IMG/VR virus record: IMGVR_UViG_3300031787_000089
Span: 1 to 64,000 of that record
Strand: one strand, 5' to 3'
Source of the DNA: a virus
DNA: 64,000 bases
In this document: piece by piece, positions 1-64,000 of the stretch
Layout of the letters: each line of letters opens with the position of its first letter
Position numbering within the stretch: the first letter of the stretch is position 1
Translations under genes and position numbers: made by a program
The notes under the pieces: model-generated
What the model saw: the letters and a program-made list of their open reading frames with translations, nothing else
Told to the model about the DNA's origin: nothing
Database searches by the model: none

Positions 1-1
1 T

Positions 2-844
2 ATTAGAATTGAAGCCAACACTATTAAAACTACTATCTCTAATTCTAACTTAGAATTATCTGGTAGTGCGACCGGCGGCGTTTTAGCAGAACAAATACGA
101 TTCACCAATAATGTAATTTCGAATAACGTTGGAACAACTGTAGTTTTTAATCCAACTGTTGTATTTGATAAAACTAACGCAATATTAGTACCTGTAGGCA
201 CTACTGGAGATCGATCATCACTGAATGACGGAGAGTTTAGATTTAATTCTACAAAAAATAATTTTGAAGGGTTTGGTGGAACAGTTGTGGGATTTACTCA
301 AGTTTCTGATCTTGACGGAAACACACGAGTCTACATTGATGACATAAAATCTGTTAACAGTAATGTTATTAAATTTCAAATTAGTGGAGCAATAAAAACC
401 ACAATCGATCAAACAAAAATCAATACAACCAAAATTTCTGTAAATGACACACTGTCGATTGAATCAACAGTTAGTAAAATCAGTACATCAGTACTTAACG
501 GTGATATTAGGATCGAAGCGCAAGGTACTGGAGATTTAAGTGTTGAACAATTTAAATTTAGCGGCGACACAATTTTCAGCACCAATCAAAACATACTTTT
601 AAATACTGTAGGCCGAGGGTATTTTAAAATTGCTGGAACCAATGCGCTAGCTATTCCCAACGGTCCAACTATTACAACAGCCCCACCGGGTACTCAAACT
701 GGCGACTTCCGTTTAAATACCGACACCGGTAATTTAGAAGTATTCAACGGAACCGAGTATGCTCTTATAATTGGACCAAGTTCGACTGTTACTCAAACTC
801 AACTTGAAGAAATCATTGATCTTTACACCATCATCTTTGGTTAA
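2..844 (+). CDS. Tail fibre-like virion protein, 5' end outside the window
   Basis: The frame is open from base 2, so the gene begins before the window; a GTG at 287 is only an internal valine. The visible 280 residues are a low-complexity beta-rich protein with the same domain order as the next gene: a GxFRFN..NNFEGFGG hairpin, a DLDGNTRVYIDD segment, an RIEAQGTGDLSVEQFKF repeat unit, a GRGYFKIAGTNAL segment, then GDFRLNTDTGNLEVFNG. It ends in a short helix-like tail (EEIIDLYTIIFG). Such proteins are fibres or decorations of marine T4-like phages. The role is inferred from composition, repeats and neighbours; no enzymatic motif is visible. Confidence 0.7.
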   Translation: MRIEANTIKTTISNSNLELSGSATGGVLAEQIRFTNNVISNNVGTTVVFNPTVVFDKTNAILVPVGTTGDRSSLNDGEFRFNSTKNNFEGFGGTVVGFTQVSDLDGNTRVYIDDIKSVNSNVIKFQISGAIKTTIDQTKINTTKISVNDTLSIESTVSKISTSVLNGDIRIEAQGTGDLSVEQFKFSGDTIFSTNQNILLNTVGRGYFKIAGTNALAIPNGPTITTAPPGTQTGDFRLNTDTGNLEVFNGTEYALIIGPSSTVTQTQLEEIIDLYTIIFG

Positions 845-855
845 ATCCAATTTTG

Positions 856-863
856 AATAAATA
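856..863 (+). promoter_or_regulatory. Late promoter octamer (AATAAATA), long leader
   Basis: One mismatch to the T4 late octamer TATAAATA, about 100 bases before the ATG at 964. It would give the longest leader in the window. The leader contains two hairpins (see the entry at 871-946). Confidence 0.5.
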
Positions 864-870
864 AACTAGT

Positions 871-946
871 ACAAGCGTAGACCAAATGCTTGTGTAATCA
901 AACTGTGGTAAACCCGCAATGTAAGGTGGTTAACCGTGAAACACGG
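871..946 (+). other. Candidate structured 5' leader with two hairpins
   Basis: The 119-base gap between two fibre genes has no gene. Hairpin 1 pairs 871-878 with 886-893 (8 pairs including one G.U, 7-base loop). Hairpin 2 pairs CCGTG 934-938 with CACGG 942-946 across an AAA loop. Neither is followed by a T run, so they do not look like terminators. A GAGGAGAG ribosome site follows at 953-960, just before ATG 964. This could be a translation-control or processing element; that is inference. Confidence 0.35.
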
Positions 947-963
947 GGTATTGAGGAGAGCTA

Positions 964-2475
964 ATGGCTGTTGGTCGTATTTCCGGTCCGCTCTTAAAGG
1001 CAAATTTGCTTCGTAACGGAGTAGATCTGGCTTTTGAGACCGATCTATTATTCTTAAAAGTGGCATCACCCACTAATGCAACTCCAAGAGTGGGCATCAA
1101 CACGAATAATCCTCAATACGATTTAGATGTTGCAGGTACTACACGTACCATAGATTTAGAAGTTGTTAACGAATCAAGAATAGCTAATCTAATTTTCAAT
1201 GGCAACAATTTAAGTTCAACTACAAACACTTTATCGTTGTTACCTGCTAACAATGACTTTACTGTTTATCAATCTAAGATTCAAGTTGATGATCTAGTAA
1301 TTCAAAATAATCAAATTTCAACTGCTGTTTCAAATTCAAATTTACAGTTTAGACCAAATGGTACTGGTAAAGTTGAAGTATTTTCTGATGCTAATGTATA
1401 TGGTAATTTATATACAACAGGAAATATTACAGCAGACGGTAATATTAATATTGGTGGTAATATTACAATTGGTGATGAAGCAACAGATACCATTTCTATC
1501 GTTGCAGGTATTACCAGCAATTTAAGACCAGAAACTACGGATACTTATACGCTAGGAACTCCGCAATTAAGATGGAAAAATCTTAATGCTAATAATATAT
1601 TACTATCTGATATTGAAATATTCGATAATGTTATTAGAACAATTACTTCAAACGCTAATTTAGAACTTAAAGCCAACGGTACCGGTGCTATAAGATTAGA
1701 AAAAATAGATATTAATGAAAATGTAATTTCTACATGGGACAACAACGAAGATTTACTAATACGTCCTAACGGATCTGGGGTAGTTAGATTTGATACAACT
1801 CAAGCAATTACATTACCAAAAGGAACAATTGCTCAAAGACCATTCCCCGCTAGTCCGGGCATGATTAGATATAATACGGAAACTAGCAAATATGAAGGGT
1901 ATGACGGATCAGCATGGTATGGATTATCGGGCGTAGAAGATGCCGACGGTAATACTAAAATTACAGCAGAACTAACACCGGGTGCAAATGACAATACTAT
2001 TAGATTTTATGCAAATGGTTCGTTAGTTGCGGATATGAATACAACTAGATTTGACATTAAAAATTCGTTAACTGTCGGTAATATTAGTATTCAAGGTAAT
2101 TTAATTACAACAACTGTAACTAATGAAAATTTCACTATTGAGGCCAACGGTACTGGCGCAGTTAGATTAGCAAATTTTGCATTTAATAACAATACTATTA
2201 CAAACACTGTAAATGATGCAGTAAGTTTATTACAGCCAACAGGAAATGGATATTTTAAATTTCAAGGCACCAACGGATTTGTATTACCAGTTGGTACTAA
2301 CTTAGAAAGGCCAACAGCATATGCAGTAGTTGGTATGACTCGTTTTAACACCGATACTCAAGTTGTTGAAGTTTGGAACGGTTTACAATGGCAAAATCCA
2401 TCCGGCGCTCAGGGTGCTATTACTGAACAAACAGCAATTGACGTTGCAATTGAGAAAGTTATACAACTAGGATAA
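964..2475 (+). CDS. Tail fibre-like virion protein with internal repeats
   Basis: 503 residues, start chosen for the GAGGAGAG site 3 bases upstream. The protein is a paralogue of the preceding gene. Repeats of the type NLxxxANGTGAVRLxxFxxxxNTI recur about four times (for example near residues 115, 240, 400), interleaved with two copies of a GMxRxNTxTxxxExxxGxxW hairpin (near residues 298 and 458). It ends AIEKVIQLG. Virion fibre or decoration is the likely role. The tandem copies suggest duplication of fibre genes as a source of receptor variability. No catalytic motif is seen. Confidence 0.7.
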   Translation: MAVGRISGPLLKANLLRNGVDLAFETDLLFLKVASPTNATPRVGINTNNPQYDLDVAGTTRTIDLEVVNESRIANLIFNGNNLSSTTNTLSLLPANNDFTVYQSKIQVDDLVIQNNQISTAVSNSNLQFRPNGTGKVEVFSDANVYGNLYTTGNITADGNINIGGNITIGDEATDTISIVAGITSNLRPETTDTYTLGTPQLRWKNLNANNILLSDIEIFDNVIRTITSNANLELKANGTGAIRLEKIDINENVISTWDNNEDLLIRPNGSGVVRFDTTQAITLPKGTIAQRPFPASPGMIRYNTETSKYEGYDGSAWYGLSGVEDADGNTKITAELTPGANDNTIRFYANGSLVADMNTTRFDIKNSLTVGNISIQGNLITTTVTNENFTIEANGTGAVRLANFAFNNNTITNTVNDAVSLLQPTGNGYFKFQGTNGFVLPVGTNLERPTAYAVVGMTRFNTDTQVVEVWNGLQWQNPSGAQGAITEQTAIDVAIEKVIQLG

Positions 2476-2478
2476 AAA

Positions 2479-2808
2479 ATGGCAACAGCATTTAAAAATA
2501 CAGTTATACCAGAAATCGGAACAACACCAACACAAGTTATTCAAACGGGAGCTTCTGCTAGAGTTACAATTATTGGATTTAGTATGACCAATTTGTTAGA
2601 GGAAGCAGTTCAGGTTAGTGTGTTAATGACAGATACATCTAGTACTACAGCATACTTTATTAAAGAAACAATTATTCCACCGTTTCAAACGTTAAGAGCA
2701 ATCAATGGTGGAGAAAAATTAATTTTAATGAGCGATAACGAAATGAAAGTTGTCAGTACAAAACCAGATTCTGTTGACGTTGTTGTAAGTTACGTAGAAA
2801 TTACATAA
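2479..2808 (+). CDS. Small putative virion protein
   Basis: 109 residues starting three bases after the upstream stop, so probably translationally coupled. It is beta-rich with no cysteine, lacks a signal peptide or membrane segment, and ends in alternating hydrophobic strands (VDVVVSYVEIT). Position inside the fibre cluster suggests a small structural or attachment protein. I do not recognise a named family. Confidence 0.55.
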   Translation: MATAFKNTVIPEIGTTPTQVIQTGASARVTIIGFSMTNLLEEAVQVSVLMTDTSSTTAYFIKETIIPPFQTLRAINGGEKLILMSDNEMKVVSTKPDSVDVVVSYVEIT

Positions 2809-2820
2809 GGAATTATAAAA

Positions 2821-3195
2821 ATGAGTCAAACATATTACGTTGGCGCACCAGATCTAGGCTCAATGCTTGGTGAAGGTAATATTAGATATTTTTACGGACT
2901 TCGTCGCGATGCAGAAGGTAACATTTTTTTAAGTAAAGTTGACCAGGTCTTGGGAGACGATATAGTTCCTATTAATGTTGCCGGACCGTTTGACGAAAAT
3001 TTTAATGATTTTGAATTTGGTGTTGATTTTTTTGATGGTACATTAGAAGATAAAACAAAACCATACCCAAATTTATATTTTGATCAATATAAGTGGGACG
3101 AGCGTAACATTTATTATTATATCAATGAGAATGGTGAACTAGTAGCACGTATCAATAAAAAATACGATTATAGTTTAGTAGATGTTGGACAATAA
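2821..3195 (+). CDS. Hypothetical protein of the fibre cluster
   Basis: 124 residues preceded by AAGGA at 2808-2812. It is acidic and aromatic-rich (many Tyr, Phe, Asp), with a DFEFGVDFFDGTLED stretch and a C-terminal INKKYDYSLVDVGQ. It has no recognised domain. The stop codon lies inside the late promoter octamer of the next gene. A small virion component is the most economical guess from context. Confidence 0.5.
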   Translation: MSQTYYVGAPDLGSMLGEGNIRYFYGLRRDAEGNIFLSKVDQVLGDDIVPINVAGPFDENFNDFEFGVDFFDGTLEDKTKPYPNLYFDQYKWDERNIYYYINENGELVARINKKYDYSLVDVGQ

Positions 3196-3198
3196 ATA
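3191..3198 (+). promoter_or_regulatory. Late promoter octamer (AATAAATA)
   Basis: Overlaps the stop of the upstream gene. It lies 21 bases before ATG 3220, with an ACGAGGAT ribosome site between: the leader-bearing class of late promoter in this genome. Confidence 0.55.
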
Positions 3199-3219
3199 TA
3201 AAATTAACGAGGATTAACC

Positions 3220-6200
3220 ATGGCAGAGTTTAAATTAGGTAGATTGCGTTTTGTATGGAAGAATACATGGACAACATCTACTGCATATGTTAAAGACGAT
3301 ATTGTAAGATATGGTGGCAAGGCTTATGTGTGCGTATCAAGTCACACATCATCTGCAACCGTAGCAGGGGGCTTTTATAGCGATTTATCCACTAGATGGC
3401 AGTTAATGAATGACGGTATTCAGTGGGCACAAGCGTGGGCGACCAGTACATATTATAAAGTTGCCGACGTAGTCAAGTACGGAGGCCGCGCTTATATTTG
3501 TATTACTGGTCACACTTCTGCTGCTACCGCTGCACTGGGACTAGAACAAAACTCTGCCAACTGGGAAGTTTTAGTAGACGGTATTGCATTTGGCGGTGCA
3601 TGGTCTTCTGCTGTAAGATATAAAGTTAACGATGTTGTTAGTTATGGCGGACAGTTATACATCTGTAATTTACATCACACTAGTACATCAACATTTGATG
3701 TAGCTAAGTTCACATTATTTGCGTCTGGTCTACAATTTGAAGGAGCATATGCTGGAGGCACTTCATATCAACCAGGTGACGTTGTAACATACGGTTCAAA
3801 CTCATATGTAGCAGTACAGACCACATTAGGGAATTTGCCAACTGATCCAGTATACTGGACTGCAATCACAACCGGTGTTCAATTTAGAGGTGCTTACGCA
3901 GGAGGGACTGCATATAGAAAAGGTGATATTGTTAGTTTTGGAGCACATACGTTCGTTGCCAAACAAGATACCACAGGCAATGCTCCAAGTAATGCAACTT
4001 TCTGGGATACGCTTAATACTGGCTCTAAATTTAGCGGCACTTATGCCGGCGGAACGACTTATAATATTGGGGAAGTTGTTCAATACGGCGGATACCAATA
4101 TATTGCAAAACAAACCACTACAGGAAATCTTCCAACTAATGCAACCTATTGGGATGTACTAGTTAAAGGTTATACTTACGTTGGTACTTACAGTACTGCC
4201 GGTACTTATAAACCAGGTGAATTAGTTGATTATGGTGGTAGTATCTATGCAGCCAAAGTTGATGTAGCAATTAATCAAGAACCATCAGATAATACCAAAT
4301 GGGATTTATTTGCCAAAGGATTCCAGTTTAGAGGAATATGGACAGGAGCTCCAGCACATCCGTATGTTCCAGGAGATTTAGTAAAATACGGCGGACATGT
4401 ATATGTTAATATTTTAACAGCAACAAACCAAGTTCCGACAAATGCCACATATTGGACAAAATTTGTCGACGGTTTATCGTTTGTGGGAAATTACGCAAAC
4501 GCTACAGCTTACAAACCAGGCGAAGCTGTTAGATACGGTGGTCGTGTTTATCTTTGTATCCTAGCGCACACATCAGATAACGCAACCAATATTGAACCAC
4601 CAAATGCTACATACTGGGAACTATTAAGTTCTGGTATGAAATGGATGGGCACTTGGAGTGCCGGCACTGAATATGATTTAGATGATGTTGTTTCATACTT
4701 ACAGAGTTCGTATATTTCTATTGTTAGTGATAATATTGGAAACGATCCAGTTTCGTCGCCCGGTTCGTGGCAGCTAGTTGCTCAAACAGGTGACTTAGGT
4801 CCTGTTTTAACAACCACGGGCGATACTTATTTTAGAAACTCGGCTGGCTCAGTAGCAAGATTACCAATTGGTACTAATGGTCAAATTTTGGTAGCCAGTG
4901 CAGCTGGAATTCCTGGATACGAAAATAATAATCAAACAGCAAATGTCTATTATGTCACTCCCGAAGGTAGTAATAGTAATAACGGCAGAACACTGAATCG
5001 TGCATTTGCATCTATTAGATATGCCTGCACACAAGTCACTGGACCCGCAACAATTTATGTTAAGAGCGGAACTTATACAGAACAACTACCTATTGTAGTA
5101 CCGGCTAGCGTTTCAATCGTTGGCGACGGTGTAAGAACTACTACTGTAACAGCAGCCGCAGGAACTAGTACAGACGGATCAACATTGAACAGTAGAACAA
5201 CTATGTTCTTAATGAGTAATGCTTCGATGGTAAAAGATCTAAATTGTACAGGCATGAACGGGTTTGCAATAAGTGGCGGAACACCAACTAGTATTGAAGC
5301 AGCGACTAGAGGCGGTGTATTCTTTGCACTAAATCCTGACAGTCCTGTAACTACTAAGAGTCCATATATTCAGGATGTTACTACATTTTCTACCGCAGGC
5401 ATTGGTGCGTTAATTGACGGCGGAGTTCATAATACCGGCAATAAATCAATGGTCCTAAGTAACTTTACATGTATCAACGATGGGGGTGTTGGAGTCTGGA
5501 CCAGACATGCAGCTAAAGCAGAACTAGTTTCTGTGTTCACTTATTATTGTGTGTTTGGATATGCTTCATCAGACGGTGGTCAAATTCGTGCATTAAACGG
5601 TAATAATAGTTACGGAACTTATGGATCAGCATCAGAAGGATTTGATACATTTGAAACTCCGGTGACTGGTGTATTGCATGGCGGACTAATTACATATCAA
5701 AGTATCGTTGGCGGTTCGTTTAGTCCAGGGCAGACAATTACTGGTAGTGTATCAGGAGCCACTGGAACGGTATTGAGTTCGCAAGAGGGTGTTAGCAGAA
5801 TTTATTATAAAGCAGTATCTAATACATTCCAAGCAGGCGAAACTGTTTCAAATGGTTCTGGAGTAAGCGCAGTTATTGCCACCGGCGGTGTAACAGGACA
5901 GAAAGGATTTGTATTAGCATTATCTGGATTTAGTTCTGAACCTAGACCAGGTGGCAGTATTACAATTGCCGGCGATTCTCAACCATATATTATTCAAACG
6001 GTTGCTGATTATTCAGCAGGTGGTAGTGGTTATAAACCTGCAGGTTATGCGTTGGTAATTTTAACAACAGAAAAATTAACAGCAAGCGCAGATACTACCG
6101 CAGTTACTCTAAGATACAGATTTAGTACAGTCAGACTAACAGGTCACGACTTTTTAAGTGTTGGTACCGGTGGCATTAGTACTACTAATTACCCAGGTGT

Positions 6201-6564
6201 TCCTTCACAAGCAGCATCACAAGTAAATGAAGTTATTGAAACATATCCGGGTCGTGTTTATTATGTTACAACAGACCAAGATGGTAATTTCAGAGTTGGT
6301 GAATACTTTAAAGTCGATCAAGCAACTGGTAAAGCAACGTTAAATGCAAGTGCATTCGATCTAAGCGGTTTGACCAGTTTAAGATTAGGTAGTATTGGAG
6401 CTCAGTTAGGTGAATTGGTTAACGAATTTTCATCAGACACCACACTAAGCGGAAATTCAAATTCAGCAGTTCCAACAGAGGCAGCAGTTAAATCGTATGT
6501 TGATACAAACAATACGCAAACAAACGTTAACTCGATCGCTTACGCCATTGCGTTAGGCGGATAA
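3220..6564 (+). CDS. Long tail fibre protein: ten tandem W/Y repeats, beta-helix, fibre tip
   Basis: 1114 residues. Residues about 8-525 hold ten tandem repeats of roughly 50 residues with the pattern W/Y-x(5)-Y-x-x-x-D-x-V-x-Y-G-G-x-x-Y, like carbohydrate-binding modules of chitinases (CBM5/12-like). Residues about 574-870 resemble a pectate-lyase-type right-handed beta-helix (NVYYVTPEGSNSNNGRTL, then IYVKSGTYTE). The C-terminus carries a fibre-type segment (SAVPTEAAVKSYVD) and ends AYAIALGG, as in the 355-residue fibre protein downstream. A glycan-binding, possibly receptor-recognising adhesin is inferred. GAGG precedes the ATG. Confidence 0.75.
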   Translation: MAEFKLGRLRFVWKNTWTTSTAYVKDDIVRYGGKAYVCVSSHTSSATVAGGFYSDLSTRWQLMNDGIQWAQAWATSTYYKVADVVKYGGRAYICITGHTSAATAALGLEQNSANWEVLVDGIAFGGAWSSAVRYKVNDVVSYGGQLYICNLHHTSTSTFDVAKFTLFASGLQFEGAYAGGTSYQPGDVVTYGSNSYVAVQTTLGNLPTDPVYWTAITTGVQFRGAYAGGTAYRKGDIVSFGAHTFVAKQDTTGNAPSNATFWDTLNTGSKFSGTYAGGTTYNIGEVVQYGGYQYIAKQTTTGNLPTNATYWDVLVKGYTYVGTYSTAGTYKPGELVDYGGSIYAAKVDVAINQEPSDNTKWDLFAKGFQFRGIWTGAPAHPYVPGDLVKYGGHVYVNILTATNQVPTNATYWTKFVDGLSFVGNYANATAYKPGEAVRYGGRVYLCILAHTSDNATNIEPPNATYWELLSSGMKWMGTWSAGTEYDLDDVVSYLQSSYISIVSDNIGNDPVSSPGSWQLVAQTGDLGPVLTTTGDTYFRNSAGSVARLPIGTNGQILVASAAGIPGYENNNQTANVYYVTPEGSNSNNGRTLNRAFASIRYACTQVTGPATIYVKSGTYTEQLPIVVPASVSIVGDGVRTTTVTAAAGTSTDGSTLNSRTTMFLMSNASMVKDLNCTGMNGFAISGGTPTSIEAATRGGVFFALNPDSPVTTKSPYIQDVTTFSTAGIGALIDGGVHNTGNKSMVLSNFTCINDGGVGVWTRHAAKAELVSVFTYYCVFGYASSDGGQIRALNGNNSYGTYGSASEGFDTFETPVTGVLHGGLITYQSIVGGSFSPGQTITGSVSGATGTVLSSQEGVSRIYYKAVSNTFQAGETVSNGSGVSAVIATGGVTGQKGFVLALSGFSSEPRPGGSITIAGDSQPYIIQTVADYSAGGSGYKPAGYALVILTTEKLTASADTTAVTLRYRFSTVRLTGHDFLSVGTGGISTTNYPGVPSQAASQVNEVIETYPGRVYYVTTDQDGNFRVGEYFKVDQATGKATLNASAFDLSGLTSLRLGSIGAQLGELVNEFSSDTTLSGNSNSAVPTEAAVKSYVDTNNTQTNVNSIAYAIALGG
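3241..4790 (+). repeat. Ten tandem carbohydrate-binding-like repeats (protein level)
   Basis: Each unit of about 50 codons encodes a start such as FRGAYAGGTAYRKGDIVSFG followed by an aromatic strand. Units 4-6 are the most alike (GAYAGGTSY, GAYAGGTAY, GTYAGGTTY), suggesting recent duplication. The first three and the ninth share an HTS ending. The number of copies may vary among relatives. Confidence 0.75.
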
Positions 6565-6567
6565 ATA
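6560..6567 (+). promoter_or_regulatory. Late promoter octamer (GATAAATA)
   Basis: Overlaps the stop of the upstream fibre gene and lies 19 bases before ATG 6587, with AAAAGGATAG as ribosome site. Confidence 0.6.
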
Positions 6568-6586
6568 TTAAAAAGGATAGAAATAA

Positions 6587-9500
6587 ATGGCTAAGACACT
6601 AGTTTTCAATTATACATTTACACCGGGATCAGATTCTATCACGGTCGATGGTAACGTTTCACCTAAAAGGGTGTTGTTAATCACAAACGTTACAAAAAAC
6701 ATTATTTTGTTTAACTTTGCTGATACTACAAAGAAAATTATCAGTGCAACTTATAGTACTGCAAACGATACAACTACGTTTGTTTTACAATACGATTGTG
6801 CAGCAATGCTTGCTGGTGATAATCTACAGATTTTCATTGAACAAGATTTCAACGAAATAGAACCAAGCCCGACATTTACAGATCCTGTATCTAAGATGCG
6901 TGTTTCACAACCAAACACACTTATTGATACGGACTTTGAATACGGTTTGCAATCTACCAAGTGGGAAACCGTAGAGCGCATGAATGAAGTTCCAGCGTTC
7001 CATAGCATTTTAGGTGATACTCCGTTAACAAACATTGTTGGCATCACAACCAGTGGTACAAGAATTGTAACAGTAACAACCAGTGTTGCACACGGTATTG
7101 TTACTGGTATTCCTATTGATGTAAGAGGAGTAGGTTCTCCGTCTGCTGAAGGTACATTTGTAGTTAAAAGAACTACAGATTTAACATTCACTTACGAAGC
7201 TCGTGCTGTTCAACCAGGTAATGTTGCCGTTCCGGCTAGTATTTTTACTCCATATGTAACAATTACATTGGGTAGATTCTATGTAGGATCGCAAGTAGAT
7301 TTAGATAATTCTGTTGCAAACACCACAGGTATGTTAGTTACTAACGGTTCTAATCCTAGTACCTTAACAGCCTACACTGAACAAAGACATGGCTTTCCAG
7401 CAAACAGTACATTCTATTTGGTAAACAGTCTTGCTAATTTAAAATTAGATTTTAATCCAGTTTCTTTAACTACAGGAACAGGCGAAGTTGACGATCGTAT
7501 AACTTTAGCAGGAACAAACGCTGTGTTTACAGCCACTACTAGTACAACAACACTGACCGTTACAGTATTGACCAGTGGAGTGTTAACTATTGGATCTGTT
7601 ATTACTGGTGGAACATTTACTCCGGGCTGTATCATTACTGCATTCGGTACTGGAGTAGGCGGTACTGGTACGTATACAATCAGTCAATCAAATACCAACG
7701 GTAGTGCGGTATCATATACAGCAACCAGTTACGGAACTGGCTATTTTAATCCAACTGAGCCATTCCACACCGGTTCAATCAGAAGAAATATTACTCAGCT
7801 TGATATTAACATTTCAACAGGCGTAATTACTATGGCTAAACACGGTCTAGTAACTGGAGACATGGTGGCTTATGTTGGTGTTAGCCCAGCTGGAGTGTTG
7901 CCTCAGGTCAATGCTAATGCATCTACATGGTTCAACTATGCTGGTGGTCAAATACCACAATACGGTACTGCGGTAAGTGCTACATTGGGCAAATTTATGT
8001 TTGTTAATGTAACAGGACCAGATACTTTCAAGTTATACATGAACCCAAAAGATGCATATGCCGATACAAGTCAATTAGTTTTTAACGGTATTGGATCAGG
8101 TACTCATACATTTGCATTGTTTAGACGCGGTACTGATGTAATTCCTAATATTGCTTCTATTGAATCAGTTAATGCAACTTCAGTTTATATTGTTACATTA
8201 ACAGCTGGAAATACATGTCAAGGACTTAATATTTTTCCTAAACAGCAAATTACAGTTAGCGGGGCAGATGTTGCAGCATTAAACGGTGTATTTAGAGTTA
8301 TCTCTACCAGTTTTGATAGAAATGGCACTACTTTTAGAATGCAGGGACCAACCAATGCAGCTGGTGTTGATATCAATGCAACTGCCAGTCAAGTTTACAC
8401 TGTATTAAATTCTGGTGGCAATGGTACAACCAGTTTTAACAGATATGATGCTGTAACAGGATTCGGTATTAGAGCACAACTACATGAAGATCCGCTTTGG
8501 AATAGACATCGTGCGTCTATTGACGATTGGAGATCTAAAACTGGTAAATGGTTTACTCTGCAACACTGCGGTATTACTGCCAATAGCGATGCAATCTACA
8601 TTAAAAATCACGGTTTAGAAACTGGTGAGCCAGTAATTTTTCAAAACTATGGGCAAGCCAATAGTGGTGGAACTAACGTTCCTACAGGTGATGCAATCTA
8701 TTTTGTCAATAGAGTAGACGCTGACTCATTTGAACTATTTTGGGGTGAAAACGTTTCAGTAGCAACAGGACCTTACGCCAGTGCAACTTCTGGTAGTAAA
8801 CTTGACTTTAGTGCATTGACCACAATTGCAGGCGGTTTTATGTGTATTCAGCCAGGATTTACTGTAAACACATTTACTGCAACAGCAACAGGTGGAAGCG
8901 GAGCAGCACGTGATCGTGTTATCTCTCAATATCAAACTGTGCCAGCAAATATCTACGAAGGACAAAAAATTATTCTAAAATTAGGTACTGGTTCATCTGC
9001 GCCAACTGGTGTGACTACCAGTGCCAATACTTTTGGTGCTTTTCAATATTACTATGTAAGAAATGTATGGACTGGTGACGGTGTTGTAGAATTTTCTATT
9101 AGCTTAACTCCTACAGGCTCACCAGTTGACTTTAGTGGCGGTACAATTACCTCTGGTGTCGGTGGCACAGGTGTTACGGGTGGCGGAAGATTTTTCTGCT
9201 GCGCAATTGATGAAAATCCATTTAGCAACAGCTTCTTCCTAGCAAATCACGGCGGAGTACAGACAAATCAACGTGTTGGAAATCTTTCAGGATCCACTGA
9301 TTTAGTTACAGGAATTGCATCACAGGGTGTATATCCTACTGGCCCAGATTATCCTGGTCCACTATTTGACACAGTAACTGATGCAACTGGTGCTAACTGG
9401 CCAAGAATTCGTACATATCTAACACAGCCTACACAGGTTATTCCTGGATTGACCAGCGGTAGTCAGTACTACATGGTTCCAATCACCAATGATATCTTTA

Positions 9501-12500
9501 AGGTTCATCTGTTATCGGCTGCGTTACCAACAGGTAACCCAACAGTACAGTTAAGCGGAATTGTTCAAACAACTAATGCTTGTACACCAATGGCATTTAC
9601 TGCACCATTTGTTCAAAACATTTACGCCAACAGATTTGTAGTACCTATTCAAGATCAGGTGTTTGTTGATGGTGCTGTTATTCGTTATAAAAATAACGGC
9701 GGACTTGATTTAGGTAGCGGCCTGTCTGGATACCCTGGTCTTGTTAACAACACACAATATATTGTTAGAAATGTTAATAATACTATTCTATGGAATATAT
9801 CTGGAACATTAAGTGCTGCAACTGCTGTTGCAACTAGTTTGACAATTACTACCAACACTGGATTAGCAATAGGTGACACTATTAAAGTAGGTACCGAGTT
9901 TATTTTAATTACTAACATTTCAGGTACTACACTAACAGTTACCAGAGCACAACGAGCAACAACTGCTGCTGCTATTGTAGAAGGAGCATTAGTTGAAAAA
10001 CTATACGGAAGTTTCCAACTATTTGAAACAGAAGCTGGACGTAGTAGACAACTTACAGCCGGTGCCGGTGATGCTACCAACGATTGGTGGACTGTTACTA
10101 CTCATAACTTAAAAGCAGGTGAAACTGTAACTGTTGCTGCAACCACAGGCGGTGTTGCTACAGGTGTTAGCGCAGGTAACGGTGTAGTTTATTTTGCAAT
10201 TATCTTTAATGCGAATACATTTGGATTAGCATTGACACCGGCATTGGCTTATGCAGGATTCCCAATTGATATTACAACTGCAGGTACTAACTGGACATTT
10301 ATACATTTCTATAATGCTGTTCCTATCCAAGGTTTAGCCAGCAGTGCTATTGACCATACTTTTGAAGATGTATCGTCTACTGGAACTTTAGATGGCGGTT
10401 ATACTGCTACCAGCGTTGGAAATAATACTATTGCTTTACCGATAGGTACTACAGTTTCAAATAGAATATTCTACTTTGAACCTGCAGATTATCTACAAAT
10501 GGAAACCGGTGAATTCCAAATTACAAATCATGGATTTAATACTGGTACCAAAGTAACCTACTCAAAAGGAGCATTAGCCAACGCTATTGGTGAAGGTACA
10601 GTTCCTCCAACAGGTAACAACACTTATAATAGTCTAATCAATAATACTGCATATTATGTAATTAGAACCGGTTTAGACAGTTTCCAATTAGCAACTACCA
10701 AAGCAAATGCATTGGCAGGAATTGCTATTACTAGATTTGCAAGTTTAGGAAGTGCCGGAGCCCATACATTTACTACAGATCAGGTATTTGGCGAAAGCTT
10801 ATCGGGTGGACTAGCAACAATTGTAGCCAGAGATTTAATTGTTAACGGTAGCTCAGCAGCTACAGTGTTAGCTTCATCGGATCGTATTAATTTTACTTCA
10901 CACGGTTTAGTAACTGGTGACAGAGTAATTTATAGAGTATGGGCCGGTGGTCGTGTAATTAACGGTCTGGTTGATGGACGCCAGTATTTTGTTAATAATA
11001 CTGCATCTGGTGCACCTAGGGGCGGTGGTGGCGCATCAGCGGCCAACAACTTCTCTCTACACAACACTTGGGTTGGTGCGTATACCAATACAGACTTAGT
11101 TGATCTTGTTGGTGTAGGATTGGGAACTGTTCACCAGTTTAAAGTATCGAATCCGACTCTAAGAGGAACAATTTATAGAGGCGAGTGGAACGCCAGTGAT
11201 ACTTATGTATACGGTGACGTTGTTTTATATAACAACACATACTTTATGAGTTTGACTAGTGCCAACACTGGCGCCAGCCAAGTTCCTGTATCACTAACCA
11301 CTAACTTGGATAATTTAAGTTGGTTAAGAGTGCCTACATTACCATCATACAGTACTAGATTCCTAGTAAGTTATAGAGGCGGCAATACTGTTAAGGTAAG
11401 TAATCAAATTCCAAAACGTACAATTTATTTTAACGCAAACACTGCACCAAGTGTTGCCAATGATACAATTACAATCACCGCTCACAGATTATTAACAGGT
11501 GACGCAGTGCGTTATGAAATTGATGCAATTGGCGGAAATCATGCAGGAACAACTCCAGCTGTTGGTACTCAAAGTCAAGTAATTAACACTGCTGGCGCTA
11601 CTTCGTATCAAACACCAATTGGCGGATTAGTAGCTAATAGAATTTACTATGTTAACAGACAAGACGCTAATAATATTACTCTGCACAACACCTACGCTGA
11701 AGCTATCGAAGGCGGTAGTGGTGGTGGCGCAGTTGCTACACAAACAGCAGTAAATATTACAGCAGTAGCTCCAACAGGTAACGCTGCTCATAGATTTGCA
11801 GTTATTGAAAACGTAACCTATGAAATGAATGTATTGTCTGTAGTAAACGATCAAGAAATGATTGTAACTGATCCGTTTACTGCTAGACAAATTCAATTTA
11901 ATCCACAGGGCAGTTTTGTTGGTGTGGCTAGCTTGCAAATTGATGTTGTTAATCTTGACACTGATGAAATTTATCTACCAGACCATAATTTATATACTGG
12001 TACAAAAGTGGTTTATACCTTTGGTTTACCTAACAGTGGTACTGTAATGGCTGGATTAACTGATGGTACTTCCTATTATGTAATTAGAAAAACCAAGGAT
12101 ATCATTCAATTAGCAACCAACGAAGATAATGCATTGAGAATGATACCAGTTGATATTACAACTCGTGGTACTGGTTTCCAACATTACTTGATTGCATCAA
12201 CAGTACTAGGTTCTAGCTATATTAGATATGACAATACTGGTGCACTGACAACTAATGCACCAACAGGTACGATATTCTTTACTGGTCAACAGGGAAGTAA
12301 CGTTAGAAACGGTGTGTTATTAGCATTACCAATTATTCAGGAAACTGAATTATATGTACGTCCAGATTGTACTAATGTACATAGACCATTTGATGGCGGT
12401 GTTGAGATTAATGCATCAACTAGTCCAAACGTAAGTATTGTACGTCAGACACGCAAGTATTTCCGCTATCAATCTGGTAAAGGGCTACAATATTCTACAG

Positions 12501-14002
12501 GTGTTAACTTTAGTCCAAGTATTGACGTAAATCGTATCACACACGACGGTACAACTTATGCAACAGTTAAAACACGTAGACCGCATAAATTAGTTGCAAC
12601 TAATAGAATCAAAATTGAACAGGTTGTTGTTGGTTCTGGATCAGCAACTCCGTATACAACTCCAGCAGGCGGACTTGGATATTTTACAGTATTTGATGTA
12701 GTTGATGATTTCACTTTCCGTTATGCTACAAACGGTGTTCCTGGTGATCTTACACCGGGCGGATTTCCAAATCTGTTTGTAACTGAATGGTCGGATGCTC
12801 TAGTTCGTGCTGGTATGTTTGATGATCAGAACGGTCTATTCTACGAATATAACGGACAAGCGTTAGGTTGTGTACGTAGAAGTGCAACTGGACAACTTGG
12901 AGGAACTGCTGCAATTAATAATAGAGGTAGATTAGTCACAGGTTCCGATACTAATTTCACTAAGCAGTTAGCAGCCGGTGATGTTATTGTAATTAGAGGA
13001 CAGACTATGAAAGTAGTAGTTGTAGTCAGTAACACTGAATTACATGTTACACCAAGATACAGAGGAGTGACAGTATCTGGAGCAGTTATTACCAAAGTTG
13101 TTGATACCAAGGTTAATCAAAGTAGTTGGAGTCTTGATAAATGCGATGGTACTGGACCTAGCGGTTTTGTACTTGACGTTAATCGTATGCAAATGGCCTA
13201 CATTGATTATTCATGGTACGGTGCAGGTAAAGTACGTTTTGGATTTAAAGGTCCGGACGGAAAAGTAATTTATGTTCATGAGTTTATTCATAATAATAGA
13301 GAAGTAGAAGCATATATGAGATCTGGTAATTTACCTGCTCGTTACGAGATTAAGAATGGTGCTGCACCAACTTACGCACCAAGCTTATATCACTGGGGTG
13401 CTTCGGTAATTATGGATGGAACATTTGAAGATGATAAGGCATACTTGTTTACTCTTGCAACAGGTTCTGGTGGTAGCGATACTATTAGCATTCCTGCAAA
13501 CACTAGTGGTACAACTATTACTCCAATTTTAAGTCTACGTCTAGCACCAAGTGTTGACAGCAGTATTGTAGGCGCATTGGGTGATCGAGATATTATCAAC
13601 CGTATGAGTATTACATTACAACAGGTAGGTATTGTTGTACAAAATACCAATAGTAGACCTGCTTCAGTAAGATTGATTCTAAACGGTGCATTATCACAAC
13701 AGGCATATTTTGCTAACTTTGGTACACCGTCATTAACTCAAGTGATTAAACATACTGGACAAGCAACTGATAGTATTGTGGGCGGAGTTACAATTTATGA
13801 ATTCCGTGCAACTGCATCAACTGCTGGAAACGTCACAGTTCAAGATTTGAATGAACTAGTTGATCTAGGAAATTCTGTACTTGGTGGTGACTATGTATTC
13901 CCGAACGGTCCTGATGTGTTAAGTGTTTGTATGGTTCCAACAGATACTTCGGCAGTTACATCAGTTACTGCGCGAATTACTTGGAAAGAATCACAGGCCT
14001 AA
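6587..14002 (+). CDS. Giant virion protein, 2471 residues
   Basis: The largest gene of the window. Many repeats of the form HGLxTGDxVxY...GLxxGxxYYVxxxxxDxFxLAT recur through residues about 150-1870, each probably a small beta domain. It shares N-terminal (DTDFEYGLQSTKW, about residue 114), central (HRPFDGGVEI, FRYQSGKG, about 1932-1965) and C-terminal (FPNGPDVL, about 2438) landmarks with the 1918-residue protein downstream, so the two are paralogues with different insertions. A W-x-Y repeat like those of the preceding fibre occurs near residue 1530 (YRGEWNASDTYVYGDVVLY). A perfect terminator follows. It is probably a tail or baseplate-attached fibre; no lytic motif is seen. Confidence 0.7.
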   Translation: MAKTLVFNYTFTPGSDSITVDGNVSPKRVLLITNVTKNIILFNFADTTKKIISATYSTANDTTTFVLQYDCAAMLAGDNLQIFIEQDFNEIEPSPTFTDPVSKMRVSQPNTLIDTDFEYGLQSTKWETVERMNEVPAFHSILGDTPLTNIVGITTSGTRIVTVTTSVAHGIVTGIPIDVRGVGSPSAEGTFVVKRTTDLTFTYEARAVQPGNVAVPASIFTPYVTITLGRFYVGSQVDLDNSVANTTGMLVTNGSNPSTLTAYTEQRHGFPANSTFYLVNSLANLKLDFNPVSLTTGTGEVDDRITLAGTNAVFTATTSTTTLTVTVLTSGVLTIGSVITGGTFTPGCIITAFGTGVGGTGTYTISQSNTNGSAVSYTATSYGTGYFNPTEPFHTGSIRRNITQLDINISTGVITMAKHGLVTGDMVAYVGVSPAGVLPQVNANASTWFNYAGGQIPQYGTAVSATLGKFMFVNVTGPDTFKLYMNPKDAYADTSQLVFNGIGSGTHTFALFRRGTDVIPNIASIESVNATSVYIVTLTAGNTCQGLNIFPKQQITVSGADVAALNGVFRVISTSFDRNGTTFRMQGPTNAAGVDINATASQVYTVLNSGGNGTTSFNRYDAVTGFGIRAQLHEDPLWNRHRASIDDWRSKTGKWFTLQHCGITANSDAIYIKNHGLETGEPVIFQNYGQANSGGTNVPTGDAIYFVNRVDADSFELFWGENVSVATGPYASATSGSKLDFSALTTIAGGFMCIQPGFTVNTFTATATGGSGAARDRVISQYQTVPANIYEGQKIILKLGTGSSAPTGVTTSANTFGAFQYYYVRNVWTGDGVVEFSISLTPTGSPVDFSGGTITSGVGGTGVTGGGRFFCCAIDENPFSNSFFLANHGGVQTNQRVGNLSGSTDLVTGIASQGVYPTGPDYPGPLFDTVTDATGANWPRIRTYLTQPTQVIPGLTSGSQYYMVPITNDIFKVHLLSAALPTGNPTVQLSGIVQTTNACTPMAFTAPFVQNIYANRFVVPIQDQVFVDGAVIRYKNNGGLDLGSGLSGYPGLVNNTQYIVRNVNNTILWNISGTLSAATAVATSLTITTNTGLAIGDTIKVGTEFILITNISGTTLTVTRAQRATTAAAIVEGALVEKLYGSFQLFETEAGRSRQLTAGAGDATNDWWTVTTHNLKAGETVTVAATTGGVATGVSAGNGVVYFAIIFNANTFGLALTPALAYAGFPIDITTAGTNWTFIHFYNAVPIQGLASSAIDHTFEDVSSTGTLDGGYTATSVGNNTIALPIGTTVSNRIFYFEPADYLQMETGEFQITNHGFNTGTKVTYSKGALANAIGEGTVPPTGNNTYNSLINNTAYYVIRTGLDSFQLATTKANALAGIAITRFASLGSAGAHTFTTDQVFGESLSGGLATIVARDLIVNGSSAATVLASSDRINFTSHGLVTGDRVIYRVWAGGRVINGLVDGRQYFVNNTASGAPRGGGGASAANNFSLHNTWVGAYTNTDLVDLVGVGLGTVHQFKVSNPTLRGTIYRGEWNASDTYVYGDVVLYNNTYFMSLTSANTGASQVPVSLTTNLDNLSWLRVPTLPSYSTRFLVSYRGGNTVKVSNQIPKRTIYFNANTAPSVANDTITITAHRLLTGDAVRYEIDAIGGNHAGTTPAVGTQSQVINTAGATSYQTPIGGLVANRIYYVNRQDANNITLHNTYAEAIEGGSGGGAVATQTAVNITAVAPTGNAAHRFAVIENVTYEMNVLSVVNDQEMIVTDPFTARQIQFNPQGSFVGVASLQIDVVNLDTDEIYLPDHNLYTGTKVVYTFGLPNSGTVMAGLTDGTSYYVIRKTKDIIQLATNEDNALRMIPVDITTRGTGFQHYLIASTVLGSSYIRYDNTGALTTNAPTGTIFFTGQQGSNVRNGVLLALPIIQETELYVRPDCTNVHRPFDGGVEINASTSPNVSIVRQTRKYFRYQSGKGLQYSTGVNFSPSIDVNRITHDGTTYATVKTRRPHKLVATNRIKIEQVVVGSGSATPYTTPAGGLGYFTVFDVVDDFTFRYATNGVPGDLTPGGFPNLFVTEWSDALVRAGMFDDQNGLFYEYNGQALGCVRRSATGQLGGTAAINNRGRLVTGSDTNFTKQLAAGDVIVIRGQTMKVVVVVSNTELHVTPRYRGVTVSGAVITKVVDTKVNQSSWSLDKCDGTGPSGFVLDVNRMQMAYIDYSWYGAGKVRFGFKGPDGKVIYVHEFIHNNREVEAYMRSGNLPARYEIKNGAAPTYAPSLYHWGASVIMDGTFEDDKAYLFTLATGSGGSDTISIPANTSGTTITPILSLRLAPSVDSSIVGALGDRDIINRMSITLQQVGIVVQNTNSRPASVRLILNGALSQQAYFANFGTPSLTQVIKHTGQATDSIVGGVTIYEFRATASTAGNVTVQDLNELVDLGNSVLGGDYVFPNGPDVLSVCMVPTDTSAVTSVTARITWKESQA

Positions 14003-14007
14003 TCAAC

Positions 14008-14037
14008 AAAAACCCCACTTAGGTGGGGTTTTTTGTT
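14008..14037 (+). terminator. Rho-independent terminator after the giant virion gene
   Basis: An 11-base-pair perfect stem (14008-14018 with 14023-14033) with a TTAG loop and a six-T run overlapping the right arm. A-rich on the left, so it may also act on the other strand. Confidence 0.9.
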
Positions 14038-14050
14038 ACCTTTTGATTAT

Positions 14051-14058
14051 GATAAATA
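14051..14058 (+). promoter_or_regulatory. Late promoter octamer (GATAAATA)
   Basis: Lies between the terminator and ATG 14077 with an 18-base leader containing AAGGTGGG. It restarts transcription for the next two fibre genes. Confidence 0.65.
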
Positions 14059-14076
14059 ATAAAAAGGTGGGATAAC

Positions 14077-15144
14077 ATGCCAACACGTGAGATACTTGCT
14101 GCTCGATTAAGATTACTTCCTGTTAGTTTAAAAACTTTTAGGGAAGGATTTCGCGGCGAAATTACCTATGACTATGATTCAAAAACTTTAAGATTATACG
14201 ACGGCGAAACTCGTGGAGGTTTTGAGTTATTACGGTCAGATCTTTCAAATCTTGGTGGTGCAACAACTAATGTAACCTTGGGTACAATTACGGCAGTTAC
14301 GTCGTTGGTTGGAAATTTAGATGTAAGAAGCAACGAAAAAATTGAATTTAAAAATTCAAGTAGTCAAAATGCAGGTAGTTTAAGTTTTGACGGCACCGAC
14401 TTTTTATTACATAGTACAGTTAATGCTACATCAATTAAACTTCAAAATTCATCAGGTAGTGGACTTGTACAAATAACAGAATCTGGATCGATTGTTATTA
14501 ACGCCGATCAACGAGTTAGCATTGAAGGATTTTATTTTCAAAATAATCAAATTGGCGCATCAGATTCTACAACATTAGAAATAAACAGTCCTATTAGATT
14601 AAATTACGATCAAACAAATAAAGGTAATATTTTATCTTTTACAAACAACACACTACAAATTGGTTCTAATACTAACAGATTTAATAAAATATGGATAGGT
14701 AGTGGCGGTGTTGACATTGAAACTAATATTTTAACAAAGACATCTAGTGGAAAAATTAAACCATCTGCTGGTTTTGAAACTGATGTTGCATTTGATGCCA
14801 GCGGCGGAATTAACATGAGACAATCTGGTTATAATGGAACCTCAGTAACTGGACAAACTTCTTTAGTCATTTCAACTGATGCATTTGCTAAAGGAGCAGG
14901 TCAATTAGTTTTAACAACCACAAATGTATTAGATAATGATAGAAGATATGTGTTAGTACCGGCAGTAAATAATCAATATGCGTTAGGTAATCCAAGTTAT
15001 AGATTTAAGGCTGGTTATGTATCAGAAATTGTATTTAATGATGGTACAACACAAACAACTGCACCAGAAACTAATACGCTAGTGGCAACAAAAGTTTATG
15101 CAAATAGAAAAGCAACTGCATTAGCAATTGCATTAGGTGGTTAA
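14077..15144 (+). CDS. Tail fibre-like virion protein
   Basis: 355 residues. The N-terminus has the pattern EILAARLRLLPVSLKTFREG followed by FRGEITYDYDSKTLRLYDG, an adsorption-fibre start with the hairpin module seen in other fibre and tail proteins here. The centre is beta-repetitive. The C-terminus ends ANRKATALAIALGG, matching the last residues of the 1114-residue fibre. This shared tail may be a trimerisation or docking signal (inference). Its own terminator-promoter pair upstream makes a two-gene late unit with the next gene. Confidence 0.7.
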   Translation: MPTREILAARLRLLPVSLKTFREGFRGEITYDYDSKTLRLYDGETRGGFELLRSDLSNLGGATTNVTLGTITAVTSLVGNLDVRSNEKIEFKNSSSQNAGSLSFDGTDFLLHSTVNATSIKLQNSSGSGLVQITESGSIVINADQRVSIEGFYFQNNQIGASDSTTLEINSPIRLNYDQTNKGNILSFTNNTLQIGSNTNRFNKIWIGSGGVDIETNILTKTSSGKIKPSAGFETDVAFDASGGINMRQSGYNGTSVTGQTSLVISTDAFAKGAGQLVLTTTNVLDNDRRYVLVPAVNNQYALGNPSYRFKAGYVSEIVFNDGTTQTTAPETNTLVATKVYANRKATALAIALGG

Positions 15145-15155
15145 AGAGAAAAAAT

Positions 15156-18100
15156 ATGGCAAAAATTCAACTTAGAGAATACAGTTTTAAACCAGGTCTT
15201 TCGTATCTTAGTAATGCAAGACCAAATGCATATGATTTGCTTCTTGCAAATAAAACTTATTTAAAAAAGGAAGCAACGGCATACATCAATGCACAGGTTA
15301 CTGCAAACATTGCTCCATTTGTTGGGTATGTTTTTAATTCTGAAAAATGTGAAAGGGATGTAGGATATATCATCGATGCATATTTGTTTGATTTAAGATA
15401 TGGCGGAAATGAAGAAACTCGTCGTGTATCTTCTAAATATTGGGTAAATGATGTTCCGCAAATTGACGGCGATAGACAGGTAGAAATTCAAACACATATA
15501 TTTTTAAGAGGTATAATTAACACATATATTCTTACTAATACCGCAGCACCATCGTATCAGGCAGTGGTATCGCAGGCTATTATTCCCGGAAAAATAACTG
15601 AGAATGGAACTACCGCGAGAGTAACCGAGCTTGTTGGAATTTTAACCAATGTAATTGAAAATGGATTAGGTGCCTTGCCAACAGAAGTTACCGGAGTTGG
15701 TAGACTTAAATTTCCTAAAAAATATGAACAAAATCAAATTCTTTTAATTACCAATACAACTAAAAACGAAATTATATATGATTTTAGTGACCCTACTGCA
15801 GGTGCTGTAAGAGAATTTATTCGAGACGAAACTGACATATTTCCGAGATTGTTAGAATGGGCACAGGGTTATACACAATTAACTTTATATTACAATACCA
15901 GTACACATGCATCTACAGATTCTATTCAAATTTTTGTTGATGAAAACGAATTAAGAACTAGACCGTATCAATTTGGTACTGATGCAATGGAGCGACAAAG
16001 AATGGCTGCTCCGCAGGCCATGCTTGATGCTGACTTTGAATACGGATTGCAGCCTACTAAATGGCAAGCCATTTCGACAACTAGAGGATATCCATCGACA
16101 TACGAAATTCCGGGTAGTGATATTCTAGTTGTTTCAGTAACAACTGATGCATCATCTACTACAAATAGTATTGGCCCTAGTATAATTACAGTAAATTGTG
16201 TTAGTCCTCATTTTTTAACAGCAGGAACACCAATTAGTATTAAAGCGTTAGCTAGCTCGGTAACTGGATTTAGTCGTGCTGAAGGAACCTTTTTAGTTAA
16301 TACTACTCCAACAGCAACATCCTTTACCTATTTTAGTAAATCAAGAGTTGGCTCAATCTCTGGAGAAGTATTATCTACATCCTATACACAGTTGCGTGTT
16401 TCTGGATTTTATACTGGAGCAAATATTGGTGGCCCGACATTCTCTGTAGCTTCTCAAGGTAATAGCGGTAGTTTTATTACAAATTTAGATTATGTTGCAG
16501 GAGAAAATACTCTTGCCTTCACTGGGACAGCCCCACAAGTCGGTGATCCGTTAACTAGCAACTCAGCTCAATTTCAAGCAACATCAAGCGCAACAACAAT
16601 ATTTGCGTCTTCTCTAGTAAGTGGAAGAATAGCAGTTGGACAAAGATTAACTGGCGGTTCATTGCCTGTTGGAACTAGAATTACTGAACAACAGTATGGC
16701 GGAAATAATGATTTTGTAGTTCAAAGAACTGCAACCGGTACCAGTGGCCAGAGCACAATTGTAGTTAACTCTGCTGCTCAAATTGTTATAGGACAATTAA
16801 TATCTGGCAACAATACAACTATTGCTGGACTTCAACCAGGTACTTTTGTAAACAATATTGCTGGCACAACAATTACTCTTAGTAAAGCGTTAACAGGTAA
16901 TATCAATACAACAGTGTCATTTTATACCCCAGGCGGTATTGGCGCTTATACTACCAGTGTATCCACAAGCCTTGTTATAAGTACCCTAGTTAACGCATCT
17001 GCTTATAATGTAGGTACGCAGGTATCTGCGATAAGAGGATCTGGCGGAGTAGTTGTGACTGCGTTTGCTACACAAAACGTTGAAGTTGGAGCTACCTCTT
17101 TTACATTATTAGATGCTAATGGAGTTTTGCCAGGACATCTTATCAATAATGGTTCAAATAGAGCGATGGAAGTTAGCTCAGTGGGCGGGAACACTGTAAG
17201 TTTTCTTTCAGGAAGAACTACAAGATTAGTTGGATCTGATGCAAGTTATACGAATTTAGCAGGAACTTCTATAGCCAGCGATGGCGCCGGCGCAATTTCA
17301 AGATTTACAGTTAATGCACAAAATCAATACGAATTTGCAACAGCCATTTACGAAGGCGAAAATTATGTACAAAATGATTTGTGCAAAATTAGTGGAGATA
17401 CCCTAGAAGTTTACGCTAGCACAAGATTTTTGTCTAGATTTAATATTCCAGAAGGTAGGACAGCTCAAGATTCTATAGATTTTGAAAACTTATATAATGG
17501 AACTACTCCATCTACAAGTGGTGTAGGCCTATCTTACAGTCAGAAAAAATTTGGTAGAACATCAGCTCAAACAGCAAGGATTGTTGGCGGTATGATACAA
17601 TACGCTGCCAGTAATGATTATAATACGTTTGGGAATTTTAGTTTTGAAACATTCATTTATATCCAAACTATTAGCGGCTCAGGCGCAAATTATATTGTTG
17701 ATCGTAGAAACACTTCTACTGACAATACTTGGTGGATCTATGTTGATGGCACCACTGGCAATTTAGTTTTTGGCAATAGTCTTAACAGTATTACAATAAC
17801 AGGCACAACCGATGTAAGAACGTTATTAAACCAATGGATCCACATTGCAGTTAATAGATTAAGTGACGAAATAAAACTATGGCTTAATGGGGTACAAGAA
17901 GGTCCTACAGCAAATGATACTACAAACTATCAAGGAAATACTCAATTGACATTAGGTGGTACATTTGATATTAGTAGCACTAGCGGAATTAATGCATTTT
18001 TTGACGAAACTAGATTAAGAAATGTGTCAACTTATTCTGACCCATTTACTCCGACGTCGAATCCGTTTCCAGCAGATGCTGTAGGAGCTACTCCTGCTAA

Positions 18101-20912
18101 TGATATAACATTTAGAGTAGCTACAATTACATCTGGTGGCGGAATTTTAAGTGCCAGTAATATTACCGGTACACTACCGGCTGGACAATCGTTCTCGACA
18201 GGATTTATTGCTAGAGGAACGGCAGTTGTACAAACGCCTATAGGTAATGGTGCTTCATTTAACGTGAATAGAGTTTCTGGTTCATACACAGGAATAACAC
18301 TTAGCCAATCTGGGACAGGATATTTGGTAGGAAATTTAATAAGAATTCCGGAGAATTTGTTAGACGGGGAAGGAAACCAAAGTAGAAATTTAATCTTATC
18401 AGTGACTCAAATTGCTGCAGGTGGCGGTATTATATCAGTTTCGACTATCTCTGGAACTGCAAGATCAACTGGCGACCCTGTTCAATTCTTGTCTAGTATT
18501 GATATAAGTGACGGGCTATCCGGTCCATTATTAAATGGAACTACAACAACATATAGTGCTATTGCAAAAATATTGGTAACATTTCCAAGCGGGCATGGAT
18601 TAACTCCCGGATCATCAATATCGGTAGCTATTGGTTCCGGCGGTTCTAATCATGCACTGGCTTCGGGACCTTTCTTTGTTGAAGATGTTCCGACTAAAAA
18701 TACTTTAAGATATACCGTAAGATCTGCAGGACTTATTGGTACATCGCCGGGTATAACTGGATTGATCTATCCAAGAACTGATGCATTCTTCCTACATAGA
18801 CCATTCGATGGAGGTGTGTTATTAAGCACAGGCACCCCAAGTCATGGTGCTCAAGCAGTACGTATGAGTAAAAAATATATTCGTTACCAGTCTGGTAAAG
18901 GTGCAATGTATACTACAGGTGCTCTTTTTGCACCTAGCTACGATATTAGAGGAATTGTTGCAGACGGAACTGCCGTAAACAGTTTAATAACAATCACCAT
19001 CGATGATAACGATCACGGATTACAAATTAAATCCGATGTAAGAATTAGTGGTGCCATAACTGTTGGATATAACGGTGACTACGAGGTTGTTGAAATCCTT
19101 GACGAACGAGTATTTAGAGTAAGAGCACAAACTCAATTAGGTAATGTAGTTGCTGAAATTGGTGCTCAGTGTCAAATGGCTCATACGGGTTGGCACGGAG
19201 CCTATGTAAGAGCTGGCGCTTTTGATGATCAAAATGGTATTTTCTTTGAATTTAATGGCGATGAAATGGCTTTGGTTAAAAGATCTAGTACTTTTCAATT
19301 AGCAGGTACTGTATCAATGAATGTTGATTCAAATTTAGTTACCGGAAGTAACACAAGATTTAGGGATCAACTACAAGAAGGCGATAGGATTATTATTAGA
19401 GGAATGACACACTTAGTTAGTGATGTAATAAGTCAAACTTCGATGACTGTTAACCCTGACTTCAGAGGAGTTGTTAACGTAACAAATGCTAAAGTGTGTT
19501 TAATTCAAGATTATAGAATTCCGCAATCAGAATGGAACCTTGATAAGTGTGACGGTTCAGGTCCAAGTGGTTATATCCTCGATGTAACTAAAATGCAGAT
19601 GATCGGTATGCAGTACTCGTGGTACGGTGCTGGATTTATCGACTGGATGTTTAGGGGACCTAACGGTGATTATGTATTTGCACACAGATTAAAAGGAAAT
19701 AACCTAAATACCGAAGCTTACATGAGAACTGGTAACTTACCTGTACGATATGAGGTGTTAAATGAGGGCGGTAGATCTAAATTAGCAGCTACAATAACAT
19801 CATCTAGCACAAACCTTACACTAAAAGATGCACAATTTTTTCCCGAGGTTGGCACAGTATATTGTGAAAATGAACTGATCAGCTATACTTCTAAGTCTGG
19901 AAATGTATTGGGAGGGTTGACTAGAGGAACATCTTATGTAAACTTTTCAGCCGGTGCTCAGCGTACATTTACTGCCGGGGCAGCAGCAGGTCATGATGCC
20001 AATGTCGGTGTAGTATTAGTTTCGTCAACAGCTAGTCCTTTAATTAGTCACTGGGGTAGTGCGTATATCATGGACGGTCGTTTTGATACAGATCGCGGAT
20101 ATATCTTTAACTATCAGATCACAAATCTTGCAGTTACAAATTTAAAAACCACAGCGTTTGCAATTAGACTTGCACCCAGTGTATCAAATGCTATCACAGG
20201 AGATTTAGGAGAACGCGAGTTATTAAACAGAGCACAATTATTACTTAACTCTCTAGAAGTTGTTGGTGGTAATCCAGCATCATCGGATTCTTTTATTATT
20301 GAGGGTGTGTTAAATCCATTAAACTATCCGTCATTGGCAGCTGATATTACATGGTTTGGTCTAACTTCAACAGCGCAAGGCGGTCAACCATCATTTGCAC
20401 AAATTGCCAATGGTTCGTCAATTACGTTTGCTGGATTTGCTCCAGTGGCAGCAACTCCGACTACTGGTTTTAATACCACTCCTAAAGCTAGATTAAGATC
20501 AGCTATTTTTACTAGTAGTCAAGTAGCCGATGTAAGATTAGGATTTGTAGTTTCTGCAACTGGCGGTGTTCAGTCTGGTACTGTGGTAGAAAGAATCCAA
20601 ACAGATTCTCCAGGAGCTGGCCAAACTACAATTACAATTTCCAAAGACGTCACTGCGGCTGTGTCTGGAAGTGTAACATTTACTTCACCAACATACGCAC
20701 AACCGGGTGAACAGGTATTTGCGTTTGCTTCTCCACAGGGCGTTCGCGAAGTGTTAGATCTTAGTGAACTAAAAGAATTGACTTCTACTGCAATTGGCGG
20801 AAGAGGTACATTCCCTAACGGCCCAGACGTATTGGCAATTAACATTTATTCAACTGGTACTGCTGCTGTTACTGCTAACTTAATTTTACGTTGGGGTGAA
20901 GCGCAAGCTTAA
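15156..20912 (+). CDS. Giant virion protein with LamG-like domain, 1918 residues
   Basis: Paralogue of the 2471-residue protein: DADFEYGLQPTKW (about residue 291), HRPFDGGVLL and IRYQSGKG (about 1214-1250), AFDDQNGIFFEFNG, and a C-terminus with FPNGPDVLAI and RWGEAQA. A concanavalin/LamG-like domain lies at about 820-960 (FSFETFIYIQT, QWIHIAVNR, IKLWLNGVQ, FFDETRLRN), absent from the paralogue. LamG domains usually bind glycans or proteins, so a host-recognition or decoration role is plausible. The stop overlaps the convergent gene by four bases; its terminator lies inside that gene. Confidence 0.7.
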   Translation: MAKIQLREYSFKPGLSYLSNARPNAYDLLLANKTYLKKEATAYINAQVTANIAPFVGYVFNSEKCERDVGYIIDAYLFDLRYGGNEETRRVSSKYWVNDVPQIDGDRQVEIQTHIFLRGIINTYILTNTAAPSYQAVVSQAIIPGKITENGTTARVTELVGILTNVIENGLGALPTEVTGVGRLKFPKKYEQNQILLITNTTKNEIIYDFSDPTAGAVREFIRDETDIFPRLLEWAQGYTQLTLYYNTSTHASTDSIQIFVDENELRTRPYQFGTDAMERQRMAAPQAMLDADFEYGLQPTKWQAISTTRGYPSTYEIPGSDILVVSVTTDASSTTNSIGPSIITVNCVSPHFLTAGTPISIKALASSVTGFSRAEGTFLVNTTPTATSFTYFSKSRVGSISGEVLSTSYTQLRVSGFYTGANIGGPTFSVASQGNSGSFITNLDYVAGENTLAFTGTAPQVGDPLTSNSAQFQATSSATTIFASSLVSGRIAVGQRLTGGSLPVGTRITEQQYGGNNDFVVQRTATGTSGQSTIVVNSAAQIVIGQLISGNNTTIAGLQPGTFVNNIAGTTITLSKALTGNINTTVSFYTPGGIGAYTTSVSTSLVISTLVNASAYNVGTQVSAIRGSGGVVVTAFATQNVEVGATSFTLLDANGVLPGHLINNGSNRAMEVSSVGGNTVSFLSGRTTRLVGSDASYTNLAGTSIASDGAGAISRFTVNAQNQYEFATAIYEGENYVQNDLCKISGDTLEVYASTRFLSRFNIPEGRTAQDSIDFENLYNGTTPSTSGVGLSYSQKKFGRTSAQTARIVGGMIQYAASNDYNTFGNFSFETFIYIQTISGSGANYIVDRRNTSTDNTWWIYVDGTTGNLVFGNSLNSITITGTTDVRTLLNQWIHIAVNRLSDEIKLWLNGVQEGPTANDTTNYQGNTQLTLGGTFDISSTSGINAFFDETRLRNVSTYSDPFTPTSNPFPADAVGATPANDITFRVATITSGGGILSASNITGTLPAGQSFSTGFIARGTAVVQTPIGNGASFNVNRVSGSYTGITLSQSGTGYLVGNLIRIPENLLDGEGNQSRNLILSVTQIAAGGGIISVSTISGTARSTGDPVQFLSSIDISDGLSGPLLNGTTTTYSAIAKILVTFPSGHGLTPGSSISVAIGSGGSNHALASGPFFVEDVPTKNTLRYTVRSAGLIGTSPGITGLIYPRTDAFFLHRPFDGGVLLSTGTPSHGAQAVRMSKKYIRYQSGKGAMYTTGALFAPSYDIRGIVADGTAVNSLITITIDDNDHGLQIKSDVRISGAITVGYNGDYEVVEILDERVFRVRAQTQLGNVVAEIGAQCQMAHTGWHGAYVRAGAFDDQNGIFFEFNGDEMALVKRSSTFQLAGTVSMNVDSNLVTGSNTRFRDQLQEGDRIIIRGMTHLVSDVISQTSMTVNPDFRGVVNVTNAKVCLIQDYRIPQSEWNLDKCDGSGPSGYILDVTKMQMIGMQYSWYGAGFIDWMFRGPNGDYVFAHRLKGNNLNTEAYMRTGNLPVRYEVLNEGGRSKLAATITSSSTNLTLKDAQFFPEVGTVYCENELISYTSKSGNVLGGLTRGTSYVNFSAGAQRTFTAGAAAGHDANVGVVLVSSTASPLISHWGSAYIMDGRFDTDRGYIFNYQITNLAVTNLKTTAFAIRLAPSVSNAITGDLGERELLNRAQLLLNSLEVVGGNPASSDSFIIEGVLNPLNYPSLAADITWFGLTSTAQGGQPSFAQIANGSSITFAGFAPVAATPTTGFNTTPKARLRSAIFTSSQVADVRLGFVVSATGGVQSGTVVERIQTDSPGAGQTTITISKDVTAAVSGSVTFTSPTYAQPGEQVFAFASPQGVREVLDLSELKELTSTAIGGRGTFPNGPDVLAINIYSTGTAAVTANLILRWGEAQA

Positions 20913-21169
20913 GAAGCAAGGCGCTCTAGCTGTTGTCTAAGTTCGTGTAATTTAGAAGAGTCCTGTCGTTGAGATGACAGGACTTTTTTTATGTCATCAA
21001 ACACAATATTTTCAATCTTAGTATCAATTCTGTTCACAAGGTTTTTGTAATCTCTTAAAAGAGATTGTGCAATAACACGCTCTTGTGCGTCGATAATATT
21101 ATCAATATATGTTTGATATCTAATAATATCAGCATGATACGAATGTAATTCACTGATTTTTAAACTCAT
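20909..21169 (-). CDS. Small charged helical protein
   Basis: 86 residues, mostly predicted helix (DAQERVIAQSLLRDYKNLVN, KLHELRQQLERL), with no known motif. It overlaps the upstream Nudix-like gene by 20 bases on the same strand and the giant fibre gene tail to tail by four bases. Codons for residues around 60-70 also form the hairpin that terminates the opposite operon. Possibly a minor tail assembly factor because it is transcribed with gp14/gp15; function unknown. Confidence 0.55.
   Translation of the reverse strand: MSLKISELHSYHADIIRYQTYIDNIIDAQERVIAQSLLRDYKNLVNRIDTKIENIVFDDIKKVLSSQRQDSSKLHELRQQLERLAS
20959..20990 (+). terminator. Terminator of the fibre operon, inside the convergent gene
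   Basis: Perfect 9-base-pair stem (20959-20967 with 20976-20984), 8-base loop, then seven T in + orientation, 47 bases past the stop of the giant gene. It sits wholly within the coding sequence of the minus-strand gene at 20909-21169. Confidence 0.85.
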
Positions 21170-21551
21170 AGTCTTGACTCATAATTAATACTGTATCTAT
21201 TTTTGTTCTAATTAAAGGATTAGTAATAGTTAATTTTAAACCCGTGTGTAAATTTTTTGGAATATCTTCTAAACTAGACCAGCACATTGTTTGAACCTCT
21301 GTAGTCAAAAATTCTTCTTCAACTAAACATATGTAAGTTCCGTATTCAAATCCTTTATCTTCACTGAGATACAGTTCGATTGGTAATAGTTTTCCTTGCG
21401 ATTTTTTATATCGTTCTATTAATTCTTGACCACTTTCAAAAATATTTTTACTTTTTTCAAAAGTAGGTACAGTCCATTTTAAATTTTCATGGATTAATAA
21501 AAATCTTTTAGTTGATGTACAAAGAAATAAAATACCTGCACGTTTTTGCAT
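21150..21551 (-). CDS. Nudix-like protein with degenerate Nudix box
   Basis: 133 residues from ATG 21551; an in-frame TTG at 21611 would add 20 residues but overlaps gp15 and has no ribosome site. The opening QKRAGILFLCTSTKRFLLIH, the WTVP strand and the later GTYICLV and CWSSLEDIP segments fit a Nudix fold. The Nudix box G-x5-E-x7-REUxEExGU is not intact: FESGQELIERYKKSQGK stands in its place and lacks the E-E metal pair. It may be a non-hydrolytic or altered-specificity member. It is transcribed with gp14/gp15. Confidence 0.55.
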   Translation of the reverse strand: MQKRAGILFLCTSTKRFLLIHENLKWTVPTFEKSKNIFESGQELIERYKKSQGKLLPIELYLSEDKGFEYGTYICLVEEEFLTTEVQTMCWSSLEDIPKNLHTGLKLTITNPLIRTKIDTVLIMSQDYEFKNQ

Positions 21552-21561
21552 CAAGTACTTA

Positions 21562-23007
21562 TTAGAGATCCATTCTAAAACGCCAGTAACCTGAACGATA
21601 TTCTCCCTCAAAACTTTTGAGCCATTGAGTTCCGTCCCAGCGATATTGAATACCAGTTTTTAAATTTTGAGTATAAACTGGTAACGTATTGTTTACATTG
21701 CTAGCATCAAACACTATTTGCCATCCTGTACCGGTGTATTCAATAATATCATTAGCACCTGCTTGGAATTGTTCCCATGCAAATACGCCTGTTTTTATTT
21801 GACCAGTTGTCGGATTGTTGTCTTGTTCACCGTCATATGTTTTATTTTCTGTAGTTATATCATCTAGTATTAGATATCTGTTTCCAGCCGCAACTGTATT
21901 GGCTTTAGGATTAAACTTAATTGGATCAATAATAGCATCAATTGTTGTTCGTCCGCTAATAATAGTATTTGAGGGTTTTTCATCAATTGTAATTAATAGA
22001 TATGTCGAATCAACTTCGTTGACTACAAAAGATCCTCTAATTTCAAATCCGTTAGGTTGTAAGAAATATATTTGACTAATACCAGGACGATATCCTTCAT
22101 ATTGTTCAAGAATAGTATTCCAATCTATTCGTTTGCCTAGTTTTGTTGGAGAACCGTTTTCTAATGTTTGAACAGCTTCTCCTGGACTTAGTACACTTAA
22201 ATTATAATCGTTAGCTTGACCGTTATTGCTTTTTAGTAATAACACACCAAAATTACCCGGAGTGTTTACATATTTTAATGGTGGAGTTCCGTTATAAACA
22301 AGATCATTGATATTTCCTACATCGCCTTGGGTATTAAAAATATTCATAATGATATTCTTAACAACTCCAAGACGCTTGACCTTAGCCGGTGGAGTAATAT
22401 AAATGGGCATTTCGCATTCTATCGTACATACATCAATTTCTGATTCCGTACCCTGAGGAATTGTTCTTGAACTAAATGTTAAATTTTTTAAATCAACAAC
22501 ACTTAAACTAGTCCAATCAATATAGTTATCTGTAGTTTGAATTTCTAAACTAGGGTTAAACAGAACCAATATCTGTTCTATTAATTGCAATTTTTGATCA
22601 GTATTACTGGTCCAAATATCAGCCTTCATTGTAAGTTTGAAAGGAGTAGGCATTAGTCTTTCAACAGTATAGCCACCACCTTGCCCACCTTGATAGATAG
22701 GTTCACCAAAATTATCAAATTGATTATAGGTGCGTTCTCTAATGTTTAGTTTACTAACAAAACTAGCATCTGATATTCTAGTGGTGTCTAATTCTAAACC
22801 ACTGATATAGCAACTAATTCTAGGAACTGTTGGTAATTTATTTTCACTATTTTCTTTAATAATAGCAGCTACTGATCTTGATAAATCACCGTACATCACA
22901 GGAACATGGCGAAGATCACCGTCGCCGGCTTGATATTTAAAACCGATGAAGATTCGCATAAACTGTGTTACGTATCTTCTTATTTGTCCATCATAGAAAA
23001 AATCCAT
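21562..23007 (-). CDS. 15: Tail completion / sheath stabiliser protein gp15-like
   Basis: 481 residues. The N-terminal 200 match T4 gp15 landmarks: MDFFYDGQIRRYVTQFMRIF, the RHVPVMYGD strand, LPRIS-like TVPRISCYISG, PTPFKLTMKADIWTSNTDQ, QLIEQILVLFNPSL and a closing MPIYITPPAKV. gp15 caps the finished tail and joins it to the neck. T4 gp15 is about 272 residues; the extra 200 C-terminal residues here contain fibre-like strands ending in an IQYRWDGTQWLKS hairpin. Its ATG overlaps the gp14 stop by one base. Confidence 0.85.
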   Translation of the reverse strand: MDFFYDGQIRRYVTQFMRIFIGFKYQAGDGDLRHVPVMYGDLSRSVAAIIKENSENKLPTVPRISCYISGLELDTTRISDASFVSKLNIRERTYNQFDNFGEPIYQGGQGGGYTVERLMPTPFKLTMKADIWTSNTDQKLQLIEQILVLFNPSLEIQTTDNYIDWTSLSVVDLKNLTFSSRTIPQGTESEIDVCTIECEMPIYITPPAKVKRLGVVKNIIMNIFNTQGDVGNINDLVYNGTPPLKYVNTPGNFGVLLLKSNNGQANDYNLSVLSPGEAVQTLENGSPTKLGKRIDWNTILEQYEGYRPGISQIYFLQPNGFEIRGSFVVNEVDSTYLLITIDEKPSNTIISGRTTIDAIIDPIKFNPKANTVAAGNRYLILDDITTENKTYDGEQDNNPTTGQIKTGVFAWEQFQAGANDIIEYTGTGWQIVFDASNVNNTLPVYTQNLKTGIQYRWDGTQWLKSFEGEYRSGYWRFRMDL

Positions 23008-24209
23008 TAGTTATCTGCCTTTGGTCGTAGTGCTTTACTTAAGCTTTGTTTTTCATCAACGGTTTTTCCATTGATATTATCAGTGTTTGTATTATTAATA
23101 AAACTGGCTTTTTGTGTATTTCTAACATTATAACCTTCAAAACGATCTCCGGATTGTGTATCTGTAGGTCCAATATTGCTCATTGTTGTTCTAGCCACGT
23201 CTTCAACTCTCACCCAATATTTTCCATTATATCTAAATAATCTCTTAGGAGTGTAATCTGTTCTAAGATGATATTGACCCTCTTGTGCATTAACTGGAAA
23301 TGCTAAACCGCTGGTAAATGGGGAACCGTTGGGCGCGGAATCCTGACCTAATAGATAACCGTCATATCCTAATCTATCAGCAGTCTGTAATACCATACTG
23401 ATATCAATTTGACTGTTTGAAGCCGCAACCTGAGCGGTATCAACAGTTACTAATTCTGGTTTACCTTCTTCGTTTACTTGAACAGTATAAAATGCACTGG
23501 TATTGTAACCACTCAGCGGCGCATCAGCTTCTGCTTGATCTAATACTGCCTGAGTAATTTGCATTTCTCGTTCGTAGGTACTCATAACATCTCGCAGTGT
23601 TTGATTTGTACCTTCGCCCGCAACGCCATCTAAAATATCTTTAAATTCTTGACTATCGACTAGAGGTTTGCACTTAGCACGATATAAATGCGGATACCAT
23701 GTTGCACTAAACCCTTCTGCTGCACGAGTAACATCTTCTATAACGTAAAATCTTTTCAATGCAAAATTTAAATCGTTTAATGCAAAATCATCTTTTAAAT
23801 GAGGAAGTTCTATAACATCCCCACTGATTAATTTTCTACCAATTTTTTCAACAGTATCATTTATATGAAAAGTTATAAAAATTGTATCATTTTGTAAAAA
23901 CAATCCAAATTGACTTAGATTAAAATCTAAATCCTGTATGTTATAAACACCACGTAAAATATAAACATCTGGATCATATTTGCGATCTCTATTTTCTAAA
24001 AATAGCAGATCTTGTATTTGTGTTTCGGCTGGACTTCCCTGATATTCTGGGGTGGTAGGAGTATTTTCCAGCGCAGATGTTGATTTTGGTCCTACGTATT
24101 TGTGTATTAAAACGTCAGTACCGCCCACCTGGAACATTTCCCAAATATTTTTATCTATAAATTTGTAATCGTTGCCTTTTTCAGGACGATAAAGTGAAAG
24201 TCTTGGCAT
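23007..24209 (-). CDS. 14: Neck protein gp14-like
   Basis: 400 residues from ATG 24209; the longer frame to 24269 would run through the promoter region and into gp13. Residues about 85-200 have the gp14 pattern: FGLFLQNDTIFITFHI, ISGDVIELPHLKDDF, then KRFYVIEDV. The C-terminal part is lengthened and includes a fibre-type hairpin (GQYHLRTDYTPKRLFRYNG). gp14 with gp13 forms the neck that receives the tail. Assignment is supported by adjacency to gp15 and gp13. The late octamer ends only seven bases before the ATG. Confidence 0.7.
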   Translation of the reverse strand: MPRLSLYRPEKGNDYKFIDKNIWEMFQVGGTDVLIHKYVGPKSTSALENTPTTPEYQGSPAETQIQDLLFLENRDRKYDPDVYILRGVYNIQDLDFNLSQFGLFLQNDTIFITFHINDTVEKIGRKLISGDVIELPHLKDDFALNDLNFALKRFYVIEDVTRAAEGFSATWYPHLYRAKCKPLVDSQEFKDILDGVAGEGTNQTLRDVMSTYEREMQITQAVLDQAEADAPLSGYNTSAFYTVQVNEEGKPELVTVDTAQVAASNSQIDISMVLQTADRLGYDGYLLGQDSAPNGSPFTSGLAFPVNAQEGQYHLRTDYTPKRLFRYNGKYWVRVEDVARTTMSNIGPTDTQSGDRFEGYNVRNTQKASFINNTNTDNINGKTVDEKQSLSKALRPKADN

Positions 24210-24216
24210 AGTACTA

Positions 24217-24224
24217 TATTTACC
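24217..24224 (-). promoter_or_regulatory. Late promoter octamer (GGTAAATA) for gp14-gp15, minimal leader
   Basis: Seven bases separate the octamer from ATG 24209, so the predicted message starts within about two bases of the start codon. Back to back with the gp13 promoter. Confidence 0.5.
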
Positions 24225-24230
24225 GCTACC

Positions 24231-24238
24231 GATAAATA
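24231..24238 (+). promoter_or_regulatory. Late promoter octamer (GATAAATA) for gp13, leaderless
   Basis: GATAAATACTGT is followed directly by ATG 24243. It resembles the extended T4 late consensus TATAAATACTATT, with the expected start at the ATG. No ribosome-binding site is present. Confidence 0.6.
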
Positions 24239-24242
24239 CTGT

Positions 24243-25001
24243 ATGAGCCAAATTAATCCTGAAAGACAAGCTGTTTACGACTACTGCAAAGCCATGCTGG
24301 GCGATGGCATGATCGACGTAGAACTAGATCCTATACATTACGAAACAGCATTAAACAGAGCCCTAGCAACTTTTCGCCAACGTAGCGACAATGCTGTAGA
24401 AGAAAGTATGATATTTTTAACTACAGAAATTGATCAAAACGAATATATATTACCCAAAGAAATACAACAAGTTCGTCAAATATTTAGACGATCGGTTGGT
24501 TCTAGATCGGGTGGCGGCGGGGGTGGCACTGTATTTGAACCGTTCAATTTAGCCTATACAAATACATACTTGTTATCATCTACTAATATGGGCGGACTAG
24601 CTACCTATGAACTGTTTGCTGGGTATCAAGAAATGGTCGGAAGAATGTTTGGTGCATTTATGAACTTTCATTGGATTCCTCAAAGTAGAAAACTAGTATT
24701 ACAACAACGACCTAGAAATAACGAAGAGCTTATGCTTTGGTGTTATAATACTAGGCCCGATAGTTCAATAATCAACGATACCTATGCTAGTCAGTGGATT
24801 AAAGATTATAGTTTGGCTAACTGTAAAATGATACTAGGTCAAGCCAGAGAAAAATTTGCACAAATTGCCGGCCCAGCTGGCGGAACTAGTCTTAATGGCA
24901 CTACATTAAAAACAGAAGCTCAGACTGAAATGGATAAACTAGTTGATGATTTGATGAAATTAGTTCCTGGCGGTCACGGCTATACATTTATTATTGGTTG
25001 A
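24243..25001 (+). CDS. 13: Neck protein gp13-like
   Basis: 252 residues. Marine gp13 landmarks: YILPKEIQQVRQIFRR, then YELFAGYQEMVGRMFGAF, WIPQSRKLVL, ASQWIKDYSLANCKMILGQA, REKFAQIAGPAGGTSLNG and a C-terminal helix. gp13 pairs with gp14 to form the neck collar on the portal. T4 gp13 is about 309 residues. It is divergent from gp14/gp15, unlike T4, where the three are co-directional. A glycine run SGGGGGG sits near residue 87. Confidence 0.85.
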   Translation: MSQINPERQAVYDYCKAMLGDGMIDVELDPIHYETALNRALATFRQRSDNAVEESMIFLTTEIDQNEYILPKEIQQVRQIFRRSVGSRSGGGGGGTVFEPFNLAYTNTYLLSSTNMGGLATYELFAGYQEMVGRMFGAFMNFHWIPQSRKLVLQQRPRNNEELMLWCYNTRPDSSIINDTYASQWIKDYSLANCKMILGQAREKFAQIAGPAGGTSLNGTTLKTEAQTEMDKLVDDLMKLVPGGHGYTFIIG

Positions 25002-25026
25002 TTTTTTACTCTAGATAAATTATAAT
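24998..25026 (+). promoter_or_regulatory. Sigma70-type promoter for the dNMP kinase
   Basis: TTGATT 24998-25003, 17-base spacer, TATAAT 25021-25026. A 20-base leader with CTAGGAGAT precedes ATG 25047. The -35 overlaps the gp13 stop codon. Confidence 0.7.
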
Positions 25027-25046
25027 ACTCTAGTCTAGGAGATATT

Positions 25047-25745
25047 ATGATTATAGGAATCTGCGGTTTTATTGGCAGCGGTAAAGATACTGTTGCAGAC
25101 TATCTAGTAAACTTTCATGGCTTTAGACGAGAAAGTTTTGCATCTACACTAAAAGACGCAGTATCCTCGGTATTCGGCTGGGACCGTACGTTATTGGAAG
25201 GGCGTACAAAAGCCGCTCGTGAATGGCGAGAACAGGTAGATCCTTGGTGGTCAGAACGCCTTAACATACCCACACTCACTCCTCGCTGGGTACTACAGTA
25301 TTGGGGCACAGAAGTATGCCGTAAAGGCTTCCACGATGATATTTGGATTGCAAGTTTAGAAAATAAACTTAGAAACTCTAAAGATTCGGTGGTAATTTCA
25401 GATTGTCGTTTTCCTAATGAAATTAAATCTATACGAGATGCCGGTGGTATTATTGTATGGGTAAAACGTGGCGCATTACCTGAATGGTACGAATGGGCAT
25501 TGAATGCAAATCGGGGCGAGACAGGTAATATGTCTTGGGCAACCAGCAAGCATAATTTAGAAAAAGCGAGAATTCATGCTAGTGAAACTGCTTGGGTCGG
25601 TACTAAGTTTGATCACGAATTGGATAATGATTCTACTATTGATGAATTATATAGTAAAATTAGAAATCTGGTACAAGATCCCCCTGACGCCAACGAACGC
25701 CCTCTTTATGTAGGACTCTCTGACAGTTTGCACATACAGTCTTAA
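25047..25745 (+). CDS. 1: Deoxynucleoside monophosphate kinase (gp1-like)
   Basis: 232 residues. The N-terminus MIIGICGFIGSGKDTVADYL carries the P-loop at residues 7-15. The pattern then fits phage dNMP kinases: SFASTLKDAVSSVFGW, WVLQYWGTEVCR, DDIWI and VVISDCRFPNEI. It phosphorylates dNMPs to dNDPs for phage DNA synthesis in the cytoplasm. T4 gp1 is 241 residues. It has a sigma70-type promoter, so expression is probably early although it is surrounded by late genes. The last 29 codons overlap the antisense HNH gene. Confidence 0.88.
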   Translation: MIIGICGFIGSGKDTVADYLVNFHGFRRESFASTLKDAVSSVFGWDRTLLEGRTKAAREWREQVDPWWSERLNIPTLTPRWVLQYWGTEVCRKGFHDDIWIASLENKLRNSKDSVVISDCRFPNEIKSIRDAGGIIVWVKRGALPEWYEWALNANRGETGNMSWATSKHNLEKARIHASETAWVGTKFDHELDNDSTIDELYSKIRNLVQDPPDANERPLYVGLSDSLHIQS

Positions 25746-25992
25746 GATTATTTGGCCGACAATTGTTTAAATTTTCGTCTATATGATAAACATCAAACTG
25801 TTCTGGATGTTTACTGGTGTAACCACATTTATCACACTTGGATAATTTTTTATATCCCGCTCTATACCATTTTGGTATAACATCATCATTGCCGTAAAGA
25901 CAGGTTTCACACTTACTTCTATAGTAAGTTTTACCATTTTTATGGTAATTAACTGCTGCGGGCCGTAAACCACACTTACATAAGGGTCTCAT
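25660..25992 (-). CDS. HNH-type endonuclease-like protein, antisense to dNMP kinase end
   Basis: 110 residues. It has cysteine pairs CKC (5-7), CETC (28-31), CDKC and CANC, with an HNH core YHIDENLNNCRPNNLKTVC. The residue after the last CxxC is Gln where His is common, so activity is uncertain. Small free-standing HNH proteins in T4-like phages are often homing endonucleases. It overlaps the dNMP kinase by 86 bases in antisense, and its own late octamer ends five bases before the ATG. Confidence 0.7.
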   Translation of the reverse strand: MRPLCKCGLRPAAVNYHKNGKTYYRSKCETCLYGNDDVIPKWYRAGYKKLSKCDKCGYTSKHPEQFDVYHIDENLNNCRPNNLKTVCANCQRVLHKEGVRWRQGDLVPDF

Positions 25993-25997
25993 AAAAA

Positions 25998-26005
25998 TAT
26001 TTACC
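25998..26005 (-). promoter_or_regulatory. Late promoter octamer (GGTAAATA) for the HNH gene, leaderless
   Basis: GGTAAATATTTTT is followed directly by ATG 25992, a five-base gap. An AAAGGG lies further upstream, overlapping the octamer, and would not be in the predicted transcript. Confidence 0.5.
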
Positions 26006-26057
26006 CTTTTTGGCCCCTTTTCTTCTGGTTGTAAGCTACCGTTTTTTCAAAATGGCA

Positions 26058-26065
26058 ATAAATAT
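26058..26065 (+). promoter_or_regulatory. Late promoter octamer (AATAAATA) for the sheath-tube unit
   Basis: 32 bases before ATG 26098, with a GGGAGAT ribosome site in the leader. A strongly translated sheath gene would need such a leader. Confidence 0.55.
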
Positions 26066-26097
26066 ATTAGAGTATTTAATACCGGGAGATTTATCAG

Positions 26098-29000
26098 ATG
26101 GCAACATTAAATTCACCAGGCGCATCAGTAACCGTCATTGACGAAAGTTTCTATACGCCAGCAGAGCCAGGTACAGTTCCACTAATAGTAGTGGCTACCG
26201 GACAGAATAAAACAAATGGCGCAGGCACAGGCACAGCCGTAGCGACCACAAAAGCAAATGCAGGTAAAGCATTTAAAATTACCAGTCAAAGAGACTTAGT
26301 TGATAACTATGGGGTTCCTTTCTTTGAAAAAACAGTAAGTGGAACACCAGTACATGGATCTGAAAGAAACGAATACGGTCTTTTATCAGCGTACAGCTTA
26401 TTAGGTGTATCCAATGCTGCTTTTATTGTAAGAGCAGACATTGATTTAACTCAGCTTGCTGGAAGCACAACAGCCCCGGGAGCGAACCCTGACAATGGTG
26501 ACTGGTGGTTAGATACTGCCAACACCGCATGGGGTATTTTTGAATGGAATGGAAACGCAGCCAGCACAACAGGCGGTCAGAAATTTGCATCAAAGACTCC
26601 AATTGTGTTAACATCAGATGATAACGTTAATCTTGAAAATAGTGGTTCATATGGTCGTGCTCCAAAATCAAGTGTTGGAGTTCCGGGCGACTATGCTGTA
26701 GTTGCAGAAATGAATGAGACCTACACTGTTGATAAAGAATCTGTAAAGATTTTTTATAAGAGAGATACCACTTTATTAGGTGGCGATGCTTGGGTACTAG
26801 TTGGTTCTACTGCATGGGCTGCTAGTCATGCTACAGTAAAAAGTACAGTAACAAGCCCATCAATTACAGCTGGACAAACATTTTTAATTAACGGTGTAAC
26901 TGTAACAGCTACTGGCACTGATGCAACATCTTTAGTAACAGCAATTAATGCACTTAACATCAACGGCGTAACCGCAGCAAAAAGCTTTGATAGAGTATAT
27001 CTATACACAGATGCTACTAACGACGATAATGTTGGCGATTCTGCTAGATCAAATGCAATTATTATTGCCAGTGGCGGCGGAAATTCTGGAACAATCTTAA
27101 CAGACGTTGGACTTACTGCTGGTACCTACTACGGTCCACAGTTACAAATGAGTCCACATACACAGGTTCCTGAATTTAGATCAGACGACACAAATCCACG
27201 ACCAAGCGGTAGTGTATGGATCAAAACAACAGAACCAAATATTGGATCTCGTTGGAGATTAAAACAATGGAGCAGCGGTACAAGTCTATGGACTGCTAAA
27301 GAATCTCCATTATATGCAACAACACATGCAGCTATTTTTAATTTAGATAGAACAGGCGGTGGCACAAATATTCCGGTCGATACAGCATTTATTCAATATA
27401 ATTCAACAGAAGATTTTGGATACGATAACACTCCACAGACAGCAACTTTCCGTGTATGGAAAAGAAAAGTTGCTGGACAAACTAGAGTAGTATCTGCTCC
27501 TGTTGCAGCAAATACATTTATAGCTGGAACAAATACTTTTACTATTCGAGAAATGGTAAAAGGTCAGTTAGCTCTTGACACAGCAAAAACTGTAACATTT
27601 ACAGCAACCGCGGGTGCTTCTGATTCTGACAGAATCGCTACTGCAATTAATGCTTTAGGATTAACACAGGTTGAAGCAAGTGTAACCAGTGCAAATGAAG
27701 TTGTAATTGTCCACAAAACAGGTGGAGATATTAGATTCACCGACGGAACGAATGTTCCATTGGGTAAAATCTTTACAGCATTTAACCAATCGGCATTAAC
27801 AGGTACAGCTAATTTATATTCTTTAGTTGGTATTGGTACCGGTGGTACTTTCTTAGCAAGTAACTGGTTACCATTGTTTAACGCATCGAATGATTTTAAA
27901 TCTAAGAGATCTGCGCCGTTAAACGAGCCAGCTGACGGACAACTATGGTTTAATCCTAGTTTCAGCGATGTAGACATTATGACACATAACGGTACATCAT
28001 GGAAAGGTTACAAAACAGTATTTCCAAATACTGACCCAGCAGGTCCAATTGTTGCAGCTTCAAAACCAACAACACAAAGTGACGGCACTGCATTAGTAGA
28101 CAATGATTTATGGATTAGTACAGCAGATGCTGAAAACTTCCCAACTATCTACAGATATAATAATAATACTAAGGAATGGGTATTAGTAGATAAAACTGAT
28201 GATCAATCAGAAGAGGGTGTTGTGTTTGCTGATGCACGTTACGGTTCAAGCGGTGCTACAGGAAACGTAGCAGCAAGTATTGTGACATTGTTAACAAATG
28301 ATTTTGTTGATCCAGATGCTCCAGATCCAGCAAACTATCCAAGAAGTATTTTGTTATACAACACAAGACGTAGCAGTGGCAACGTTAAAAAATACAGAAA
28401 TAATTATATCGATACAACTAAAGACAACACACGTTATCTAGGTCAATCTATGGCTGCTTACGCAACTGATCGTTGGGTAACTGCAAGTGGTAATCAAGAA
28501 GACGGTAGTGGAACTTTTGGACGCATTGCTCAGCGTCAAGTAGTTGTACAGGCACTTAAAGCTGCTGTCGATACAAGTCAAGAAATTCGCGACGAAGAGC
28601 GTCGTAACTTTAATTTAATTGCTTGTCCGGGGTATCCTGAGCTATTAAGCAATCTAGTTAATTTAAATCTTGATCGCGGTGTAACATCATTTGTTCTTGG
28701 GGATAGTCCACTAAGACTAACAGCAGATTCAACTAGTTTAACCAACTGGGGAACTAATGCTAACGGTGCATTAGACAACGGTGATAAGGGACTAGTAAGC
28801 TACGATGAATACAGTGCAGTTTGGTATCCAAACGGATTCACTACAGATCTAAGCGGTGTGAACGCAGTGGTACCAGCAAGTCACATGATGTTACGTACAA
28901 TTGCTTTAAGTGATCAAGTAAGTTATCCATGGTTTGCACCAGCTGGTACAAGACGTGGCGGTATTACAAATGCAACAGCAGTTGGTTATATTGATAGATC

Positions 29001-29454
29001 AACTGGAGAATTCCAACAAGTAGCATTAAACGAAGGACAGCGAGATACATTATATGATATTAAAGTAAATCCAATCGCGTTCTTTAACGGCGTTGGGCAT
29101 GTTGCATATGGTCAAAAAACTCGTGCAAGAAATGCAAGTGCATTAGATAGAATTAATGTAGCACGTTTAGTAGTTTACCTACGTAGTCAATTAAGTAAAT
29201 TGGCTCGCCCGTACGTGTTTGAACCAAACGATAAAATTACTCGTGATGAAATCAAACAAGCATGTGACAGTCTATTACTTGAACTAGTAGGTTTAAGAGC
29301 AATCTATGACTTCGCAGTTGTGTGTGATGAATCTAATAACACTCCAACTAGAATTGATAGAAATGAGCTTTATGTAGATATTGCAATCGAACCAGTGAAG
29401 GCCATTGAGTTTATCTACATTCCATTACGTATCAAAAATACAGGGGAGATTTAA
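26098..29454 (+). CDS. 18: Tail sheath protein gp18-like, enlarged
   Basis: 1118 residues against about 659 in T4. The N-terminus (SPGASVTVIDESFYTP, VPLIVVATGQNKTN) and C-terminus (RINVARLVVYLRSQLSKLAR, YVFEPNDKITRDEI, VDIAIEPVKAIEFIYIPLRI) are typical contractile sheath. The middle is expanded by insertions carrying fibre-type hairpins: GDWWLDTANTAWGIFEWNG near residue 132, GQLWFNPSFSDVDIMTHNG near 612, and a third near 670. These would face the tail exterior in the sheath fold (inference). It is followed after three bases by the tube gene. Confidence 0.93.
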   Translation: MATLNSPGASVTVIDESFYTPAEPGTVPLIVVATGQNKTNGAGTGTAVATTKANAGKAFKITSQRDLVDNYGVPFFEKTVSGTPVHGSERNEYGLLSAYSLLGVSNAAFIVRADIDLTQLAGSTTAPGANPDNGDWWLDTANTAWGIFEWNGNAASTTGGQKFASKTPIVLTSDDNVNLENSGSYGRAPKSSVGVPGDYAVVAEMNETYTVDKESVKIFYKRDTTLLGGDAWVLVGSTAWAASHATVKSTVTSPSITAGQTFLINGVTVTATGTDATSLVTAINALNINGVTAAKSFDRVYLYTDATNDDNVGDSARSNAIIIASGGGNSGTILTDVGLTAGTYYGPQLQMSPHTQVPEFRSDDTNPRPSGSVWIKTTEPNIGSRWRLKQWSSGTSLWTAKESPLYATTHAAIFNLDRTGGGTNIPVDTAFIQYNSTEDFGYDNTPQTATFRVWKRKVAGQTRVVSAPVAANTFIAGTNTFTIREMVKGQLALDTAKTVTFTATAGASDSDRIATAINALGLTQVEASVTSANEVVIVHKTGGDIRFTDGTNVPLGKIFTAFNQSALTGTANLYSLVGIGTGGTFLASNWLPLFNASNDFKSKRSAPLNEPADGQLWFNPSFSDVDIMTHNGTSWKGYKTVFPNTDPAGPIVAASKPTTQSDGTALVDNDLWISTADAENFPTIYRYNNNTKEWVLVDKTDDQSEEGVVFADARYGSSGATGNVAASIVTLLTNDFVDPDAPDPANYPRSILLYNTRRSSGNVKKYRNNYIDTTKDNTRYLGQSMAAYATDRWVTASGNQEDGSGTFGRIAQRQVVVQALKAAVDTSQEIRDEERRNFNLIACPGYPELLSNLVNLNLDRGVTSFVLGDSPLRLTADSTSLTNWGTNANGALDNGDKGLVSYDEYSAVWYPNGFTTDLSGVNAVVPASHMMLRTIALSDQVSYPWFAPAGTRRGGITNATAVGYIDRSTGEFQQVALNEGQRDTLYDIKVNPIAFFNGVGHVAYGQKTRARNASALDRINVARLVVYLRSQLSKLARPYVFEPNDKITRDEIKQACDSLLLELVGLRAIYDFAVVCDESNNTPTRIDRNELYVDIAIEPVKAIEFIYIPLRIKNTGEI

Positions 29455-29457
29455 TAA

Positions 29458-30111
29458 ATGGCAATTACCTCATTAAACAAATACACAGTACCGTTAGCTA
29501 GTAATCAATCTAGCTCTACGCAAGGTCTGTTAATGCCAAAACTCAAGTATCGCTTTAGAGTGATACTACAAGGATTTGGTGCAACTGGTTCTATTTCAAC
29601 AGAACTGACCAAGCAGGTAATGGACATTACCAGACCAAAAGTTAGTTTTGAAGAAATGGAAATTCCTGTATACAATTCTAAAGTTTATCTAGCAGGAAAG
29701 TATACTTGGGAAACAATGACATTAACTTTAAGAGATGATGCTAGTGGCAACGTTCAACGTCTAGTTGGCGAGCAAATTCAGAAACAATTTGACTTTATGG
29801 AGCAAGCCGCAGCACGTTCTGGTATTGACTATAAGTTTACAACTAAGATTGAAATCTTAGATGGCGGCAATGGTGCAAGTGCTCCAACTACTTTAGAAAC
29901 TTTTGAAGTATACGGTTGCTTTATTCAAAACGCAGATTACGGCGAGATGAATTACGGAACTAACGAACCTGCAACAGTAGCATTAACTATTAGATTTGAT
30001 AATGCCGTACAATACAAAGGCGGTCAGATCGACGGTATTGGTCGTGCAATTGGTCAGCGTGTTGCTGCTGGCGCTGGAAGTACTGGCGGTGGTTCAGCAA
30101 CAGTTGGTTAA
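29458..30111 (+). CDS. 19: Tail tube protein gp19-like
   Basis: 217 residues. It carries the tube fold pattern: PKLKYRFRVILQGFG, then VMDITRPKVSFEEMEIPVYN, KVYLAGKYTWETMTLTLRDD, a GCFIQNADYGEMNYG strand and VALTIRFDNAVQY. T4 gp19 is 163 residues. Hexamers stack to form the DNA conduit inside the sheath. The ribosome site is GGGGAG before the ATG. A strong terminator follows, ending the sheath-tube unit. Confidence 0.93.
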   Translation: MAITSLNKYTVPLASNQSSSTQGLLMPKLKYRFRVILQGFGATGSISTELTKQVMDITRPKVSFEEMEIPVYNSKVYLAGKYTWETMTLTLRDDASGNVQRLVGEQIQKQFDFMEQAAARSGIDYKFTTKIEILDGGNGASAPTTLETFEVYGCFIQNADYGEMNYGTNEPATVALTIRFDNAVQYKGGQIDGIGRAIGQRVAAGAGSTGGGSATVG

Positions 30112-30130
30112 TTAAGACTGTAGCAATAAT

Positions 30131-30161
30131 AAAAAGCCCAGAGCAACTTCTGGGCTTTTTT
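30131..30161 (+). terminator. Rho-independent terminator after the tube gene
   Basis: A 12-base-pair perfect stem (30131-30142 with 30149-30160), a GCAACT loop, and a T run forming part of the right arm. Confidence 0.9.
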
Positions 30162-30165
30162 ATTC

Positions 30166-30173
30166 AATAAATA
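30166..30173 (+). promoter_or_regulatory. Late promoter octamer (AATAAATA), leaderless
   Basis: Five bases before ATG 30179 and immediately after a terminator, so it is the only evident promoter for the following genes. No ribosome site. Confidence 0.6.
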
Positions 30174-30178
30174 AATGT

Positions 30179-31306
30179 ATGGCAAATAAATTCACACGTT
30201 TCTTAAATGGTATTGTTAACGGAGCAACAAATCCAAAAGGCAACATGGCCAACTGGAGGCATGCTACTCGAATCTTTGTTGATAATAACTATGCATTGGC
30301 GCCAAGAACAAAATTCATGTTCTTTGTGCAATTTAATATTAGTAATGAAGCAGTTGGCGCGACCTCATTTAATGAAAGACACAGCGGAGAAGTAGGTCTA
30401 TTAGTAAAAACTGCAGATTTACCAAAATATGCTTTTGATCAAGTTATTAAAAATCAATATAATAGAAAAAAGATTTTATATAAACAAATTAACTATGAAC
30501 CTATAACTATTACTCTTCACGATGATAATACTGGTGTTGTTAATGCTATGTGGGCATTATATTACGGAACCCATATTGCTGATAGATTAGCACCGACTGC
30601 TGCATATACCACTGATCATTATCGTCCTGCTGCTCAAGACATGGAGAATTATAATTATGGAATGGATAATCGATATTTTTCTCCCTTTTTTAATAGTATT
30701 TCAATTTATACAATGAGTCGTCGAAGATACAACGGATATACATTAATTAATCCAAGAATTACAAATTGGTCGCACGGCAATCTTTCCTATGCAGAAAGTG
30801 GAACTGCAGAAAGTCAAATGACTCTTTCATATGAAGCTGTTCAATATAGTTCTGGTCAAGTATTTCAAGATGTTCCAGATGGTTTTGCCAAAGGTGCATA
30901 CTATGACTTGGTACCTAGTCCGTTAAGTGTTGCTGGCGGTGGCGTCAGTAATTTGTTTGGCGATGGCGGAGTTTTATCAGGAATGGAATCAGTATTTGGA
31001 GATGTATCAAAAGGCAATATTTTTACTAAAAAAGGCGGATTTTTAAATACCGCTATTGCCGCAATTAATACTGCAAAAAATCTAAGTAATTTGACTAAAG
31101 AAGGTTTAGCAGCAGAATTTGCAAATATTTTATCATCACCCGGAGGATTTGATGCTGCCGTTAATACCGTAGGAGGTATTGTTGGAACAGTATTTCCTAA
31201 AAATGCCGGAACCAGTCCATCAAATAACGACGGAGTAGCATCGCCAAGAACCATTGCAACTGCTGCATTTACCGGAGCTCCTGTGACATCACCATCAGGA
31301 GAATAA
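30179..31306 (+). CDS. Tube-fold baseplate protein (gp54/gp48-like)
   Basis: 375 residues. The centre resembles the tail-tube fold shared by T4 gp19, gp48 and gp54: FMFFVQFNI, LLVKTADLPKYAFD, KKILYKQINYEPITITLHDD, then ITNWSHGNLSYAESGTAES with QMTLSYEAVQY. The C-terminal 130 residues are glycine-rich and low complexity. In T4, gp48 and gp54 start tube polymerisation on the baseplate. The choice between the two is not possible here; the tube fold is the supported part. It is preceded by a terminator and a leaderless late promoter. Confidence 0.65.
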   Translation: MANKFTRFLNGIVNGATNPKGNMANWRHATRIFVDNNYALAPRTKFMFFVQFNISNEAVGATSFNERHSGEVGLLVKTADLPKYAFDQVIKNQYNRKKILYKQINYEPITITLHDDNTGVVNAMWALYYGTHIADRLAPTAAYTTDHYRPAAQDMENYNYGMDNRYFSPFFNSISIYTMSRRRYNGYTLINPRITNWSHGNLSYAESGTAESQMTLSYEAVQYSSGQVFQDVPDGFAKGAYYDLVPSPLSVAGGGVSNLFGDGGVLSGMESVFGDVSKGNIFTKKGGFLNTAIAAINTAKNLSNLTKEGLAAEFANILSSPGGFDAAVNTVGGIVGTVFPKNAGTSPSNNDGVASPRTIATAAFTGAPVTSPSGE

Positions 31307-31307
31307 T

Positions 31308-31676
31308 ATGCCAACTAATTTACCACCAAGACAATATACAGATACTGGTCAAGCAACAAAATTATTTTTTGATAGTTATGGAAGAGCACCTTTAGAATTC
31401 AATGCCAACGAAGTTGGAGCAGCGCAGGCATTTTTTGAAGAAAAAGGATTTGATATCGATGCCGCCGCGTTAACATCGGCTGTTCTTTTAAAACAGGCTA
31501 AGATTGATAATGTAAATGTATTTGAAATATTAGATACATTAAAAGGATTGAACAATCTTCAGTTAAGTTCAATTGTTGCAGAAATTATTAATAATAATAG
31601 ACCAGCAACATCCACTCTAGGTTATAGAGCAGTAAAAGTAACTAACGACTCTGTTAATAGAAATATAATACCATAA
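31308..31676 (+). CDS. Hypothetical protein between tube-like and gp4 genes
   Basis: 122 residues, preceded by CAGGAG. It is helical in the middle (DAAALTSAVLLKQAKI, NVFEILDTLKGLN, LSSIVAEIINNN), with a basic C-terminus. No recognised motif. Late virion context suggests a minor structural or assembly protein. Confidence 0.55.
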   Translation: MPTNLPPRQYTDTGQATKLFFDSYGRAPLEFNANEVGAAQAFFEEKGFDIDAAALTSAVLLKQAKIDNVNVFEILDTLKGLNNLQLSSIVAEIINNNRPATSTLGYRAVKVTNDSVNRNIIP

Positions 31677-31677
31677 T

Positions 31678-32121
31678 ATGTCGTCAAGATTTGCTCAAGG
31701 TAAATTTGAAATGAAAAATCCCGACAAATACATCGGGAAGAAAACTCCGCTAGCTCGTAGTAGTTGGGAATTTGTTTTTATGAAAATGTTAGATGAACAT
31801 CCCGGAGTTGAACATTGGGCTAGTGAAAGTATACAAATACCTTATAGAGATCCATTAACTGGAAAATATACAATATATGTTCCGGATTTTTTTGTTCAGT
31901 ATACTGATAAAAGTGGAAAAAAACATGCAGAAGTGGTAGAAGTAAAACCCCAGAGTCAAACACTAAGAGAACACACTGGTAAGAGTCAATATAATCAAGC
32001 GCAATATGTTAAAAACTTAGCCAAGTGGGAAGCTGCCGTTGCTTGGTGTAAACAAAAAGGTATCAAGTTTAGAGTAGTAAACGAAGGCGATATTTTCCAT
32101 CAGGGTAAAAAACGTAGATAA
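31678..32121 (+). CDS. 4: Head completion protein gp4-like
   Basis: 147 residues. The pattern of T4 gp4 is present: an N-terminal FAQGKFEMKNPDKYIGKKTP, then RSSWEFVFMKMLDEHP, IPYRDPLTGKYTIYVPDFFV and AEVVEVKPQSQT, i.e. E-x(n)-PDF-x(n)-E-V-K, an endonuclease-like (PD-(D/E)xK/TnsA-type) core. gp4 is needed to finish DNA-filled heads. T4 gp4 is about 150 residues. It starts one base after the upstream stop. Confidence 0.85.
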   Translation: MSSRFAQGKFEMKNPDKYIGKKTPLARSSWEFVFMKMLDEHPGVEHWASESIQIPYRDPLTGKYTIYVPDFFVQYTDKSGKKHAEVVEVKPQSQTLREHTGKSQYNQAQYVKNLAKWEAAVAWCKQKGIKFRVVNEGDIFHQGKKRR

Positions 32122-32124
32122 GTA
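32117..32124 (+). promoter_or_regulatory. Weak late-like octamer (GATAAGTA) before gp16
   Basis: Two mismatches to TATAAATA, but exactly five bases before ATG 32130, the same spacing as the clear leaderless promoters. It overlaps the gp4 stop. Confidence 0.3.
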
Positions 32125-32129
32125 TTGAT

Positions 32130-32606
32130 ATGACTAAAAAACTTGAAGACCTTTTTAACTTACCTGAAAAAAAAGATGAAAAATATGTTTCATCAGTACC
32201 TGCCGAACACGAGCAGGTAAAAGATTTAGATCGTAGCTATAAAGAAGTTGAAGAAATAACCAAATCATTACCTGAAATTAAAGAATTAGAAAATCTTGAT
32301 GAAAAAGAATTAGACGATCTAGCTCAAAAAGCTGAACAAGCATATGATGATTTAATGGATTTGGGCATGAATGTAGAAGTGCGATATGCTAGTAGAATTT
32401 TTGAAGTTGCTAGTAGTATGTTAGGACACGCAATTACTGCTAAATCTAATAAAGTTGAAAAGAAATTAAAAGCTATTGATTTACAGCTTAAAAAGTACAA
32501 AATAGACAAAGATACGCCAAGTTCAGAAAACGATGTATTAAATGGACAAGGATTTATTATTACAGATAGAAATGAGCTGATGAAAAAACTCAGCCAAAAG
32601 GAATAA
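32130..32606 (+). CDS. 16: Terminase small subunit gp16-like
   Basis: 158 residues against 164 in T4. Helical throughout, with the conserved centre KAEQAYDDLMDLGMNVEVRY, FEVASSMLGHAITAKSNKVE and a C-terminal ITDRNELMKKL. gp16 forms a ring that regulates the gp17 motor and recognises concatemeric DNA. No ribosome site is obvious. It precedes gp17 by three genes, unlike T4, where they overlap. Confidence 0.85.
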   Translation: MTKKLEDLFNLPEKKDEKYVSSVPAEHEQVKDLDRSYKEVEEITKSLPEIKELENLDEKELDDLAQKAEQAYDDLMDLGMNVEVRYASRIFEVASSMLGHAITAKSNKVEKKLKAIDLQLKKYKIDKDTPSSENDVLNGQGFIITDRNELMKKLSQKE

Positions 32607-32609
32607 ATA
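32602..32609 (+). promoter_or_regulatory. Late promoter octamer (AATAAATA), leaderless
   Basis: Overlaps the gp16 stop and ends five bases before ATG 32615. An AAGGA lies at 32598-32602, upstream of the predicted start, and could serve read-through messages. Confidence 0.55.
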
Positions 32610-32614
32610 TACGT

Positions 32615-33190
32615 ATGAAAACTTTTAAAGAATATCTAGCTGAAAGCAAAAAAATGTGGTCCTTTAGGATCAAAGTTGCGGGTGAGCTGCCCGAGGGCTT
32701 TCAGTCAACAGTTAAAGATCGTCTCCAAAAATTTGGATGCACACGATTTGATAAAACAGCTCAAACTCCAATACAGAAAAATGCTATTGATTTTCCGCAA
32801 TTGGAAAACATAGAAGTTTCGATGTTTGAAGTTGAAACAGCATATCCTGTTACACCTCCAGAAATTGCAAGCATTATTAAATCATGTGATTTGATCAAAG
32901 AAGAATATGTGTTGGTGAGATACACTACTGAAGAATTGGAACAAACAGTTGCTGGCGATGAATCTGGTAAATCTTTGTTAACAGACCCGTCATATAGCGA
33001 AGTTGCTAAGATTAAACATAAAGATTATTTTGGTGATGATTTTAATAAATCATTCTTAAAAGATTTAGAGAAAACAGCTAAAGCACGTAAAAAAGAATTG
33101 GGACATGACAAAGGTAAACCTGATGTTCTAGGATCAGCTCCCAAAGCTAAAGAAGATAAAGCCGGTGCTAAAAGCGCCGTGGGGAGTTAA
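32615..33190 (+). CDS. Putative prohead-packaged protein with capsid-targeting-like N-terminus
   Basis: 191 residues. It opens MKTFKEYLAES, closely matching the capsid targeting sequence of T4 internal proteins (MKTYQEFIAE in IPI), which sends proteins into the prohead core and is later cleaved by gp21. The body has alpha/beta character (MWSFRIKVAGELPEGF, VEVSMFEVETAYPVTPPEI) and the C-terminus is Lys/Ala-rich. Function of the body is unknown. It lies between gp16 and gp17 with its own late promoter. Confidence 0.6.
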   Translation: MKTFKEYLAESKKMWSFRIKVAGELPEGFQSTVKDRLQKFGCTRFDKTAQTPIQKNAIDFPQLENIEVSMFEVETAYPVTPPEIASIIKSCDLIKEEYVLVRYTTEELEQTVAGDESGKSLLTDPSYSEVAKIKHKDYFGDDFNKSFLKDLEKTAKARKKELGHDKGKPDVLGSAPKAKEDKAGAKSAVGS

Positions 33191-33191
33191 T

Positions 33192-33887
33192 ATGAACTTT
33201 AATGAATTATATAGAAAAATTGCAGATTTAGATAAACCGGTTGGCGAGGAGTGCGGAATGCCATCAGCAATGCCAAGTACACCTCCGGCAAACGAACCAC
33301 CTCCTAGTATGAGCGTAAATTTAAATGCTCAGGGAATGGATAATATTTCAAATCTAATGAAATTAATTTCTAAGGTCAATCCAGATGTAGCTGGACCAAA
33401 AGTAGATGCTATGGTTGCTCCTCTACAAATTAATAAACCGGATGCAATGAATAATGCAGAGTTAGATGACATTGATACCGATGATAACAAATTAGATATT
33501 GATGTCGACGGTGATAGTCAGCCAGACATTGCTCTTAAGAAGGGCGAAGCTTATAGTAACCAACCTAATGAACAATATGCAGACATAGACGACATTACAG
33601 TTAATGCAGGTGGCGGAATGAATGGTCCAAAACATCCAAAAGATCTACGTGTAAAAGATCCATCACCTTACGAAAATGAAGCATACGAAAACGAGCCAGA
33701 TGAAAAATATGATGATCATTTAAGAATCATTAAACATCTAGCAGGTGGTATGAACAAAGAAAAAACAATGGTTAAGCACAGTTACAAACAAGGCGATAAT
33801 CCAATGGCTATGCCAGAGAGCGAAGATCCTTTAGCAGCTATTAAAAATGATCTACGTGCTCGTTTACAAGAATATAAGAATCAGTAA
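33192..33887 (+). CDS. Putative prohead/virion protein with LAGG motif
   Basis: 231 residues from ATG 33192, which has GGGGAG five bases upstream; a longer frame from 33165 would overlap the previous gene. The N-terminus MNFNELYRKIADLD is short-helix like. There is an acidic calcium-site-like run (DIDTDDNKLDIDVDGDSQPD), two ENEPDEKYDDH-type stretches, and HLRIIKHLAGGM near residue 177, a motif repeated in the 830-residue protein downstream. The last helix is LAAIKNDLRARLQEYK. Likely a scaffold or core protein; inference only. Confidence 0.55.
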   Translation: MNFNELYRKIADLDKPVGEECGMPSAMPSTPPANEPPPSMSVNLNAQGMDNISNLMKLISKVNPDVAGPKVDAMVAPLQINKPDAMNNAELDDIDTDDNKLDIDVDGDSQPDIALKKGEAYSNQPNEQYADIDDITVNAGGGMNGPKHPKDLRVKDPSPYENEAYENEPDEKYDDHLRIIKHLAGGMNKEKTMVKHSYKQGDNPMAMPESEDPLAAIKNDLRARLQEYKNQ

Positions 33888-33901
33888 TAAGGATTGACCC
33901 C

Positions 33902-35491
33902 ATGAGCAAAAGTCTCGACGGGGTCTTAATCAAAAAGGCCCACAAACCTCAGCGTTACACTCTAGAAGAAATTAAACATCTAGAAGCATGTATGGATCCT
34001 ATAACTGGTCCATTATACTTCTGTAAAACCTTCTTAAAAATTCAACATCCTGTTCGTGGTGCTATTGATTTTGTACCCTACGAATATCAAGAAAGATTAA
34101 TAGACGCATATCATAATAACAAGCAGTGTATTGCTATGCTACCCCGCCAGATGGGTAAAACAACCTGTGCCACAGGTTACTTATTATGGTATACAATGTT
34201 TGTCCCAGAAGCACAGGTACTGATCGCTGCTCACAAGTACGAAGGTGCGCAGGACATTATGAACCGTTATCGTTATGGTTACGAAAACTTGCCAGACTTT
34301 ATCCGTGCTGGTGTGTATTCATATAATAGAAATACAATTGAATATGATAACGGTGCTCGTATACAAGCAACAACAACTACAGAAAATACCGGCCGTGGTA
34401 AATCTCTTTCGTTAATTTACTGTGATGAGTTTGCGTTTGTACAACCTCCTGAAAAAGCTAAAGAGTTTTGGACTGCACTATCGCCAACATTGTCAACAGG
34501 CGGTAAGTGTATTATTACATCAACACCAAACTCAGACGAAGATCAGTTTGCGTTAATTTGGACAGAAGCTAACAAAAAGTTTGACGAATTTGGAAATGAA
34601 CAAAAGCTAGGAACTAATGGTTTTTACAGCTACTTTGCACACTGGAACGAACACCCGGATCGCGATGACGATTGGGCAAGAGTAGAACGTGCAAAAATTG
34701 GTGACGAACGTTTTCGTAGAGAATTTGATTGCGAATTCTTAATCTTTGACGAAACATTAATCAACGCAGTACGTCTTGCAGAAATGAAAGGTGTTGATCC
34801 TATTATGACAATGGGTCAAACACGTTGGTATAAAGATATTAATCCAAATGCTACCTATCTAGTTGCTCTTGATCCTAGCCTAGGAACTGGTGGTGACTAT
34901 GGTGCTATACAGGTATTTGAAATGCCCAGCATGGAACAGGTAGCAGAATGGCGCCATAATTTAACTCCTATTCAGCAACAGGTTAAACACCTTAGAGAAA
35001 TTTGCAAATATATTCACGATCGTGGTGAGGAAAAAGGCGGAGTTCCGCAGCTATACTTTAGTGTTGAAAACAATACATTGGGCGAAGCTGCTCTAATAGT
35101 TATTAGAGATATTGGTGAAGAAAACTTTCATGGATTGTTTTTATCAGAACCTATGCGTAAAGGACATGTACGCAAGTTTCGCAAGGGATTTAATACCACA
35201 CACAAAACAAAAATTACAGCGTGTAGTCAACTTAAACACATGATTGAAACACAGCAAATGAAGTTAAATTCTAAACCTCTAATTTCAGAGTTAAAAACGT
35301 TTGTTGCACACGGTGTAGGGTTTGGCGCTAAAACCGGAGAACACGACGATTTAGTATCTTCAACTTTATTATGTGTGCGTATGGCCGGAGTTTTAGCTGA
35401 CTGGGATCCACAAATTTACGAAAAAATGACTGAAAAAATTTCGGAAGAACAAATGCCCATGCCATTTTATATGAGCACGGGCATATTCTAA
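33902..35491 (+). CDS. 17: Terminase large subunit gp17-like
   Basis: 529 residues against 610 in T4. ATPase: adenine/Q motif FVPYEYQERL (57-66), Walker A PRQMGKTT (81-88), Walker B LIYCDE (171-176), coupling motif TSTPN (206-210). Nuclease domain (RNase H-like): D324 in VALDPSLGTGGDYGA, E389 in SVENN, and HDD 481-483. This is the packaging motor and headful nuclease. An AAGGA site precedes the ATG. T4 introns and inserts are absent. Confidence 0.96.
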   Translation: MSKSLDGVLIKKAHKPQRYTLEEIKHLEACMDPITGPLYFCKTFLKIQHPVRGAIDFVPYEYQERLIDAYHNNKQCIAMLPRQMGKTTCATGYLLWYTMFVPEAQVLIAAHKYEGAQDIMNRYRYGYENLPDFIRAGVYSYNRNTIEYDNGARIQATTTTENTGRGKSLSLIYCDEFAFVQPPEKAKEFWTALSPTLSTGGKCIITSTPNSDEDQFALIWTEANKKFDEFGNEQKLGTNGFYSYFAHWNEHPDRDDDWARVERAKIGDERFRREFDCEFLIFDETLINAVRLAEMKGVDPIMTMGQTRWYKDINPNATYLVALDPSLGTGGDYGAIQVFEMPSMEQVAEWRHNLTPIQQQVKHLREICKYIHDRGEEKGGVPQLYFSVENNTLGEAALIVIRDIGEENFHGLFLSEPMRKGHVRKFRKGFNTTHKTKITACSQLKHMIETQQMKLNSKPLISELKTFVAHGVGFGAKTGEHDDLVSSTLLCVRMAGVLADWDPQIYEKMTEKISEEQMPMPFYMSTGIF

Positions 35492-35495
35492 ATTA

Positions 35496-35503
35496 ACTAA
35501 ATA
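35496..35503 (+). promoter_or_regulatory. Late-like octamer (ACTAAATA), leaderless
   Basis: Two mismatches to TATAAATA but four bases before ATG 35508. No ribosome site is present. Confidence 0.4.
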
Positions 35504-35507
35504 TAAT

Positions 35508-38000
35508 ATGGACTCAATGAAAAGCATTGCTACAGATTTATTTTATAAAATTCGCAGCCGTTTTACGGGTTTAAAACTTGGCGAAAGTATGGGCGCCATT
35601 ACAATTAATCCCGAAGAAGCTGTGTTTTTTGATTTTGATTACATTGTTGATGAACAGGCATTAGGTCATGTCAGCATTAGTTTAGCTGAACCAAGATCAA
35701 TGAAAGTATACTTTAGCAATGGTATTACAGAAAATATGGATATCGTACAAAAAGAAAAATGGTACGATTTTTTAAGAGAATTAAGACAATTTGCAAAGCG
35801 TAGATTACTAACCTTTGATACTAGAGACGTTGCTAAAGACAATCTAGATCAAAGAGATTTTGCATTTTTAAGTCAATACAATCAAACAAAGACCGTCGGA
35901 GAATCAATTATGAGTGAAAGCAGCCTGTATGGCTCGAGAACAATTAGCTATCAAAACTTAATGGATACAAAGTTAATCATTAAACATAGTAAACCTATTC
36001 AAGATGAGCAAGTTGGTTCGAGAGCAAGAAACATTTCAGCATTATTTGTTGAAAATCAAGACGGTGAAAGATTTAAATATCCGTTCATCCATTTAGCAGG
36101 TGCTCGTGCTATGCAACGTCATGTGGCTAACGGCGGAGTGCCGTACGATGAAATTGGCAAGCATATTGTAGGAATGAGTGAGCAAATTGCTCAACTTAAA
36201 GGCTTTGGAAACTATGTAGTAAGAAACGATCTTTTAAATTCTGATACAAATTCAATTTACGAAAAAAGCTCAGATGCATTAAACAGGCTACGCGAAGAAC
36301 TTTCAAAATTATCAAAGCAAGCATTTTACGAACAATTTAAAACAAATTTTCAATTACAAGATTCATTAGAAGTGCCGCAGGATGTTATAGAAGATTTTAC
36401 AGAAAAATTCACTGTCAAAAATTTCAAAGAGGACATTAAGTCTGTGTTTCCAATTTTATACAGACTTATGAAGGAAGAGTCCAAAATAGGCTATGACGAC
36501 ATAGTTGCTATGACAGGTAATGAAGAACTAGAAATAGAAGAAGATTTTGATTCGAATCTACTTGATCCGTTTGCCAAGTTTGAAAGTTGGGTAGCGTATC
36601 TTGGTGAAGACAGTGGAATCTTAAGTCAAGATCCAGATGAGAAAAAAATTGCAATCAATGAACTTAACGAACTAACAACACAACATTTTCCTGCAGGCGA
36701 AAAGGGGTTAAATGCAATTAAAAGTTTAGAAGGCATAATCGAAGATCCAAGACTATTTGCACAAATTAAAGAGGCAGCAGAACAAGACCCCGATACTTGT
36801 GTCAGGGGTCTTGTTAAAAATTGGTTAGAAGAAAATGCTCCAGATATACTAGAAGAATTAGACTTTGGCGATTTTCAAGACGAAGAGGACGTAGAAGATC
36901 CAATGCAATATGCTAACGATGCAGCAGATGCAGATGCTGTAGCATATGGACAACGTGAAGATATTACTGCCGAAGCATCTAGTTCGGGAGATTACGAATT
37001 AGAAGTAAAAACACAAGTTTTCTTTGAAAGAGATGAAAACGGTAAGGCTGTAATTTCTAAAATTATGTTAGGAGATACAGATATTACTGCAATTACTTCT
37101 CCAGAAGAAACCGCAGATTATATTGAAGACGGTGAAGAAAGTCCAGTAGAAGGTATCGAATATATCAATGTTGATATTGATTATAGTGTTCACGGTGAAT
37201 ATCTACCTGCTACTTGGGGATATCATGGCGGATCTCCTGCAGAATATCCAGAAGTTGAAATTAATGAAATCACAGCGTTTGGTAATGGCAAATCAATAAA
37301 GATTGATTTTAATGATCTTGATGGCGATAATCAAAATTATCTACAAGAAAAAGCTGAAGAAGAAGCTTCAGAAAATGGTTCCGATGACGGCGACTATGAT
37401 GATTACGATCGCTACGAATCCGTTGAAACATCAAAAGGACTAGAAGAAAAACAATCAAATGTAAACGAATTAGCACAATTCATTTATTCATTTTATGACA
37501 AAGAGTCAGGCACATTCCCTAAAGGCCCAGAAGGCGTCTGTACTATGGTAGGCAAGAAGTTTGGTGAGCAAGCAGAAAGTCTAGCAAGACGTTTAGTAGA
37601 AAAATTAGCACCGCAGCAACAGTCATCGGTAAATCCAGATTTAGATCGAATTAAAGAATTATCAGGAATGCACCAACAAGAAGCGGCAGTTGTCGAAGGA
37701 AGTGTACATGGCTGGAACGTCGCTAAATGGTATGCAAAAACTGGCGACCAGCTAAAACTTACCAAGTGGTTGCGTAAAGAAGCAGGGTTAGATAAAAATG
37801 CACCTGTATATTTTGACGATGCTGATTTAGTATATATTGATCAAACTATTGTTCCTGAAGCTTTAGTTAACCCTAAGTTAAAGATGCAAGATCTTTTAGA
37901 TGCAGTCAAACAAGCAGCCCAATCTCCGAACGAACAAGAATCGATCGAAAATGCTACTCCTGAATTAGAAAGTATCAAAAGATTAGCAGGCATGCGATAA
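35508..38000 (+). CDS. Large putative virion protein with repeated LSGM/LAGM motifs
   Basis: 830 residues. It has a mixed N-terminal half (about 1-330) with several amphipathic helices, a very acidic linker (residues about 450-480 and 620-645, rich in D/E), and a C-terminal 120-residue domain (GWNVAKWYAKTGDQLKLTKW). Two short copies of a motif, DRIKELSGMH near residue 715 and ESIKRLAGMR at the C-terminus, match HLRIIKHLAGG in the earlier 231-residue protein. Probably an internal head or core protein; no enzyme signature is seen. Confidence 0.55.
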   Translation: MDSMKSIATDLFYKIRSRFTGLKLGESMGAITINPEEAVFFDFDYIVDEQALGHVSISLAEPRSMKVYFSNGITENMDIVQKEKWYDFLRELRQFAKRRLLTFDTRDVAKDNLDQRDFAFLSQYNQTKTVGESIMSESSLYGSRTISYQNLMDTKLIIKHSKPIQDEQVGSRARNISALFVENQDGERFKYPFIHLAGARAMQRHVANGGVPYDEIGKHIVGMSEQIAQLKGFGNYVVRNDLLNSDTNSIYEKSSDALNRLREELSKLSKQAFYEQFKTNFQLQDSLEVPQDVIEDFTEKFTVKNFKEDIKSVFPILYRLMKEESKIGYDDIVAMTGNEELEIEEDFDSNLLDPFAKFESWVAYLGEDSGILSQDPDEKKIAINELNELTTQHFPAGEKGLNAIKSLEGIIEDPRLFAQIKEAAEQDPDTCVRGLVKNWLEENAPDILEELDFGDFQDEEDVEDPMQYANDAADADAVAYGQREDITAEASSSGDYELEVKTQVFFERDENGKAVISKIMLGDTDITAITSPEETADYIEDGEESPVEGIEYINVDIDYSVHGEYLPATWGYHGGSPAEYPEVEINEITAFGNGKSIKIDFNDLDGDNQNYLQEKAEEEASENGSDDGDYDDYDRYESVETSKGLEEKQSNVNELAQFIYSFYDKESGTFPKGPEGVCTMVGKKFGEQAESLARRLVEKLAPQQQSSVNPDLDRIKELSGMHQQEAAVVEGSVHGWNVAKWYAKTGDQLKLTKWLRKEAGLDKNAPVYFDDADLVYIDQTIVPEALVNPKLKMQDLLDAVKQAAQSPNEQESIENATPELESIKRLAGMR

Positions 38001-38018
38001 TATCATTTCCGCCTAGTT

Positions 38019-38045
38019 AAGGACTCTCCGGAGTCCTTTTCTTTT
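38019..38045 (+). terminator. Rho-independent terminator closing the late packaging block
   Basis: Eight-base-pair perfect stem (38019-38026 with 38031-38038), TCCG loop and a T-rich tail. It separates the late genes from the gp32 promoter. Confidence 0.85.
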
Positions 38046-38077
38046 GGCAAAATTAATCAAAAAAACGTTGTTTTTTA

Positions 38078-38106
38078 TTGACATTGCTAAATAAAAAACG
38101 CATAAT
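38078..38106 (+). promoter_or_regulatory. Near-consensus sigma70 promoter for gp32-uvsX-uvsY
   Basis: TTGACA 38078-38083, 17-base spacer, CATAAT 38101-38106. About 50 bases of leader precede the AGGAGG site and ATG 38162. This is the best sigma70 match in the window and fits early, host-polymerase-driven expression. Confidence 0.85.
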
Positions 38107-38161
38107 ATATATTGTGCGTAAGGCATACATTTTAAGGCAAAATAATAGGAGGCAAATTAAA

Positions 38162-39145
38162 ATGGCATCATTAGCAGAAATTCGTGCAAAACTTCAAGAA
38201 GCACAAAACAAATCTTCAGGAAACTCCACCGGCGGTGGCGACAACGCAATTTATCCACATTGGAACATGCAAGAAGGCAAGGAAGCAGTAGTTCGCTTAC
38301 TTCCAGACGGCGACAGCTCAAATACTTTCTTTTGGGTTGAACGTGCTATGATCAAATTAGAGTTCGCTGGTATCAAAGGCGAAACTGATAATAAGAAAAT
38401 TCAAGTACAAGTACCTTGCGTGGAGATGTACGGTCCAAATGAAACATGCCCAATTCTTTCAGAAGTACGTGGCTGGTTTAAGGACAAGAGTCTAGAAGAA
38501 ATGGGTCGTAAGTACTGGAAAAAACGTTCATACATTTTCCAAGGCTTCGTTGTTGAAGATCCACTTAAAGAAGATAGTGTACCAGAAAATCCAATCCGTA
38601 GATTTATTATTGGTCCTCAAATTTATCAAATCATCCGCAACGGCTTGATTGATCCAGAAATCAATGAAACACCTACAGATTATCTACGTGGGTTAGATTT
38701 CCGTATTGCTAAAACCAGTAAAGGCGGCTTTGCTGATTATTCTACTAGTAAGTATAGCCGTAGAGAACGTGCTCTTAGCGATGCAGAAAAAGCAGCAATT
38801 GATCAATATGGATTGTTTGATCTTAAGAGCTTCTTACCTAAGAAGCCAGGTGAGGTCGAACTCAAAGTAATCAAAGAAATGTTTGAAGCAAGTGTTAACG
38901 GCGAAGCATATGATCCAACTCGTTGGAGTCAATATTACAAGCCAGCTGGCATTGGCAGTGCTACTGGAGATCCAGTGGCTAAAGCAGTCAAACCTGCTTC
39001 AACAGAAGAAAGCTACGAAGAAGAACCAGCACCAGTAGCACCAGTTAAGGGTGTTAACGTAGCTGATGCTGCAAATTCTTCAGCAGAAGGTAACAGTCGT
39101 GCGCAAGATATTCTTGCCATGATTCGTAACCGTCAAAAGCAATAA
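38162..39145 (+). CDS. 32: Single-stranded DNA-binding protein gp32-like
   Basis: 327 residues from ATG 38162, chosen because AGGAGG lies at 38147-38152; the frame extends upstream only through the promoter. The N-terminal basic LAST-like segment (SLAEIRAKLQEAQ), the core HWNMQEGKEAVVRLLPDG and a zinc-site region (VPCVEMYGPNETCPILSEVR) fit gp32. The acidic C-terminal tail (STEESYEEEPAPVAPV) would contact UvsX, UvsY and replication proteins. It coats ssDNA in replication and recombination. T4 gp32 is 301 residues. Confidence 0.93.
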   Translation: MASLAEIRAKLQEAQNKSSGNSTGGGDNAIYPHWNMQEGKEAVVRLLPDGDSSNTFFWVERAMIKLEFAGIKGETDNKKIQVQVPCVEMYGPNETCPILSEVRGWFKDKSLEEMGRKYWKKRSYIFQGFVVEDPLKEDSVPENPIRRFIIGPQIYQIIRNGLIDPEINETPTDYLRGLDFRIAKTSKGGFADYSTSKYSRRERALSDAEKAAIDQYGLFDLKSFLPKKPGEVELKVIKEMFEASVNGEAYDPTRWSQYYKPAGIGSATGDPVAKAVKPASTEESYEEEPAPVAPVKGVNVADAANSSAEGNSRAQDILAMIRNRQKQ

Positions 39146-39157
39146 TAATAAAATAAC

Positions 39158-39186
39158 GAGTATGGGTTCACGCCCATACTCTCTTT
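39158..39186 (+). terminator. Hairpin after gp32, probable partial terminator
   Basis: Nine-base-pair perfect stem (39158-39166 with 39173-39181), loop TTCACG, followed by a short TCTTT. The weak T run suggests attenuation, giving more gp32 than UvsX, rather than full stop. Inference. Confidence 0.6.
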
Positions 39187-39204
39187 GATTACAGGAAAAC
39201 AATA

Positions 39205-39393
39205 ATGGCAAAAATAAATTTATCTAAAGTTGGCGAAAGTATCACATTCTATCGCTACGATAACGGTTTTATGATTGAAATCAGTGGCCGTAACAAAAAA
39301 GAAGAGTGGAAAACTCAAAAGATTTTGTGTAATACAGAGGACGAGTTATTGGCACTAATTAAAGAAATAAACAGCTTGGAGTTAGATCAATAA
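39205..39393 (+). CDS. Small conserved-type protein between gp32 and UvsX
   Basis: 62 residues, ribosome site CAGGAA upstream, last base shared with the UvsX start (TAATG). Basic first half (RNKKEEWKTQKIL), helical second half (EDELLALIKEINSLE). No known motif. Coupling to uvsX suggests a role in the recombination operon. Confidence 0.6.
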   Translation: MAKINLSKVGESITFYRYDNGFMIEISGRNKKEEWKTQKILCNTEDELLALIKEINSLELDQ

Positions 39394-40472
39394 TGGCAAA
39401 AGCATTTGATATTTCAAAATTTAGAAAATCAATTACTAAATCAATTGAAGGGCTTAGTATTGGTTTTAATGATCCCACAGATTGGATCTCAACAGGTAAT
39501 TATGCTTTAAATTATCTAATCAGCGGAGATTTTCATAAAGGTGTTCCGTTAGGTAAAGTTACAGTATTTGCAGGTGAAAGTGGCGCTGGCAAATCTTATA
39601 TTTGTTCGGGCAATCTTATCAAGGCAGCACAAGCACAAGGCATCTATCCAATCTTAATTGATTCAGAAAATGCTCTTGATGAAGATTGGCTAAAAGCACT
39701 TGGCGTGGATACTTCAGAAGATAAACTTCTTAAACTCAATATGGCAATGATCGATGATGTAGCAAAGACTATTACAGAATTTGTTGCAGAGTATAAAGCA
39801 ATGCCAGAAGAAACTCGTCCTAAAGTTTTGTTTGTGCTTGATTCACTTGGTATGTTGCTAACTCCCACTGATGTAAATCAGTTTGAAGCAGGTGACCTTA
39901 AAGGTGACATGGGTCGTAAGCCTAAAGCACTAACAGCACTTGTTCGTAACTGTGTCAATATGTTTGGTTCATTAAACATTGGCCTTGTAGCAACTAATCA
40001 CACATACGCAAGTCAAGATATGTTTGATCCAGATGATAAAATTTCTGGTGGTCAGGGTTTTATCTATGCAAGTTCAATTGTAGTAGCAATGCGTAAATTG
40101 AAACTTAAAGAAGATGATGACGGCAACAAGATTTCGGAAGTTCGTGGAATTCGTGCTGCCTGCAAAGTAATGAAAACACGTTACGCAAAGCCTTTTGAAT
40201 CAGTACAAGTGAAAATTCCTTATGAAACAGGTATGAATCCCTATAGTGGAATGGTAGACCTGGCAGAAGAAAAAGGTCTTCTAAAGAAAGAAGGTAACAG
40301 TCTTGTATATGTAACTAGCGACGGTGAAATTATCAAACAATTCCGCAAAGCGTGGGAACGCAACGAAAACAATGGTCTTGATAAAATCATGGCAGACGTT
40401 TCTAAAAACGGCGAAAATGTCTCATCTGAGATAATTAATAATGTTGAATTAGAAACGGAGACATCTCAATGA
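39393..40472 (+). CDS. uvsX: UvsX, RecA-like recombinase
   Basis: 359 residues. Walker A GESGAGKS at 61-68, Walker B region PKVLFVLDSLGML near 143-155, and an L2-like segment (NIGLVATNHTYASQD, DKISGGQGFIYASS). It forms presynaptic filaments on ssDNA for strand exchange, feeding recombination-dependent replication. T4 UvsX is 391 residues. It overlaps the next gene by four bases (ATGA). Confidence 0.95.
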   Translation: MAKAFDISKFRKSITKSIEGLSIGFNDPTDWISTGNYALNYLISGDFHKGVPLGKVTVFAGESGAGKSYICSGNLIKAAQAQGIYPILIDSENALDEDWLKALGVDTSEDKLLKLNMAMIDDVAKTITEFVAEYKAMPEETRPKVLFVLDSLGMLLTPTDVNQFEAGDLKGDMGRKPKALTALVRNCVNMFGSLNIGLVATNHTYASQDMFDPDDKISGGQGFIYASSIVVAMRKLKLKEDDDGNKISEVRGIRAACKVMKTRYAKPFESVQVKIPYETGMNPYSGMVDLAEEKGLLKKEGNSLVYVTSDGEIIKQFRKAWERNENNGLDKIMADVSKNGENVSSEIINNVELETETSQ

Positions 40473-40708
40473 AAGAAGACCTAATTGCCGATCTATGGAA
40501 TGTGATTGTTGAGCACTTACCAGAAAAATCTAAAAGTATTGTTGCAACAGATTTTGTTAATACTTTATTAGATTATGGTATTAAGGATAGTACTATTGAA
40601 TCTTTATTAGGAGTAGATCCCCATCTTGATCAAGCAATTGAATATGCAATTGACGGTGAAGAAATTGAGGATTCTGAAGAAGAAGATTATTACGAAGATG
40701 AGGATTAA
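40469..40708 (+). CDS. Small acidic protein of the recombination operon
   Basis: 79 residues with a helical body (DLIADLWNVIVEHLPEKSK, TDFVNTLLDYGI) and a strongly acidic C-terminus (EEIEDSEEEDYYEDED). It is coupled to uvsX (ATGA) and to the next gene (one-base overlap). The tail resembles a DNA mimic or gp32-type acidic tail; function unknown. Confidence 0.6.
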   Translation: MKEDLIADLWNVIVEHLPEKSKSIVATDFVNTLLDYGIKDSTIESLLGVDPHLDQAIEYAIDGEEIEDSEEEDYYEDED

Positions 40709-41163
40709 TGAACTGGTACGAAGCAGTTTCTAAAGATATCAGTAATATTCCGGATGCAGTGGCATTTTTTGAAAAAGAATTGTTAGATGCAAAACTGGAA
40801 TGTAAAATCTTTGGCAATATAGAAAAAAATAGTGCTGCAATGCCCGGTGTGGTAGAGAATCGTTTTAATCAATTACAGGAAATTGAAGGTATCCTCGAAT
40901 ATCTTAATATTGAATTAAGACGACTAAAAAGTCAACACTTTCGTAAATATCTTGAAAGCTATCAACGATCGTTGAGCAGTAGAGACTGTGAAAAGTTTGT
41001 AGACGGTGAGGCAGACGTTGTAGACTTTGAAAAAATTATTAACGATTTTGCATTGTTACGTAACAAATGGCTTGGTATTATTAAAGCACTTGATCAAAAG
41101 CAGTGGCACTTGACTAATATTATTAAGTTGCGTGTAGCTGGGTTAGAGGATGCCACCTTGTGA
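40708..41163 (+). CDS. uvsY: UvsY-like recombination mediator
   Basis: 151 residues against 137 in T4. Almost entirely helical; the pattern NRFNQLQEIEGILEYLNIEL, RKYLESYQRSLSSRD and LLRNKWLGIIKALDQKQWHL fits marine UvsY. UvsY hexamers load UvsX on gp32-coated ssDNA. The operon position after gp32 and UvsX supports it, but identity is low by eye. The 3' end overlaps the convergent transferase gene by 21 bases. Confidence 0.7.
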   Translation: MNWYEAVSKDISNIPDAVAFFEKELLDAKLECKIFGNIEKNSAAMPGVVENRFNQLQEIEGILEYLNIELRRLKSQHFRKYLESYQRSLSSRDCEKFVDGEADVVDFEKIINDFALLRNKWLGIIKALDQKQWHLTNIIKLRVAGLEDATL

Positions 41164-42006
41164 ATTGTTAAACAATTCATCATGTGGAACTTCGTATGGA
41201 TGGCCCTGATAAAACAGGGCTTTTTCTTGAGCACTACCGTCGTACCATTCGTCTAAATTATATTGACACCATGCAATGTGTTCATGCCACACATCTCTGT
41301 TAACTGGTTCTAACGGATCTCTCCAATTGTCTAATGTTCTTTCACATGCTATCCAAGTTGGACACGGGCCTAGACTAATAACTTTTTTTCCGTACCAAAA
41401 TGCTTCAGCAGTAATTGCAGAACTATAACTGACAACTAAATCTGCCCATTCAAAATCGCCGTCGATTCCAAACACGCCTTTAAATCCAACACTAGGATTT
41501 CCGTAATGTTGTACTCCCTTTTTACCAACCTTGTATCTAATTTTTACATTTGCACCCCGTGATTCAAAAAATGTTTTTAATTTTTCAGACCATTGTGTAA
41601 TATCAAATCCTGTGAAAATTCCTTGACTTTTTTTACTTGGAGCGATCAATACGTTTTTAATTTCTTTAACTTTCCAAGGCTGTTTTTCTAATCTAGTAGT
41701 GTTCCATCGAGAATAGGGAATTGATTTTAATTTAGTTGGTGCAAAAGAATTTATACTCACCCTGGCTGCTACTCTATGTTTTGAAACCCAAGATCCAAGA
41801 TAAGGACGATTAATTGCTATATAGGGATTTTTTGCCGTCATCCATGGCCCAATAAATCCTATAGGATTAGCGGGCACTATTAATGGTATTCCTGGATCAG
41901 CAGTTGTTATATCATGTATATGAATTAATCTGCCGGTAAAACGTTCCCAACCTTTAATAAAAGGTTCGTCAAATTCATTAACGAGTATTTGATATTTTAA
42001 TGCCAT
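41143..42006 (-). CDS. Capsule-transferase-like protein, paralogue A
   Basis: 287 residues from ATG 42006; the frame to 42033 would include the late promoter. It belongs to a four-member family in this window. Shared features: a central strand near 170 (ANVKIRYKVGKKG, where paralogues have RPIVIRxHP), a WADLVVSYSSAITAEAFWYG motif near 210-230, and a closing W-helix (WCQYNLDEWYDGSAQEKAL). The S-S/T-x-x-x-E-A pattern is like GT-B glycosyltransferases of capsule assembly (KpsC/KpsS, CDP-glycerol transferase type). Glycan transfer is inferred. Confidence 0.6.
   Translation of the reverse strand: MALKYQILVNEFDEPFIKGWERFTGRLIHIHDITTADPGIPLIVPANPIGFIGPWMTAKNPYIAINRPYLGSWVSKHRVAARVSINSFAPTKLKSIPYSRWNTTRLEKQPWKVKEIKNVLIAPSKKSQGIFTGFDITQWSEKLKTFFESRGANVKIRYKVGKKGVQHYGNPSVGFKGVFGIDGDFEWADLVVSYSSAITAEAFWYGKKVISLGPCPTWIACERTLDNWRDPLEPVNRDVWHEHIAWCQYNLDEWYDGSAQEKALFYQGHPYEVPHDELFNNSQGGIL
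41203..41225 (+). terminator. Terminator of the gp32-uvsY operon, inside the convergent gene
   Basis: GCCCTG 41203-41208 pairs with CAGGGC 41215-41220, ATAAAA loop, then five T. It lies 40 bases past the uvsY stop, within the minus-strand transferase coding sequence. Confidence 0.75.
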
Positions 42007-42023
42007 TTTTGTCCGCTCTTTAA

Positions 42024-42031
42024 TATTTACC
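42024..42031 (-). promoter_or_regulatory. Late promoter octamer (GGTAAATA) for paralogue A
   Basis: 17 bases before ATG 42006, with AAAGAGCGG in the leader. It rules out the longer frame starting at 42033. Confidence 0.55.
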
Positions 42032-42043
42032 ATTAACTGCTCT

Positions 42044-42051
42044 GATAAATA
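42044..42051 (+). promoter_or_regulatory. Late promoter octamer (GATAAATA), leaderless, for the + glycan operon
   Basis: Five bases before ATG 42057 and 12 bases from the oppositely oriented octamer at 42024-42031. No ribosome site is present. Confidence 0.6.
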
Positions 42052-42056
42052 TCAGC

Positions 42057-42827
42057 ATGAAAAACATTGTTTTAATTACTGGTGGTTTTGATCCAATACA
42101 CTCCGGACACATATCATATATCAACGCGGCAAGAGAGCTCGGCGATTCGTTAATTGTTGGAGTTAATTCTGACGAATGGCTACGTCGAAAGAAAGGGCAG
42201 AAGTTTATGCCTTGGGAAGAACGTGCAAGCATTGTAGCTAACTTATACAGTGTTAGTCGAGTGATAAATTTTGACGATAGCGATAATAGTGCTAAAGATG
42301 CTATCCGAAAAGTTAGAGCAATACATCCTAATGCTAATATTATCTTCGCCAACGGCGGAGATCGAACCAAAGAAAATATTCCAGAAATGGATCTACTTAA
42401 AGAAATGTTACACCTAGAATTTGTATTTGGTGTCGGTGGAGTAGATAAAAAAAATTCTAGCAGTTGGATTTTACAAGAATGGAAAGCTCCCAAAACTGAA
42501 CGCCCTTGGGGTTATTATCGTGTACTACACGAAAATGGCAAGGAAGTTAAAGTTAAAGAATTAACTGTGGAACCAGGACAATGCCTTAGTATGCAACGTC
42601 ATCAAAACAGAGCAGAACATTGGTTCATTGCAGAAGGTACTGCAGAAATCTACACAATTAATAGAAGCACAGATCAAGAATTAGTTGGAATTTTTCATAA
42701 ACATCAAAGTTTACATATTAAAAAAGACGAATGGCATCAATTATGCAATCCAAGTAATAATCCGTTACGAATTATAGAAATTCAGTATGGCACGGACTGT
42801 AACGAAAGTGATATAGAAAGAAAATGA
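42057..42827 (+). CDS. Cytidylyltransferase-like / mannose-6-phosphate isomerase-type cupin fusion
   Basis: 256 residues. Residues 1-140 are a nucleotidyltransferase with the HxGH signature (TGGFDPIHSGHISYINAA) as in RfaE/HldE C-terminal or glycerol-3-phosphate cytidylyltransferases. Residues 150-256 are a type II phosphomannose isomerase cupin (PWGYYRVLHENGKEVKVKEL, PGQCLSMQRHQNRAEHW with His182 and His188). The pair could activate a sugar or polyol phosphate and isomerise or epimerise its partner. First gene of a five-gene operon with ATGA overlaps. Confidence 0.75.
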   Translation: MKNIVLITGGFDPIHSGHISYINAARELGDSLIVGVNSDEWLRRKKGQKFMPWEERASIVANLYSVSRVINFDDSDNSAKDAIRKVRAIHPNANIIFANGGDRTKENIPEMDLLKEMLHLEFVFGVGGVDKKNSSSWILQEWKAPKTERPWGYYRVLHENGKEVKVKELTVEPGQCLSMQRHQNRAEHWFIAEGTAEIYTINRSTDQELVGIFHKHQSLHIKKDEWHQLCNPSNNPLRIIEIQYGTDCNESDIERK

Positions 42828-43510
42828 AAGATATAATTCCAGTTTTTATTGGTTACGATCCAAGAGAAGCAATCGCATATCATACATGTGTTAATAGTAT
42901 TATTCGTAATTCGTCAAAGCCTGTAAGTATTGTTCCGGTGGCATTAAATTTATTTAAAGATTATTCTGAAACACATACTGATGGTAGTAATCATTTTATC
43001 TATACTAGATTTTTAGTTCCCTGGTTAATGGGTTGGGCTGGCCATGCAATATTCATCGATGGTGACATGATTGTACGTGGTGACATTGCCGAATTATGGG
43101 AAATGAGACAAATGTCCTACGATGTAATGGTTGTTAAACACGATTACAAAACAAAAATGCCTGTAAAATATTTAGGAGCAAAAAATGAAGACTATCCTCG
43201 AAAAAATTGGTCTAGTGTTATTCTGTGGAATTGTAATTCTTTTCCTAACCGGAAACTTACTCCCGAGTTTGTCCAACAATCCACCGGCAGTTTCCTCCAC
43301 CGCTTCTCGTGGTTAGATGACGAACGTATAGGAGAATTACCTAAAGAGTGGAATTGGTTACCTGACGAATACGGTCCAAATCCAGATGCAAAGTTATTGC
43401 ATTATACGTTAGGAACACCCTGCTTTCATGAGTTTGCTGGTACGCCAATGGGCAATGAATGGCATAAAGAACGAATTCTAACTGAATACTGCCAACAAAG
43501 AGATATATGA
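42824..43510 (+). CDS. GT-A glycosyltransferase (family 8-like)
   Basis: 228 residues. It starts IIPVFIGYDPREAIAYHTCV; the metal-binding DxD is IDGDM at 78-82, preceded by FIYTRFLVPWLMGW. Near the end is a product/acceptor-type segment LLHYTLGTPCFHEF. It should transfer a hexose from a nucleotide sugar in the host cytoplasm. Coupled on both sides by ATGA. Confidence 0.75.
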   Translation: MKDIIPVFIGYDPREAIAYHTCVNSIIRNSSKPVSIVPVALNLFKDYSETHTDGSNHFIYTRFLVPWLMGWAGHAIFIDGDMIVRGDIAELWEMRQMSYDVMVVKHDYKTKMPVKYLGAKNEDYPRKNWSSVILWNCNSFPNRKLTPEFVQQSTGSFLHRFSWLDDERIGELPKEWNWLPDEYGPNPDAKLLHYTLGTPCFHEFAGTPMGNEWHKERILTEYCQQRDI

Positions 43511-44307
43511 GTTGGATTTTTTTAAACAACACTAAAAAATCTCAATATATAGAAATCTTTGCTAAAGGTTGCGGCAGTGAAGTAACTTCCTATGAAGATT
43601 TTGTATACGAAAACAATACTAACCCGTTAGTAATTCGCGGTATACTTAAAGATAAATTAATTAAACGTTGCTGGGAAGATCAACGCACGTTTTATTATTT
43701 CGATACTGGGTATATTGGTAATGACGTATATAATAAAAACCCAAGTGGTTATAAATTTTGGCATAGAATAGTAAAAAATAATTTACAACACAGTGAAATT
43801 ATTTCCAGGCCCGATGATCGTTGGCGTCGATTAGGGAAAGAAATAAAACCCTGGAAGACTCCTGGTAAAAGAATAATTATAGCTGCTCCTGACGAGAAAC
43901 CTTGCAAGTTTTATGGAATAAATCTAGATCAATGGTTAGAAAATGTTATTAGTATGTTAAAACAATATACCGATAGACCTATTGTTATTAGACAACGACC
44001 TGCAGATAGAATAGATCGAAAACAAAATATTCCATTAACTCAAGAGTTAGAAAATGATGCATTTGCATTGATAACATTCAATAGTGTTGCAGCAACAGAA
44101 GCAATTTTAAACGGGATTCCGGCATTTACATTAGCACCTGCTAATGCTGCAAGTCCTGTAAGTTTACAAGACTTAACCAAGATAGAAACCCCGTATTACC
44201 CTGATAAGGATAAATTATATTCATGGGTATGCCACATGGCTTATGGTCAATTTCATACTGATGAATTAAGAAACGGTACTGCTAAAAGAATTTTGGAAGA
44301 AACATGA
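43507..44307 (+). CDS. Capsule-transferase-like protein, paralogue B
   Basis: 266 residues. Family motifs: YTDRPIVIRQRPADR near 157, AFALITFNSVAATEAILNGI near 188-207 and LTKIETPYYPDKDKLYSW near the end, with a closing W-x-C-H-M-A helix. It resembles paralogues C and D most. A GT-B capsule/teichoic-type transferase role is inferred. No signal or membrane segment. Confidence 0.6.
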   Translation: MSWIFLNNTKKSQYIEIFAKGCGSEVTSYEDFVYENNTNPLVIRGILKDKLIKRCWEDQRTFYYFDTGYIGNDVYNKNPSGYKFWHRIVKNNLQHSEIISRPDDRWRRLGKEIKPWKTPGKRIIIAAPDEKPCKFYGINLDQWLENVISMLKQYTDRPIVIRQRPADRIDRKQNIPLTQELENDAFALITFNSVAATEAILNGIPAFTLAPANAASPVSLQDLTKIETPYYPDKDKLYSWVCHMAYGQFHTDELRNGTAKRILEET

Positions 44308-45008
44308 AATTACATTTTATTACAAGTATATCAAAAACGTACTGGAACGATACTGCAAGATATTGCATTCCAACTTGGAAATTACCGGGTAAGACAACCA
44401 TATACATCGATCAACACGACGGAGATTTAGATTGGATAGTTGAAGTTCCCTTTCACAAAGAATTACTAAGTGTTCCAGAATTATCAAACAAAGAAGTAGG
44501 TAGATCTAAGGTAAGAAAATTTTGGGGCAAGTCGTGGGCGCAAATAGATGCAATCAGAAATAGGGGCGTAGATGAAAGAATAATCTGGATTGATTCAGAT
44601 GTTGAACAAATTGCAGATGTTGGAGAGGAAGATTTTAATTTTAATTTTTCAGAACCATTTGCAATGATGAATTCTGGTGATAACGAAGATTGTTGGGAAA
44701 CTGGTTTAGTAATTTTTAATCAACAATACGGCAAATTAAATGTTGCGACTCGTTTATATGAAAAAGTATGGCGTGATGAGGAACAATTATTTGGTTTATT
44801 TAGACCATATGATGCACACGTATTAGGTTATGTTGCAGAAGAGAGAACCTTTTTAAATTTATGTAATCAACCTTGTAAAAATATTGATGCGTTATCTAAT
44901 TCTAGATTTAGTAAATTTTTTAAACATTGGATTAATAAAGATAATAAAAAACTGTTGCAAGATCTAAAAACAACACAACCAAGTGAAAACAGTAGCGATA
45001 TATCATAA
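44304..45008 (+). CDS. GT-A-like glycosyltransferase
   Basis: 234 residues. It has WAQIDAIRNRGVDERIIWID followed by SDVEQI, i.e. a DxD-type IDSD near residue 95, preceded by a basic strand. The arrangement (W-x-x-x-D-A-I-R ... I-W-x-D-x-D) matches the minus-strand gene at 49601, so the two are distant homologues. A hexosyltransferase role is inferred; substrates unknown. ATGA start, 26-base overlap with the next gene. Confidence 0.6.
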   Translation: MKLHFITSISKTYWNDTARYCIPTWKLPGKTTIYIDQHDGDLDWIVEVPFHKELLSVPELSNKEVGRSKVRKFWGKSWAQIDAIRNRGVDERIIWIDSDVEQIADVGEEDFNFNFSEPFAMMNSGDNEDCWETGLVIFNQQYGKLNVATRLYEKVWRDEEQLFGLFRPYDAHVLGYVAEERTFLNLCNQPCKNIDALSNSRFSKFFKHWINKDNKKLLQDLKTTQPSENSSDIS

Positions 45009-45915
45009 ATCAGTTCCTAACGGAAAAAATTTAGAGAAGATACAACTTTTACAAAATTTTTCTCAAGGAGTTCGTGCAGCAGGTGATACTGTACTTGATG
45101 TAGATCACTATAGTGTAGTTGCGGCCGATGTTGGAGTAATACAAGGATGGATATCTGGAAAACCAGATGCGCAACACACCATATTAAGAAATAATGTAAT
45201 AACTCAACAAAAATTTCTTAATAGATTTGTTGTATGTGCTGATAGTAATTTATTTCTTTATGCTAATACAGATAATCCATTGCATTATCTAAGATATAGT
45301 TTTAATGACGTTTTTCCTAATCAAGGAATATATTGTGATACAGAAATAGATCCTATAAGATGGATTAAAATCTCACAAAATCTTAATATACATCTTAAAC
45401 CATATAGAGCATACGGCGATCATATTTTAATACTATTACAACGCAACGGTGGTTGGAGTATGTCTGGATATGATGTACAAGATTGGGCTATATCTGTTAT
45501 TGATACTATACGATCTTTTACAGATAGACCCATAGTAATTAGAGCACACCCTGGAGATAAAGCAGCTAGAACTTATCTTAATCCAGACAGTCCGCATTGC
45601 AGAATTAAATTTTCTAAACGTGTAAGATTAAGTAATAATACTAGACTAACTGATGATTTAGTAAATTGTTGGGCTGCTGTAAATTATAATTCAAGTCCAG
45701 CAGTCGGTGCAGCAATTGAAGGAATTCCAATTTTTGTAACTGATCCTATTAGAAGTCAAAGTGCGGAAATTGCTAATAGAGATTTATCACAAATTGAAAA
45801 CCCAATGTTACCAGATAGGCAAAAGTGGGTTGAAAGATTATCAATGTTTCATTGGAATTTTAACGAATTAAGATCTGGTGAATGCTGGTCGCATATGAGA
45901 AAATTTATTTCATAA
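44983..45915 (+). CDS. Capsule-transferase-like protein, paralogue C
   Basis: 310 residues from a GTG at 44983 inside the previous gene; no clear ribosome site, so translation is probably coupled. Motifs: FTDRPIVIRAHPGDKA near 182, WAAVNYNSSPAVGAAIEGIP near 228, LSQIENPMLPDRQKW near 268 and a W-N-F-N-E-L-R ending. Longest member of the family. The 3' end overlaps the convergent RmlD-like gene by 11 bases. Confidence 0.6.
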   Translation: MKTVAIYHKSVPNGKNLEKIQLLQNFSQGVRAAGDTVLDVDHYSVVAADVGVIQGWISGKPDAQHTILRNNVITQQKFLNRFVVCADSNLFLYANTDNPLHYLRYSFNDVFPNQGIYCDTEIDPIRWIKISQNLNIHLKPYRAYGDHILILLQRNGGWSMSGYDVQDWAISVIDTIRSFTDRPIVIRAHPGDKAARTYLNPDSPHCRIKFSKRVRLSNNTRLTDDLVNCWAAVNYNSSPAVGAAIEGIPIFVTDPIRSQSAEIANRDLSQIENPMLPDRQKWVERLSMFHWNFNELRSGECWSHMRKFIS

Positions 45916-46729
45916 ATTCTTTTAACTCAGCTAATTGAATATCATAATTATTAACATTAAAACTAAAATCAGATCTAGTATTAATTAAAATTTTATTAAC
46001 TGGTTTAGGTCCCTGGGTTCTAATTATTGTTTTATTTAAATTAAAGACCGAGTTTATTTTACATAATAAATCATATTTGTTAATTTTAACATTGTTATCA
46101 ACTAAATGGTATATTCCCGTTATTGTCGGATTTTGAATATACTGATCAATACATTTTGCTAATTGAAGAGTAGTAATACCATTCCACCAAGCATTATCCC
46201 ATCCTTGTAATTCTTCATTAATATTGTTGTAGATAAAATTAAACAATCCTGTACCGTTCTTTTTTAATTCAGGACCAATTATACTCATTCTAAATGTAAT
46301 ATCTTTAGAATTGTTAATTTCACCAAAGGATTTTGATTTACCATATGAATTGGTTTCTGTATGTAAATCTGTCTCTATGTAGTTTCCTTGTTTGCCGTCA
46401 AACACGCAATCAGTTGACAAATGAATTAATTTTGTTTTAGAATCTTTAATTTCGTTTTCAATGCAATGGGGAAGCCAGGAATTAATAATTGCTGCTCTAT
46501 CCGGACGATCAATGCTATCCTTGACTAACAGTCCTATGCAGTTAATTATGAAATCAAAATCGTTTTTGGATTCATTAAAAAAAGATTTAGTAATTACAGT
46601 GTTTTCAATATCTAGTCCATAATCGGCATTATTTCTAGCTAAAGTTTGAACAGTATATCCTTGAGATGTAAGATATTTTTTAATAACATGACCCGCCATG
46701 CCATTAGAGCCAACTATTAAAACTTTCAT
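45905..46729 (-). CDS. RmlD-like sugar-nucleotide reductase (SDR)
   Basis: 274 residues. Rossmann start VLIVGSNGMAGHVIKKYL (GxxGMxG, residues 7-13), HLSTDCVFDGKQGNY, and catalytic YGKSK (Tyr129, Lys133). RmlD-type enzymes reduce the 4-keto sugar nucleotide made by a 4,6-dehydratase, here the gene just upstream in the operon. Together they fit the first two steps toward UDP-N-acetyl-L-rhamnosamine/quinovosamine (WbvB-WbvR type), which is inference. dTDP-rhamnose is an alternative but no RmlA/B/C is seen. The C-terminus is shorter than typical RmlD. Confidence 0.78.
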   Translation of the reverse strand: MKVLIVGSNGMAGHVIKKYLTSQGYTVQTLARNNADYGLDIENTVITKSFFNESKNDFDFIINCIGLLVKDSIDRPDRAAIINSWLPHCIENEIKDSKTKLIHLSTDCVFDGKQGNYIETDLHTETNSYGKSKSFGEINNSKDITFRMSIIGPELKKNGTGLFNFIYNNINEELQGWDNAWWNGITTLQLAKCIDQYIQNPTITGIYHLVDNNVKINKYDLLCKINSVFNLNKTIIRTQGPKPVNKILINTRSDFSFNVNNYDIQLAELKEFMK

Positions 46730-47706
46730 ATAAATTTACCTTTCTCAAGCATATCTTTTATTTGATCTTTGTCCATTATCTTTGTTTTAGAAGAAAATTC
46801 AGGATATGGAAAATTTTTATGATCTTGGTATCTAGTTGCTAATGCTTGATTATAACCTGCAGGTAGTGTAACAAAGTAATGTTCATCATAACAGTATGTT
46901 AATTGAGATTCGTGATGTGATATTAACATTTCGTCTAATTTTTCGCCAGGTCTCATTCCAGTTTCAATTACCTGAACTTTTCCATATACATCCATTAATA
47001 CTTCTGCAAGATCTTTAATATAACAAGATGGCATATTCATAACGAATGTTTCACCACCTATGCTATCAATAGATGCTTTAAACAATAAAAATATAGCCTC
47101 TTCTAATGTTAAAAAGAATCTAGTCATTTTCATGTCTGTTATTGTTAACGGCCCACCAGATTTTATTTGTTCAATAAAATAAGGAATAACCGATCCGCTG
47201 GATCCCATTACGTTACCGCCTCTAATACAAACAAATTTTGTATAATCGTTAAGATCATTTGCTTGGATTATAATTTTTTCGCCAACAGCTTTTGTCATTC
47301 CGTAAAGATTAATAGGTTCGACTGCTTTATCTGAACTTACATCAATTACTTTCTTTACACGATTTTCAATGGCAGCATTGACTATATTAGTAGTACCGTT
47401 GATATTTGTTTTAATTGTTTCCTGAACATTTTCTTCACACACGGGCACATGTTTTAATGCAGCAAGATGGAAAATGTAATCAACTCCTTTAGTTGCTTGT
47501 CTTACTGTATCATAGTCTCTAACATCTCCTATTACAAATTTTAACTTAGGATTGTTAAATTTTCTTTTCATCAATACTTGTTGTAATTCTCCACGAGAAA
47601 AACAAATAATTTCTGCAACTTCGTACTTTTTAAGAAGTAAACTGATTAAAGTCTGCCCCCACGATCCTGTTGCCCCACTAACAAAAATTCTAGTTCCGTT
47701 AAACAT
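46726..47706 (-). CDS. UDP-GlcNAc 4,6-dehydratase/5-epimerase-like SDR (FnlA/WbjB/PseB family)
   Basis: 326 residues. NAD site SGATGSWGQT (10-19), then LKFVIGDVRDY, FHLAALKHVPVCEEN, and active-site residues Asp126-Lys127 with Tyr135/Lys139 in SSDKAVEPINLYGMTKA. This D-K-(x7)-Y spacing is that of inverting dehydratases such as FlaA1/PseB and of FnlA. It makes a 4-keto-6-deoxy amino-sugar nucleotide for the RmlD-like partner, with which it overlaps by four bases. Confidence 0.85.
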   Translation of the reverse strand: MFNGTRIFVSGATGSWGQTLISLLLKKYEVAEIICFSRGELQQVLMKRKFNNPKLKFVIGDVRDYDTVRQATKGVDYIFHLAALKHVPVCEENVQETIKTNINGTTNIVNAAIENRVKKVIDVSSDKAVEPINLYGMTKAVGEKIIIQANDLNDYTKFVCIRGGNVMGSSGSVIPYFIEQIKSGGPLTITDMKMTRFFLTLEEAIFLLFKASIDSIGGETFVMNMPSCYIKDLAEVLMDVYGKVQVIETGMRPGEKLDEMLISHHESQLTYCYDEHYFVTLPAGYNQALATRYQDHKNFPYPEFSSKTKIMDKDQIKDMLEKGKFI

Positions 47707-48259
47707 TATTGTTCCTTAAAATTTCAATCATTTCGCTGTCATTGTATAGTTTTATAGTATTAATAAATTCTTTAAATTCGTAATATGATATATTTTGATA
47801 TTCGAGTGGGGGATTTATTTTAGCCGCCGGTATACGAATAAATGTAAGACCGAAATTGTTATTCATAGTGTATATTTCAAAATTAGTTTCTTTTATAAAA
47901 TACATTAGTAATCTAAAAGAATCAGAACAAAATTTTGACGAGGTATGTTTTAGCGATGGAGGAACCATGTCATGCATAATAACCCATTTATTAGCATGGT
48001 TAACTGAATTATTAAAATCTTTGAGAACATATTCGTAATCATGATTTGCATCAATAAAAATAATATCAAACTTTTTTGAATTATCTATACTAGAAAAATA
48101 TTCATCAGTTGTACCGGTAAACAATGCATTGCCGTTAATATCAACTGAAAATTTTTCTTTACAGTTTATAGATCGAAAGTTTTCATTTCTAAAAACACCA
48201 AGCTCTAAATAGGTATATTTTTCTATTTCTGGAATGTTATTAATTATTGAACAAGACAC
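47699..48259 (-). CDS. Class I SAM-dependent methyltransferase-like protein
   Basis: 186 residues. Motif I YLELGVFRNENF (16-27), motif II-like FSVDIN, motif IV-like KFDIIFIDANHDYEYVLKDF followed by WVIMHDMVPPS. This matches the Methyltransf_24 type often found in polysaccharide loci. Sugar O-methylation is a reasonable guess from its position between glycosyltransferase and SDR genes. It overlaps both neighbours by 1-8 bases. Confidence 0.7.
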   Translation of the reverse strand: MSCSIINNIPEIEKYTYLELGVFRNENFRSINCKEKFSVDINGNALFTGTTDEYFSSIDNSKKFDIIFIDANHDYEYVLKDFNNSVNHANKWVIMHDMVPPSLKHTSSKFCSDSFRLLMYFIKETNFEIYTMNNNFGLTFIRIPAAKINPPLEYQNISYYEFKEFINTIKLYNDSEMIEILRNNNV

Positions 48260-48927
48260 TATTTTGCTCCTTTAGTTTGGATCCAACCTCTAGCCTTAGA
48301 TGGTTGTATAACAGAATGAGAAAAATCTAAAAATGTGTCATTGGTAACTGTACCCAAATCATATAAATGAGAATAATTTTCTTCTGCAATTTTTCTTTTA
48401 ATAAATGATGCTGATCGTTTTGCTTGCGGATGCCATTCTGGATGAGATTGATCTACCCATTTTGCCCAAAAATGTGGTCTTGATAGATCGTAATTCCAAC
48501 TCGAATGAGACTTGTTATATACTGCTTCTTCGGTAATATACATCGATATATTTGCTTCCTTCATTCTTATATAAAAATCATCATCTTCATAACCGCCACC
48601 GACATATCTTTCATCTAACATACCAACTCTACGAAATAATTCTTTTTTAAATCCAAAAAATCCAAAGCGATAAAGTGCAACTAGCCCGTACCCTTGCTTA
48701 ATAAGTTCTACAATTTTTTGTATTTGTTCTTGAGTTGGACGAACCTTATCACTAAGCACAATTACTATTTCAGATGGACATTGAGATATACAACTATTAA
48801 CTAATTTTGAAAACGAAGGATACCCTGTACCATCAAAATAATTAATTTCTTCTGGGGCTGCGCCGGTCTGTATTTCTGGATATATCCAAGGTTTGTTAGA
48901 TATTACATAACAGTTATAATCTTTCAT
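48259..48927 (-). CDS. GT2-like glycosyltransferase
   Basis: 222 residues. It lacks a long N-terminal Rossmann opening but keeps the family 2 acceptor-side features: EIVIVLSDKVRPT, FFGFKKELFRRVGMLDERY, then VGGGYEDDDFYIRMKEANIS, the ED-type catalytic region. Substrate unknown. Coupled at both ends. Confidence 0.7.
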   Translation of the reverse strand: MKDYNCYVISNKPWIYPEIQTGAAPEEINYFDGTGYPSFSKLVNSCISQCPSEIVIVLSDKVRPTQEQIQKIVELIKQGYGLVALYRFGFFGFKKELFRRVGMLDERYVGGGYEDDDFYIRMKEANISMYITEEAVYNKSHSSWNYDLSRPHFWAKWVDQSHPEWHPQAKRSASFIKRKIAEENYSHLYDLGTVTNDTFLDFSHSVIQPSKARGWIQTKGAK

Positions 48928-49604
48928 TGATAGTTATCCCAAAATGTTGTTCTTGTTAAACTCTTTTTTCCATCTTTTTTAATCAATGCAATTCCCATAA
49001 CATGACTATGAATTTCAATAATTACATGATGTTGATTTATAGCATTGTCTGCTGGAAGATAGGTATTTTTATATGTATCCACAAGTTTTTTTGCTGCATG
49101 TGGCTTTAATGCATATCCACAACATCCCGGCATTGAACTTTGAAAATATGGTTCTGCTTTTGGATCTCCTTGTGGATCTTCAAGATACTGCCGATACTTT
49201 TCAGTCTTAGTTGGATGCCCTAATGCTAAAACTAGTACGTCTGTCCAATCAATTGGAATAAATGGTCTTCTTAAAACAATATCATCTTCCCATATAATAA
49301 TTGGTTCATTTAATTCTACACATTTTTGCCATAGTCTATAATGACTATAAAAGCATCCTTTAACACCAGGGGAACTTCCTTTTAAATTAGGAACAGCATC
49401 GGGATCAATTTCAATATCTGGACCTTTAATGCCAAACGGATGCCAAGTTCTATGTTCAAGTTCCATCATTTTCACAGCATCGGTGCCATATGTTCCTTCA
49501 AACAACTCAACAGGCATATTGTATTCTTCTAATTGTTTTTGTAGGGTTAGTGCTGTTTCAAAAGATGATTGTATTTTAGAAAGACAAATGATAAAACTTT
49601 TCAT
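48924..49604 (-). CDS. Glycosyltransferase family 25-like
   Basis: 226 residues from ATG 49604, which overlaps the upstream stop as ATGA; a TTG at 49610 would add two residues. Typical GT25 landmarks: SFIICLSKIQSS opening, SPGVKGCFYSHYRLWQKCVE, then EPIIIWEDDIVLRRPF with the ExDD motif, and GCCGYALKPHAAKKLV. GT25 enzymes add galactose in LPS or lipooligosaccharide. Confidence 0.78.
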   Translation of the reverse strand: MKSFIICLSKIQSSFETALTLQKQLEEYNMPVELFEGTYGTDAVKMMELEHRTWHPFGIKGPDIEIDPDAVPNLKGSSPGVKGCFYSHYRLWQKCVELNEPIIIWEDDIVLRRPFIPIDWTDVLVLALGHPTKTEKYRQYLEDPQGDPKAEPYFQSSMPGCCGYALKPHAAKKLVDTYKNTYLPADNAINQHHVIIEIHSHVMGIALIKKDGKKSLTRTTFWDNYQ

Positions 49605-50410
49605 TTCCAATAATCCTCTTTTCTTTTAATTCTTAGATCTTTTTGATGACTGCGGCCATACTGTTTTCTTTCGCCTTTGAGGTGATCTAAGTATCCACCC
49701 CATTCGCAGTTTATTAACGGGTGACCTTCTCCTGTAATAACACCTTGACTCCAGTTGTGCTGTATTAAAAAAGGAAATCTTTTACGTACATCATCAAATA
49801 CATAACTGTCATGCCATTCATCTAAGTTAAAGATTCCCGCTTCGGCTTTGTCATACATCCATTGAAATTGATTTAAAAAATTTCTAGTCATTTCAGAACG
49901 TAAATTAAGAGAATATAAACCACATTCTGAAAATTTGTTGTCTCTACCTAGGTAACACAGATCTTTATCGATTGGTATTAGACGCTGTATCTCACTTAGA
50001 CTAATCGGACTATGACAAACCATATCTGCGTCCATCCATATTAACACATCTGCATCACAATTTTTAGCACAATGGAAGATAGTATAAACTTTATGAGCAA
50101 ATCTTATTGCATCCCATTTGAAAGGTTTATGACTGTCTTTTCTAGCAGCCAATCTTGGAAAACTTGAGATGTCTCCACTGGCATGGGGAACATTTTTCCA
50201 ACGTTCTTTGAAGGCTGTGAGTTCAGGAACACCGGTATCGAGATCAATTAATTCAACATTAGCGCCTTGCGGTACATATGGGTTAACTCTTTCGGGATAC
50301 AGGTATAACTTTACTTCTTTTGGCCAATTGATCAAAAAAGATTCGATCATTTTTTTAGCATAAGACTTATAACCATCTTCATTAAATGTTGTAACTACTG
50401 CATATTTCAT
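49601..50410 (-). CDS. GT-A-like glycosyltransferase
   Basis: 269 residues from ATG 50410; an in-frame TTG at 50428 is inside the previous gene. Core: FKWDAIRFAHKVYTIFHCAK, VLIWMDADMVCHSPI (DxD at about 128-130), CYLGRDNKFSECGLYSLNL, NLDEWHDSYVFDDVR. It resembles the + strand gene at 44304. Substrate unknown. Confidence 0.65.
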   Translation of the reverse strand: MKYAVVTTFNEDGYKSYAKKMIESFLINWPKEVKLYLYPERVNPYVPQGANVELIDLDTGVPELTAFKERWKNVPHASGDISSFPRLAARKDSHKPFKWDAIRFAHKVYTIFHCAKNCDADVLIWMDADMVCHSPISLSEIQRLIPIDKDLCYLGRDNKFSECGLYSLNLRSEMTRNFLNQFQWMYDKAEAGIFNLDEWHDSYVFDDVRKRFPFLIQHNWSQGVITGEGHPLINCEWGGYLDHLKGERKQYGRSHQKDLRIKRKEDYWK

Positions 50411-50808
50411 TAGTTTGCCTTTTTCCAAAAATTTATACTTTTATGATTACCCAAACTTTCATAATTATATTGCCAAAGATGTTTTAAGATCTTTTTACCC
50501 ACCGGTTCACCATGTATTAAAATGATTCCTGCTCTATTAAGGCTGGCAACTGGTGTGAAATTACCAATCTCCCATAGACATGGCTCATCCACTACTAGTA
50601 AATTAAATTCTGGTAATGTTTTTATATCAGTAAAGTTTAGTCTTGGTATTAAATTTTTACTTTTAATCTCTGGTCGTTGAGTGTCATAGACAAACACCGT
50701 GTTGAATCCTTCAAGAAGATCTGGAATATTAATAAAATTACGACCTAATACCACAGCGGTATCACGTTTTGTAATAATTGGTTCTATACGTTTTAAAAAT
50801 TTACTCAT
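50410..50808 (-). CDS. Hypothetical protein leading the minus-strand glycan operon
   Basis: 132 residues. Alternating strands and helices (AVVLGRNFINIPDLLEGF, NTVFVYDTQRPEI, FNLLVVDEPCLW, AGIILIHGEPVGKKIL) look like a small Rossmann-type fold, possibly a degenerate methyltransferase. The motif is not diagnostic. It is the first gene of seven overlapping minus-strand genes ending at 45905. Confidence 0.55.
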   Translation of the reverse strand: MSKFLKRIEPIITKRDTAVVLGRNFINIPDLLEGFNTVFVYDTQRPEIKSKNLIPRLNFTDIKTLPEFNLLVVDEPCLWEIGNFTPVASLNRAGIILIHGEPVGKKILKHLWQYNYESLGNHKSINFWKKAN

Positions 50809-50818
50809 TACGACAAGA

Positions 50819-50826
50819 ATTAAATA
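50819..50826 (+). promoter_or_regulatory. Candidate late octamer (ATTAAATA) for paralogue D
   Basis: One mismatch to TATAAATA, 22 bases before ATG 50849, overlapping the divergent leader. Weak because the region is simply AT-rich. Confidence 0.3.
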
Positions 50827-50832
50827 CTCTGT

Positions 50833-50840
50833 TATTTATT
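50833..50840 (-). promoter_or_regulatory. Late promoter octamer (AATAAATA) for the minus-strand glycan operon
   Basis: 24 bases before ATG 50808. It is the only promoter-like signal ahead of the seven-gene operon. No good ribosome site is visible. Confidence 0.45.
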
Positions 50841-50848
50841 TTTAAAAA

Positions 50849-51682
50849 ATGCGCATAAAATTATATCGTGAAAATGGTGCTCTTGGCAGTAACGTGGTTT
50901 TTGACGCTTTAGAACAAGGTTTTAAACGTCTTGGACATCAAATTGTTGACAGCAACGAGGACATTCCGGTGATATGGAGTGTACTTTGGTTCGGCCGTAT
51001 GCAGCCCAATCAACAAATTTACAATTTTTTTAAAAATAAAAATAAACCGGTAATGATAGTCGAAGTCGGTTCACTGAAAAGGGGAATTTCATGGAAACTT
51101 TCATTGGAAAATATCAACGGTGACGGAAAATTTAATCAAGAAAATCATTTACAAAAAAATAGACAAAAAGTTTTAGGTGTTGAGTTAAAAGATTTTCAAA
51201 CAAACAGAAAACCCTCAATCCTATTATTGGGTCAACATGATCGCAGCCTCCAATGGGAAGGACTGCCATCAGTTAGTGACTGGATTTTTCAAAAAATTTC
51301 AGAAATTAGAAAATTTACCGATCGTACAATTGTAGTAAGACCACATCCACGTTGTCGTATTAATTATTTTTCAATACCAAATGTTGTTATCGAAACAACA
51401 AATCCAATACCTAACACATATTCTGAATTTGATATTAATTTTTCTCATCACTGCGTAATAAATCATAATAGTGGTACCACAGTACAGGCAGCAATTAATG
51501 GAGTTCCATTAATTTGTGATCCTAGTGCATTAGCACATCCGGTATCCTGTCAACTTAACGAAATAGAGACGCCATACCTCAAAGATAGAACACAGTGGTT
51601 TGAATACATTCTTCATACAGAATGGTTGTTGGACGAATTCATCCAGGGAACTCCACAAGAAAGGTTGATTTCATCGATGTGA
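50849..51682 (+). CDS. Capsule-transferase-like protein, paralogue D
   Basis: 277 residues. Motifs: FTDRTIVVRPHPRCR near 155, HHCVINHNSGTTVQAAINGVP near 198-218, LNEIETPYLKDRTQWFEY near 240. N-terminal half: RENGALGSNVVFDALEQGF and PVIWSVLWFGRM. Divergent from the minus-strand glycan operon. Its last bases contain the -35 of the promoter for the UvsW operon. Transferase function is inferred. Confidence 0.6.
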   Translation: MRIKLYRENGALGSNVVFDALEQGFKRLGHQIVDSNEDIPVIWSVLWFGRMQPNQQIYNFFKNKNKPVMIVEVGSLKRGISWKLSLENINGDGKFNQENHLQKNRQKVLGVELKDFQTNRKPSILLLGQHDRSLQWEGLPSVSDWIFQKISEIRKFTDRTIVVRPHPRCRINYFSIPNVVIETTNPIPNTYSEFDINFSHHCVINHNSGTTVQAAINGVPLICDPSALAHPVSCQLNEIETPYLKDRTQWFEYILHTEWLLDEFIQGTPQERLISSM

Positions 51683-51693
51683 GATGCTATTAT
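51665..51693 (+). promoter_or_regulatory. Sigma70 promoter, leaderless, for the uvsW operon
   Basis: TTGATT 51665-51670, 17-base spacer ending in an extended TGC, TATTAT 51688-51693. Six bases separate the -10 from ATG 51700, so the expected start is the ATG itself. No ribosome site in the gap. Confidence 0.65.
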
Positions 51694-51699
51694 TTTAGC

Positions 51700-52899
51700 A
51701 TGACCATCATCAGATATGTTGAAGACGTATTCATTGAATTTGCTCATGCAGTTGACCTGCGGCAAGTTTCTGTTCAGCCCCAGGACATACCAGCCATTAA
51801 TAGTTTTCAGAATGTAATTCTCACAGGCAAACCGTTAACTAGAGCGCAATCTTCGTTTGTGTTGAAAATTTTAACCAAATACAAAATTGGCTCAAAGATG
51901 GTCGGTATTGACTACCACGACTCAATTGACAATCCCACATGGCGCCATCCGTTTAGAGTTATTGACAACAGTCGAAGTGTATCTGTAGAGCAGGACGAAG
52001 ATGGTGGTTTACAAATTTTGATGAAATTTCCATATCAAATTAAAGAACCATTTGAAAAGGAATTACCTAATTTAAAATCAATGTGGGATTCTACGTTAAT
52101 GTCTAGAGTTATTAAACTAAAAGATGCTAACGTAATTGCCATTAGAGAATTCTGTGAAAAATACGAATTTGTGTTAGATCAAAGTTTCGTCGATTTGTGC
52201 GATTCAGTGGAAGAAATCTGGAATCAAGAAGAAAATTTTCTTCCACACTCTGTTGTCAAAAATAAGTTTGTAACATTGATTAATGCTAATGAAGATGCAA
52301 AAGAATATTTTGAAATCAATAAAACAGACAGTTTAGAAGAAAACATGTTCCTAGCAAAGAGCATGAATTTTTGCCTAAAATTGGAAGAAAAAAATCCAAC
52401 GTTAATTCAAAAAATTGCCACTGCTCACGACAATTACTTTTATACCAACGACATTAAAAATGTGTTTGAAATTTTAAAATCATTACCAACTGCAAAAGTA
52501 GCAGTGCTTGTTGATCGTACCTCCGAGACTCTAAACTTTGTTAAAAATTTTGTAAATTTTGCAGAAAATACAAATTTTCCAAAAAACAATATTCGTGTAT
52601 GTTTTAGGCTAAGTGCCGAAGAGGATAAAGATTTAAAATTTAATCAATGGATCAAAGAAAATCAAATGAATGGTCCTGTGGACTCTGGAAGAATTTATAT
52701 TTTTCGTCATAAGCCCGCAAAGTGGTTGTTTGCAGGAAAAGAAAATGTTAAAATTATAGTTACAAACAGTTTATTTACAAACACTAATATGAGCATTAGT
52801 CATTGGATGGACTCACACCCGTGTGTGATTTTTGTTGGAGAACAAAAACCTGCAATGAGAGCATTGTCAACTAAGGAAAAAAAGATTGTCAACTTGTAA
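51700..52899 (+). CDS. Hypothetical protein upstream of UvsW
   Basis: 399 residues from ATG 51700, chosen because a promoter ends six bases upstream; the frame continues to 51622 only through the previous gene. Segments include LTGKPLTRAQSSFVLKILTK near residue 50, AIREFCEKYEFVLDQSFVDL, TAKVAVLVDRTSETLNFVK and NVKIIVTNSLFTNTNM. The last third could be a Rossmann or helicase-like fold but no Walker motif is seen. Being co-transcribed with and overlapping uvsW by 14 bases, it likely acts in replication or recombination. Confidence 0.65.
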   Translation: MTIIRYVEDVFIEFAHAVDLRQVSVQPQDIPAINSFQNVILTGKPLTRAQSSFVLKILTKYKIGSKMVGIDYHDSIDNPTWRHPFRVIDNSRSVSVEQDEDGGLQILMKFPYQIKEPFEKELPNLKSMWDSTLMSRVIKLKDANVIAIREFCEKYEFVLDQSFVDLCDSVEEIWNQEENFLPHSVVKNKFVTLINANEDAKEYFEINKTDSLEENMFLAKSMNFCLKLEEKNPTLIQKIATAHDNYFYTNDIKNVFEILKSLPTAKVAVLVDRTSETLNFVKNFVNFAENTNFPKNNIRVCFRLSAEEDKDLKFNQWIKENQMNGPVDSGRIYIFRHKPAKWLFAGKENVKIIVTNSLFTNTNMSISHWMDSHPCVIFVGEQKPAMRALSTKEKKIVNL

Positions 52900-54340
52900 G
52901 TTAATAATAAAAGACGAAGTCAACATAAAAATAGAAGGACTTGCTGTTGAAACTCGTAGAAAGATTGTCAACAAATTAAAATTTGATCTTCCCTACGCTC
53001 GTCACATGCCTGCTTATAAATTAGGGCGGTGGGACGGAACAAAAACTTACTTTGGCATAGGCGGCAATGGGTATCTTGCACACCTAGATGTTATTCTTCC
53101 TATTATTGAAGAAAGCGGCTACGAGATTGAAGTAGACGACTTACGATTACATAAACAAATTTCTTTTGAAAGAGTCAACAAAAATTACTGGGCTGACAAA
53201 GGCAAGACCTGGCCCAAAGGTCATCCATCTGCGGGTCAACCTATTGTATTACGTGATTATCAATACGATGTTGTTAATAAATTTTTAGAAAATCCTCAGG
53301 CATTACAGGAAGTAGCAACTGGTGCAGGTAAGACTATTACCACTGCTACACTCAGTCATCTTTGTGAGCCCTATGGTCGTACAATGGTCATTGTTCCTAA
53401 CAAGTCGTTAGTTGTTCAGACTGAAGAAGATTATAAAAATCTAGGACTTGATGTTGGTGTGTACTTTGGTGATCGTAAAGAATTAGGAAAGACTCATACT
53501 ATCTGTACATGGCAAAGTTTAAATGTATTAGACAAAAATAGTTATGATGAAGACGTTCTTTCTTTAGCGGAATTTACTGAAGGAGTAGCAGCAATTATTG
53601 TCGACGAAGTTCATCAAGCCAAAGCAGACGTATTAACTAAACTATTAACACAAAATTTTAAAAACTGTGCTATTAGATGGGGACTAACTGGAACTATTCC
53701 TAAAGAAGCATGGGAGTTCCAAGGCATCTTAGCCAGCATCGGGCCAGTAATTAATCAAGTGTCGGCACACGATTTGCAAGAAAAGGGTGTGTTGGCAAAT
53801 TTGCAAATTAATGTTTTACAAACAACCGATGTTCAAGTATTTAGAAGTTTTCAAGAAGAATATAGCTTTTTAGTTACTGATGCAACTAGACTAACGTGGA
53901 TGGCAAATAAAATTAAAGAATTAGCACTAACAGGTAATACGCTGGTATTAATTAATAGGATTGACACAGGCAATCAACTAATTGAAAGAATACCCGAAGC
54001 GGTCTTTGTCAGTGGCGGTATGAAACTAAACGACAGGAAAGAAGAATATGATGAGATTAAGACAGCTGATAACAAGATTATTGTGGCGACTTATGGTGTG
54101 GCCGCTGTGGGTATTAATATTCCAAGGATTTTTAATTTGGTTCTTATTGAGCCCGGAAAGAGCTTTGTCCGCGTTATACAAAGTATTGGGCGAGGCATTA
54201 GAAGAGCGGAAGACAAAGACTTTGTCCAAATTTGGGACATCACGAGCACCTGCAAGTACGCCAAGCGGCATCTTACGGAAAGGAAGAAATATTACAAAGA
54301 GGCCAAATACCCCTTTACATTAACCAAGGTAACATTATGA
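52886..54340 (+). CDS. uvsW: UvsW, recombination DNA/RNA helicase
   Basis: 484 residues (T4: 503). TTG start at 52886 with AAGGA at 52873-52877; no ATG or GTG precedes the conserved N-terminal domain (IIKDEVNIKIEGLAVETRR, RHMPAYKLGRWDGTKTYF). Walker A ATGAGKT 144-150, Walker B DEVH 240-243, motif III LTGT near 269, motif VI QSIGRGIRR near 447. A superfamily 2 helicase that unwinds branched structures and R-loops, shifting T4 from origin to recombination-driven replication. Confidence 0.93.
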   Translation: MSTCKLIIKDEVNIKIEGLAVETRRKIVNKLKFDLPYARHMPAYKLGRWDGTKTYFGIGGNGYLAHLDVILPIIEESGYEIEVDDLRLHKQISFERVNKNYWADKGKTWPKGHPSAGQPIVLRDYQYDVVNKFLENPQALQEVATGAGKTITTATLSHLCEPYGRTMVIVPNKSLVVQTEEDYKNLGLDVGVYFGDRKELGKTHTICTWQSLNVLDKNSYDEDVLSLAEFTEGVAAIIVDEVHQAKADVLTKLLTQNFKNCAIRWGLTGTIPKEAWEFQGILASIGPVINQVSAHDLQEKGVLANLQINVLQTTDVQVFRSFQEEYSFLVTDATRLTWMANKIKELALTGNTLVLINRIDTGNQLIERIPEAVFVSGGMKLNDRKEEYDEIKTADNKIIVATYGVAAVGINIPRIFNLVLIEPGKSFVRVIQSIGRGIRRAEDKDFVQIWDITSTCKYAKRHLTERKKYYKEAKYPFTLTKVTL

Positions 54341-54843
54341 GAATTTTAACATTAAACAACACGGCCTTTGATTTAAATGATCTGCCGGAAGAAGTAGAAG
54401 ACGATGCTAGATTTAGCGTACTAGATAATAGCAATCCTTATGAACCAGATTTTTATTTTATGCCTCTTATTTTCTTAGAGTCGTTTAACAGTCCAGCAAT
54501 TCTATTACGCATAGGAGAGCACGAAATACAAATGCCATTAGATTGGTGCATGGTAGTTGGAGATAAAGACTGTGGGCAAGACCCAGAAGTATTACCACTG
54601 ACCAGTATTAATGAACGAGGATTTGATGCATTAATCTTTAATCCTATTAAAGGATTTAAAATTGAATACAAGCCCATTGAAATTGTTAATATCTTTCAAG
54701 ATGTTAGATGGTATTTTCCTAAAATGAAAAATGGACAATTACTAACAGTACCAATTAGTGATGATCATAATCCACCTTGCGCATTTTTTGTCAAAGAAGT
54801 CAGTCGTCAAAGCGAAATTATTCAATTAGATAAAATTTTATAA
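54337..54843 (+). CDS. Conserved-type hypothetical protein downstream of UvsW
   Basis: 168 residues from ATG 54337, which overlaps the uvsW stop as ATGA; a longer frame is inside uvsW. Pattern: RILTLNNTAFDLNDLPEEVE, PDFYFMPLIFLESFNS, IQMPLDWCMVVGDKDCG, VRWYFPKMKNGQLLTVPIS, then PPCAFFVKEVSRQ. My impression from memory is that similar proteins occur in other marine T4-like phages; no function is known to me. Confidence 0.65.
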   Translation: MRILTLNNTAFDLNDLPEEVEDDARFSVLDNSNPYEPDFYFMPLIFLESFNSPAILLRIGEHEIQMPLDWCMVVGDKDCGQDPEVLPLTSINERGFDALIFNPIKGFKIEYKPIEIVNIFQDVRWYFPKMKNGQLLTVPISDDHNPPCAFFVKEVSRQSEIIQLDKIL

Positions 54844-55070
54844 TGCCTATACCGTTTATGGACAACGAAAACTTTAAACGTAGATGTATTGGTTGGAAAT
54901 TAAAGTACAGTTTATGGCCACGACGCTGTCATTATACAAATAAAATATTATGGTTTACAATGGCCTATCACGGTGTTGGAATGATCTGTGGTCCCGGAGA
55001 ACCTGTATTTGAAGATAGATGGTGCGAACGAAAAGAGTATCTTTTTTTAAAGATTAAAGGAACAATATGA
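54843..55070 (+). CDS. Small aromatic/basic hypothetical protein
   Basis: 75 residues, one-base overlap with the previous stop. Rich in Trp, Tyr and Arg with four Cys, including RRCIGWKLKYSLWPRRCHYT and RWCERKEYLFLK, perhaps a small nucleic-acid-binding protein. No clear zinc motif. Overlaps the next gene by four bases. Confidence 0.55.
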   Translation: MPIPFMDNENFKRRCIGWKLKYSLWPRRCHYTNKILWFTMAYHGVGMICGPGEPVFEDRWCERKEYLFLKIKGTI

Positions 55071-55423
55071 AAGCAGGTAAAATATGGGGAGTAACAAAAT
55101 TACTCGAAGCTAACGGTGTATTAGAATTTCATCGCATTGAAGCTAACGCCGGTGGGGTGTGTTCGAAGCACAAGCACAAATATAAATGGAATGGTTTCTT
55201 TGTTGAAAAAGGCAAAATGATCATCCGAGTGTGGAAAAACAACTACGACTTAATTGATGAGACACTACTAGAGGCAGGGCAATATACTAAGGTTGCTCCC
55301 GGTGAATATCATCAATTTGAAGCTGTAGAAGACACCGTAGCTTTTGAATTATATTGGGCAGAATTTGATCATGATGATATCGAAAGAGAAACTATAGGAT
55401 ACAAAAATCATGGGACAACTTAA
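55067..55423 (+). CDS. Small cupin-domain protein
   Basis: 118 residues. Single cupin: EFHRIEANAGGVCSKHKHKY (metal-type His residues), GFFVEKGKMIIRVW, then TKVAPGEYHQFEAVEDTVAF. Cupins of this size bind sugars or metal and often isomerise sugar phosphates. It sits in a replication operon, so its role is unclear. The C-terminal end overlaps the next gene. Confidence 0.7.
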   Translation: MKAGKIWGVTKLLEANGVLEFHRIEANAGGVCSKHKHKYKWNGFFVEKGKMIIRVWKNNYDLIDETLLEAGQYTKVAPGEYHQFEAVEDTVAFELYWAEFDHDDIERETIGYKNHGTT

Positions 55424-55664
55424 ACCTGGAGCAACTTATGTTTATGAATCACCGGATGGGGGAGAAACTGTCTATGCTAGAGAAATGGGTAGTACAGAGC
55501 GCCGTCTTATTGGCAAAAGTTACAAAGCAGTTCTTAAAGAAGAACTAAACAGCGAAGTTGAACTGTTCAAAAAAATTCACATGGCTGCAAAGAATGATCC
55601 TGTCTTGAAAGAAGCTGTAGAACGTGTTAAACTATTGTATCACTTAGGTAAAAAAGATGAGTAA
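55410..55664 (+). CDS. Small hypothetical protein before gp62 candidate
   Basis: 84 residues. A beta-type N-terminus (GATYVYESPDGGETVYAREM) followed by two helices (AVLKEELNSEVELFKKIHMA, DPVLKEAVERVKLLYHLGKK). Overlaps both neighbours (14 and 8 bases). No known domain. Confidence 0.55.
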   Translation: MGQLKPGATYVYESPDGGETVYAREMGSTERRLIGKSYKAVLKEELNSEVELFKKIHMAAKNDPVLKEAVERVKLLYHLGKKDE

Positions 55665-56133
55665 ATTAGACCTATTCAAAGATATCATTCCAGCTGTTGA
55701 TTCTGGCATTAAAGATCTTTGGGACGCTTTAGAAGAGGATCAACAGAAAGAATTAAAAAAACTTTTGTTTGTTCTTGGACGCTGGATCAGCAGCCCAGTC
55801 TCTAGTGATCCGGATGTTCAAGCTCACTATATTTTAACTGTTAACGAATATTATAATAAAAATTATTATAAGTTTTATAACCATCCTAAACTGTTATGGT
55901 TACTGTTAACTATGTGTGCTAATCCTAAAGGAAAAGTTGTTAGAAGAGAATATATAAAGTTATCTAGAAAGGCAGAAGGTTCTAGTAAAAAACATAAATT
56001 TTTATTAGATAGATATCCTAGCGCCAAGTTAGATGACGTTGAACTATTGGCTAAAATTTTAACTGACGACGAAGTTAAACAAATTGCCAAAGACATGGGA
56101 CTTGATAATAAACAAATCAAAGAACTTCTATAA
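55657..56133 (+). CDS. Possible clamp-loader small subunit (gp62-like)
   Basis: 158 residues. All-helical, with YILTVNEYYNKNYYKFYNHP, LLWLLLTMCANPKG, then REYIKLSRKAEGSSKKHKFL and a C-terminal DVELLAKILTDDEVKQIAKD. The pattern of marine gp62 (EMN motif, KKLQ-type helix, KR(K/R)F segment, final ELLxxLTDxQ) is similar in layout, but no gp44 or gp45 is adjacent and I cannot align it here. In T4 gp62 joins gp44 to load the sliding clamp. Confidence 0.45.
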   Translation: MSKLDLFKDIIPAVDSGIKDLWDALEEDQQKELKKLLFVLGRWISSPVSSDPDVQAHYILTVNEYYNKNYYKFYNHPKLLWLLLTMCANPKGKVVRREYIKLSRKAEGSSKKHKFLLDRYPSAKLDDVELLAKILTDDEVKQIAKDMGLDNKQIKELL

Positions 56134-56804
56134 TGTTTGTTTGTGAATACTGTAAAAAAGAATTTGTCAAAGAAAAAACTCTGTTTGTTCATGTATGTGA
56201 ACAGAAGCGTAGACATTTGAACAAAGGAGAAAAACATGTACAGGCTGGGTTTATGGCCTATACCAAGTTCTATGAGGTAGCACAAAAAAATACTAAAAAA
56301 ACTTTTGAAGACTTTGTAGAAAGCCCTTACTACACAGCATTTGTAAAGTTTGGCAGTTTTTTCGTTAACACAAATCCAATTTATCCAGAACGATTTATAG
56401 AATTTGTAATACGCAGTAATACAAAATTAGATGCGTGGTGTAGTGATAATTTATATGACATATACATTGCTGAGTTAATCAAACAAGAACCAGCAGATGG
56501 TTCTATACAAAGAACTATACAAACAATGATGGACTGGGCTGATAAAAATAACTCAACTTGGGAACACTATTTTTTGTATGTGAATTTAAACAGACTAACA
56601 CATGATATAAAAGAAGGATTAATCAGTCCGTGGATGTTGTTAAATATTCAATCAGGAAAAGACGCACTGCAAAAAATGAATGATGAACAGTTGGAAATTA
56701 TCAGTACTATAATTGATCCACAATTTTGGAAACGTAAATTTAAAAACTATCCTGCAGATGTTGAACTAATTAAAGATGTTATCAAAGAAGCGAAAATATT
56801 ATAA
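56133..56804 (+). CDS. C2H2 zinc-finger protein of unknown function
   Basis: 223 residues. N-terminal CEYCKKEFVKEKTLFVHVCE (C4, C7, H20 and C22 or H) is a C2H2-like finger, then KRRHLNKGEKHVQ, and a helical body (FVESPYYTAFVKFGSFFV, RFIEFVIRSNTKLDAWCSDN). It may bind DNA or RNA; it ends an overlapping run with the gp62 candidate. The exact fourth ligand is ambiguous. Confidence 0.6.
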   Translation: MFVCEYCKKEFVKEKTLFVHVCEQKRRHLNKGEKHVQAGFMAYTKFYEVAQKNTKKTFEDFVESPYYTAFVKFGSFFVNTNPIYPERFIEFVIRSNTKLDAWCSDNLYDIYIAELIKQEPADGSIQRTIQTMMDWADKNNSTWEHYFLYVNLNRLTHDIKEGLISPWMLLNIQSGKDALQKMNDEQLEIISTIIDPQFWKRKFKNYPADVELIKDVIKEAKIL

Positions 56805-57031
56805 TGCCTAAGAAAAAACAAGAACCGGAAGTAGTAGAACAAGATCTAGCAGAAAACGAAGAACCTCTTTCTAGAGATGATTTAGATATCGAAGTTGCTG
56901 TTGGTAGCGAGGAACCTGTTGTATATGTAAAGTTCAGCGGCTTTGAGGACATTGAAGATGCTGAAGAATATGCAGAGTTTCTTGCAGAAACTTTACCACT
57001 ATTGTTATTTGAGTCAACAAGGTTACAGTAA
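56804..57031 (+). CDS. Small acidic protein preceding the DnaE-like protein
   Basis: 75 residues. Acidic N-terminal half (VVEQDLAENEEPLSRDDLDI), then a small domain VVYVKFSGFEDIEDAEEYAE. One-base overlaps on both sides place it in the same coupled run. Function unknown; possibly a partner of the following mini-polymerase protein. Confidence 0.55.
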   Translation: MPKKKQEPEVVEQDLAENEEPLSRDDLDIEVAVGSEEPVVYVKFSGFEDIEDAEEYAEFLAETLPLLLFESTRLQ

Positions 57032-57609
57032 TGCCAGATATTGATATTGACTTTGCAGATAGAACAAAAGCATTGGCTTTGTTCAAACATCACAGAGCCA
57101 GCAGAGTAGAAGATAACAAATTAGTAGTTCATAACACAGGTGTTTATTTTCATCCTGTGCCAATTGATGCAAGAACTAATCTTTCGTCAATACCATATGA
57201 TCAAGCAGAAGAACAAGGATTTTTTAAAATTGATTTTCTCAATGTAGGAATCTATAAAAATATCAAAGATGAAAATCATCTTAAGACTTTAATGGAGACT
57301 GAACCACTATGGGATTTACTGTTACAGGACGACTTCGTGAACTTATTGTTCCATGTGAATGGGCATGGGTCTATTCTAAGAGAGATGGAACCAAAATCTA
57401 TAGAAGAATTGGCAGCAGTACTGGCAATGATAAGACCCGCGAAACGTTATCTGATTGGGAAGCCATGGACTACGGTGATGAACGAGATCTGGACGAAACC
57501 AGAGAATGACGAATACTACTTTAAAAAGAGTCATGCTACTGCGTATGCTCTTTCAATTATAGTTCAAATGAATCAAATTTGTGAAAGTATTAGTTACGGT
57601 TATAGTTAA
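57031..57609 (+). CDS. Miniature DnaE-like (C-family polymerase palm) protein
   Basis: 192 residues. Four segments line up in order with bacterial DNA polymerase III alpha: PDIDIDFADR (2-11; E. coli DnaE PDFDVDF, Asp401/403), HNTGVYFHPVPI (34-45; HAGGVVIAP), GFFKIDFLNVGIY (63-75; GLVKFDFLGL, Asp555), LFHVNGHGSILREMEPKSIE (106-125), AAVLAMIRP (128-136; FQLESRGM..RPG) and KKSHATAYAL (165-174; NKSHSAAYAL). All three palm carboxylates (Asp5, Asp7, Asp68) are kept, but PHP, most fingers, beta-, OB- and tau-binding parts are missing. DnaE is about 1160 residues. Role unknown; novelty is discussed under findings. Confidence 0.8.
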   Translation: MPDIDIDFADRTKALALFKHHRASRVEDNKLVVHNTGVYFHPVPIDARTNLSSIPYDQAEEQGFFKIDFLNVGIYKNIKDENHLKTLMETEPLWDLLLQDDFVNLLFHVNGHGSILREMEPKSIEELAAVLAMIRPAKRYLIGKPWTTVMNEIWTKPENDEYYFKKSHATAYALSIIVQMNQICESISYGYS

Positions 57610-57977
57610 CCAGCTTTTCTAATTAATACTATGCTTCTACGTTTAATTCTTTTGGTGATAATTTGATTTAGACTTACGCAAGGCCCAAGCATTAATTTAA
57701 CATCTTTGGTACTGAAATTTCTAATAGCGTATCTAAAAGGTTGTATTTCTTTAGCTAGAAAAATACTAATAGGAATTTGTCTATTTGATTCCCACCACCA
57801 AGCTTCCCCTAGTTCTAAAAATCTAGTTTTTTCTTCTTCGCTTTTTAAAGAAGTGTAATCATACATGCTAGTGATACTAGAGTCTTGATTAATAATAATG
57901 CCCACATATTCTTTGTCAACGTAGTTTATAACACTTATAAATGGGAAGTTTTGTTGTAAGTTTTCTGTTATTCTCAT
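57606..57977 (-). CDS. Conserved-type small hypothetical protein
   Basis: 123 residues, ATG 57977, tail-to-tail with the mini-DnaE gene (four-base overlap). Segments: FPFISVINYVDKEYVGIIIN, LELGEAWWWESNRQIPISIF, DVKLMLGPCVSLNQI, and a basic C-terminus (TKRIKRRSIVLIRK). No named domain. My impression is that homologues exist in marine T4-like phages. Confidence 0.6.
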   Translation of the reverse strand: MRITENLQQNFPFISVINYVDKEYVGIIINQDSSITSMYDYTSLKSEEEKTRFLELGEAWWWESNRQIPISIFLAKEIQPFRYAIRNFSTKDVKLMLGPCVSLNQIITKRIKRRSIVLIRKAG

Positions 57978-57978
57978 A

Positions 57979-57986
57979 GGTAAATA
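57979..57986 (+). promoter_or_regulatory. Late promoter octamer (GGTAAATA)
   Basis: 21 bases before ATG 58008, with CAAAGGAC as ribosome site: leader-bearing class. It overlaps the upstream region of the divergent gene at 57977. Confidence 0.55.
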
Positions 57987-58007
57987 TTATTAATCAAAGG
58001 ACCAATA

Positions 58008-58763
58008 ATGCAATTTAATCCAAGTTATTTATACGCAAACAAAGTGGACGTTTTCAGCGATCTTGGCTCCTGGCAAACTGAGAGGTATCGCAAAGTGTAT
58101 CAACGCACCCTAAAAATTTATCGCGGAGTCGATAATCCTATAGATTTTCAAGTTCGCAACTCTGATCAAAAACCCCAATCCATTGCTGGACAAACTGTGG
58201 TATTTAATCTTTTTGCTTATGAGTCGCAAGAACTTATTATGTCCAGAGATTGTACAGTTGTAGATGCTGTTAAAGGTAAAGTATCTGTAACTATCAGTGA
58301 AGGAGAAGCATTAACGCTAACTCCTGGATTTTATACATTTTCTTTATATACTCTATCCAATGGTATTAAAAAACCATTGTACGGAGACAGCCAATTTGGC
58401 GCACTGGGTAGATTAGAATTAATTGGTAACGTGTATGGTAATGTTATACCTACAGATATCATAACAACTTTTAATACAGAAAGTACGTATAAAGTCAGCA
58501 GCATCATTGATGCCAAACCGCATTTGAATAATAATTCTGCACTGCATACTTTTGCGTTCTATGGAACTGCATATAGTGGTAGTGTAGTAATTCAAGCAAG
58601 CATGGACGAAAATACCACTACTGGAAATTGGATTGATCTAGCAACAATTCCATTAACCAATTCTTCAATATCATATAAAAATATAGAAGGCGTTTGGAGT
58701 TGGTTTAGAATCAAGCATACTCAAACTGCTGGAACACTTGACAAAGTATTGTATAGATATTAA
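58008..58763 (+). CDS. Putative virion protein, BppU-like N-terminus
   Basis: 251 residues. An immunoglobulin-like N-terminal domain (YQRTLKIYRGVDNPIDFQVR, TVVFNLFAYESQELIMSR, LTPGFYTFSLYT) resembles baseplate upper protein N-terminal domains. The C-terminal half is a second beta domain (GSVVIQASMDENTTTGNWID, WSWFRIKHTQTAG). It has a late promoter with ribosome site though it sits between early genes. Its last 26 bases contain the sigma70 promoter for gp61. Confidence 0.6.
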   Translation: MQFNPSYLYANKVDVFSDLGSWQTERYRKVYQRTLKIYRGVDNPIDFQVRNSDQKPQSIAGQTVVFNLFAYESQELIMSRDCTVVDAVKGKVSVTISEGEALTLTPGFYTFSLYTLSNGIKKPLYGDSQFGALGRLELIGNVYGNVIPTDIITTFNTESTYKVSSIIDAKPHLNNNSALHTFAFYGTAYSGSVVIQASMDENTTTGNWIDLATIPLTNSSISYKNIEGVWSWFRIKHTQTAGTLDKVLYRY

Positions 58764-58766
58764 AAT
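58738..58766 (+). promoter_or_regulatory. Sigma70 promoter, leaderless, for gp61
   Basis: TTGACA 58738-58743, 17-base spacer, TAAAAT 58761-58766; six bases then ATG 58773. It lies inside the end of the upstream gene. No ribosome site in the gap. Confidence 0.65.
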
Positions 58767-58772
58767 GTATCT

Positions 58773-59789
58773 ATGACTCTGGTCTTAGATACCCTACGTA
58801 CATTACTGCCATATAAAAGAAAGCAAACACCAAGTGGTTGGATTAGCTTTAATGCTCCCTGTTGTCATCATCGTGGTCACAAATCAGATGATAGACTAAG
58901 AGGCGGAGTCACATTTAATGAAGGTTTTGTATATCACTGTTTTAACTGTGGATTTTCTACAGGTTGGCAACCAGGTCGTCCAATATCTTTTAAATTACGA
59001 GAATTATGTAGTTGGTTGGGTGCGTCAGATGATACTATAAAACGATTAATATTTGAAGCTTTAAAAACCGAACGACCAGATTATGTAAATCAACATTACA
59101 CCCCTCCAGTTGAATTTACCAAAAAAGAATTACCAGAAGGTAGTTTGCCGTTAATAGAATGGATGCAGGAAAAATTAGATGTAGAAACTGAACAAAAAAT
59201 ATTGTTAGTGATACAATATCTTATTGATCGTGGATTTAATCCGTTGGCAGAAAACTTTTATTGGTCACCGTTAGCGGGTTATGACAATAGAGTTATAATT
59301 CCGTTTTTGTATCATGGTCAAACTGTAGGTAGTACTGCAAGACGCATTACACCTGGAAAGCCAAAGTATCTTTCAGATCAGCATCCAAACTTTGTATTCA
59401 ATATGGATGCACAGGCTAATGATAGAAAATATGTAATTGTCTGCGAAGGTCCATTTGATGCACTGGCAATTGGCGGTGTTGCACTTCTCACAAACGAAAT
59501 TTCTGAACAACATGCTAGGATAATTAATAGTCTATCCCGTCAAGTTATTTTCGTTCCAGATCAAGATAAAGCAGGTATAGCAGGTATCGATAAAGCTAGA
59601 GAATTGGGTTGGAGCGTAGCATTCCCTAATTGGAATAGCAGTATCAAAGATTGTGCCGATGCAGTGAAAGAATACGGAAAAATGTTTACTATTGTTGATA
59701 TTATAAAGACATCAGTTAGTGGTAATATAAAAATTAATTTGATGAAAAATCAAATGATTAAAAGGATTAAAAATGTTCAGACTAATTGA
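58773..59789 (+). CDS. 61: DNA primase gp61-like
   Basis: 338 residues (T4: 342). N-terminal zinc-binding region with CCHHRGH (30-36) and CFNCGF (56-61), then a Toprim domain: YVIVCEGPFDALAIGG (acidic E) and FVPDQDKAGIAGIDKARELG (DxD-like). It synthesises RNA primers and works with helicase gp41, whose gene follows after the carbamoyltransferase. Confidence 0.9.
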   Translation: MTLVLDTLRTLLPYKRKQTPSGWISFNAPCCHHRGHKSDDRLRGGVTFNEGFVYHCFNCGFSTGWQPGRPISFKLRELCSWLGASDDTIKRLIFEALKTERPDYVNQHYTPPVEFTKKELPEGSLPLIEWMQEKLDVETEQKILLVIQYLIDRGFNPLAENFYWSPLAGYDNRVIIPFLYHGQTVGSTARRITPGKPKYLSDQHPNFVFNMDAQANDRKYVIVCEGPFDALAIGGVALLTNEISEQHARIINSLSRQVIFVPDQDKAGIAGIDKARELGWSVAFPNWNSSIKDCADAVKEYGKMFTIVDIIKTSVSGNIKINLMKNQMIKRIKNVQTN

Positions 59790-59865
59790 AAAAATAAAAG
59801 AATACATTAAAAGAAAACGTAGATTAAAAGAACTACGTAAAAGAGATCCGTTTATCTATAAATGA
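59773..59865 (+). CDS. 30-residue basic peptide ending RDPFIYK
   Basis: ATG at 59773, AAAGGA at 59761-59766, stop at 59863-59865 overlapping the carbamoyltransferase start as ATGA. The sequence is almost all helix-forming and basic (IEKIKEYIKRKRRLKELRKR), then DPFIYK. It also overlaps the end of gp61. My impression is that similar short basic proteins with a DPFIY end occur in related phages. Probably expressed because of coupling and ribosome site; function unknown. Confidence 0.55.
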   Translation: MFRLIEKIKEYIKRKRRLKELRKRDPFIYK

Positions 59866-61331
59866 TTACTTGGGGGATTTCGGCTAACAGTCACAATGCT
59901 GCACTTGCAGTATTTGATGAAGATCATTTAATATTTGCCAGTGAATCGGAAAGATTTAGCAAAATTAAAAATGATCCGCATCTACATCACGATTTAATTG
60001 ACTACGCAAAAACTATTGCGGGCGAACCTGATCTAGTATGTTGGTATGAAAAGCCGTGGCTGAAAACCATGCGTCAAATATTTGCAGGACAAGATTTTGA
60101 ATACAATAGTGTTAAAAAATATTTGTCTAGGTACAGCATTAATGCCCCTATAAAAACATTTAGACATCATCACAGTCATGCAGCAGCAGGTTATTATACC
60201 AGTACATTTAAAGATGCATGTGTTATTGTTATTGATGCAATTGGAGAATTTGAAACTTTATCAATTTGGAAAGGTCAAGGTAAGAATTTAACAAAAGTAT
60301 ATTCACTTTCTTATCCTGACAGCATTGGTTTATTTTACTCTGCAATGACACAACGATGTGGTTTAAAACCCAATGAAGAAGAGTACATTCTTATGGGCAT
60401 GGCCGCATATGGTGACTATTCAGTGTTATTGAGAGACGTAACAAAAGATTTTATACATTTTCCAACTGATTATAAACATCCTGTGTTGTTTAAACAAAAT
60501 TTACATAGAGGATGCAACTGGTGGAAACCTGAACTACAATCTCCTAAGCAGTTATTTGATATTGCAGCCGCAACACAGAAGATGTATGAAATTTGTTTTG
60601 TTAGAATTTTACAGTTCGCACAACAACTTGTTGAAAGTGAAAATTTAGTGTTAATGGGAGGCTGTGCTTTAAATTGCTCAGCTAATTCAAAAATCTTTGA
60701 TTACTTTAATGATGCATGGATCATGCCTGCACCAGGGGATAGCGGATCAGCCATTGGTGCAGTGTTAGCACACAAAGGAACACGTATTAAATGGACAGGA
60801 CCGTATTTAGGTTACGATATTAGTCCACGAAAATTAAACAGAGAAATTGTTGAATACTTACAGATAAACAAAATATGTGGAGTAGCTAGAGGCCCTGCAG
60901 AATTTGGTCCACGTGCATTGGGCAATAGGAGCTTACTGGCAGATCCCAGGGATCCTAGTATAAAAGATCGTGTAAACGAAATAAAGAAAAGAGAAACATT
61001 TAGACCATTTGCGCCTGCTATATTAGAAGAACATGCCAACAGGTATTTTGTAATGCCTACAAAGAAAAGTCCATATATGCAATACACTGCATATTGTCTA
61101 CAACCAAATTTATTTCCTTCTATTGTTCACAAAGACGGAACCAGTAGAGTTCAAACAGTTGGTCCTAATGATAATCCTAAATTTAGAGAACTGTTAGAAA
61201 TGTGGTATGCTAAAACAGGATGCCCTATGTTGTTGAATACCAGTTTGAATATAAAAGGCGAACCTATAGTAAACGACCTAGCAGATTCAATGACTTGGGC
61301 CAGTACCTATGGTTTACCTGTTTTTAATTAG
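59862..61331 (+). CDS. NodU/CmcH-family carbamoyltransferase
   Basis: 489 residues. Start ITWGISANSHNAALAVFDED and FASESERFSKIK; HHHSHAAAGYYTS near residue 101 (metal histidines), VIVIDAIGEFET, LMGGCALNCSANSKIF, and C-terminal YrdC-like/TobZ-type segment GPAEFGPRALGNRSLLADPR with KRETFRPFAPAILEEHAN. The family transfers carbamoyl from carbamoyl phosphate to sugars or natural products. Slightly short against about 550-600 in bacterial members. Inserted between primase and helicase; the likely substrate is a glycan made with the island at 41-51 kb (inference). Confidence 0.85.
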   Translation: MITWGISANSHNAALAVFDEDHLIFASESERFSKIKNDPHLHHDLIDYAKTIAGEPDLVCWYEKPWLKTMRQIFAGQDFEYNSVKKYLSRYSINAPIKTFRHHHSHAAAGYYTSTFKDACVIVIDAIGEFETLSIWKGQGKNLTKVYSLSYPDSIGLFYSAMTQRCGLKPNEEEYILMGMAAYGDYSVLLRDVTKDFIHFPTDYKHPVLFKQNLHRGCNWWKPELQSPKQLFDIAAATQKMYEICFVRILQFAQQLVESENLVLMGGCALNCSANSKIFDYFNDAWIMPAPGDSGSAIGAVLAHKGTRIKWTGPYLGYDISPRKLNREIVEYLQINKICGVARGPAEFGPRALGNRSLLADPRDPSIKDRVNEIKKRETFRPFAPAILEEHANRYFVMPTKKSPYMQYTAYCLQPNLFPSIVHKDGTSRVQTVGPNDNPKFRELLEMWYAKTGCPMLLNTSLNIKGEPIVNDLADSMTWASTYGLPVFN

Positions 61332-61341
61332 AATGTATAAT
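61313..61341 (+). promoter_or_regulatory. Sigma70-type promoter, leaderless, for gp41
   Basis: TTTACC 61313-61318, 17-base spacer, TATAAT 61336-61341, then seven bases to ATG 61349. The -35 is poor, the -10 perfect. It overlaps the end of the carbamoyltransferase gene. Confidence 0.5.
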
Positions 61342-61348
61342 AATAACT

Positions 61349-62773
61349 ATGATTGACAATTACAGTCCCGAAACACAAAAAATATTCTTAGAAATGATGA
61401 TGGCTGATGCTGAATCTTATTTCAGATGTCAAAGCATCTTTGATCACAGTCTATTTGATCGACGTTATCAAGAATCTGCCGAATTTATTAAAGTATACGT
61501 TGATCAATATCGAGCAATGCCAGAATATAACATGGTCAATGCTGCCTGTAACACAGATTTTAAAAAGCCAGACAGCGTTAAAGAAGGCCATGTAGATTGG
61601 CTATTGGATAGTTTTGAAAAATTTGTAAGACACAAAAGTATTGAACGTGCAATCATTAATTCTGCAGATCTATTAGACAAAGGCGATTATGGATCTGTTG
61701 AAACTATGATTAAAGAAGCAGTACAGATTGGTCTTGCTAAAGATATGGGCACTGACTACTTTGCAGATCCTAAATCACGATTAATGGGATTAAAAGATAA
61801 AAACGGACAAATATCTACTGGCTGGAAAAATCTTGATAATAGATTGTTTGGCGGTATGAATCGTGGCGAGCTTAATATTTTTGCTGGTGGTAGTGGTGCA
61901 GGTAAATCATTATTTCTTGCAAACCTTGGTCTTAATTGGGCAATGGCTGGATTAAATGTTGTCTATGTAACATTAGAACTTAGTGAAGCATTAGTTAGTA
62001 TGCGTATTGACAGTATGCTAACAGGAATTCCAACAAAAGAAATTTTTAAAGATATTGAAAACGTTGAAACCAAAGTTAAACTGATTGGAAAGAAGGCAGG
62101 TGCATATCAGATCAAATATGTACCAAGTGGTAAAAATGTTAACGATCTAAGAGCGTATATTAAAGAATTTGAAATTAAAACAGAACGTAAGGTTGATGTT
62201 ATCTTAGTTGACTACTTAGACTTACTAATGCCAATCAGCAGAAAGATTAGTCCTGCAGATTTGTTCATCAAAGACAAATATGTTTCTGAAGAACTGCGTA
62301 ACTTTGCAGTTGAACGTAAAGCTATTCTAGTCACAGCCGCACAGTTGAATCGAGGTGCTGTAGAAGAAGTAGAATATGATCACAGTCATATCTCAGGAGG
62401 ACTTAGTAAGATTCAAACTGCAGATAATGTGTTTGGTATTTTTACATCACGTGCTATGAGAGAGCGAGGACGTTATCAATTACAATTAATGAAAACTAGA
62501 TCATCAAGCGGTGTAGGAATGAAAGTAGATCTAGAATTTAATTTAGAAAGTCTAAGGATCAGCGATCTACCCGAAGATGAACAAGAATCCAGTGGAGGTA
62601 TGCGTCCTACTTCTGGAATATTAGATGACATAAAACGCAAAGCCACAGTAAAGGCCCATCAAGAGGACTCTGAACCAAATCCATTCCAAGGTGCTGCTGT
62701 ACCTAAAGTAAGAGCCAATGTTGAGAGCACGAAACTGCGGGATCTGCTGAACAATATTGGTAATGAAGAATAG
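61349..62773 (+). CDS. 41: Replicative helicase gp41-like (DnaB family)
   Basis: 474 residues (T4: 475). Walker A GGSGAGKS at 180-187, Walker B-like VDVILVDYLDLLM near 283, H4-like SHISGGLSKIQTADNVFGI near 345 and a Q/R finger region. The N-terminal 130 residues form the primase-contact domain. It unwinds duplex ahead of the fork and forms the primosome with gp61. Confidence 0.95.
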   Translation: MIDNYSPETQKIFLEMMMADAESYFRCQSIFDHSLFDRRYQESAEFIKVYVDQYRAMPEYNMVNAACNTDFKKPDSVKEGHVDWLLDSFEKFVRHKSIERAIINSADLLDKGDYGSVETMIKEAVQIGLAKDMGTDYFADPKSRLMGLKDKNGQISTGWKNLDNRLFGGMNRGELNIFAGGSGAGKSLFLANLGLNWAMAGLNVVYVTLELSEALVSMRIDSMLTGIPTKEIFKDIENVETKVKLIGKKAGAYQIKYVPSGKNVNDLRAYIKEFEIKTERKVDVILVDYLDLLMPISRKISPADLFIKDKYVSEELRNFAVERKAILVTAAQLNRGAVEEVEYDHSHISGGLSKIQTADNVFGIFTSRAMRERGRYQLQLMKTRSSSGVGMKVDLEFNLESLRISDLPEDEQESSGGMRPTSGILDDIKRKATVKAHQEDSEPNPFQGAAVPKVRANVESTKLRDLLNNIGNEE

Positions 62774-63002
62774 AAGAGTAAAACTTTGTGATTGGACCCA
62801 AAGTCGTAGTATCGATACTGTTGATTTAAATTGGGTTAGAATAAGACAACTAATAGGATCGCCTAAAGTAGATTGGTTGTTAGATCAACCGCAAACTAAA
62901 TGTCAATTAGTAGTTGATAAACTCAACGAAAATATATCCTTAGTAGCTGAATTTTACGATGATGCTACATTAGTGCTTTACCATTTAACTTGGGCTAAAT
63001 AA
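62763..63002 (+). CDS. Small hypothetical protein after gp41
   Basis: 79 residues from ATG 62763, overlapping the gp41 end by 11 bases; a TTG at 62757 is two codons upstream. Basic start (KNRRVKLCDW), then IRQLIGSPKVDWLLDQPQTK and a strand-rich end (ISLVAEFYDDATLVLYHLTW). No known motif. Confidence 0.5.
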   Translation: MKNRRVKLCDWTQSRSIDTVDLNWVRIRQLIGSPKVDWLLDQPQTKCQLVVDKLNENISLVAEFYDDATLVLYHLTWAK

Positions 63003-63005
63003 TGG

Positions 63006-63350
63006 ATGCGAGCAAAAGAGTTTATTTTTGAAAGAGAATTTTCTAAAAGAAAAAGTGCTACTCTAAGTACTACTTACGAGTATCCTTCTATGCCCAGTGC
63101 CGATGCCTATAGAATTTATAGATTTGGTATGGCTATGGCAAATCATACTATGGCCAATAAAGAAGGACCTACTGGTAATCATGCTGTTATTGTTGCTTAT
63201 ACCGATGGTGACGATGAGATTATCAAAGGTGCTGAAAAAACTACCGGACATAAAGGAAATCTAGCTGCGGATCGTGGAAGTCACGAACCAACAGATACCA
63301 ACAACGTAAGTCCGGTATCTAAACTAAAACGTAACAAATACGGAGTTTAA
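63006..63350 (+). CDS. Hypothetical protein with MRAKEFIFERE N-terminus
   Basis: 114 residues from ATG 63006. The basic/aromatic opening MRAKEFIFERE resembles the capsid-targeting type N-terminus seen at 32615. The middle (DAYRIYRFGMAMANHTM, GNHAVIVAYTDGDDEIIKGA) and the Lys-rich end look like a small DNA-contacting protein. Function unknown. It starts four bases after the upstream stop. Confidence 0.55.
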   Translation: MRAKEFIFEREFSKRKSATLSTTYEYPSMPSADAYRIYRFGMAMANHTMANKEGPTGNHAVIVAYTDGDDEIIKGAEKTTGHKGNLAADRGSHEPTDTNNVSPVSKLKRNKYGV

Positions 63351-63351
63351 T

Positions 63352-64000
63352 ATGTGGTTACGTGAGTTTGATTCTTCTAATAAAATTGTTACTGTTAACA
63401 AACGATTAAATCCTAAAATTTGGAATGATAGTGAACTTAATTCTGAAGTAACTAAAAAGCTATTAGAAATTGCTCGTGCATTTGAAGAATTTATTGGTAT
63501 TGATCTTGATGTAATTGATTATACTATTACAGGATCTAATGCCAATTATACTTGGACTGAATACAGTGATTTGGACCTACATCTTATCATTCCGGGTACG
63601 CCCTCGGAAGAACAACGTGAACTTTTCAATGCTAAGAAAGCTCTTTGGGGCGAGCAACACAACATCACAATAAAAGGGTTACCTGTAGAATGCTACGTAC
63701 AGGGCCAAGACGAACCTCATCACAGCACAGGCGTGTATAGCATTGCTCAAAATCAATGGTTGGTTGAGCCAAAGAAAGTCAAACCAAAAGTAGATGATGC
63801 TGCTGTTGAGGCCAAAAAAGATGCAGTCATGCATGATATCGAAACAGCTATGTTAAGCAAAGATCTCAACAAGCTACGTATAGTTAAAGAGAAAATTACC
63901 AAGATGCGTAAAGCAGGACTTGAACGTGCTGGCGAATGGTCAGTGGAAAACTTGGTATTTAAAATTCTACGTAATCTAGGCCTTATTGATCAAATCACAG
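63352..64000 (+). CDS. Nucleotidyltransferase-fold protein, 3' end outside the window
   Basis: Open from ATG 63352 to the window edge (216 codons seen). After MWLREFDSS comes a helical segment (EVTKKLLEIARAFEEFIG), then ITGSNANYTWTEYSDLDLHL, the hG[GS]...DhD signature of the DNA polymerase beta nucleotidyltransferase fold (GS near 61, DLD near 72-74), and VECYVQ as possible third carboxylate strand. Later residues are helical and Lys-rich. Could modify RNA, protein or sugar; not a classic tRNA nucleotidyltransferase. Confidence 0.65.
   Translation, partial: MWLREFDSSNKIVTVNKRLNPKIWNDSELNSEVTKKLLEIARAFEEFIGIDLDVIDYTITGSNANYTWTEYSDLDLHLIIPGTPSEEQRELFNAKKALWGEQHNITIKGLPVECYVQGQDEPHHSTGVYSIAQNQWLVEPKKVKPKVDDAAVEAKKDAVMHDIETAMLSKDLNKLRIVKEKITKMRKAGLERAGEWSVENLVFKILRNLGLIDQIT

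What the first reader, a model, noticed from the sequence alone, without database searches (positions are those of the whole stretch)
57031..57609. A 192-residue DnaE palm remnant with all three catalytic aspartates
The sequence shows PDIDIDF, HNTGVYF, KIDFLNV, an LFHVNGHG...IRP segment and KKSHATAYAL in the same order as in bacterial DNA polymerase III alpha. Known: E. coli DnaE Asp401, Asp403 and Asp555 are catalytic, and their equivalents here are Asp5, Asp7 and Asp68. Everything else of the 1160-residue enzyme is gone, yet the motifs are intact, so it looks selected rather than decaying. T4-like phages use the B-family polymerase gp43, so a minimal C-family palm in a uvsW operon would have another job: short-patch synthesis, terminal transfer, interference with the host replicase, or a decoy for its partners. 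I cannot say whether it has been described elsewhere.
Basis: partly seen in the sequence, partly recalled or inferred. Interest (0 to 1): 0.82.

Follow-up and report, generated by a model that had tools for sequence, protein, structure and literature searches.

The report
Half of a split phage polymerase
This small gene of a very large bacterial virus makes one half of a stripped-down copy of the bacterial replicative DNA polymerase, the other half being a separate gene far away; the family was described from sequence in 2021 and I found no test of what it does.

Summary
Window 57031-57609 (+) encodes 192 residues homologous to the palm and inner fingers of Pol III alpha (DnaE/PolC), with Asp5, Asp7 and Asp68 matching E. 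coli Asp401, Asp403 and Asp555 and His168 matching the steric-gate His760. It is conserved and under purifying selection. The 'lone remnant' reading is wrong. The rest of the palm is a second gene. On a 209.8-kb contig 99.98% identical to 12.6 kb of the window, a 155-residue protein carries the Pol III nucleotide-binding motif (GVGRGSSVASY) and ends where the window protein begins: the predicted folds map to residues 304-417 and 419-811 of one DnaE structure. The N-half was found in 60 of 61 sequenced phages examined that carry this gene, and in 9 of 16 metagenomic virus records (the seven misses look like cut-off contigs). PHP and HHH domains were not found; a proofreading family-B polymerase is also encoded. 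This is the phage-specific minimal split Pol III alpha that Iyer et al. (2021) described computationally in group 2.2 jumbo phages (PHROG 11778). Most likely the halves assemble into a small second polymerase beside PolB; assembly and activity are untested. New member of a known kind.

The parts
57031..57609 (+). C-terminal half of the split minimal Pol III alpha (192 aa): palm strands with the three aspartates plus inner fingers
57043..57051 (+). Asp5-Ile6-Asp7, equivalent to E. coli DnaE Asp401 and Asp403
   Evidence: 118 of 118 unique sequences, partly circular since the motif was used to find and pick them; the five loci left out by my script also keep both; E. coli numbering
57226..57234 (+). 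Lys66-Ile67-Asp68, equivalent to E. coli Lys553-Phe554-Asp555
   Evidence: Lys66 and Asp68 invariant in 118 of 118 unique sequences and present in the five loci left out
57433..57444 (+). Arg135-Pro136-Ala137-Lys138, equivalent to the RPGP motif of the fingers (E. coli 639-642)
   Evidence: Arg135, Pro136 and Lys138 invariant in 118 of 118
57520..57534 (+). Phe164-Lys-Lys-Ser-His168, equivalent to FNKSH 756-760 with the proposed steric-gate His760
   Evidence: Phe164 and His168 invariant in 118 of 118; role of His760 from PMC8485763 (passages)
52886..54340 (+). context: UvsW-like helicase upstream on the same strand
   Evidence: PHROG 16 'DNA helicase' E 2.1e-74; Pfam ResIII; the name UvsW rests on the T4 homologue named in the CBB paper
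56133..57031 (+). context: two upstream ORFs; 56133-56804 matches PHROG 11058, unknown function; 56804-57031 ends on the first base of the polymerase gene's ATG
57606..57977 (-). context: convergent gene of unknown function (PHROG 11637), 4 bases of tail-to-tail overlap
   Evidence: homologous reverse-strand ORF in 153 of 155 palm loci with room downstream
58773..59789 (+). context: DNA primase (Toprim)
   Evidence: PHROG 47 E 1.6e-38; Pfam Toprim
61349..62773 (+). context: DnaB-like replicative helicase
   Evidence: PHROG 19 E 3.7e-71; Pfam DnaB_C

Best explanation
The gene encodes the C-terminal half of a two-subunit, stripped-down Pol III alpha (C-family DNA polymerase) of a jumbo phage with T4-like replication genes. 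Its separate partner (155 aa in this virus) supplies the N-terminal palm half with the GRGSS nucleotide-binding loop; the window protein supplies the three metal-binding aspartates, the RPGP-like loop and the steric-gate helix. Together they would rebuild the catalytic centre of DnaE; neither protein has room for PHP, thumb, most of the outer fingers or the C-terminal tail. Working with the phage's own family-B polymerase, clamp loader, primase and helicase, it most likely does short, distributive template-directed synthesis: gap filling, primer extension on the lagging strand, or repair. Shown by computation: homology, fold, conserved active-site residues in both halves, purifying selection, co-occurrence, the abutting split point, an intact PolB. 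Inferred: physical assembly and polymerase activity. The exact pathway is the least certain step (about 0.4).
For: Homology and fold of the C-half. N-half in the window's virus: IMG/VR contig G001 matches window 51031-63606 at 99.976% and carries a 155-aa N-half at 11387-11854. The N-half matches Pfam PF07733 at E 8.1e-12, over its cut-off; its model aligns with DnaE/PolC at Z 12.4 to 7.4, next row 2.3. The halves abut: 5lew 304-417 and 419-811, entry numbering. PF07733 is hit once in each of 9 of 9 virus records, only up to profile position 95-97 of 260, where the N-half stops. GRGS/T motif in 80 of 80 N-half loci kept from one scan. Co-occurrence in 60 of 61 phage records and 9 of 16 virus records. 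PHP and HHH_6 in 0 of 9. PolB in 10 of 16; in this virus it has exonuclease and polymerase domains with DINSLYPS and GDTDS. dN/dS medians 0.096 (42 C-half pairs) and 0.067 (8 N-half pairs). Clamp loader gene near the N-half.
Against: No complex was predicted and no experiment was found. The fingers segment with LYQEQ and LRRAMGKK (E. coli 685-715) and the thumb region are missing, so DNA and triphosphate binding must be weaker or done otherwise. No reading frame with both halves was found in the loci held. Seven of 16 virus records (68.8, 198.7, 280.0, 160.0, 138.0, 111.0 and 110.4 kb) lack a detectable N-half, as does phage W12-3 (109 kb, 'UNVERIFIED'). Six of those seven also lack PolB, which lies 21-25 kb from the N-half in six other records, and in the seventh (G003) PolB is only 18.6 kb from the contig end, so cut-off contigs explain them, but this is not proof. 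Foldseek finds no match for the N-half at E <= 0.001 (best DnaE, 0.033); for the C-half, TM-scores are modest (0.33-0.55) and the VIA rmsd is 3.9-4.8 A. The tool warns that Z of 7-8 can be a common arrangement. hhalign against single E. coli DnaE put residue 1 at 481, not at PDFDVDF. The first 51 residues of the N-half have no assigned counterpart.
Confidence: 0.72

Rival explanations
1. The two halves assemble but no longer polymerise DNA; they act as a structural or regulatory replisome part, or as a nucleotidyltransferase on another substrate such as an RNA or DNA end.
For: Thumb and most outer fingers are missing, and a complete proofreading PolB is present, so bulk synthesis is not needed.
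Against: Asp5/7/68, Lys66, Arg135 and His168 are invariant in 118 of 118 sequences, and GRGS is in 51 of 51 aligned N-halves. The steric-gate histidine, which senses the sugar of the incoming nucleotide in E. coli (PMC8485763, passages), would not need keeping in a structural part.
Confidence: 0.17
2. The window protein works alone: a decoy or inhibitor of the host replicase that copies the DnaE active site.
For: It is small, resembles the host enzyme, and is a separate gene.
Against: It keeps catalytic residues that a decoy would not need, lacks the PHP, clamp- and tau-binding parts through which host partners bind DnaE (length; the partner sites are recalled), and travels with the N-half in 60 of 61 phage records.
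Confidence: 0.05
3. It is a decaying remnant of an acquired DnaE.
For: It is much shorter than DnaE, and large parts are deleted.
Against: dN/dS median 0.096, maximum 0.146 over 42 pairs; open frame and motifs kept in the loci read; hundreds of relatives; similar gene order in several phages.
Confidence: 0.01
4. The split Pol III pair is the main replicase and PolB is the auxiliary enzyme.
For: The C-half lies near helicase and primase genes and the N-half near the clamp loader.
Against: PolB of this virus is full length with exonuclease and polymerase domains and motifs A and C intact, whereas the pair has no thumb.
Confidence: 0.05

Closest known systems
Phage-specific minimal split DNA polymerase III alpha of group 2.2 jumbo phages (Iyer et al. 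2021, PMC7824862; passages read); C-half family PHROG 11778
   Same: Same two-gene arrangement: N-terminal NTP-binding piece and C-terminal metal- and template-binding piece in distant genes; no other Pol III domains; accompanied by a family-B polymerase.
   Different: Nothing in kind. Added here: the break point against solved DnaE, co-occurrence counts, selection estimates, the steric-gate match, and a member from this virus.
CBB_328 / Atu_ph07 gp316 'Pol III alpha' (PMC5259590 and PMC6102473; passages)
   Same: These are N-half proteins of the same system.
   Different: The passages read mention only the N-half as Pol III; CBB's C-half (gp287) carries a note of similarity to a 'putative membrane protein'.
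Cellular Pol III alpha (E. coli DnaE, Thermus DnaE, PolC)
   Same: Palm fold, DxD plus D, RPGP-like loop, steric-gate helix.
   Different: One chain (1160 residues in E. coli) with further domains; the phage form is two proteins of 155 and 192 residues.
Bacteroides phage BS-TP1 fractured DnaE (PQ571274)
   Same: DnaE broken at the same place, before PDxDxD, into two ORFs with another gene between.
   Different: PHP and full fingers are present, with a sub-threshold start of HHH; not the minimal form.

Membership tests
Phage minimal split Pol III alpha, C-terminal half (PHROG 11778; Iyer et al. 2021) | Sequence match to the family | tested here: met
   PHROG 11778 E 9.1e-70 over residues 3-186
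Phage minimal split Pol III alpha, C-terminal half (PHROG 11778; Iyer et al. 2021) | Metal-binding aspartates and template-side fingers on this piece | tested here: met
   Asp5, Asp7, Asp68 and His168 conserved
Phage minimal split Pol III alpha, C-terminal half (PHROG 11778; Iyer et al. 2021) | NTP-binding N-terminal piece in a distant gene of the same virus | tested here: met
   Contig G001, nearly identical to 12.6 kb of the window: N-half at 11387-11854, C-half at about 178360-178938; not found in the 68.8-kb window record itself
Phage minimal split Pol III alpha, C-terminal half (PHROG 11778; Iyer et al. 2021) | Family-B polymerase in the same virus, no other Pol III domains | tested here: met
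   PolB in G001; PHP 0 of 9 and HHH_6 0 of 9 records; OB and tau-binding domains were not searched for
Phage minimal split Pol III alpha, C-terminal half (PHROG 11778; Iyer et al. 2021) | Halves assemble into an active polymerase | not testable with these tools
   No complex prediction or assay available; proposed, not tested, in the passages of the 2021 paper
Cellular Pol III alpha (DnaE/PolC) | Polbeta-type palm with the DnaE motifs | tested here: met
Cellular Pol III alpha (DnaE/PolC) | PHP domain, thumb and full fingers in one chain | tested here: not met
   Collinear match leaves out 425-566 and 664-772 of the 5lew chain sequence; PHP and HHH_6 not found in 9 records
T4-type family-B polymerase (gp43) | Match to the family-B polymerase models | tested here: not met
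   Only the Pol III finger family is listed for the window protein in Pfam at E up to 10; the virus has a separate PolB

The most novel reading that the evidence does not exclude
The two proteins form an active, thumbless C-family polymerase of about 350 residues that shares the phage replication fork with PolB (a two-polymerase phage replisome), and the break point before PDxDxD is a recurrent weak spot: it is also where DnaE is fractured in Bacteroides phage BS-TP1, perhaps by a split intein, so the split may descend from a fractured gene that stopped being spliced.
Probability: 0.25. Interest if true: 0.72.

Novelty: new member of a known kind. Interest (0 to 1): 0.42.

Why it matters
If the pair is active it would be the smallest C-family polymerase that I know of, made of two chains broken through the active site, giving a minimal test bed for which parts of bacterial replicases are really needed. 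It would also mean that many large phages run two unrelated polymerases. The gene occurs in dozens of sequenced phages, among them phages of E. coli, Salmonella, Klebsiella and Pseudomonas, where it is often labelled hypothetical, so the question can be settled at the bench now.

Tried and rejected
Rejected: chance match (PHROG, profile and fold agree); pseudogene; lone palm protein. A reading frame with both halves, which would have shown partnership directly, was looked for in the loci then held and not found. A proofreading epsilon subunit, annotated beside uvsW in CBB, was sought: no RNase_T match in G001; 4 of 11 records matched at E <= 0.01, 2 over the cut-off, so it is not part of the core system. 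In the PDB profile search of the C-half a tRNA hydroxylase (8fhc, E 0.0063) ranked above Thermus and E. coli DnaE (E 0.029-0.078); I took it as chance because DnaE matches keep the motif order. Direct hhalign of the C-half profile with single E. coli DnaE aligned Asp68 to Asp555 but misplaced the N-terminus. An intein family match for the BS-TP1 pieces was sought in NCBIfam and Pfam and not found. A tree of phage against cellular palms, to decide between reduction and an ancestral minimal form, was not attempted: too few alignable columns. Literature: looked for the split enzyme and showed no experimental study (one search listed 20 of 38 papers and 20 of 23); one search was for DnaE active-site residues. 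Only the PMC open-licence library was searched. Papers seen as passages only: PMC7824862, PMC6102473, PMC5259590, PMC6892783, PMC8485763, PMC12592400, PMC9123017, PMC10761892, PMC11079468.

Full report
What is there. The ORF at 57031-57609 (+) is real: 192 residues, ATG to TAA, its ATG overlapping the stop of the ORF before it. It matches PHROG 11778, annotated 'DNA polymerase', at E 9.1e-70. tblastn finds it in 64 of 50,697 phage records, all under 60% identity (54.3 to 36.5% in the 60 listed), 63 covering at least 80% of the query; these phages infect Pseudomonas, Klebsiella, Erwinia, Salmonella, Escherichia, Xanthomonas, Agrobacterium, Sinorhizobium and others. In seven annotated phages (Phosso, Atu_ph07, CBB, PHA46, Vibrio 2.275.O, Paride, SCTP-2) the next gene lies on the reverse strand; in RAS14 it does not. 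In the five longer stretches a DnaB-like helicase or primase-helicase gene follows, and a primase is annotated in three (Phosso, CBB, Paride), with an unnamed gene at that place in the other two. A homologue of the window's reverse gene follows in 153 of 155 palm loci with room for it.

It is a Pol III palm. Single-sequence searches are weak (Pfam finger domain E 0.011, below cut-off; NCBIfam DnaE E 8.4e-5). A profile of 108 relatives (A3) hits solved DnaE in three collinear blocks of the 5lew chain sequence (M. tuberculosis-type enzyme): 413-424 with PDIDIDF, 567-663 with the KxDF and RP motifs, and 773-788 with the KSHA motif; E 5.9e-5 for the whole chain, each block weak alone. The AlphaFold2 model is confident (pLDDT 90.6, pTM 0.80). 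Foldseek's 14 best matches are all DnaE or PolC, three at E <= 0.001, TM-scores 0.33-0.55. In the second-look alignment the 14 best rows are again DnaE or PolC (Z 8.8 to 5.7, rmsd 3.9-4.8 A, 155-189 residues aligned); the next row is Z 3.5. The tool warns that Z of 7 to 8 can be common, so the weight lies on the motif order and on the gap to the next row. E. coli numbering was checked on the K-12 gene. Asp5, Asp7, Lys66, Asp68, Arg135, Pro136, Lys138, Phe164 and His168 are invariant in 118 of 118 unique sequences from 155 loci. For Asp5 and Asp7 this is partly circular because the motif served to find and pick sequences; the five loci left out (four with a variant of DIDIDF, one cut off by its contig end) keep all three aspartates. 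His168 corresponds to E. coli His760, the proposed steric gate that contacts the sugar of the incoming dNTP (PMC8485763, passages).

It is only half of the palm. Papers on CBB and Atu_ph07 mention a short 'Pol III alpha' (passages). Those genes (CBB gp328, Atu_ph07 gp316) do not correspond to the window protein but hold the preceding part of DnaE, with GLGRGSSVSSY or GVGRGSCVSSY. The window's virus has the same gene. IMG/VR contig IMGVR_UViG_3300008111_000002 (G001, 209,836 bp) is 99.976% identical to window 51031-63606 over the 12,576 bases compared and encodes a 155-residue N-half at 11387-11854, about 166 kb from the C-half. Pfam PF07733 recognises it at E 8.1e-12. Its model (pLDDT 85.4) finds nothing at E <= 0.001 in Foldseek, though the 11 best rows are DnaE or PolC; in the second look the 14 best rows are DnaE or PolC at Z 12.4 to 7.4 and the next is 2.3, covering residues 52-155 of the model: 304-417 of 5lew and 272-395 of E. 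coli 4jom. The C-half model starts at 419 of 5lew and 400 of E. coli 2hnh. So the two proteins cut DnaE between the LLFERFL segment and PDxDxD. In 9 of 9 virus records PF07733 is hit once, and only up to position 95-97 of 260, where the N-half stops.

The halves travel together. Of the 60 phage records listed, 58 are also listed with an N-half (counted). Of the other two, RAS14 has one, and W12-3 (109 kb, marked UNVERIFIED) does not. Phage fENko-Kae01, listed only, has both. That is 60 of 61; three further records were not listed and not examined. Among IMG/VR records with the C-half, the N-half profile matches in 9 of 16; a first search with one protein gave 5 of 12. The seven misses are the window's own 68.8-kb record and contigs of 280.0, 198.7, 160.0, 138.0, 111.0 and 110.4 kb. 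In six records (G001, G004-G007, G015) the N-half lies 21-25 kb from the PolB gene. Six of the seven misses lack PolB too, and in the seventh, G003, PolB lies 18.6 kb from the contig end on the side where the N-half is expected; so these contigs probably stop short. No reading frame holds both halves in the loci then held.

Both halves are under purifying selection: median dN/dS 0.096 (maximum 0.146) over 42 C-half pairs and 0.067 (maximum 0.178) over 8 N-half pairs of at least 85% identity.

What is missing and what else the virus has. Compared with the 5lew chain sequence, 425-566 (thumb and neighbouring palm) is reduced to about 41 residues and 664-772 (outer fingers) to about 22. The E. 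coli segment LYQEQ...LRRAMGKK (685-715) lies in the second gap. PHP and HHH_6 domains are found in 0 of 9 records, with the controls ringing; OB and tau-binding domains were not searched for. The virus does have a family-B polymerase: PF00136 hits 10 of 16 records, and the 888-residue enzyme of G001 matches the exonuclease (E 8.8e-18) and polymerase (E 9.8e-33) domains and has DINSLYPS and GDTDS. A clamp-loader-type ATPase and a Cpn10 co-chaperonin lie near the N-half in G001; CBB and Atu_ph07 have a clamp loader there too. An epsilon-like exonuclease sits beside uvsW in CBB but is not detected in G001.

How it most likely works. In DnaE the GRGS loop of the N-half and the aspartates of the C-half belong to one active site (established knowledge, recalled), so the simplest reading is that the two proteins assemble. 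The kept steric-gate helix points to templated dNTP incorporation rather than a structural role. Without thumb or tail it should be distributive. Gap filling, lagging-strand primer extension or repair beside PolB fit best; this last step is inference from gene neighbourhood and missing parts.

What is known. Iyer et al. [quoted passage not shown] They suggest that it models the ancestral state. A marine survey (PMC9123017, passages) notes PF07733 in 51.9% of its cluster PGC_A; since PF07733 detects the N-half, this is probably the same system (my inference). My searches showed no experiment on it in the library searched. The window gene is therefore a new member of a known kind.

Loose end on origin. 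In Bacteroides phage BS-TP1 a fuller DnaE is broken at the same place: one ORF of 577 residues (PHP and N-palm, PF07733 positions 3-101) and a second ORF without annotation in the stretch shown (PF07733 93-260 plus fingers), with a Dda helicase gene between. The extra residues at the break look to me like the two parts of a split intein, but no family model confirms this. If right, it suggests how such a split can arise; the paper on phage MIJ3, of the PA5oct group, reports a split PolB with a putative intein (PMC6892783, passages).

Noticed in passing
window 57606-57977 (-): A conserved convergent gene of unknown function (PHROG 11637) overlaps the end of the polymerase gene tail to tail; a homologue is present in 153 of 155 palm loci, most often (65) with a 4-base overlap. 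Possibly a functional partner; in phage RAS14 the next gene is on the same strand.
   Followed up: partly
L177 (Bacteroides phage BS-TP1, PQ571274) 1825-3555 and 4795-6312: DnaE fractured at the same palm junction with a Dda helicase gene between; the extra residues at the break resemble a split intein by eye, and the second piece carries no annotation in the stretch shown.
   Followed up: partly
window 59862-61331 (+): A carbamoyltransferase (Pfam Carbam_trans N and C) sits between the primase and the helicase genes; possibly linked to DNA or surface modification.
   Followed up: no
window 63352-63999 (+): A nucleotidyltransferase-domain protein (PF01909, E 1.8e-4) downstream of the helicase; runs off the window.
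   Followed up: no
G014 (561,116-bp IMG/VR record) 326014-326349: The N-half reading frame there contains one in-frame TAG, which would fit a phage that reads TAG as an amino acid.
   Followed up: no
window 55067-55423 and 49601-50428: A cupin-like protein and a weak glycosyltransferase match, both just under their Pfam cut-offs, near the replication genes.
   Followed up: no
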